This document shows, one piece after another, positions 1 through 23,467 of a DNA stretch of 23,467 bases (its first letter is position 1; each line of letters opens with the position of its first letter). The stretch is from the IMG/VR virus record IMGVR_UViG_3300042356_000788, positions 1 to 23,467 of that record, one strand, 5' to 3'. A program made the translations under genes and the position numbers. The notes below the pieces were generated by a model. It made no database searches and was not told the origin of the DNA. It saw nothing but the letters and a program-made list of their open reading frames with translations. The stretch is from a virus.

Positions 1-306
1 GACCACCCAACAAAAGAAGGTAAGAAACTTCAGTATGGTTCGTTAGAAGGACCGGAACTTGGTGTTTACGTGAGAGGAAGAACTCAAAGTTCTATTATAG
101 AACTTCCAGATTATTGGACTGGATTAGTTGATGCAGAAACAATTACAGTCAATCTCACTCCAATCGGTGAGAGTGCAACACCAAGAGTAAATAGAGTAAT
201 AAATAATACTGTGGAAATATTCTCTAAAGAAGAGGGTGAACTGAATTATTACTACACAATATTTGCAGAAAGAAAGGATGTAGCAAAACTAGAGGTTGAA
301 TTCTAA
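1..306 (+). CDS. C-terminal end of a phage fibre/structural protein (5' partial)
   Basis: The frame is open from base 1 to the TAA at 304-306 and gives about 101 residues, so the true start lies upstream; the GTG at 70 is internal. The segment starts with a D-H-P-T-K-E-G motif, followed by L-E-G-P-E-L-G-V-Y, I-E-L-P-D-Y-W, L-T-P-I-G and a closing F-A-E-R-K-D-V. From family knowledge, this order of motifs is a recurrent C-terminal module of fibre and other virion proteins in T4-like cyanophages and related marine phages. Its likely role is as the distal or chaperone-linked end of an adhesin. The TAA overlaps the next ATG by one base (TAATG), which suggests translational coupling. Identity of the module is fairly secure; which virion protein it belongs to cannot be told from this fragment. 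Confidence 0.75.
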   Translation, partial: DHPTKEGKKLQYGSLEGPELGVYVRGRTQSSIIELPDYWTGLVDAETITVNLTPIGESATPRVNRVINNTVEIFSKEEGELNYYYTIFAERKDVAKLEVEF

Positions 307-464
307 TGATTACCAAAATAACAATTAATAAGAATACACTTGAAGCAACTGCGGATGAACCTTGTGTAATAAACTACATAAGAGAAGATGAGAATATGAT
401 TGAACTTGAAATCAGTATTCCAGAACCAGAAGTTAATTATCCATACCTTAGCACAACACCATAA
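306..464 (+). CDS. Small hypothetical protein, 52 aa
   Basis: A complete short frame runs from the ATG at 306 to the TAA at 462-464 and starts M-I-T-K-I-T-I-N-K-N. It sits exactly between two genes with TAATG junctions on both sides (306 and 464), which is the best evidence that it is translated. The product is acidic in its second half, with no Cys cluster beyond one Cys, no membrane segment and no signal peptide. Alternating hydrophobic residues (I-E-L-E-I-S-I) suggest a small beta structure. I do not recognise the family. Position between a fibre end and a large adhesin suggests a small virion or assembly protein, which is inference only. Confidence 0.6.
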   Translation: MITKITINKNTLEATADEPCVINYIREDENMIELEISIPEPEVNYPYLSTTP

Positions 465-2923
465 TGGCAGTTATTACATCTACTACAACTGGTAATTTTT
501 CAGCAGGAGCAACTTGGGTTGGTGGAGTAGCACCTGTTGATGCTGATAGTTTTGTAATTGCAACTGGACATACAGTCACTTATAATGTCTCAACACCAGT
601 CACAAACGGTTTTGATGATAGTGATGTCTATGGAACTTTACAAACTCAAGTTGGTGCAGGAACCACCTTGAGAATGAATGGAAGATTAAGAATAAGAACT
701 AATGGAACTTATCACGCAAGAGCAGGACATAAGTTACAATTTAGAGGAACTGCTGCTGCTTCTCATATCCTTTATGGACAAGGAGAAACTGGCGCAAGCG
801 TTATTATGGAAGGTAGTGATGGTATGCCAACCACCACTCTTTCATCTGGTGCAAATGAACGAGCAACAAGTTTTGCTTTTACTTCTGCTACAAATTTTGC
901 AGTGGGAGAATGGTTTGCTATATTTGATAATACAACCACTCAAGCATCAAATGCAGGAGCATCTACATTAAGAGATGAGGGGTTTTGGATTCACGATATT
1001 GATTCTAATACAGTTTATTTTAGACAGTTTGTTGGACCAGAATCTACAGTTGTTTCTGCTTCTGGAACAAGTTTAGTTGTTGTTAATTCAAAAGTATTCC
1101 GTGTTGGTCAAATAATTATCTTTGGTACTGGTGCAAATCGTAATATTCATACTATTAGTGCAATTAATTATCTCAACCACACACTGACACTATCAGGTTC
1201 TGTTACTGGTACTGTTACGGGATTAACTGTTTATGAAACTGGTTCCGATAAGATTCACACTATTAATAACAAAGTGAGAAAGTGTGCTACTGTTACTACT
1301 GTTTCTTCTCTTGCAGCATCAACAACAATTACTGTAGCAAATGCCAATATGTTTGTTGCAAATGATGATATTTGGATTGAAGCCAGAAGTGAGGCAGGAG
1401 GATCAACTGACTATGCCCAAAGTGCGTATGGAAATGAAACACCCGGACCAAGATATAAACACACAATTTCATCTGTTTCTGGAAGTATTATTACACTTAC
1501 TGCTGCCGTTGGTTATAATGTAGTTTCTGGTGCATTAGTCAATCGTTTAACACGAGATGTAGTTATTGAACCAGTTACTCCAAACACAGACTATTATGGA
1601 GTGTATATTGAAGCAGGTGGCACCAATTACTCCAGAGCAATAATTTTTAAAGATGTATATTTGAAGTATGCGGGCAGCAGTCAAGGGCAAGCAGAAGGGG
1701 GATTATATCTTGGACCCGGTACTTGGAAATCTAATGTGAGTTTGCCTGTTACTTTAACAAATACTATTCCAGCACACAGTCAGAATAGTTGGTTAGAAGG
1801 AATTGTAATGACAGGTTCAAACTCTACTAGAGATTTGGGGGGATTTTGGATTTATGGTAGATATGATCAGATAAGATGTTGCCATGTTCAAGGTAGATTC
1901 AACGTTTCATATGCTTTATGGTATCGTGAGGGTCTATGTCTTTATAATAGTATAGGAGTTGCTAGTGAAGCATGGGGATGTAGATTGGAGGGATCAAGTG
2001 AATGGGCAGAAGTTGGTTATGTTTATATTTCTCGTTCAACTAGGGCAGGTAGATTTCACTTCTATGATGGTAATGTTGGGATTCATCACTACATTTCTAA
2101 TGGAACCGACTACCTTAATTTTGTTAGTGGTTTTTATAGAGGATACTATAAACATAAACATACGGGAAACAGACGAGGTATGGAAATGGATCCATACAAT
2201 AATAACACTCTAATATATTCTATATTTGAGTTTGTTAGTGGTTATTCTCCTGCTGCCAATAATCTGCAGGTTAGAGGAAGTTTTCATGGTGGGCATATTG
2301 ATAGAGGACATAATGGTGCATCTGGAAGTGTTATTGAACATAATATGGAATATGATGCTATCTATCAACAAACTTATCTTTCTGTAAGATTTTGGGATTC
2401 TGCCGAAGATGCTTGGAGAGTTTATTGGATTGCAGATGGTTCTGATTATGGAAGTGGTTGGTTTGAATCAGTTTTTGTTCCAGCAGGAGTTACTGTAAGA
2501 GCAAAAGCACAAATCAAATTGGCGCCAGGATTTTCTGGAACTTATCCAATATTTGAACAAAGAAATGTAATATCTGGAGTTGGACCAAATCAGTTAGCAA
2601 ATTCTGGTGGTCAAAACAGCACTTGGATGGCTGGTGGCAATGAAGCAGTTCGGTTTAGTGCTGCTGCAACAAGTGCTTATGAAACAAAAGAATTGACAAT
2701 TGCTCCAGTGGCATTTTCTCGTTATATAAATATAGGTGTTCATGTAGATTCAGCCACTTCTTCTGAGGGATGCTGGATGAAAAATATTACTGTTTTATTA
2801 GATAAACCATACGCCGTTCAAGCATTTGCCACAATAAATGGTAGTCAAACTAATTCAGCACTTGTTAATGTTGGAAGTTCTCTATCAGAAAGAAAAATAA
2901 GACTTGGAGGGGGAGTTTTCTAA
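464..2923 (+). CDS. Large probable beta-helix adhesin with G8-like N-terminus, 819 aa
   Basis: The ATG at 464 overlaps the preceding stop (TAATG). Residues about 8-120 carry a glycine-punctuated pattern (G-N-F-S-A-G-A-T-W, G-G-V-A-P-V-D-A-D, A-T-G-H-T-V-T-Y) that resembles the G8 domain found in extracellular and phage surface proteins. The following roughly 600 residues are rich in G, S, T, N, V and I with short regular beta-prone stretches, as expected of a right-handed beta-helix fibre. A more aromatic, Cys-containing stretch (roughly residues 450-560) may be the ligand-facing part. No signal peptide or membrane segment is seen. Neighbours are fibre proteins on both sides, so a tail-fibre or baseplate adhesin role is likely. 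G8 assignment is by eye and moderate; a depolymerase activity cannot be excluded, but no catalytic motif is evident. Confidence 0.65.
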   Translation: MAVITSTTTGNFSAGATWVGGVAPVDADSFVIATGHTVTYNVSTPVTNGFDDSDVYGTLQTQVGAGTTLRMNGRLRIRTNGTYHARAGHKLQFRGTAAASHILYGQGETGASVIMEGSDGMPTTTLSSGANERATSFAFTSATNFAVGEWFAIFDNTTTQASNAGASTLRDEGFWIHDIDSNTVYFRQFVGPESTVVSASGTSLVVVNSKVFRVGQIIIFGTGANRNIHTISAINYLNHTLTLSGSVTGTVTGLTVYETGSDKIHTINNKVRKCATVTTVSSLAASTTITVANANMFVANDDIWIEARSEAGGSTDYAQSAYGNETPGPRYKHTISSVSGSIITLTAAVGYNVVSGALVNRLTRDVVIEPVTPNTDYYGVYIEAGGTNYSRAIIFKDVYLKYAGSSQGQAEGGLYLGPGTWKSNVSLPVTLTNTIPAHSQNSWLEGIVMTGSNSTRDLGGFWIYGRYDQIRCCHVQGRFNVSYALWYREGLCLYNSIGVASEAWGCRLEGSSEWAEVGYVYISRSTRAGRFHFYDGNVGIHHYISNGTDYLNFVSGFYRGYYKHKHTGNRRGMEMDPYNNNTLIYSIFEFVSGYSPAANNLQVRGSFHGGHIDRGHNGASGSVIEHNMEYDAIYQQTYLSVRFWDSAEDAWRVYWIADGSDYGSGWFESVFVPAGVTVRAKAQIKLAPGFSGTYPIFEQRNVISGVGPNQLANSGGQNSTWMAGGNEAVRFSAAATSAYETKELTIAPVAFSRYINIGVHVDSATSSEGCWMKNITVLLDKPYAVQAFATINGSQTNSALVNVGSSLSERKIRLGGGVF
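2906..2915 (+). promoter_or_regulatory. Strong Shine-Dalgarno site for the collagen/S74 gene
   Basis: GGAGGGGGAG lies inside the end of the upstream gene, nine bases before the ATG at 2925. It decides the start: the in-frame TTG at 2904 would overlap this site and has no ribosome-binding site of its own. Confidence 0.7.
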
Positions 2924-2924
2924 A

Positions 2925-4418
2925 ATGCCAAAAGATGTAATCATAACACCCGCATCGGGTCTAGTAGATTTTCAAGGAAATACCGGCATTAGTAGTGCGA
3001 CTATTCAGTTGGATGATAATGGAAATCTCAACATCGCAAATCCGGGTGGAGATTTAACTCTTGGTGATACAAGTCGTGATATTTTTATTGGTGATGGTGT
3101 TAATAACGTAGATATTGTTTTTGAACAGAGTGGAGAAATACGAGGTCTTACTAATAAAACAGTATCATTAGGGCAGACTGATAGTTATATCAAAATTGCT
3201 GGGGGATTAAAGGATAGTAATAATCAAGTAGGTACTGCAAGTTCTGTATTAATTTCCACTGGTATTGGAGTCAGTTGGATACCAATTGCAACTGCTGCAC
3301 TTCAGGGAGTCCAGGGTGCTCAAGGAATTGTAGGTGCTCAAGGAGTTCAGGGTGCCCAAGGAGTCCAAGGTGCTCAAGGAGTCCAAGGTGCTCAAGGAGT
3401 TCAGGGTGCCCAAGGAGTCCAAGGTGCTCAAGGAGTTCAGGGTGCCCAAGGAGTCCAAGGTGCTCAAGGAGTTCAAGGAGTTCAAGGTTCTAGTGATGGT
3501 GGATTTACTGTATTTGATAACACCACAACAAATTCAAACTGGTATGTTGGAATTCTTTCGGTCACATCAGGAATTGCCAAAACTGCTCACGTTTCTTCAA
3601 CAAAACTCCAATTCAATCCTTCAACTGGTACACTTGGAATTGGTACTATAATTGATATTGTTCCTTATGATACTCTAAACTCCGGCACCTTATCTTGGGA
3701 AGGTAGTGCGGGTCAATTATTCTCAATTACAAATAATCTATCAACTGGAAGCCTCTTCTCTGTAAATGATATTTCAGGTATTCCAAGTATTGATGTAGAT
3801 GCAAGTGGAGTAATTTCTTTAGGTGCTTATGGTGGTAATATTGGAGTAGGAACCACAAATCCAACAAGAACTCTTTCTATAATTGGTGATGTGGGAATTG
3901 GAAGGTCAATTTATGACTCAACAAATTCATCAGGAACTACAGGTCAGGTTCTTCAATCAACTGTAACTGGAATTGGATGGACAACATTTAGTGGTGGCGC
4001 AACACTCAATAATACTCCATCTGGAACTTTATATCCAACAATGAGTGCTACAACTGTTGGAACATATTCAACTGCTTATACCTCATCTACCGCACTTACC
4101 TTTACTACATCAACAGGAACCGTATCAGCAACACAGTTCACTTCACTTTCAGATGTATCTAGAAAAACTAATATTGAACCTATTAAGAATGCACTTGAAC
4201 TCACTAAACAACTTAATGGAGTAAGATTTGATTGGAAGCATAATGATAAACCTTCAATTGGTGTAATTGCTCAAGATATTGAAAAAATTATTCCAGAAGT
4301 TGTTGAGACTAATGATGATGGAACAAAATCAGTATCTTATGGAAATCTTATAGGAGTATTGATTGAGGCAATTAAAGAACAACAACTTCGTATTGAAGAA
4401 TTAGAGAGGAGAATCTAA
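2925..4418 (+). CDS. Tail fibre with collagen-like repeat and C-terminal S74 chaperone, 497 aa
   Basis: I choose the ATG at 2925 (M-P-K-D-V-I-I-T), one base after the upstream stop, because of the strong ribosome-binding site before it. Residues about 1-125 are a beta-rich head. Residues 128-188 are 20 uninterrupted G-X-Y triplets, nearly all GAQ or GVQ, which should form a collagen-like trimeric rod. Residues about 195-405 contain G-I-G-T and G-V-G-T motifs typical of phage fibre shafts. From S409 on, S-D-V-S-R-K, G-V-I-A-Q-D-I, P-E-V-V and S-V-S-Y-G-N-L match the peptidase S74 intramolecular chaperone. In that family the Ser and Lys (S409, K414) drive self-cleavage once the trimer has folded, so the mature fibre should end near residue 408. 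A C-terminal coiled coil (E-Q-Q-L-R-I-E-E-L-E-R-R) follows. Next gene starts immediately at 4419. Confidence 0.88.
   Translation: MPKDVIITPASGLVDFQGNTGISSATIQLDDNGNLNIANPGGDLTLGDTSRDIFIGDGVNNVDIVFEQSGEIRGLTNKTVSLGQTDSYIKIAGGLKDSNNQVGTASSVLISTGIGVSWIPIATAALQGVQGAQGIVGAQGVQGAQGVQGAQGVQGAQGVQGAQGVQGAQGVQGAQGVQGAQGVQGVQGSSDGGFTVFDNTTTNSNWYVGILSVTSGIAKTAHVSSTKLQFNPSTGTLGIGTIIDIVPYDTLNSGTLSWEGSAGQLFSITNNLSTGSLFSVNDISGIPSIDVDASGVISLGAYGGNIGVGTTNPTRTLSIIGDVGIGRSIYDSTNSSGTTGQVLQSTVTGIGWTTFSGGATLNNTPSGTLYPTMSATTVGTYSTAYTSSTALTFTTSTGTVSATQFTSLSDVSRKTNIEPIKNALELTKQLNGVRFDWKHNDKPSIGVIAQDIEKIIPEVVETNDDGTKSVSYGNLIGVLIEAIKEQQLRIEELERRI
3306..3488 (+). repeat. Tandem 18-bp repeat encoding collagen-like GXQ triplets
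   Basis: The core 3333-3476 is eight 18-bp units, A=GGTGCTCAAGGAGTTCAG, B=GGTGCCCAAGGAGTCCAA and C=GGTGCTCAAGGAGTCCAA, in the order A-B-C-A-B-A-B-A' (A' ends in CAA). The recurring A-B pair points to 36-bp expansion units. The array opens long alternative frames on both strands, which are not genes. Such arrays change copy number by slippage or recombination and would set rod length. Confidence 0.9.
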
Positions 4419-5597
4419 ATGCCTAATCAATTTTTATCTGACCAATTTGGAGATATTGAAGATTATTTTATAACTGATTATAAGTTAATAGACCAATATA
4501 TCGGCGATACCTTATGGTCTTGGGGTTATAATAATAATGGACAATTAGGTGTAAATGATACTACATTTAGAAGCACTCCAGTCACTACACTACTTGGTGG
4601 TAATAATTGGAAATCTATTGCGGGTGGAGGTGTTCATACGGTAGCACTCAAAACTGATGGAACTCTATGGACTTGGGGTTATAATAATTTTGGACCATTA
4701 GGTGTAAATGATACTACACATAGAAGCACTCCAGTCACTACACTACTTGGTGGTAACAATTGGAAATCTATTGCGGGTGGAGGTTTTCATACCATAGCAC
4801 TTAAGACTGATGGAACTTTATGGTCTTGGGGTCGTAATACTTATGGAGCATTAGGTGTAAATGATACTACACATAGAAGCACTCCAGTCACTACACTACT
4901 TGGTGGAACCAATTGGAAATCTATTGCTGGTGGATATTATCATACAGTAGCACTCAAGACTGATGGAACTCTATGGACTTGGGGTTATAATAATAATGGA
5001 CAATTAGGTGTAAATGATACTACAACTAGAAGCACTCCAGTCACCACACTACTTGGTGGAACCAATTGGAAATCTATTGCTGGTGGGCTTTATTATACGG
5101 TAGCACTCAAAACTGATGGAACTCTATGGACTTGGGGTAGTAATAATTTTGGACCATTAGGTGTAAATGATACTACATTTAGAAGCACTCCAGTCACTAC
5201 ACTACTTGGTGGTAACAATTGGAAATCTATTGATTGTGGATCTTATCATACCATAGCACTTAAGACTGATGGAACTCTATGGTCTTGGGGTCTTAATACT
5301 TCTGTACAACTAGGAGTAAATGATACTACAAATAGAAGCACTCCAGTCACTACACTACTTGGTGGTAATAATTGGAAATCTATTGCTGGTGGAGGTGTTC
5401 ATACGGTAGCACTTAAGACTGATGGAACTTTATGGTCTTGGGGGTATAATGGTAATGGTCAACTAGGAGTGAATGATACTACATATAGAAGCACTCCAGT
5501 CACTACACTACTTGGTGGTAACAATTGGAAATCTATTGCTGGTGGATCTTATTATACAGTAGCACTCACAGCAGGACAGTCAGTAGATTTCTCCTAA
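4419..5597 (+). CDS. RCC1-like seven-bladed beta-propeller protein A, 392 aa
   Basis: After a 30-residue N-terminal peptide, residues 31-387 are exactly seven copies of a 51-residue repeat with the core L-W-[ST]-W-G-x-N-x-x-G-x-L-G, R-S-T-P-V-T-T-L-L-G-G, N-W-K-S-I, H-T-x-A-L-K-T-D-G-T. This matches the RCC1 repeat consensus, and seven repeats is the number that closes an RCC1-type propeller. No exchange-factor role is implied; in a phage structural block the likely role is a surface or receptor-binding module. A good Shine-Dalgarno (AGAGAGGAG, 4403-4411) lies in the end of the upstream fibre gene, and the ATG directly follows its stop. The N-terminal motif (G-D-I-E-D-Y-F-I-T-D-Y) resembles those of the two paralogues and may be the virion anchor. 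Repeat six is odd, with G-x-N-x-x-V replacing the usual Gly. Confidence 0.88.
   Translation: MPNQFLSDQFGDIEDYFITDYKLIDQYIGDTLWSWGYNNNGQLGVNDTTFRSTPVTTLLGGNNWKSIAGGGVHTVALKTDGTLWTWGYNNFGPLGVNDTTHRSTPVTTLLGGNNWKSIAGGGFHTIALKTDGTLWSWGRNTYGALGVNDTTHRSTPVTTLLGGTNWKSIAGGYYHTVALKTDGTLWTWGYNNNGQLGVNDTTTRSTPVTTLLGGTNWKSIAGGLYYTVALKTDGTLWTWGSNNFGPLGVNDTTFRSTPVTTLLGGNNWKSIDCGSYHTIALKTDGTLWSWGLNTSVQLGVNDTTNRSTPVTTLLGGNNWKSIAGGGVHTVALKTDGTLWSWGYNGNGQLGVNDTTYRSTPVTTLLGGNNWKSIAGGSYYTVALTAGQSVDFS
4509..5579 (+). repeat. Seven tandem 153-bp RCC1 coding repeats (gene A)
   Basis: The seven units are almost identical along the segment coding R-S-T-P-V-T-T-L-L-G-G to K-S-I, including silent sites. Differences concentrate in the codons after TGGGGT and around the H-T motif. 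Two linked forms of one segment, GGTAACAAT and GGAACCAAT, alternate among units, which suggests exchange between repeats. Confidence 0.9.
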
Positions 5598-5613
5598 ATA
5601 ATTATAAAACAAT

Positions 5614-6291
5614 ATGTACTCACTTATTCACGATTCTCAACTGATTTTAGGACCAATTGGTTATAATTACCGATTAATTAATGCCGAACTAGAAGAACTT
5701 GAAGTTGAAGGCAAAGTTACTCCAAGAGATTATGAGAATATACCTCTACAAATTGATGAGAATACTTATCTTCTTTCTGTAGTTCAAATTATTCCAGAAC
5801 ACGATTCAAGATATCAGAGTCTAGGAAACTTTGAATGGGAAATTATAAAAGAAAATAATATTCCAATAAGAGTTGAAATGACTTATCCAGTTTATAATAA
5901 GGCATTAGAAACAATCAAATATGAATATAAGCAACAGGTATCCCCAGTTCGTAAAGAAAAGGAAAATATCAATATTGAAATTGAACTAAATGGAACTACT
6001 ATTTCAGTTTCAACTAGTCGTGAGAATAGATTAGTTTATATGAGTAAATTGATTGCTTCTCCAGGACCTCATAACTTTAAATTTGGTAATGATGTTTGGT
6101 TGCAAATTACAACTACAGAACTTGAATATATTATTTCACAGATTGATTTAAAAGTTCAAGAAGCATTTGATTGGGAGTATCAAAAACTTCAAGAAATTGA
6201 TGCTTGTACCACTGGTGAAGAAGTTTATAATATAATTTTAAGAGAACCTCAAATAGTAGAGACACCTAATGCCTTACCAACCAACAACTAA
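5614..6291 (+). CDS. DUF4376-like phage protein, possible fibre-assembly factor, 225 aa
   Basis: The ATG at 5614 follows the propeller A stop by 16 bases. Residues about 1-110 contain conserved-looking but unrecognised segments (I-G-Y-N-Y-R, Y-Q-S-L-G-N-F-E-W-E). Residues about 115-210 hold S-R-E-N-R-L-V-Y, V-W-L-Q-I-T-T-T-E-L and a helical tail rich in Q, E and K, resembling the DUF4376 domain that often accompanies phage fibre genes. No signal peptide or membrane segment is seen. Its position between two propeller genes suggests a tail-fibre assembly or attachment role. The gene overlaps the start of propeller B by 23 bases, so the two are probably translationally coupled. Family call is by eye and moderate. 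Confidence 0.55.
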   Translation: MYSLIHDSQLILGPIGYNYRLINAELEELEVEGKVTPRDYENIPLQIDENTYLLSVVQIIPEHDSRYQSLGNFEWEIIKENNIPIRVEMTYPVYNKALETIKYEYKQQVSPVRKEKENINIEIELNGTTISVSTSRENRLVYMSKLIASPGPHNFKFGNDVWLQITTTELEYIISQIDLKVQEAFDWEYQKLQEIDACTTGEEVYNIILREPQIVETPNALPTNN

Positions 6292-7492
6292 TTTTAAAGA
6301 CAGTGATGGTGTAGATTTAGGTAAAAAGTTAGTCAGTAAAGACTATCTTTTAGAGGTCTATGGTCCTATTTTAGATTCACTCGGTAATTCTGGATTATCA
6401 GTTACTCCTTCCTTATGGTCTTGGGGTTATAATGTTAATGGACAACTAGGAGTAAATAATACTACAAATAGAAGCACTCCAGTCACCACACTACTTGGTG
6501 GAACAAATTGGAAATCTATTGATGGTGGACAATATCATACCATAGCACTTAAGACTGATGGAACTTTATGGATTTGGGGTAATAATGATTATGGAGCATT
6601 AGGTGCAAATGATCCTACAACTAGAAGAACTCCAGTCACTACACTACTTGGTGGTAACAATTGGAAATCTATTGCGGGTGGACAATATCATACCATAGCA
6701 CTTAAGACTGATGGAACTCTATGGTCTTGGGGTGCTAATAATTATGGAGCATTAGGAGTAAATGATACTAGAACAGGTATATTTACACCAGTCACCACAC
6801 TACTTGGTGGAACCAATTGGAAATCTATTGCTTGTGGAGGTTATCATACCATAGCACTTAAGACTGATGGAACTCTATGGTCTTGGGGTCGTAATAATTT
6901 TGGACAACTAGGAGTAAATGATACTACACATAGAAGCACTCCAGTCACTACACTACTTGGTGGAACCAATTGGAAATCTATTGCTGGTGGATATTATCAT
7001 ACAATAGCACTTAAGACTGATGGAACTTTATGGTCTTGGGGTTATAATTCTTATGGACGACTAGGAGTAAATGATACTACAAATAGAAGCACTCCAGTCA
7101 CTACACTACTTGGTGGAACCAATTGGAAATCTATTGCGGGTGGGCTTTCTTATACCATAGCACTTAAGACTGATGGAACTTTATGGTCTTGGGGTTATAA
7201 TGATTTTGGACAACTAGGTGTAAATAATAATGCAACTAAATTCACTCCAGTCACTACACTACTTGGTGGAACCAATTGGAAATCTATTGCTTGTGGAGGT
7301 TATCATACAATAGCACTTAAGACTGATGGAACTTTATGGTCTTGGGGTGCTAATGGTTATGGAGCATTAGGAGTAAATGATCTTACCCCTAGAAGAACTC
7401 CAGTCACCACACTACTTGGTGGAACCAATTGGACATCTATTGCTGGTGGAGGTTTTCATACAATAGCAATTCAATCTGTAGATTACATCTAA
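6269..7492 (+). CDS. RCC1-like seven-bladed beta-propeller protein B, 407 aa
   Basis: An N-terminal peptide of 47 residues contains D-S-D-G-V-D-L-G-K-K-L-V-S-K-D-Y-L-L, similar to short N-terminal parts of marine phage fibre proteins. Residues 48-405 hold seven RCC1-like repeats of 51 residues, the third with one extra residue (N-D-T-R-T-G-I-F-T-P replacing the N-D-T-T-x-R-S-T-P type). Repeats six and seven also depart from the consensus in the same loop (N-N-N-A-T-K-F-T-P and N-D-L-T-P-R-R-T-P). It is paralogous to proteins A and C, and the framework is nearly identical between genes. The ATG at 6269 lies within the end of the preceding gene. A receptor-binding virion role is inferred from context. 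Confidence 0.88.
   Translation: MPYQPTTNFKDSDGVDLGKKLVSKDYLLEVYGPILDSLGNSGLSVTPSLWSWGYNVNGQLGVNNTTNRSTPVTTLLGGTNWKSIDGGQYHTIALKTDGTLWIWGNNDYGALGANDPTTRRTPVTTLLGGNNWKSIAGGQYHTIALKTDGTLWSWGANNYGALGVNDTRTGIFTPVTTLLGGTNWKSIACGGYHTIALKTDGTLWSWGRNNFGQLGVNDTTHRSTPVTTLLGGTNWKSIAGGYYHTIALKTDGTLWSWGYNSYGRLGVNDTTNRSTPVTTLLGGTNWKSIAGGLSYTIALKTDGTLWSWGYNDFGQLGVNNNATKFTPVTTLLGGTNWKSIACGGYHTIALKTDGTLWSWGANGYGALGVNDLTPRRTPVTTLLGGTNWTSIAGGGFHTIAIQSVDYI
6410..7483 (+). repeat. Seven tandem RCC1 coding repeats (gene B)
   Basis: Same 153-bp family as in genes A and C, with one 3-bp longer unit (the third). The third, sixth and seventh units show the largest changes in the loop before the T-P-V-T-T motif, while the flanking framework remains near-identical at DNA level. 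Confidence 0.9.
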
Positions 7493-7517
7493 ATACTTTT
7501 AAATATATTATTTTTAT

Positions 7518-8858
7518 ATGAATCCTCTTGAATTGGTCTCCAAAACCTTATATTCGTTTAATGAAAAACAACTTACTTATGAATTATTAGAAGCATTTGG
7601 AAAAAGAGCAGAACTATTTTCACAATATGATGAAATATCAAAAATATTCTTTGAACTTAAAAATCTTCCAAAAGCAATAGAATATGGAGAAAAGACACTT
7701 CATAAGGCAACAACCACAGAAGAAAAATATATTACTTCTAAAAATCTTATTAATGCTTATAATCAATTTAATTATCCAGAGAAAGCAATTACTCAAATTG
7801 AAAAGTGTAAGAAAATCACTCCAAATGACCCAGAACTTTTATTTGAAGAAACCTCATCATATTCACAACTTGGACAATTAGATAAGGCACATAAGTTACT
7901 TTTTAATCTTTCAAAGAGAAACGATTTACCAGAGGAAATAGAAAAGAAGGTTCATCACAATCTTTCGGGTTATTATTTTCATAAAGATGATTTACCAAAG
8001 GCACTTGAACACTTTCTCATAGAAACAGAAAAGACTGCATATAAGAATATTAAATTGCCTTTTCAAAAATGGAATGGTAGAATTACTCCAAATCAGACAA
8101 TTGTGATTGATGCGAATTGTGGTGCTGGTGATGAAATTATGCATATTCGGTTTATGAAGAACCTGAAAGAACTTGGAATGAGACCTATATGGGCAACCAC
8201 TAGAAAACATTTAGCAGATATTTTCAATTATAATGGTTTTGAAAGTGTTTGTGTCTGGGATAAACCAGAATATCCAGATAACTCTTGTTGGGTTTATGCC
8301 CTTGCTCTTCCATATTATCTTCAACTTTCAGTGCAAGATTTAGGTCAAGAACCATATCTTAATCCATTACCAGAGAAGGAAAAGCAATATTCTTATATTC
8401 AAAAAGACACAAAGTATAAAATTGGAATGTTCTGGAATTCTGATTCTGGATTTGAACAGGCACATTTTAGAAGTGTAGATTTCTTTAATTTGTTTAATGT
8501 ATTAGGCAAACCTGAATATTCACTTTATTCCTTACAAATGAGTGATACTCCTGTTCCAGATTCTTGTAAAAGAAACATCAAAGAATTTCATTCAAAAAAT
8601 AGAGAATTTGCTGATACTTTTTCTATTATAAATCAAATGGACTTGGTGATTACTTCTTGCACATCAATCGCTCATATTGCATCTTCTATGGGTAAAGAAG
8701 TATGTGTCTTTGTTCCTATTATGGAGTATTATGCCTGGACTAGTTCAACAGGAAAATCTTGGTGGTATGGTGATAATGTTCATCTATTTCGTCAAAAGAA
8801 ACCCAGAAACTGGGATGCACCGTTACAACAATTGAGAGAGTTTTTAAATGGATTATAA
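7518..8858 (+). CDS. TPR protein with GT9/OGT-like glycosyltransferase domain, 446 aa
   Basis: Residues about 35-170 form TPR-like helical pairs (for example L-P-K-A-I-E-Y-G-E-K, Y-P-E-K-A-I-T-Q-I-E-K, L-D-K-A-H-K-L-L-F). Residues about 195-446 have the GT-B hallmarks of heptosyltransferase and O-GlcNAc-transferase C-terminal halves: G-A-G-D-E-I-M-H-I-R-F near 202, G-M-F-W-N near 303, R-S-V near 318, and D-L-V-I-T-S-C-T-S-I-A-H-I-A-S-S-M-G-K at about 375-393. In classical heptosyltransferases the last motif reads I-T-V-D-T-S; here the Asp position is Cys. TPR plus this fold is the architecture of protein O-glycosyltransferases and related bacterial TPR-glycosyltransferases, so a protein acceptor is plausible but unproven. 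It overlaps the next gene by 11 bases. A CTAAATA box near 7489-7495 precedes it. Confidence 0.75.
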   Translation: MNPLELVSKTLYSFNEKQLTYELLEAFGKRAELFSQYDEISKIFFELKNLPKAIEYGEKTLHKATTTEEKYITSKNLINAYNQFNYPEKAITQIEKCKKITPNDPELLFEETSSYSQLGQLDKAHKLLFNLSKRNDLPEEIEKKVHHNLSGYYFHKDDLPKALEHFLIETEKTAYKNIKLPFQKWNGRITPNQTIVIDANCGAGDEIMHIRFMKNLKELGMRPIWATTRKHLADIFNYNGFESVCVWDKPEYPDNSCWVYALALPYYLQLSVQDLGQEPYLNPLPEKEKQYSYIQKDTKYKIGMFWNSDSGFEQAHFRSVDFFNLFNVLGKPEYSLYSLQMSDTPVPDSCKRNIKEFHSKNREFADTFSIINQMDLVITSCTSIAHIASSMGKEVCVFVPIMEYYAWTSSTGKSWWYGDNVHLFRQKKPRNWDAPLQQLREFLNGL

Positions 8859-9633
8859 ATTTTTATTTCTAGTTGGTTCTTCACTAGAGCATTTTGCCGA
8901 AAAGAATTATAGTCGTTATAATACAGAGCAAAGATTTTTTCAAACTTTAGATACAATTGAATCCATAAGAACCAAAGTTCCAAATGCTTATATTTGTTTA
9001 TTTGAATGTTCTTATAAATCAATCTCAAGTGAATATAAATCAATTCTTCAGGAGAAATCAGATTTATTTTTAGAATTTTATAATGAACCTGGAATTGAAA
9101 CTCTTTATGAAAATTTCTCACAAAAACCAGAACTCATTACTTTTGGTAAGTCACTACTAGAAACCAGAGGTATATTAAACTGTTTGTATCTAATGAAAGA
9201 TAAGCAACTCTTTACTGATGTAACTAGAATTTTTAAATTAACTGGAAGATATACTTTAAATGAATATTTTGAAATTAAAGATTATGAAAGTAAATTATTA
9301 GAAAACTATTACATCGCAAAGACTTATAGTTATTTAAATAAAGAAATAGAAAGTATGAATACTGATAATTTGGAAAATATTTATGCCTATCTATATCAGG
9401 CAGAAGGAATGATGGTGACTGGGTTATGGTCTTTTGATAAAATGTTATTTAATGAGACGATAGAAGCATTAGAAAGAAGTTTCGTATATTTGGAAAAAAT
9501 GATACAGTATACTACAGGAAATGATATTGAACACGCACTCTATAGATTTTTAAATAAAGAAAGAATTATATCTATTCCAAATCTAGGATTAAATGTAAAT
9601 AAAGGAATGGAGACCGCAAATTATTCAATATGA
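8848..9633 (+). CDS. Putative GT-A-like glycosyltransferase, 261 aa
   Basis: The protein opens with a beta strand (F-L-F-L-V-G-S-S) and has T-I-E-S-I-R-T-K-V-P-N-A-Y-I-C-L-F-E, the layout of the first strands and helix of a nucleotide-sugar transferase. F-K-L-T-G-R-Y at 129-135 matches the F-K-x-x-G-R-Y motif seen in several capsule or LPS glycosyltransferase families (WavE-like and relatives). No clear DxD is visible. Cytosolic, with no membrane segment. It starts 11 bases inside the preceding TPR-glycosyltransferase gene and ends in an ATGA overlap with the next, so the four genes from 7518 to 10666 are one coupled unit. Function is inferred from the one motif and the neighbours. Confidence 0.5.
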   Translation: MDYKFLFLVGSSLEHFAEKNYSRYNTEQRFFQTLDTIESIRTKVPNAYICLFECSYKSISSEYKSILQEKSDLFLEFYNEPGIETLYENFSQKPELITFGKSLLETRGILNCLYLMKDKQLFTDVTRIFKLTGRYTLNEYFEIKDYESKLLENYYIAKTYSYLNKEIESMNTDNLENIYAYLYQAEGMMVTGLWSFDKMLFNETIEALERSFVYLEKMIQYTTGNDIEHALYRFLNKERIISIPNLGLNVNKGMETANYSI

Positions 9634-10316
9634 AGATTGCAATTTTCTATCATATCGCACAAATAGGATTGGGAGCATTCATTTATCAATCTCAATTGCA
9701 TAGATTATATGCTTCTGGATTAATTAAAGAATCAGATTATATTCATTTTGGGATAAATGGAGACCAAGAACTTTTTAATGTTCCTGAAAAAGCAGTAATT
9801 AAAAGAAATACCAACTGGAACGAAGAGACTGAAACTTTGATTTCTTTAAGAGATTTTTGTAAGGAAAATTCAGACTATAAGATTCTATATTTTCATACTA
9901 AAGGATCTTCTAAAAATACATTAGAATCACAATCTTGGAGATTAATGATGGAATACTTTGTGATTGATAGATGGAAAGAATGTGTAGAATATTTGAATAC
10001 TTATGATTGTGTGGGGCAGACTTGGTTGATTTTGGGAGATACGATTTGGGAGAATGGAGAGATTACAAAAAATGTAGATAATATTGGACATTATCCTGGA
10101 AACTTCTGGTGGGCAAATGCTTCTTATATTAACAAACTAAATGATAAGTATCTGGAAACTGGATATAGACTGGATAGAGAATTCTGGATTGGAAGTGGTG
10201 GAAAATATAAAGTAAAATCTTTGAAAGTATGGGATGAAAATTTCTCTTCAAGACTACATAATGGTGAGATAGATTTAGTGAATCATTATTTTAAAGAAGA
10301 GGATTATATTGAATGA
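9630..10316 (+). CDS. Putative glycosyltransferase-like protein with H-T-K-G and G-N-F-W-W motifs, 228 aa
   Basis: ATGA overlap at 9630-9633. Visible motifs are Y-F-H-T-K-G-S at 87-93, S-W-R-L-M-M-E-Y-F near 102-110, and G-H-Y-P-G-N-F-W-W-A-N-A-S-Y-I at 153-167. This combination occurs in proteins encoded within surface-polysaccharide and phage sugar clusters that are usually annotated as glycosyltransferase-like, distantly like RgpF-type proteins. I see no canonical DxD motif and cannot name a substrate. No signal peptide or transmembrane helix. It is followed by an ATGA overlap with the Cys-rich protein. Confidence 0.5.
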   Translation: MKIAIFYHIAQIGLGAFIYQSQLHRLYASGLIKESDYIHFGINGDQELFNVPEKAVIKRNTNWNEETETLISLRDFCKENSDYKILYFHTKGSSKNTLESQSWRLMMEYFVIDRWKECVEYLNTYDCVGQTWLILGDTIWENGEITKNVDNIGHYPGNFWWANASYINKLNDKYLETGYRLDREFWIGSGGKYKVKSLKVWDENFSSRLHNGEIDLVNHYFKEEDYIE

Positions 10317-10666
10317 AAGACTGTAATGGTTGCACTGTTTGTTGCACTTGGTTGACTGGTGATGCTTATGGATGGGAGTTTGGAAATGGAAAGTCTTGTA
10401 GATTTTTATGTGAGAATAAATGTGATGTTCATAAAGTAAGACCAAAATCCTGTGAGAATTATTTTTGTGCCTGGTCTCAAGAATTAATAGACGAAGAATA
10501 TCGTCCAGATAAGTGTGGATTTTTAGTTTCTGTAGAAAATAATGAGAATGGACAATATCTCAAAATTATTGAAACAATTAAAGAATCAATAAATAATAAT
10601 ATAGTAGAGTATTTTGAAAACTGGAGTCAAAAAATGAATACTCCTATAATATTTGTAAAACAGTAA
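10313..10666 (+). CDS. CxxCxxCC (YkgJ-type) metal-binding protein, 117 aa
   Basis: ATGA overlap at 10313-10316. Cysteines at residues 4, 7, 10, 11, 29, 33, 37, 47 and 52 form C-x2-C-x2-C-C, then G-K-S-C-R-F-L-C-x3-C-D-V-H and R-P-K-S-C. This is the pattern of the YkgJ/CxxCxxCC family, described as putative zinc- or iron-chelating. The family has no established biochemical role that I can cite, so the function stays open. A helix-rich tail follows residue 75. It is the last gene of the coupled glycosyltransferase unit and lies 10 bases before propeller C, so it may act on products of that block. A metal- or Fe-S-dependent modification of a protein partner is speculation. Confidence 0.7.
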   Translation: MKDCNGCTVCCTWLTGDAYGWEFGNGKSCRFLCENKCDVHKVRPKSCENYFCAWSQELIDEEYRPDKCGFLVSVENNENGQYLKIIETIKESINNNIVEYFENWSQKMNTPIIFVKQ

Positions 10667-10676
10667 GGAACCTAAA

Positions 10677-11849
10677 ATGCCCGCAGACGATATTAATTAT
10701 AGTTTTACAGAGAACGGAGTAGTTTATAATTTTTATGATGTCTTTGTTCCGGCAGAAACTTTTAGACAACCTGCATTATGGTCTTGGGGTCTTAATTTTT
10801 ATGGACAATTAGGAGTAAATGATACCACATATAGAAGCACTCCAGTCACTACGCTACTTGGTGGTAACAATTGGAAATCTATTGCGAGTGGAAAATCTCA
10901 TACAGTAGCACTTAAAACTGATGAAACTCTATGGTCTTGGGGTGGTAATAATAGTGTACAACTAGGTGTAAATGATAATACACATAGAAGCACTCCAGTC
11001 ACTACGCTACTTGGTGGTAACAATTGGAAATCTATTGCTTGTGGAGGTTATCATACGATAGCACTTAAGACTGATGGAACTCTATGGTCTTGGGGTTCTA
11101 ATCTTTTTGGACAACTAGGTGTAAATGATACTACACGAAGAAGCACTCCAGTCACTACACTACTTGGTGGTAACAATTGGAAATCTATTACTGGTGGATT
11201 TTATCATACCATAGCACTTAAGACTGATGGAACTCTATGGTCTTGGGGTTATAATGATAATGGACAACTAGGTGTAAATAATACTACATCTAGAAGCACT
11301 CCAGTCACCACACTACTTGGTGGAACCAATTGGAAATCTATTGCTGGTGGATATTATCATACTATAGCACTTAATACTGATGGGACTTTATGGAATTGGG
11401 GTAGTAATGATAATGGACAACTAGGTGTAAATAATACTACATCTAGAAGCACTCCAGTCACCACACTACTTGGTGGAACCAATTGGAAATCTATTGCTGG
11501 TAAAGGTTTTCATACCATAGCAATTAAGACTGATGGAACTCTATGGACTTGGGGTCGTAATTCTTATGGAGCATTAGGTGTAAATGATACCACACATAGA
11601 AGCACTCCAGTCACCACACTACTTGGTGGTAACAATTGGAAATCTATTGCGAGTGGATTTTTTCATACCATAGCAATTAAGACTGATGGAACTCTATGGA
11701 CTTGGGGTCGTAATGTTTATGGACAATTAGGAGTCAATGATATTACACAAAGAAATACTCCAGTCACTACACTACTTGGTGGTAACAATTGGAAATCTAT
11801 TGCTGGAGGTTATCATACTATAGCAATTCAATATCAACCTGACCCCTAA
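10677..11849 (+). CDS. RCC1-like seven-bladed beta-propeller protein C, 390 aa
   Basis: Start ATG 10677 has an A-A-G-G-A site at 10665-10669 overlapping the previous stop. The N-terminal 32 residues (Y-D-V-F-V-P-A-E-T-F) differ from those of A and B but keep the pattern of an acidic/hydrophobic anchor just before L-W-S-W-G. Residues 33-388 are seven RCC1-like repeats, the last one residue short in the A-G-G-Y-H-T turn. Repeat two has V instead of G (G-x-N-x-x-V) as in protein A repeat six, and repeats four and five share the loop N-N-T-T-S-R, a sign of recent duplication or conversion. It is separated from the other propellers by the first enzyme block, which ends 10 bases upstream. A receptor-binding virion role is inferred. 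Confidence 0.88.
   Translation: MPADDINYSFTENGVVYNFYDVFVPAETFRQPALWSWGLNFYGQLGVNDTTYRSTPVTTLLGGNNWKSIASGKSHTVALKTDETLWSWGGNNSVQLGVNDNTHRSTPVTTLLGGNNWKSIACGGYHTIALKTDGTLWSWGSNLFGQLGVNDTTRRSTPVTTLLGGNNWKSITGGFYHTIALKTDGTLWSWGYNDNGQLGVNNTTSRSTPVTTLLGGTNWKSIAGGYYHTIALNTDGTLWNWGSNDNGQLGVNNTTSRSTPVTTLLGGTNWKSIAGKGFHTIAIKTDGTLWTWGRNSYGALGVNDTTHRSTPVTTLLGGNNWKSIASGFFHTIAIKTDGTLWTWGRNVYGQLGVNDITQRNTPVTTLLGGNNWKSIAGGYHTIAIQYQPDP
10773..11840 (+). repeat. Seven tandem RCC1 coding repeats (gene C)
   Basis: Same 153-bp family as genes A and B. Units four and five share an almost identical stretch in their second half of the loop region. The last unit is one codon shorter. Confidence 0.9.
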
Positions 11850-11862
11850 AATATCATAACAA

Positions 11863-12642
11863 ATGAAAAATCTTTATTTTCTTTCTGGTCTTCCCAGAAG
11901 TGGTTCAACATTATTAGGTTCCATTCTTTCTCAACATTCCAAACTTCAAGCAACTCCAACATCTCCTCTTGCCGATTTACTTTGTTGGATTGATGAAGGA
12001 TTTTCTAAATTAGATATTCAATATACATACGACAAAGATAACATTCAATACAATACTTATCATTCAATTCTTTCAAATTTTTATAATCATATTGAAAAAC
12101 CTTGTATATTAGATAAGCATCGTGGATGGTGTAAGAATGTCTCTTCAATTGAAAAGTATATTCATCAAAAACCAAAAATTATAGCAACTAATCGTAGAAT
12201 TTCAGAAGTTCTTGCTTCTTATATTATTCTTTTGGAAAAAAATGGAACTAATAATTTTGTAGATGCTCATTTAAGACGAGAAGGAACTCCCATCACAACA
12301 ACTAATCGTATTGAATGTCTTTGGAAAAATTATGTAAGTGACCCATATCAAAGTCTAGTCTATGGATTACAACATCATTCACATAATATTCATTTAGTTG
12401 ATTATAATCATCTTATAGAAAATCCAGAGAATGAAGTGAAAAAGATTTATGAATTTCTAGAAATAGAATCTCATAAACACGATTTTTCCAACATTCTAAA
12501 TACTTGTGCCGAAGATAAAGATGATGCCTGGGGAATTGATAATCTTCATCAAATTCGTCCAAAACTTCAAAGAACTTCACCTTCTCCAGAAGAAATTATT
12601 GGAGAAGAAAATGTAAAACTTTATGATAAATTTAATATATGA
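11863..12642 (+). CDS. PAPS-dependent sulfotransferase, 259 aa
   Basis: S-G-L-P-R-S-G-S-T-L-L at residues 8-18 is the 5'-phosphosulfate-binding loop of the sulfotransferase superfamily. I-I-A-T-N-R-R-I-S-E-V-L-A-S at 106-119 fits the 3'-phosphate site, with R111 or R112 and S119 spaced as usual. Length is normal for bacterial and phage members. It would transfer sulfate from PAPS to a hydroxyl of a sugar, protein or small molecule in the cytosol. Sulfotransferases occur in T4-like cyanophages, generally with unknown substrate. The gene starts 13 bases after propeller C and ends in an ATGA overlap with the next, opening the second enzyme block. Confidence 0.85.
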   Translation: MKNLYFLSGLPRSGSTLLGSILSQHSKLQATPTSPLADLLCWIDEGFSKLDIQYTYDKDNIQYNTYHSILSNFYNHIEKPCILDKHRGWCKNVSSIEKYIHQKPKIIATNRRISEVLASYIILLEKNGTNNFVDAHLRREGTPITTTNRIECLWKNYVSDPYQSLVYGLQHHSHNIHLVDYNHLIENPENEVKKIYEFLEIESHKHDFSNILNTCAEDKDDAWGIDNLHQIRPKLQRTSPSPEEIIGEENVKLYDKFNI

Positions 12643-13337
12643 AAAAAATTGAAGTCTTCTTAAGACATTGTTATTATTCAAAGATACAAGAACAACCGAA
12701 TAAAGAAAGACCAGATTGGTGGAATAAGGAAAAAGTATTTGGGAATTTCAAAAATACTTTAAATTCAGAAACCACTAATTATACTCTCATTTATGATGAG
12801 CATTATGGGAAGATTGAAGATACCTTTCTTTCTCAAGAAGAGAATATTCATATCATTAATGCGGGAGGAGAATCAATAAGTTTTCTAAAAACTTTAGAAT
12901 ATGTTCTTTCAAAGAACTTTGATGATGATACAATCATTTATTTTCTAGAAGATGATTATGTTCATCGCCCAAACTGGGATACAATTTTACAAGAAGGATT
13001 TGAACTTCCAGTTTCTTATGTGACTTTATATGACCACAAAGACAAATATTCAGAAATGTATGGGGATTTGATGAGTAAGATTTTAATTACAAAGAGTTCT
13101 CATTGGAAACCAGTTCCTTCCACTACAAATACTTTTGCAACAAAGTTCAAAACACTAAAAGAAGATAAGAGAATTCATTATCAATATTCTACAAATGTAG
13201 AACCTACAGCAGACCATCAAAAGTTTTTAGATTTAAATCAAAAAGGAAGATATTTAATTTCTTGTCTTCCTGGTTATTCAACACACGCAGTAAAAGAAAT
13301 GATTTCCCCTTGTATTGATTGGAGTCTTTATCTATGA
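12639..13337 (+). CDS. GT-A-type glycosyltransferase, 232 aa
   Basis: ATGA overlap with the sulfotransferase gene. I-I-Y-F-L-E-D-D-Y-V-H-R-P-N-W at about 99-113 contains the acidic E-D-D signature at the position of the DxD metal and nucleotide-sugar site. S-T-T-N-T-F-A near 161, A-D-H-Q-K-F near 191 and G-Y-S-T-H-A near 212 are further motifs of this phage- and bacterium-associated family. Compact single-domain protein without membrane segments. The metal-dependent nucleotide-sugar fold is well supported; donor and acceptor are unknown. It ends in an ATGA overlap with the fusion gene. Confidence 0.65.
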   Translation: MKKIEVFLRHCYYSKIQEQPNKERPDWWNKEKVFGNFKNTLNSETTNYTLIYDEHYGKIEDTFLSQEENIHIINAGGESISFLKTLEYVLSKNFDDDTIIYFLEDDYVHRPNWDTILQEGFELPVSYVTLYDHKDKYSEMYGDLMSKILITKSSHWKPVPSTTNTFATKFKTLKEDKRIHYQYSTNVEPTADHQKFLDLNQKGRYLISCLPGYSTHAVKEMISPCIDWSLYL

Positions 13338-15484
13338 ATTGGAAAGAAGTTCCTGGATTCTTTGATTCTGATTTAGTTTATAAATTAGCAGTAAATAAGT
13401 TTTCGGATGATTCAACTTTTGTTGAAATTGGTTCCTGGATGGGTAAGTCTGCATCTTGTTTAGGGCAACTTATTAAGGAATCTAAAAAGAATATCAAGGT
13501 ATTTGCCGTAGATACTTTTGAAGGTAGTGAAGAGCATACTGAAATAGTAAATGATATAAGAAATAATTCAACTTCATTATTAGAAATATTTCAAAGAAAT
13601 ATGTCTCTATGTGAAGTTGATGATATTGTTTCTCCAATTCAAGGAAGAAGTTTAGATATTGCATCACAATTTGATGATGAAAGTATTGACTTTATTTTTA
13701 TAGATGCATCTCACGATTATGAAAATGTTTTAGCAGACATTACTGCTTGGTATCCAAAACTTAAACCAGGTGGATTAATTGCTGGTGATGATTATGCTCT
13801 CTGTTGGAGTGGGGTTATTCAAGCAGTTGATGAGTATTTTAAAAATAAGACTACATTTTTTCTAAATGGGAATTTGAATTATGATTATTCTCAAAGAATT
13901 TTTCACTGGTGTAACTTTAAACCAAAACCCGAGGAGACTAAAATGAATGTAACTTTATATGCTATCGCTAAAAATGAAGAGAGAAATATTGAGAAGTTCA
14001 TTAAAAACTCAAAAAGATTTTCTCATACAGTAGTAGTTGATACTGGAAGCACTGATAATACAGTTTCATTACTTAAAGACGCTGGAATTGAAGTTTATGA
14101 GCATTCACAATCTAAAAAGGAATTTGATTTTTCGGTAGCAAGAAATCAGGCACTTTCTTATGTAAAAACTGACTGGGCATTTTCAATTGATTTTAATGAA
14201 GATATTCAAGACTTATTTTTAGAAGGATTGAATATGATTGAGAATGAACTCACATCCTTTAAACATTTGAGATTTGATGATATTGGTGAAGAAGAACCAC
14301 AACAATCAAATGAAGTTCATACAAGATTTCATCGCACCAAGAATTATAAGTGGGTAAATGCAGTTCACGAAATGCCTGTGTTTGTTTCTAGTGAAGAGTT
14401 TGAAAATGAAGTTCATATAGAAACTTCTATTAAGATTACAAAAAAGATTAATCGTTCAGTCTCAAAGGAACTATTTTACTTTGATATTTGTGAAAGAGAA
14501 TATCAAAAAGACAAAACTAACTGGTATTATATTTGGTTTATTTTCAATCACTATTTTAATGTTGGAAATCATCAAAAGGCACTTGAGTTTGGTCAAGAAT
14601 ATTTAAATGTATCCAAATCATACTTTGATACTTTTAGAATTATTGCTTTCATTAAGTGTAGTATTTGCCTCATACAACTTCAAGATACTCCAAAAGGAGC
14701 AAACTATGCTTTTCACGCAGTAAGTGAAGCAATGAATCTAGGAGAACCTTATCTCTCTCAAGCATTTTCATATCTCACTGAACTCTCTAAAAAATTAAAC
14801 AATCCAAATATTACTGTCTTTGCTACAGCATTTAATCAAAATACATTACTATCTGCAGAAAGGCATAAAGCAATTGATAACTTATTTTTAACTAATCTTG
14901 ATGATATTCCATCAACCTGTTGGACTGGACATCGTAGATTTGCTGAATGGATTGTAAGTTATCTAAAACCAGAAGTAACTGTTGATTTAGGTGTTGATTG
15001 GGGGTTCTCAACCTTTTGCTTTGCTATGCCTAGAATTGGTCAAGTATATGGAATTGATAATTTTATGGGTGATGACTTTACAGGACTTACTGGAGGACAT
15101 AATTATGATTATGTTCTGACGAAAAGAGAGAAACTTTTTATGGACGAAAATGTGACTTTTATTAAAGGAGATTTTAATGAAATTGCAGAAACCTGGAATA
15201 AGAAGATTAATATTCTTCATATTGATGGAAGTCACAAATACGAAGATGTTAAGAATGATTTTGAAACTTGGAGTAAGTTCTTAAGTGATGATGGAGTAAT
15301 TCTTTTACACGATACTTGTGTAGAAAGTGCCTTTGGTAATGAATATGGAGTCAAGAGATTTTTTGATGAAATTGACCTTCCAAAATGTACTTTTACTCAC
15401 ACCTATGGTCTTGGAGTAGTATCAAAAAATCAACAGTTAATTAAATTAATTCAAAATAATTTTGATTTATCAAGACCTTTATGA
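13334..15484 (+). CDS. Methyltransferase-GT2-methyltransferase fusion protein, 716 aa
   Basis: ATG 13334 overlaps the previous stop (ATGA); the in-frame TTG at 13319 lacks a ribosome-binding site. Residues about 1-198 are a class I SAM methyltransferase of the Methyltransf_24 type (V-E-I-G-S-W at 30-35, F-I-D-A-S-H-D-Y at 122-129, P-G-G-L-I-A-G-D-D-Y at 145-154). Residues about 204-345 are a GT2-like domain (A-K-N-E-E near 212, D-T-G-S-T-D-N-T at 236-243). At the DxD site it reads D-F-N-E-D (286-290), with Asn in place of the second Asp. A helical, TPR-like spacer spans about 380-490. Residues about 536-716 are a second methyltransferase (V-D-L-G-V-D-W-G at 550-557, H-I-D-G-S-H-K-Y at 629-636, G-V-I-L-L-H-D at 654-660). 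The first methyltransferase is paralogous to the N-terminus of the 940-aa protein. Likely substrates are glycans or sugar nucleotides (inference). Confidence 0.75.
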   Translation: MNWKEVPGFFDSDLVYKLAVNKFSDDSTFVEIGSWMGKSASCLGQLIKESKKNIKVFAVDTFEGSEEHTEIVNDIRNNSTSLLEIFQRNMSLCEVDDIVSPIQGRSLDIASQFDDESIDFIFIDASHDYENVLADITAWYPKLKPGGLIAGDDYALCWSGVIQAVDEYFKNKTTFFLNGNLNYDYSQRIFHWCNFKPKPEETKMNVTLYAIAKNEERNIEKFIKNSKRFSHTVVVDTGSTDNTVSLLKDAGIEVYEHSQSKKEFDFSVARNQALSYVKTDWAFSIDFNEDIQDLFLEGLNMIENELTSFKHLRFDDIGEEEPQQSNEVHTRFHRTKNYKWVNAVHEMPVFVSSEEFENEVHIETSIKITKKINRSVSKELFYFDICEREYQKDKTNWYYIWFIFNHYFNVGNHQKALEFGQEYLNVSKSYFDTFRIIAFIKCSICLIQLQDTPKGANYAFHAVSEAMNLGEPYLSQAFSYLTELSKKLNNPNITVFATAFNQNTLLSAERHKAIDNLFLTNLDDIPSTCWTGHRRFAEWIVSYLKPEVTVDLGVDWGFSTFCFAMPRIGQVYGIDNFMGDDFTGLTGGHNYDYVLTKREKLFMDENVTFIKGDFNEIAETWNKKINILHIDGSHKYEDVKNDFETWSKFLSDDGVILLHDTCVESAFGNEYGVKRFFDEIDLPKCTFTHTYGLGVVSKNQQLIKLIQNNFDLSRPL
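13931..13936 (+). promoter_or_regulatory. Internal Shine-Dalgarno in front of in-frame Met204 of the fusion gene
   Basis: GAGGAG stands six bases before an in-frame ATG at 13943, exactly where the GT2 domain starts (M-N-V-T-L-Y-A-I-A-K-N-E-E). It could allow separate translation of a GT2-methyltransferase product or be the relic of a gene joined by loss of a stop. Confidence 0.5.
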
Positions 15485-16260
15485 ATTATGTGTTTGAAAC
15501 TGGATTATGGGAAACTGACTTTTTGTTAAATGAAATATTACCAAAAGGAAATGTTGAATATGTAAATACCTCAAATTTAGAAAATACTCAATCTAAATGT
15601 GAGGTTTTTGCTTTTTCTTGTAGAGTTCATAATTTTTCAAATATAAAATCTACGATACAAAGACTTAGACCAAAGATTATTATTATGCTGTCTGATGAAT
15701 TTTATCAAGATAATAATTCAATCTACAATGAACTTGGAAATGAATGTGAATTATTTTTAAGACAATATCATCATCCAGAATATAAATATACTTCAAATAC
15801 TTTACACATACCTCTTGGTTATACAAATGGTTGTAAAGTTTTTGAAGAAGATAAAAATTTAAAATGGTCTTTTTTTGGTTCAATTAAAACGGATAGAGTG
15901 GAAATGATAAGTAAGTTTCGTCAAATTACACCTTATATGATTGGAGACTCATTATCAAAAGAACTAATGTGTAAAGTATATTCTCAATCTACTTTTGTTC
16001 CTTGTGGTCGTGGTAATTCTTCTCTGGATTGTTTTCGTCTTTATGAGGCATCAATGAATGGAGCAATTCCTATTGTAGTTGGAATACAAAAAGAAATAGA
16101 AAATACTTTCAAATATGAAGACAATCCTCCTTGGATTTTTGCCGAAACTTGGAGTGATGTATTAAATACTCTAGATAGTAAAGTAAGTTCTCAAGATGTA
16201 AGGAAATGGTGGAGTAATAGAATACTTAAAATTAAAAATAAAGTTCAAGAGGTTTTATGA
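15481..16260 (+). CDS. Exostosin-like (GT47-type) glycosyltransferase, 259 aa
   Basis: ATGA overlap at 15481-15484. The C-terminal half has the exostosin-type signature F-V-P-C-G-R-G-N-S-S at 172-181, followed by C-F-R-L-Y-E-A at 184-190 and G-A-I-P-I-V-V at 194-200, where the R and E contact the nucleotide-sugar in GT-B enzymes. W-S-F-F-G-S at 129-134 marks the start of the C-terminal Rossmann half. The N-terminal half is divergent. No membrane segment, so it is cytosolic, unlike eukaryotic exostosins. It closes the coupled unit that began with the sulfotransferase. Sugar and acceptor unknown. Confidence 0.7.
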   Translation: MNYVFETGLWETDFLLNEILPKGNVEYVNTSNLENTQSKCEVFAFSCRVHNFSNIKSTIQRLRPKIIIMLSDEFYQDNNSIYNELGNECELFLRQYHHPEYKYTSNTLHIPLGYTNGCKVFEEDKNLKWSFFGSIKTDRVEMISKFRQITPYMIGDSLSKELMCKVYSQSTFVPCGRGNSSLDCFRLYEASMNGAIPIVVGIQKEIENTFKYEDNPPWIFAETWSDVLNTLDSKVSSQDVRKWWSNRILKIKNKVQEVL

Positions 16261-16293
16261 GAATTAAAAAAATATTATTATGAGTCTTCATAA

Positions 16294-16656
16294 ATGAAAA
16301 TAAACATTCAAACATCAGTCGGTGAACTATTAGATAAGATTACTATTCTCCAAATCAAGTCAGAACATTCATCTAGTAGTTTCATTACCCAAGAACTAAA
16401 TGATCTTATTGAAATTGCAAAAAATCATCAGGTATATCTTTCGTCATATTTACAAAAACTTAAAGAAGTCAATCAAAAACTATGGAAGATTGAAGATGAT
16501 TTAAGAAAATTAGAAAGAACTAAAGATTTTTCTTCTCATTTTATTGAACTTGCAAGAAGTGTTTATCGAACTAATGATGAACGAGCAAGAATCAAAAAAG
16601 AAATTAATGAACTCACTCACTCATTTTATAAAGAAATTAAGATTCATAAAATTTGA
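16294..16656 (+). CDS. DUF6165-like coiled-coil protein, 120 aa
   Basis: The N-terminal S-V-G-E-L-L-D-K-I-T-I-L-Q-I-K-S-E signature matches what I recall as the DUF6165 family, small proteins often found in or near lipopolysaccharide and glycan gene clusters of bacteria. Residues 20-115 are helical with heptad-like hydrophobic spacing (L-K-E-V-N-Q-K-L-W-K-I-E-D-D-L-R-K-L). No enzymatic motif. Start ATG 16294, 33 bases after the exostosin gene. The stop at 16654-16656 merges into a late-promoter-like GATAAATA box. Role unknown; association with sugar-transfer genes suggests a scaffold or accessory function. Confidence 0.65.
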   Translation: MKINIQTSVGELLDKITILQIKSEHSSSSFITQELNDLIEIAKNHQVYLSSYLQKLKEVNQKLWKIEDDLRKLERTKDFSSHFIELARSVYRTNDERARIKKEINELTHSFYKEIKIHKI

Positions 16657-16662
16657 TAAATA
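16655..16662 (+). promoter_or_regulatory. Candidate T4-like late promoter (GATAAATA)
   Basis: The box matches the NATAAATA late-promoter consensus known for T4-like cyanophages and overlaps the previous stop codon. The start of the first LamG gene lies 27 bases further on, leaving room for a short leader with its AGGTGA ribosome site. Support is motif plus position only. Confidence 0.4.
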
Positions 16663-16676
16663 CTCTCATAAGAAAC

Positions 16677-16682
16677 AGGTGA
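16677..16682 (+). promoter_or_regulatory. Shine-Dalgarno site deciding a TTG start
   Basis: AGGTGA, seven bases before the TTG at 16690. No ATG exists in this frame before the conserved LamG core, so TTG is the most likely start. Confidence 0.55.
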
Positions 16683-16689
16683 AATAAAG

Positions 16690-17382
16690 TTGGCGATAAA
16701 TTACAATCCAAAAATAATAACAGATAATCTCGTTCTTTGTTTAGACGCAGCAAATCCAAAGTCTTATCCAGGGTCTGGAACCACTTGGACTGATTTGAGT
16801 GGTCGTGGTAATACTGGAACTCTTGTGAATGGGGTTGGATATTCTAGTGCTAATAAGGGTTCTTTGGTTTTTGATGGGGTTGATGATTATGTTACATATA
16901 ATCTTGCTAATCCTTATGCTGAAACAGTTATAGTGTGGGCAAAATCTGTCACTACAACTTGGAATAAGGATGGTTGGATTTCTTCTTCTAGACAGGCAAA
17001 TGGACATATCATACATCCAAATAATTATTATGGTGCAACTAGAGATATAGAGTTTTATGTTTTAAGTTCTTCTGTAACATTTACCCAGATTGGTAGGATT
17101 ACTACTTTATCTGATATAACAATTCCTCATATGTATGTTTACACTACAAATGGTAGCAACGAGCATAAAGTATATATTGACGGAACTCTTATGATTACTA
17201 ACACCACATCAATTACAAGAACAACAACACCTTCTCCAGTATCCACTTGGATTGGAAGTGATCAACAAGGAGGTAGAAATGGGCAAGGGAATGTTTATAA
17301 TTATTTTAGATACAACAGAGCACTCTCCGCAGCAGAAGTCAAACAAAACTATAATGCAACCAAGTCCCGCTATGGTCTTTGA
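16690..17382 (+). CDS. LamG-like (concanavalin-fold) fibre protein 1, 230 aa
   Basis: TTG start with AGGTGA ribosome site. The core L-V-L-C-L-D-A-A-N at 14-22, T-W-T-D-L-S-G at 32-38, G-T-L-V-N-G-V-G-Y at 43-51 and V-F-D-G-V-D-D-Y at 60-67 is typical of LamG/concanavalin-like jelly-roll domains in cyanophage structural proteins. The end Y-N-R-A-L-S-A-A-E-V-K-Q-N-Y near 208-221 is the characteristic closing strand and helix. These domains bind carbohydrate or protein; here they likely serve in host adhesion or as head or tail decoration. First of three paralogues in tandem. No signal peptide or membrane segment. Confidence 0.8.
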   Translation: MAINYNPKIITDNLVLCLDAANPKSYPGSGTTWTDLSGRGNTGTLVNGVGYSSANKGSLVFDGVDDYVTYNLANPYAETVIVWAKSVTTTWNKDGWISSSRQANGHIIHPNNYYGATRDIEFYVLSSSVTFTQIGRITTLSDITIPHMYVYTTNGSNEHKVYIDGTLMITNTTSITRTTTPSPVSTWIGSDQQGGRNGQGNVYNYFRYNRALSAAEVKQNYNATKSRYGL

Positions 17383-17407
17383 ATATAAAAAGAAGAGGAA
17401 ATAAAAA

Positions 17408-18148
17408 ATGTTAATGCACGGAGCAAAAGAACCACTGGGAGTAACATCAGGATTAGTCTTATATCTTGATGCGGCAAATGCAAGGTCTTATCCAAAATCT
17501 GGACTGACTTGGTTTGATAGAAGTGGTAATGGAAATAATGGAACTCTTGTGAATGGAGTGGGATATAGTGGAAGCAATTATGGGTCTTTTGTTTTTGATG
17601 GGGTTGATGATTATACTTCATTAACTAATCCCTCAACTATTCGCAACCAAAATTTTACTTTATCTGTTTGGGTTAATCCCGCAGTTCAAACTCTTGCACT
17701 TGTTTCAATGATAGATTTTGATCACGCCACTACTAGTTTTAATCAGGGATGGGTGTTACAATCTGAAGATGCAACTACAAACAGATATTTTTATCTTGCT
17801 TGGCACGACGGAGCAACCTTTCAACCTACTGGTGGAGGTGGAATTGGCGCAGGAAAAGGTATTCAAATTACAACTTCAGTTTGGCAAAATATAACTTATG
17901 CCAAAAATGGAACATCGTTATTGGGATATAAAAATGGCATCCAAGTATATACGGGAACTGCTAGTAATGGTAACGTTAATTATATAATCAATAGAGATTT
18001 GTTTATTGCGCAAATTCGTTTTAGTTTTTTTGGTTCACGAATTTTTAAAGGCAACATCTCCAACACCCAAATATACAACAGAGCACTCTCCGCAACAGAA
18101 GTAAAACAAAACTATGATGCTCTTAAAGGACGTTATGGTCTCACATAA
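17408..18148 (+). CDS. LamG-like fibre protein 2, 246 aa
   Basis: ATG start with an AGAGGAA site at 17394-17400. A 14-residue leader (M-L-M-H-G-A-K-E-P) differs from the paralogues. The LamG core follows: L-V-L-Y-L-D-A-A-N-A-R-S-Y, G-N-G-N-N-G-T-L-V-N-G-V-G-Y, F-V-F-D-G-V-D-D-Y, and the closing I-Y-N-R-A-L-S-A-T-E-V-K-Q-N-Y. The D-L-S-G motif of the paralogues reads F-D-R-S-G here. The middle part (about 75-200) diverges strongly from paralogues 1 and 3, as expected of a ligand-specific face. Virion adhesion role inferred. Confidence 0.8.
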   Translation: MLMHGAKEPLGVTSGLVLYLDAANARSYPKSGLTWFDRSGNGNNGTLVNGVGYSGSNYGSFVFDGVDDYTSLTNPSTIRNQNFTLSVWVNPAVQTLALVSMIDFDHATTSFNQGWVLQSEDATTNRYFYLAWHDGATFQPTGGGGIGAGKGIQITTSVWQNITYAKNGTSLLGYKNGIQVYTGTASNGNVNYIINRDLFIAQIRFSFFGSRIFKGNISNTQIYNRALSATEVKQNYDALKGRYGLT

Positions 18149-18151
18149 ATA
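18144..18151 (+). promoter_or_regulatory. Candidate T4-like late promoter (CATAAATA)
   Basis: Full match to NATAAATA, overlapping the TAA stop of the second LamG gene and 14 bases before the start of the 84-aa gene. Confidence 0.4.
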
Positions 18152-18165
18152 TTTAAAAAACTAAT

Positions 18166-18420
18166 ATGTACGACGATAGAAACTTTTGCATCTTTGCAAC
18201 ATCAGAACTCAATCTTATTGATTTCTCACAGGTATTAGAAACTTCCGCCGAGACTGTAAGAAAATCTGTGGATGAAACTTTGACGTTTGTAAAGTGGGAC
18301 GGAGAAACTCCACCACCATCAGTACAGGCACTCACAACCATTCAGGGGTATTACACTTATGAAGAGATTTTAGATATTTTAAACACTCCAGAATGGTCTG
18401 CACCTATGGAGGTAATGTAA
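18166..18420 (+). CDS. Small conserved cyanophage-type protein, 84 aa
   Basis: ATG 18166. The N-terminal part (R-N-F-C-I-F-A-T-S-E-L, I-D-F-S-Q-V-L-E-T-S, T-V-R-K-S-V-D, F-V-K-W-D-G) and the later Y-Y-T-Y-E-E-I-L-D-I-L-N-T-P-E-W are patterns I recognise from small unnamed proteins next to LamG-type structural genes in T4-like cyanophages. No function is known to me. No Cys cluster, signal or membrane segment. The C-terminus overlaps the GGAGGT ribosome site of the next gene, so they are probably translated together. Confidence 0.65.
   Translation: MYDDRNFCIFATSELNLIDFSQVLETSAETVRKSVDETLTFVKWDGETPPPSVQALTTIQGYYTYEEILDILNTPEWSAPMEVM
18408..18413 (+). promoter_or_regulatory. Shine-Dalgarno site deciding a GTG start
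   Basis: GGAGGT inside the end of the 84-aa gene, eight bases before the GTG at 18422. The resulting N-terminus (M-G-V-Y-G-G-V-E-K-N-W) resembles starts of related phage proteins. Confidence 0.6.
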
Positions 18421-18421
18421 G

Positions 18422-19222
18422 GTGGGTGTTTATGGTGGTGTTGAAAAGAACTGGGCAGCACTCACAAACACAGGAAGAACTCACGTTGCAACCAAAGGAG
18501 TAGTTCAGTCTGGATTAGTATTGAATCTGGATGCGGGAGTTTCAAGTTCTTATGGAGGTTCTGGAACGACTTGGACTGATTTGAGTGGTAATGGAAATAA
18601 TGGAACTCTTGTGAATGGTGTGGGTTATAATGCGTCTAATGGTGGTTCTTTGAGTTTTGATGGGGTTGATGATTATGTTACCAATATTGCTCCTAATTTA
18701 ACAACTGCACAAATTGAGGGTTCACTTACGTATGAATATTGGTTAAAAGCAAACTCAACCATATATGCCTCCTATACTGAAAGTCTTTCTGGAACATCAT
18801 ATTATGGAAATAGGTCTGGAAATGGACTATCTGGTGATACTTATTACAATTATAACAATAGTGCCTACGCAGGATATCAGTTTTGTTTTGGAACTAACGG
18901 ATTTGTAGTAGGAGTACATAACAATAATTTTGCCCCAACAATATTGGTGAATTATACTAGTTATCCAAATATATGCCATTTAGTTGTAATCAAAACTACA
19001 AATGGATTTTCATATTATATTAATGGTATCTTTATACGAAGTTCTTTATCAACAACTAGAATATTTGGAGATAGCCTAACAAGAATAACAGCAGGATTGG
19101 ATACAAACTTTGCTAGATCCTTTAATGGAATAATGTATTCGTACAAATTATACAACAGAGCACTCACAGCATCAGAAATCTCACAAAACTTTTTGGCGAT
19201 GAGAGCACGGTTCGGCATTTAA
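18422..19222 (+). CDS. LamG-like fibre protein 3, 266 aa
   Basis: GTG start one base after the previous stop, with a strong ribosome site. A longer leader (residues 1-28, W-A-A-L-T-N-T-G-R-T-H-V) precedes the LamG core: G-L-V-L-N-L-D-A-G-V, T-W-T-D-L-S-G-N-G-N-N-G-T-L, S-F-D-G-V-D-D-Y, and the closing L-Y-N-R-A-L-T-A-S-E-I-S-Q-N-F. Third member of the tandem set; the central loops (about 90-220, rich in Y, N, S) are unique to it. Probable carbohydrate-binding virion protein. Followed by 150 bases without a secure gene. Confidence 0.8.
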   Translation: MGVYGGVEKNWAALTNTGRTHVATKGVVQSGLVLNLDAGVSSSYGGSGTTWTDLSGNGNNGTLVNGVGYNASNGGSLSFDGVDDYVTNIAPNLTTAQIEGSLTYEYWLKANSTIYASYTESLSGTSYYGNRSGNGLSGDTYYNYNNSAYAGYQFCFGTNGFVVGVHNNNFAPTILVNYTSYPNICHLVVIKTTNGFSYYINGIFIRSSLSTTRIFGDSLTRITAGLDTNFARSFNGIMYSYKLYNRALTASEISQNFLAMRARFGI

Positions 19223-19233
19223 TCCCTCTCACC

Positions 19234-19395
19234 TTGACGAATACGCTTGATACTTTAAGTGTTTATGTTGCTCAAGAAGTACCAGGAGCAATTGGAATTA
19301 TTTGGGGTCCAGGAAGATCACAAGCATATGAGACGTATAATAAATACATTCAAGAACAGATTATGAGCATATATGAAATATCATATCATAGATAA
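19234..19395 (+). other. Doubtful short reading frame, possible gene remnant
   Basis: Between the third LamG gene and the oxygenase gene lies a 150-base gap (19223-19372). One frame is open through it, from 19123 inside the LamG gene to the TAA at 19393-19395. From a TTG at 19234 it would give 53 residues (T-L-D-T-L-S-V-Y-V-A-Q-E, then I-I-W-G-P-G-R-S-Q-A-Y). There is no ribosome-binding site and no ATG, and it overlaps the oxygenase start by 23 bases. The composition looks protein-like, so it may be the worn end of a lost gene. I do not count it as a secure CDS. Confidence 0.25.
19339..19346 (+). promoter_or_regulatory. Candidate T4-like late promoter (AATAAATA)
   Basis: Full match to NATAAATA in the 150-base gap, 26 bases before the ATG at 19373. 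Spacing is close to that of the box before the first LamG gene (27 bases). Confidence 0.4.
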
Positions 19396-20065
19396 TTTTT
19401 TTGATATTGAAAGAGCAAAAAGAATAGAACAAGAATTTCCAGAATATAATTGCCCAGCGTGGTTTGAATATAACAACCAACTGGAAGTTAAAAGATCTTG
19501 TAATAACTGGTATTATTTTGGACCAGAAACTTATAAAACTTTTGCATATTTAAATTCTCCAGAGTTTATTGAAAAACTCAAAGAAATAACAGGAATAAAA
19601 ACACTATACCCTGATATTGGATTGCATGGTGGTGGGTTACATTTACTTGGAAAAAATGGTAAATTAAATGTCCATCTAGATTATTCAATTCATCCTAAAT
19701 TAAAACTTCAAAGAAAATTAAATCTTATCATTTATACAACTCAAAATTGGAATGTAGAATGGGGTGGTAATCTTGAATTTTGGTCTCATAATAATTTAAT
19801 AAATAAACCGGATGAAAAGATAGTTACAGTAGATAATATCTTTAATCGTGCAGTTTTATTTGATACAACTCACAATTCCTGGCACGGATTTGCAACTCCA
19901 ATGACTTGTCCAGAAGGAGTTTATAGAAAGAGTCTGGCAGTTTATTATCTTACTGATCCACCAGAAGGAACTGACCCAAGACCCAGAGCACTTTATGCCC
20001 CATCAAAAGGGCAAGAACTGAATCAAGAAATTTTAAAACTTATTGAGGAAAGAGCTAAGTTATGA
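19373..20065 (+). CDS. 2OG-Fe(II) oxygenase, prolyl-hydroxylase-like, 230 aa
   Basis: The double-stranded beta-helix motif set is intact: H101-L-D103 for iron, distal H171 in N-S-W-H-G-F, and R185 (or K186) in R-K-S-L-A-V-Y-Y for 2-oxoglutarate. W-G-G-N-L-E-F-W at 130-137 is the usual strand between them. The opening Y-H-I-I-D-N-F-F is typical of the P4H/SM-20-like group common in T4-like cyanophages. The enzyme would hydroxylate a protein or small-molecule substrate using Fe(II), O2 and 2-oxoglutarate; the substrate is unknown. ATG 19373 has only a weak ribosome site. It ends in an ATGA overlap with the giant fusion gene, which carries a second 2OG-type domain. Confidence 0.85.
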   Translation: MKYHIIDNFFDIERAKRIEQEFPEYNCPAWFEYNNQLEVKRSCNNWYYFGPETYKTFAYLNSPEFIEKLKEITGIKTLYPDIGLHGGGLHLLGKNGKLNVHLDYSIHPKLKLQRKLNLIIYTTQNWNVEWGGNLEFWSHNNLINKPDEKIVTVDNIFNRAVLFDTTHNSWHGFATPMTCPEGVYRKSLAVYYLTDPPEGTDPRPRALYAPSKGQELNQEILKLIEERAKL

Positions 20066-22884
20066 ACCACATTTACAACCAATCGCAATTCGGTGAAGTC
20101 TGGTTTAATTATCCAGAACTTTATAGTTCTATGGTGAAAAGATTTTCATCTGGAAGTAAATTTGTAGAGATTGGTTCTTGGAAAGGAATGTCTTCTGCTT
20201 ATATGGCGGTAGAAATTGCAAACTCGGGAAAAGATATTGATTTATACTGTGTGGATACGTGGGAAGGAAGTGTTGAACACGAACAATATGAAATGGACAC
20301 TTCTAATCTTTACGATACTTTCCTGAATAATATGGAACCAGTAAGAAAGTATTATAAAGGTATTCGTGCAAAATCACTACAAGGAGTCAAGCAATTTGAA
20401 GACAACTCATTAGACTTTGTTTTTATTGATGCTTCACACGAATACCAAGATGTAAAAGACGATATAATTTCTTGGCTCCCAAAAGTAAAGCAAGGGGGCG
20501 TAATTGCTGGGCACGATTATCTTAATGTCGATTTTCCTGGAGTTGAAAAGGCAGTTCAAGAAGTTCTTGGAAATAAAATTACCACACAAGAAACTTGTTG
20601 GGTTTATGAGAAGACCGAGGTTGAATTGAACTCAAAAGTATTCATCGTCACTCCTTCTCGTAGACCTTTTAATCTTGAGTTTATTGTAGGTTCAGTTCCG
20701 AGAGAATGTGAATGGGTTGTAGTATTTGATGATACTGTAAAGAATGAGCACACAGTAGAAAATGCTACTGTTATTCATTCACAAGAGACTGGGTTCTGGG
20801 GAAATCCAAATCGCAATATTGGTCTAGAATATATTAAGAATCAGTTAAATCCAAGTGATAATGATTGGGTTTATATTTTAGATGATGATAATATAATTCA
20901 TCCAAATTGGTGGAGCAATATTCAATCACACCTCAACAGTGATGCTTCAATCATTACTTGGGGTCAGGTCTGGGCAAATGATGAACCTCGCACTGCACCC
21001 ACAGACACTCCTAAAATTGCACAGATTGATACTTCACAATACATGGTTCGTTGGAGTGTTGCAAAGAACCTTCGTTTTGCTCATATTTACGAAGCAGACG
21101 GAATTTATGCGGAAGAAGCATCGAAACAAGGTTCAGTTCTAATGCTCAACGAGTATCTAGGATACTATAACTTTCTTCGGGCACACAAGTCTGGGCAAGA
21201 AATCCGTACAAATATCTGTATGATTTCTATGTTTAAGAATGAAGCGAAGGGTATTCGTAGAATGCTTGAGAGTGTCTGGAGACATATTGATTTTTATGTA
21301 TTTCAAGATAATGGTTCCACTGACGGAACACCAGATATTGTAAAAGAGTTTTTTGCAGATAAGAACATTCCTGGTTTCATTTATAATATTGAGGAAGGTT
21401 GGGTTGGTTTTGGTTGGAACCGAGACCATTTACTTCAAACCACACTTCGTAATGACCACGGGTGTGATTGGATCATGAAAATGGATTGTGATGAATATCT
21501 AGAAGTAGACGAAGATTTTGATTGGTCTTATTTCTATAATACTAATACTGAAAGTTTTCATGTAACTGCAGTTAATCCTGGTTGTATCTACTATCGTGCC
21601 TGGATTTGGAATGCAAAACTACCCTGGAGATTTCAACACGATCTCGCTCACGAAATCATTTATCTGGATAATGATAAAGGAGAGAACTTTGAGAGATTAA
21701 ATCTTCCTCGCGGTTTAAGAATGTCGGGAACCAGTGATGGGGAAAGTTATACTGTAAGAACTAAGTATATTACTGATGCACTTAAACTTGAAGAAAAAAT
21801 GATTCGTGAAGAAACAATGCTCACGGATACTTATCACTTCTGGTATATTGCAAAATCTTATCAAGATTGTTATGGAGGAAATTTTTATCCCTTAAAAGAA
21901 GCACACTCAAAAGAGTTTGCCCGCAGATTTATTTTCTACTTTGAAGAATATCTAAAGCACGTAAATGCACAAGGTATTCACGAGATGTCTTATTTCTCTA
22001 CATTCTCTATTGGTCTTGGGTATAAGTATCTTGGAAATTATGAGAAAGCAATAGAATGGTTTCATAAAGCGGAAAAATACTGCCCAGTAAGAAATGAGCA
22101 CATTGTATATCTTGCTCAAACTTATGATGAACTAAAGCAGTATGATAAGATGCTGGAGCAAACAACAAGACTCGTAGATCCGGAAAGAAAACTTCCATTT
22201 CCAGATTATTACTTCTTAATTGATACCAACATCTATCAAGATAGTGGGGATTGCCCACAAAATCTTCATAACTATGCTCTGTTAAAGGTCAGTGAAGAAA
22301 AAACTATTAACTCATTCACTATTAATACAACAACCAAACCGAGACTTTGGATTGTAGATGATTTTTATGCTGACCCATATGCTGTAAGAGAATTTGCTCT
22401 TCAACAAGAATTTGAACCAAATCTTAATTACTATAAAGGCAGTCGTTCAAATCAACAGTATATTGCCCCAGGAACGAAGGAAGCATTTGAGAAAATTATA
22501 GGGAAAAAGATTACAAACTGGACTGAAACTCACGGAATGTGTGGTAGATTTCAGTATTGCACAGCAGAAGATTCTCTAGTGTATCACTGCGATGGACAAA
22601 CACTTGCCGGTATGGTATATCTAACTCCTGATGCACCATTCTCTTGTGGGACTTCTTTGTATGCTCATAAAGATACAAAATTAAGAAATGAAAATGATTT
22701 TAAAGATACTAATGTTTTTGAAGGTGGTTATTATGATAAGACCAAATTTCAACTTGTAGACACCGCTGGCAATGTTTTTAATCGTCTGGTTCTTTTTGAT
22801 GCAAAATGTATTCACTCTGCAAATGAATACTTTGGAACAGACCTAACTAACTCAAGATTATTTCACTTATTCTTCTTTGATTGA
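20062..22884 (+). CDS. Multidomain fusion: methyltransferase, GT-A, GT2, TPR, 2OG-Fe oxygenase, 940 aa
   Basis: ATGA overlap, with a GAGGAA site at 20045-20050. Domain 1 (about 1-184): Methyltransf_24-type SAM methyltransferase (V-E-I-G-S-W at 35-40, F-I-D-A-S-H-E-Y at 121-128, G-G-V-I-A-G-H-D-Y). Domain 2 (about 192-375): GT-A-like, with Y-I-L-D-D-D-N at 271-277. Domain 3 (about 384-545): GT2, with S-M-F-K-N-E-A near 389, D-N-G-S-T-D-G-T at 416-423 and intact M-D-C-D-E at 474-478. About 575-705: TPR-like helices (Y-L-G-N-Y-E-K-A-I-E-W-F). Domain 5 (about 757-940): a DUF6445-like 2OG-Fe dioxygenase with H842-C-D844, distal H918 and R932. All catalytic residues seem present. The stand-alone oxygenase upstream is of a different subfamily. 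The combination points to sequential modification of one glycan or glycoprotein, which is inference. Confidence 0.8.
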   Translation: MNHIYNQSQFGEVWFNYPELYSSMVKRFSSGSKFVEIGSWKGMSSAYMAVEIANSGKDIDLYCVDTWEGSVEHEQYEMDTSNLYDTFLNNMEPVRKYYKGIRAKSLQGVKQFEDNSLDFVFIDASHEYQDVKDDIISWLPKVKQGGVIAGHDYLNVDFPGVEKAVQEVLGNKITTQETCWVYEKTEVELNSKVFIVTPSRRPFNLEFIVGSVPRECEWVVVFDDTVKNEHTVENATVIHSQETGFWGNPNRNIGLEYIKNQLNPSDNDWVYILDDDNIIHPNWWSNIQSHLNSDASIITWGQVWANDEPRTAPTDTPKIAQIDTSQYMVRWSVAKNLRFAHIYEADGIYAEEASKQGSVLMLNEYLGYYNFLRAHKSGQEIRTNICMISMFKNEAKGIRRMLESVWRHIDFYVFQDNGSTDGTPDIVKEFFADKNIPGFIYNIEEGWVGFGWNRDHLLQTTLRNDHGCDWIMKMDCDEYLEVDEDFDWSYFYNTNTESFHVTAVNPGCIYYRAWIWNAKLPWRFQHDLAHEIIYLDNDKGENFERLNLPRGLRMSGTSDGESYTVRTKYITDALKLEEKMIREETMLTDTYHFWYIAKSYQDCYGGNFYPLKEAHSKEFARRFIFYFEEYLKHVNAQGIHEMSYFSTFSIGLGYKYLGNYEKAIEWFHKAEKYCPVRNEHIVYLAQTYDELKQYDKMLEQTTRLVDPERKLPFPDYYFLIDTNIYQDSGDCPQNLHNYALLKVSEEKTINSFTINTTTKPRLWIVDDFYADPYAVREFALQQEFEPNLNYYKGSRSNQQYIAPGTKEAFEKIIGKKITNWTETHGMCGRFQYCTAEDSLVYHCDGQTLAGMVYLTPDAPFSCGTSLYAHKDTKLRNENDFKDTNVFEGGYYDKTKFQLVDTAGNVFNRLVLFDAKCIHSANEYFGTDLTNSRLFHLFFFD

Positions 22885-22886
22885 AA

Positions 22887-23467
22887 ATGAAATTTAGTAT
22901 TATTACGCCTTCACATAAACAACATTCTTATCTTGATGAACTCTATGAGAGCATCACAAAACAAACTCACGATGACTGGGAATGGATTCTTTATTTAAAT
23001 GGATCTTTAACTAAAAATCAACTTTCGCAAAAAATCACAAAAGATAGCAAAGTAAAAATCTTCGAAGACAAAGAAAACAATACTAACATCGGATATGTAA
23101 AAAATAAAGCATTCTCATTAGGAACTGGAGATGTTCTTGTTGAAGTTGACCATGACGACATTCTTACTCCAGATTGCTTAAACGAACTTGAAATAGCATT
23201 TGAAAATAATCCAGAGTGTGGTTTTGTTTATAGTAATAATGCAACTTATCATATGGAAGATAAGTTTGTTCCCTATGGTCCCGTATTTGGTTGGACTTAT
23301 ACGAATTATGACTGGAATGGTAAGAAACTGATTGCGATGAATTCTTTTGAACCATCTAGTCACTCACTTTCTTATATTTGGTATGCTCCAGATCATGTAA
23401 GAGCATGGAAAAGGGATGTTTATCATCAAATTGGTGGGCATAATGTAGAACTTTCTATATGTGATGA
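22887..23467 (+). CDS. GT2 family glycosyltransferase (3' partial)
   Basis: The ATG at 22887, two bases after the preceding stop, opens a frame that is still open at the window edge (193 codons seen). M-K-F-S-I-I-T-P-S-H-K and L-Y-E-S-I-T-K-Q-T-H-D-D-W-E-W are the classic first strand and helix of GT2 enzymes. N-I-G-Y-V-K-N-K-A-F and V-E-V-D-H-D-D-I-L-T-P at about 87-97 provide the nucleotide-sugar and metal-binding acidic motif (D-H-D-D). The catalytic-base region is only partly included. It belongs to the same unit as the oxygenase and the 940-aa fusion. Donor and acceptor unknown. Confidence 0.85.
   Translation, partial: MKFSIITPSHKQHSYLDELYESITKQTHDDWEWILYLNGSLTKNQLSQKITKDSKVKIFEDKENNTNIGYVKNKAFSLGTGDVLVEVDHDDILTPDCLNELEIAFENNPECGFVYSNNATYHMEDKFVPYGPVFGWTYTNYDWNGKKLIAMNSFEPSSHSLSYIWYAPDHVRAWKRDVYHQIGGHNVELSICD

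Follow-up and report, generated by a model that had tools for sequence, protein, structure and literature searches.

P0001, a 940-residue protein encoded in a viral sequence of 23,467 nt (the window, whose features are collected in Table 1), reads on balance as a protein-modifying phage enzyme, the probable substrate being the phage's own Gly-X-Gln collagen-like tail fibre; since its core goes together with collagen-like fibre proteins both in phages and in bacteria, it probably decorates such fibres, in much the way that enzymes of animals and giant viruses do with collagen.

Table 1. Coordinates of P0001, its modules and associated genes in the window (GT, glycosyltransferase; 2OG, 2-oxoglutarate).
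Feature	Position (nt)	Strand	Remarks
Tail fibre, candidate substrate	2904..4418	+	Gly-X-Gln collagen-like tract and S74 chaperone end
Second 2OG oxygenase, P4H-like 2OG-FeII_Oxy_3 family	19373..20065	+	overlaps P0001 upstream; E 3e-14
P0001, 940-aa multidomain protein	20062..22884	+	open ORF, ATG start
Module 1: class I methyltransferase, aa 1-188	20062..20625	+	Methyltransf_24 (sugar-type O-methyltransferase family), Pfam E 1e-21
Module 2: GT2/GT-A glycosyltransferase, aa 189-383	20626..21210	+	DDD 274-276; PF13641 weak; structure match
Module 3 (core): SunS/GmaR-like GT2, aa 384-600	21211..21861	+	DCDE 475-478; Pfam E 1e-14
Module 4 (core): TPR-like helical domain, aa 601-748	21862..22305	+	weak Pfam TPR; structure match
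Module 5 (core): DUF6445, predicted 2OG-Fe(II) oxygenase fold, aa 749-940	22306..22881	+	H842, D844, H918, R932
Partner gene, 5' part: GT2 plus methyltransferase	22881..23465	+	414 aa in L002

The 940-aa ORF is real. Its DNA recurs in another viral record, 124.7 kb long (99.98% identity over 9.4 kb), a related locus, L003, holds a collinear homologous ORF of 943 aa, and omega between the two proteins is 0.04-0.09 in every one of the five domains, which indicates purifying selection on all of them; these three observations rule out a frameshift or assembly artefact, which the first-pass annotation had named as an outcome that would refute the fusion.

The five modules lie in the order that this annotation had proposed, with Pfam matches, predicted structures and motifs in agreement and all the key residues in place. 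Module 1 belongs to Methyltransf_24 (PF13578, aa 35-153; 78.2 bits against a Pfam cut-off of 26.3), carries the motif EIGSWKG at aa 36-42, and has MeT1 of Mycobacterium hassiacum among the Foldseek matches listed for it (E 3e-5). In module 2 the Pfam GT2 match (aa 204-340) is weak, at 22 bits and below its cut-off; we nevertheless accept a glycosyltransferase here because the predicted structure has a GT-A fold over aa 190-373 (Z 16.9 to WrtF, 16.5 to TarS). Modules 2 and 3 both combine this fold (Z 16.9 and 17.5) with an acidic DxD-type motif. Module 3 matches Pfam GT2 at aa 390-481, is nearly invariant across 34 aligned sequences, and resembles SunS and ThuS in structure (Z about 17 over ~280 residues, GT2 followed by a TPR-like domain) as well as GmaR (E 8e-6); it falls outside the SunS equivalog family TIGR04195 (NCBIfam 19.4 bits against a cut-off of 350). 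Module 4 has a weak Pfam TPR match at aa 650-675 (23 bits, below its cut-off) and the TPR domain of CHIP as a structural match (Z 13.9).

Module 5 belongs to DUF6445 (PF20043, aa 758-921; 39.4 bits against a gathering cut-off of 24); the other refuting outcome that the first-pass annotation had named, failure to find the 2OG or the middle GT domain, did not occur. Pfam's own 2OG models do not match this domain, and a sequence search of PDB chains with the oxygenase profile returned only unrelated chains (E 0.25) and no 2OG enzyme, so that a fold search was needed. The model of the isolated module (pLDDT 90) is a predicted double-stranded beta-helix, closest to the protein prolyl hydroxylases OGFOD1 (Z 13.9) and PHD2 (Z 13.3); the Fe ligands H842-x-D844 and H918 and the 2OG-binding R932 are invariant in 29 aligned sequences, and hydroxylase activity is predicted. 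With the full P0001 model, Foldseek places the human LH3/ColGalT1 collagen-modifying complex at rank 11 and AspH, which also pairs TPR with a 2OG domain, at rank 12.

A comparison of 63 related viral loci leaves GT2-TPR-DUF6445 as the constant part: a single gene encodes it in 47, and in 15 it is divided between neighbouring genes that mostly overlap by 4 bp; GT2-TPR and DUF6445 are therefore taken to act together. All the loci (63/63) have the GT2-methyltransferase partner gene next to this core, on one side or the other. Modules 1 and 2, on the other hand, are absent, replaced or encoded separately in most relatives, and the N-terminal half of P0001 is, on this comparison, a swap site for exchangeable add-ons. 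The five-module order occurs only in P0001/L002 and L003 and in none of the other loci, and is dismissed as a conserved unit. Many relatives have an N-terminal 'IAIFYH' domain that has no match in Pfam, NCBIfam or PDB sequences and is distinct from the 'beta-mannosyltransferase' of L065. The upstream oxygenase is, as the first-pass annotation held, of a different kind: it is unrelated to module 5, and has relatives in 21 loci. One scan of GTDB species genomes found no cellular relatives of the whole core.

The candidate fibre matches Pfam Collagen (E 2e-9, at about 3315-3479) and Peptidase_S74. Among T4-like contigs sampled by terminase only, and hence unbiased for DUF6445, collagen-like proteins occur in 3/3 contigs with close DUF6445 relatives and in 6/48 without (Fisher p 0.004), a comparison built on just three close matches and on related phages that are not independent; pooled with DUF6445-selected contigs, the counts are 21/26 and 6/48 (p 7e-9). 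The repeats themselves differ as well: the predominant Y residue is Gln in 18/19 DUF6445-positive phages and Thr in 5/6 negatives, one DUF6445-negative phage (G074) having Gly-X-Gln collagen. Of 23 long DUF6445 contigs, all of them fragments, five lack collagen, two of these with a full core. Overall, the core does not lie significantly nearer to collagen genes within phage contigs than other genes do (mean rank fraction about 0.44); in some contigs the two lie close together (15 bp in G038, 822 bp in G023, 1.9 kb in G041, 2.2 kb in G037).

In bacteria, a collagen-like gene lies within 2.8 kb of DUF6445 in 14/21 loci from three lineages (Thiothrix, Burkholderiales, Ignavibacteriae), most of these genomes having collagen matches listed at only a few places per 4-8 Mb. 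Beside DUF6445, Thiothrix has an orthologue of the partner gene (37% identity over the full length), and in Ignavibacteriae it is flanked on each side by GT2 genes related to module 3; a search of 63 genomes from the order of Thiothrix gave only the two DUF6445 already known. In the Burkholderiales clusters 58-100% of the Y positions of the collagen-like repeat are Gln. These clusters (Pandoraea) also encode an FxsB/YhhB-type radical SAM peptide maturase, and in Actinobacteria DUF6445 occurs with no collagen gene; the family may therefore have substrates besides collagen-like proteins. DUF6445 pairs are present in Lentzea.

These associations bear on three other explanations. That the glycosyltransferases extend a host-surface polysaccharide such as O-antigen, which methyltransferases cap and oxygenases trim, shielding the infected cell from other phages, is unlikely, though the likeliest of the three: GT2 enzymes with methyltransferases of the Methyltransf_24/TylF/CmcI type typically modify polysaccharides and sugars, the nearest matches of module 2 are the polysaccharide and teichoic-acid glycosyltransferases WrtF, TarS and TarP, and in pelagimyophages the GTs encoded in the variable tail-fibre region have been interpreted in this way (PMC7029224). 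The constant core, however, is of the protein-glycosyltransferase and protein-hydroxylase type, DUF6445 follows collagen in phages, and its bacterial relatives sit in collagen clusters.

An assembly line acting successively on a peptide natural product is improbable; the substrates of SunS and ThuS are RiPP peptides, and the peptide maturase of Pandoraea and the pairs in Lentzea would fit, but no short precursor gene was recognised within the window, and the precursor-like gene of Burkholderiales itself encodes a collagen-like Gly-X-Gln protein, so that this explanation overlaps with fibre modification. Still less probable is DNA hypermodification, with oxygenases hydroxylating a base for GTs to glycosylate, as in other phage DNA-modification systems. 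A 2OG oxygenase with a GT is a known logic for viral DNA modification, and in freshwater-lineage loci the core lies among nucleotide and replication genes, including ribonucleotide reductase; against this, the nearest matches are prolyl hydroxylases for the oxygenase fold and TPR-bearing protein glycosyltransferases for the GT, and Thiothrix, Pandoraea and Ignavibacteriae have the oxygenase in chromosomal collagen clusters.

Modification of collagen-like fibres, then, is the reading that we develop here. Fold and motif assignments, the conserved core with its partner, and the statistical association of DUF6445 with collagen-like proteins are established computationally; catalytic activity is predicted. 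In the scheme we infer, down to the modified residue, the sugar and the order of steps, DUF6445 would act as an Fe(II)/2OG oxygenase that hydroxylates side chains of the collagen-like repeat; the fused SunS/GmaR-like GT2 would add the first sugar, with the TPR domain as putative substrate reader; and extension of the glycan would fall to the N-terminal GT2 together with the partner GT2-methyltransferase, its methylation to the methyltransferases. Phages may swap the N-terminal modules to alter the glycan, gaining fibre stability or escape from recognition. The first-pass picture of an assembly line, with elongation, methylation and hydroxylation of a single product, survives in part: modules 1 and 2 are exchangeable, the constant unit being GT2-TPR-2OG with the separate partner gene, and the evidence favours a protein, the collagen-like fibres, as substrate over a free metabolite or an elongating glycan.

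No characterised enzyme with the order of P0001 emerged within what was searched, as previously supposed; enzymes of the same logic are known in LH3, mimivirus L230 and PBCV-1 A064R. L230, a lysyl hydroxylase and glycosyltransferase whose substrate is the virus's own collagen-like protein (PMC9614988), and human LH3/PLOD3 likewise carry in one chain GT domain(s) and, at the C-terminus, an Fe(II)/2OG oxygenase. P0001 differs from both in its SunS-like GT2 with TPR, in an oxygenase (DUF6445) nearest to prolyl hydroxylases, in the additional methyltransferases, and in a candidate substrate of Gly-X-Gln with little Lys; no sequence homology to PLOD/LH3 domains was found in the Pfam scan or among PDB chains, and P0001 is best read as a phage analogue, not a homologue. 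The GT2-TPR unit resembles the S-glycosyltransferases SunS and ThuS and the flagellin GlcNAc transferase GmaR (PMC9638930), all acting on protein or peptide, but is joined to an oxygenase. A064R of Chlorella virus PBCV-1 (GT-GT-methyltransferase), compared by architecture, is also encoded by a virus, joins two GTs with a methyltransferase in one protein, and completes the methylated glycan that a virion protein bears (PMC9614988); its order is reversed, and it has neither TPR nor oxygenase. Bacillus anthracis, which is not a phage, has a glycosylated collagen-like BclA and a prolyl-4-hydroxylase that acts on collagen-like peptides (PMC8968730), using separate, unrelated enzymes.

More tentatively, DUF6445 would comprise prokaryotic and viral hydroxylases of collagen-like proteins that prefer Gly-X-Gln, and T4-like phages would have arrived independently at a fusion of hydroxylase and glycosyltransferase, with exchangeable modules for tailoring the glycan, which gives their collagen-like tail fibres a coat of variable, methylated glycan. 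If so, a family of unknown function would gain one; collagen hydroxylation and glycosylation by one fused enzyme, as in animals and giant viruses, would have a third, apparently unrelated origin, in bacteriophages and bacteria; the many 2OG oxygenases, GTs and methyltransferases beside the fibres of aquatic T4-like phages would be explained in part; and tail fibres may bear a glycan varied through domain swapping. The open-access literature yielded no paper naming DUF6445 and no earlier report of a collagen-modifying 2OG/glycosyltransferase enzyme in phages; a Baltic Sea virome study did remark that collagen tail fibres might be what the abundant viral P4HA genes act on (PMC9301287).

P0001 also matches phrog_1644, annotated as a cyanophage 'minor coat protein' (E 8e-32). 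Its members (Syn9 gp46 and gp52, S-WAM2 gp157) have the same DUF6445 oxygenase domain, but stand alone and are about 30% identical to that of P0001; the 'coat protein' label is probably a misnomer. The cultured cyanophages S-SCSM2R and DSL-LC02 have the domain too. The phrog_1644 genes lie in operons with several 2OG oxygenases, one of them with a tryptophan halogenase.

The reading frame of P0001 runs from ATG to stop without interruption in a viral record of 23.5 kb; the window is 99.98% identical across 9.4 kb to L002, a 124.7-kb contig with the terminase, sheath, baseplate and connector genes of a T4-like myovirus, and the related contig L003 encodes a 943-aa homologue collinear with P0001. 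Between P0001 and the L003 protein (dS 1.3-1.7), omega is 0.086 for the methyltransferase, 0.086 for the first GT2 (GTa), 0.039 for the second (GTb), 0.092 for the TPR and 0.065 for the oxygenase module (OG). The L002 copy, the collinear homologue and the low omega thus establish that the fusion of five modules described in the first-pass annotation is real, with every part maintained.

Pfam recognizes Methyltransf_24, GT2, a weak TPR and DUF6445 in P0001, the other GT2, GTa in the middle, being sub-threshold. The AlphaFold2 model of the whole chain has a pLDDT of 78 and a low pTM of 0.43, so that its domain arrangement is not reliable; in fold searches with this model, module 2 matches the GT-A enzymes WrtF, TarS and TarP (Z about 16-17), modules 3-4 (residues 376-758) SunS/ThuS (Z 17.2-17.5), the TPR module the CHIP TPR domain (Z 13.9), and the C-terminus OGFOD1 (Z 13.8). 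Foldseek ranks SunS/ThuS 1, LH3/ColGalT1 11 and AspH (TPR + 2OG) 12, with the methyltransferase MeT1 also among the matches. Modelled in isolation (pLDDT 90), the C-terminal domain once more matches OGFOD1, PHD2 and bacterial P4H; HxD...H...R is invariant across 29 sequences, with identity to the first down to about 40%. The profile of the core (GTb-TPR-OG) recovers GmaR (E 8e-6), the Listeria flagellin GlcNAc transferase (PMC9638930).

This core is the constant part among 63 viral loci, all picked by similarity to P0001 and not independent: it is a single chain in 47, two adjacent genes in 15 (L049-L062, L064; 4-bp overlap in most), and truncated by the contig end in L063. On its N-terminal side stand Methyltransf_24 and GTa (window, L003), a different methyltransferase and GTa (L004, L005), a GT, about 500 aa and GTa (L018), a methyltransferase only (L006), a methyltransferase and/or an 'IAIFYH' domain (L008, L019-L036, L041, L043, L053), or, as the remaining pattern, nothing; in L014 the methyltransferase is its own gene directly upstream. 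DNA similarity of the window to L006 and L008-L013 starts abruptly at GTb. The 'IAIFYH' domain, which matched nothing in Pfam, in NCBIfam or among PDB sequences, may represent an undescribed glycosyltransferase family. A partner gene (GT2 + methyltransferase, about 415 aa) adjoins the core in all 63 loci, downstream or upstream depending on lineage; since the order changes, the two genes seem to be kept together rather than simply inherited. A P4H-like 2OG oxygenase resembling that of the window is present in 21 loci.

Features of the window and of related loci
Locus	Coordinates	Feature
Window	2904-4418	tail fibre, GVQGAQ repeat
Window	4419-5597, 6269-7492, 10677-11849	three RCC1-repeat (beta-propeller) proteins among tail-fibre genes
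Window	11863-12642	sulfotransferase (Pfam Sulfotransfer_1/3), same island
Window	13319-15484 (+)	second fusion, 721 aa: Methyltransf_24, SunS-like GT2, Methyltransf_24; N-terminus 43% identical to P0001 module 1
Window	16690-17382, 17408-18148, 18422-19222	three related laminin-G (ConA-like lectin) proteins in tandem
Window	19373-20065	P4H-like 2OG oxygenase
Window	20062-22884 (+)	P0001, 940 aa
Window	about 21205-21209	start of GTb
Window	22881	start of partner gene
L021	4663-5430	'IAIFYH' domain (IAIFYHxYQ...YLHTKG...GNxWWA), recurrent N-terminal domain of fusions
L049	1473-2603, 2600-3181	split core
L065 (Synechococcus phage DSL-LC02)	9842-11995	annotated FkbM methyltransferase; CxxxCxxC radical-SAM-like motif in C-terminal part (by eye); between DUF6445 gene and collagen-like tail-fibre genes
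L075 (Syn9)	34478-45466	operon: tryptophan halogenase, several 2OG oxygenases, two DUF6445-like genes
L082 (Pandoraea; same in L084-L092, L088 being Roseateles)	5685-10128	four genes: Gly-X-Gln collagen-like, N-acetyl-sugar-amidotransferase-like, DUF6445, FxsB/YhhB-type radical SAM peptide maturase
L093, L095 (Lentzea)	7315-8606	tandem DUF6445 genes, no collagen-like gene nearby

Collagen-like proteins occur in 18 of 23 long phage contigs picked by DUF6445; L002 carries a second such ORF, of 1733 aa. In a control set of 51 contigs of at least 39 kb, for which relatives of three terminases were the sole criterion, they occur in 3/3 whose DUF6445 match is close (E below 1e-70) and in 6/48 others, two with remote matches included (Fisher p 0.004); pooled with the DUF6445-selected contigs the counts are 21/26 and 6/48 (p 7e-9), both p values being inflated by relatedness of the phages, and absence of collagen being weak evidence because contigs are fragments. 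Adjacency of core and collagen genes within phage contigs was not significant. Gln prevails at position Y of the repeats in 18 of the 19 DUF6445-positive phages examined, Thr in five of six DUF6445-negative ones, which shows only that the repeats differ, not which residue would be hydroxylated.

Of the 21 bacterial DUF6445 loci found by two scans of GTDB species genomes, 14 have a collagen-like Gly-X-Y gene within 2.8 kb (Thiothrix 2; Burkholderiales 11, in Pandoraea, Roseateles and Massilia; Ignavibacteriae 1), which count as three associations, the Burkholderiales loci being one conserved cluster. In most of these genomes the listed collagen matches fall at few sites per 4-8 Mb, with many more in that of the Ignavibacteriae. 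The Thiothrix neighbourhood contains an orthologue of the partner gene (37% identity, full length), GT2 relatives of module 3 (24-25%) flank the Ignavibacteriae DUF6445, and the Burkholderiales proteins have 58-100% Gln at position Y; the Pandoraea-type cluster resembles a RiPP cluster whose precursor is collagen-like. Actinobacterial DUF6445 lacks a collagen-like gene nearby, and collagen is missing from most phage contigs in which the partner gene is absent (G034, G039, G042), so that stand-alone DUF6445 may have other substrates; the Lentzea pair possibly acts on another substrate.

The most economical reading of P0001 is modification of collagen-like fibres, a proposed function for DUF6445, on which we found no paper in the open-access literature. 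The oxygenase domain would hydroxylate the fibre and the SunS/GmaR-like GT, with the TPR reading the substrate, would add the first sugar, at a guess on the hydroxylated residue; the other GT and methyltransferase domains would complete the glycan, recalling the methylated glycan end of PBCV-1 A064R (PMC9614988). LH3 and mimivirus L230 follow the same hydroxylation-then-glycosylation logic on collagen (PMC9614988), but their GT domains are unrelated to those of P0001, as is, by sequence, the oxygenase. Virus-encoded collagen hydroxylase-glycosyltransferases are already known from mimivirus; on this reading P0001 is a new bacteriophage variant, apparently non-homologous to that enzyme. The 721-aa fusion probably plays an accessory part in this glycan pathway, and the sulfotransferase gene makes sulfation of the glycan or fibre a further possibility.

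The 'minor coat protein' label on the Syn9 DUF6445-like genes is not supported by fold. RCC1-type repeats are tied to phage tail proteins in PHROGs, and the laminin-G tandem is likely a duplicated carbohydrate-binding virion protein.
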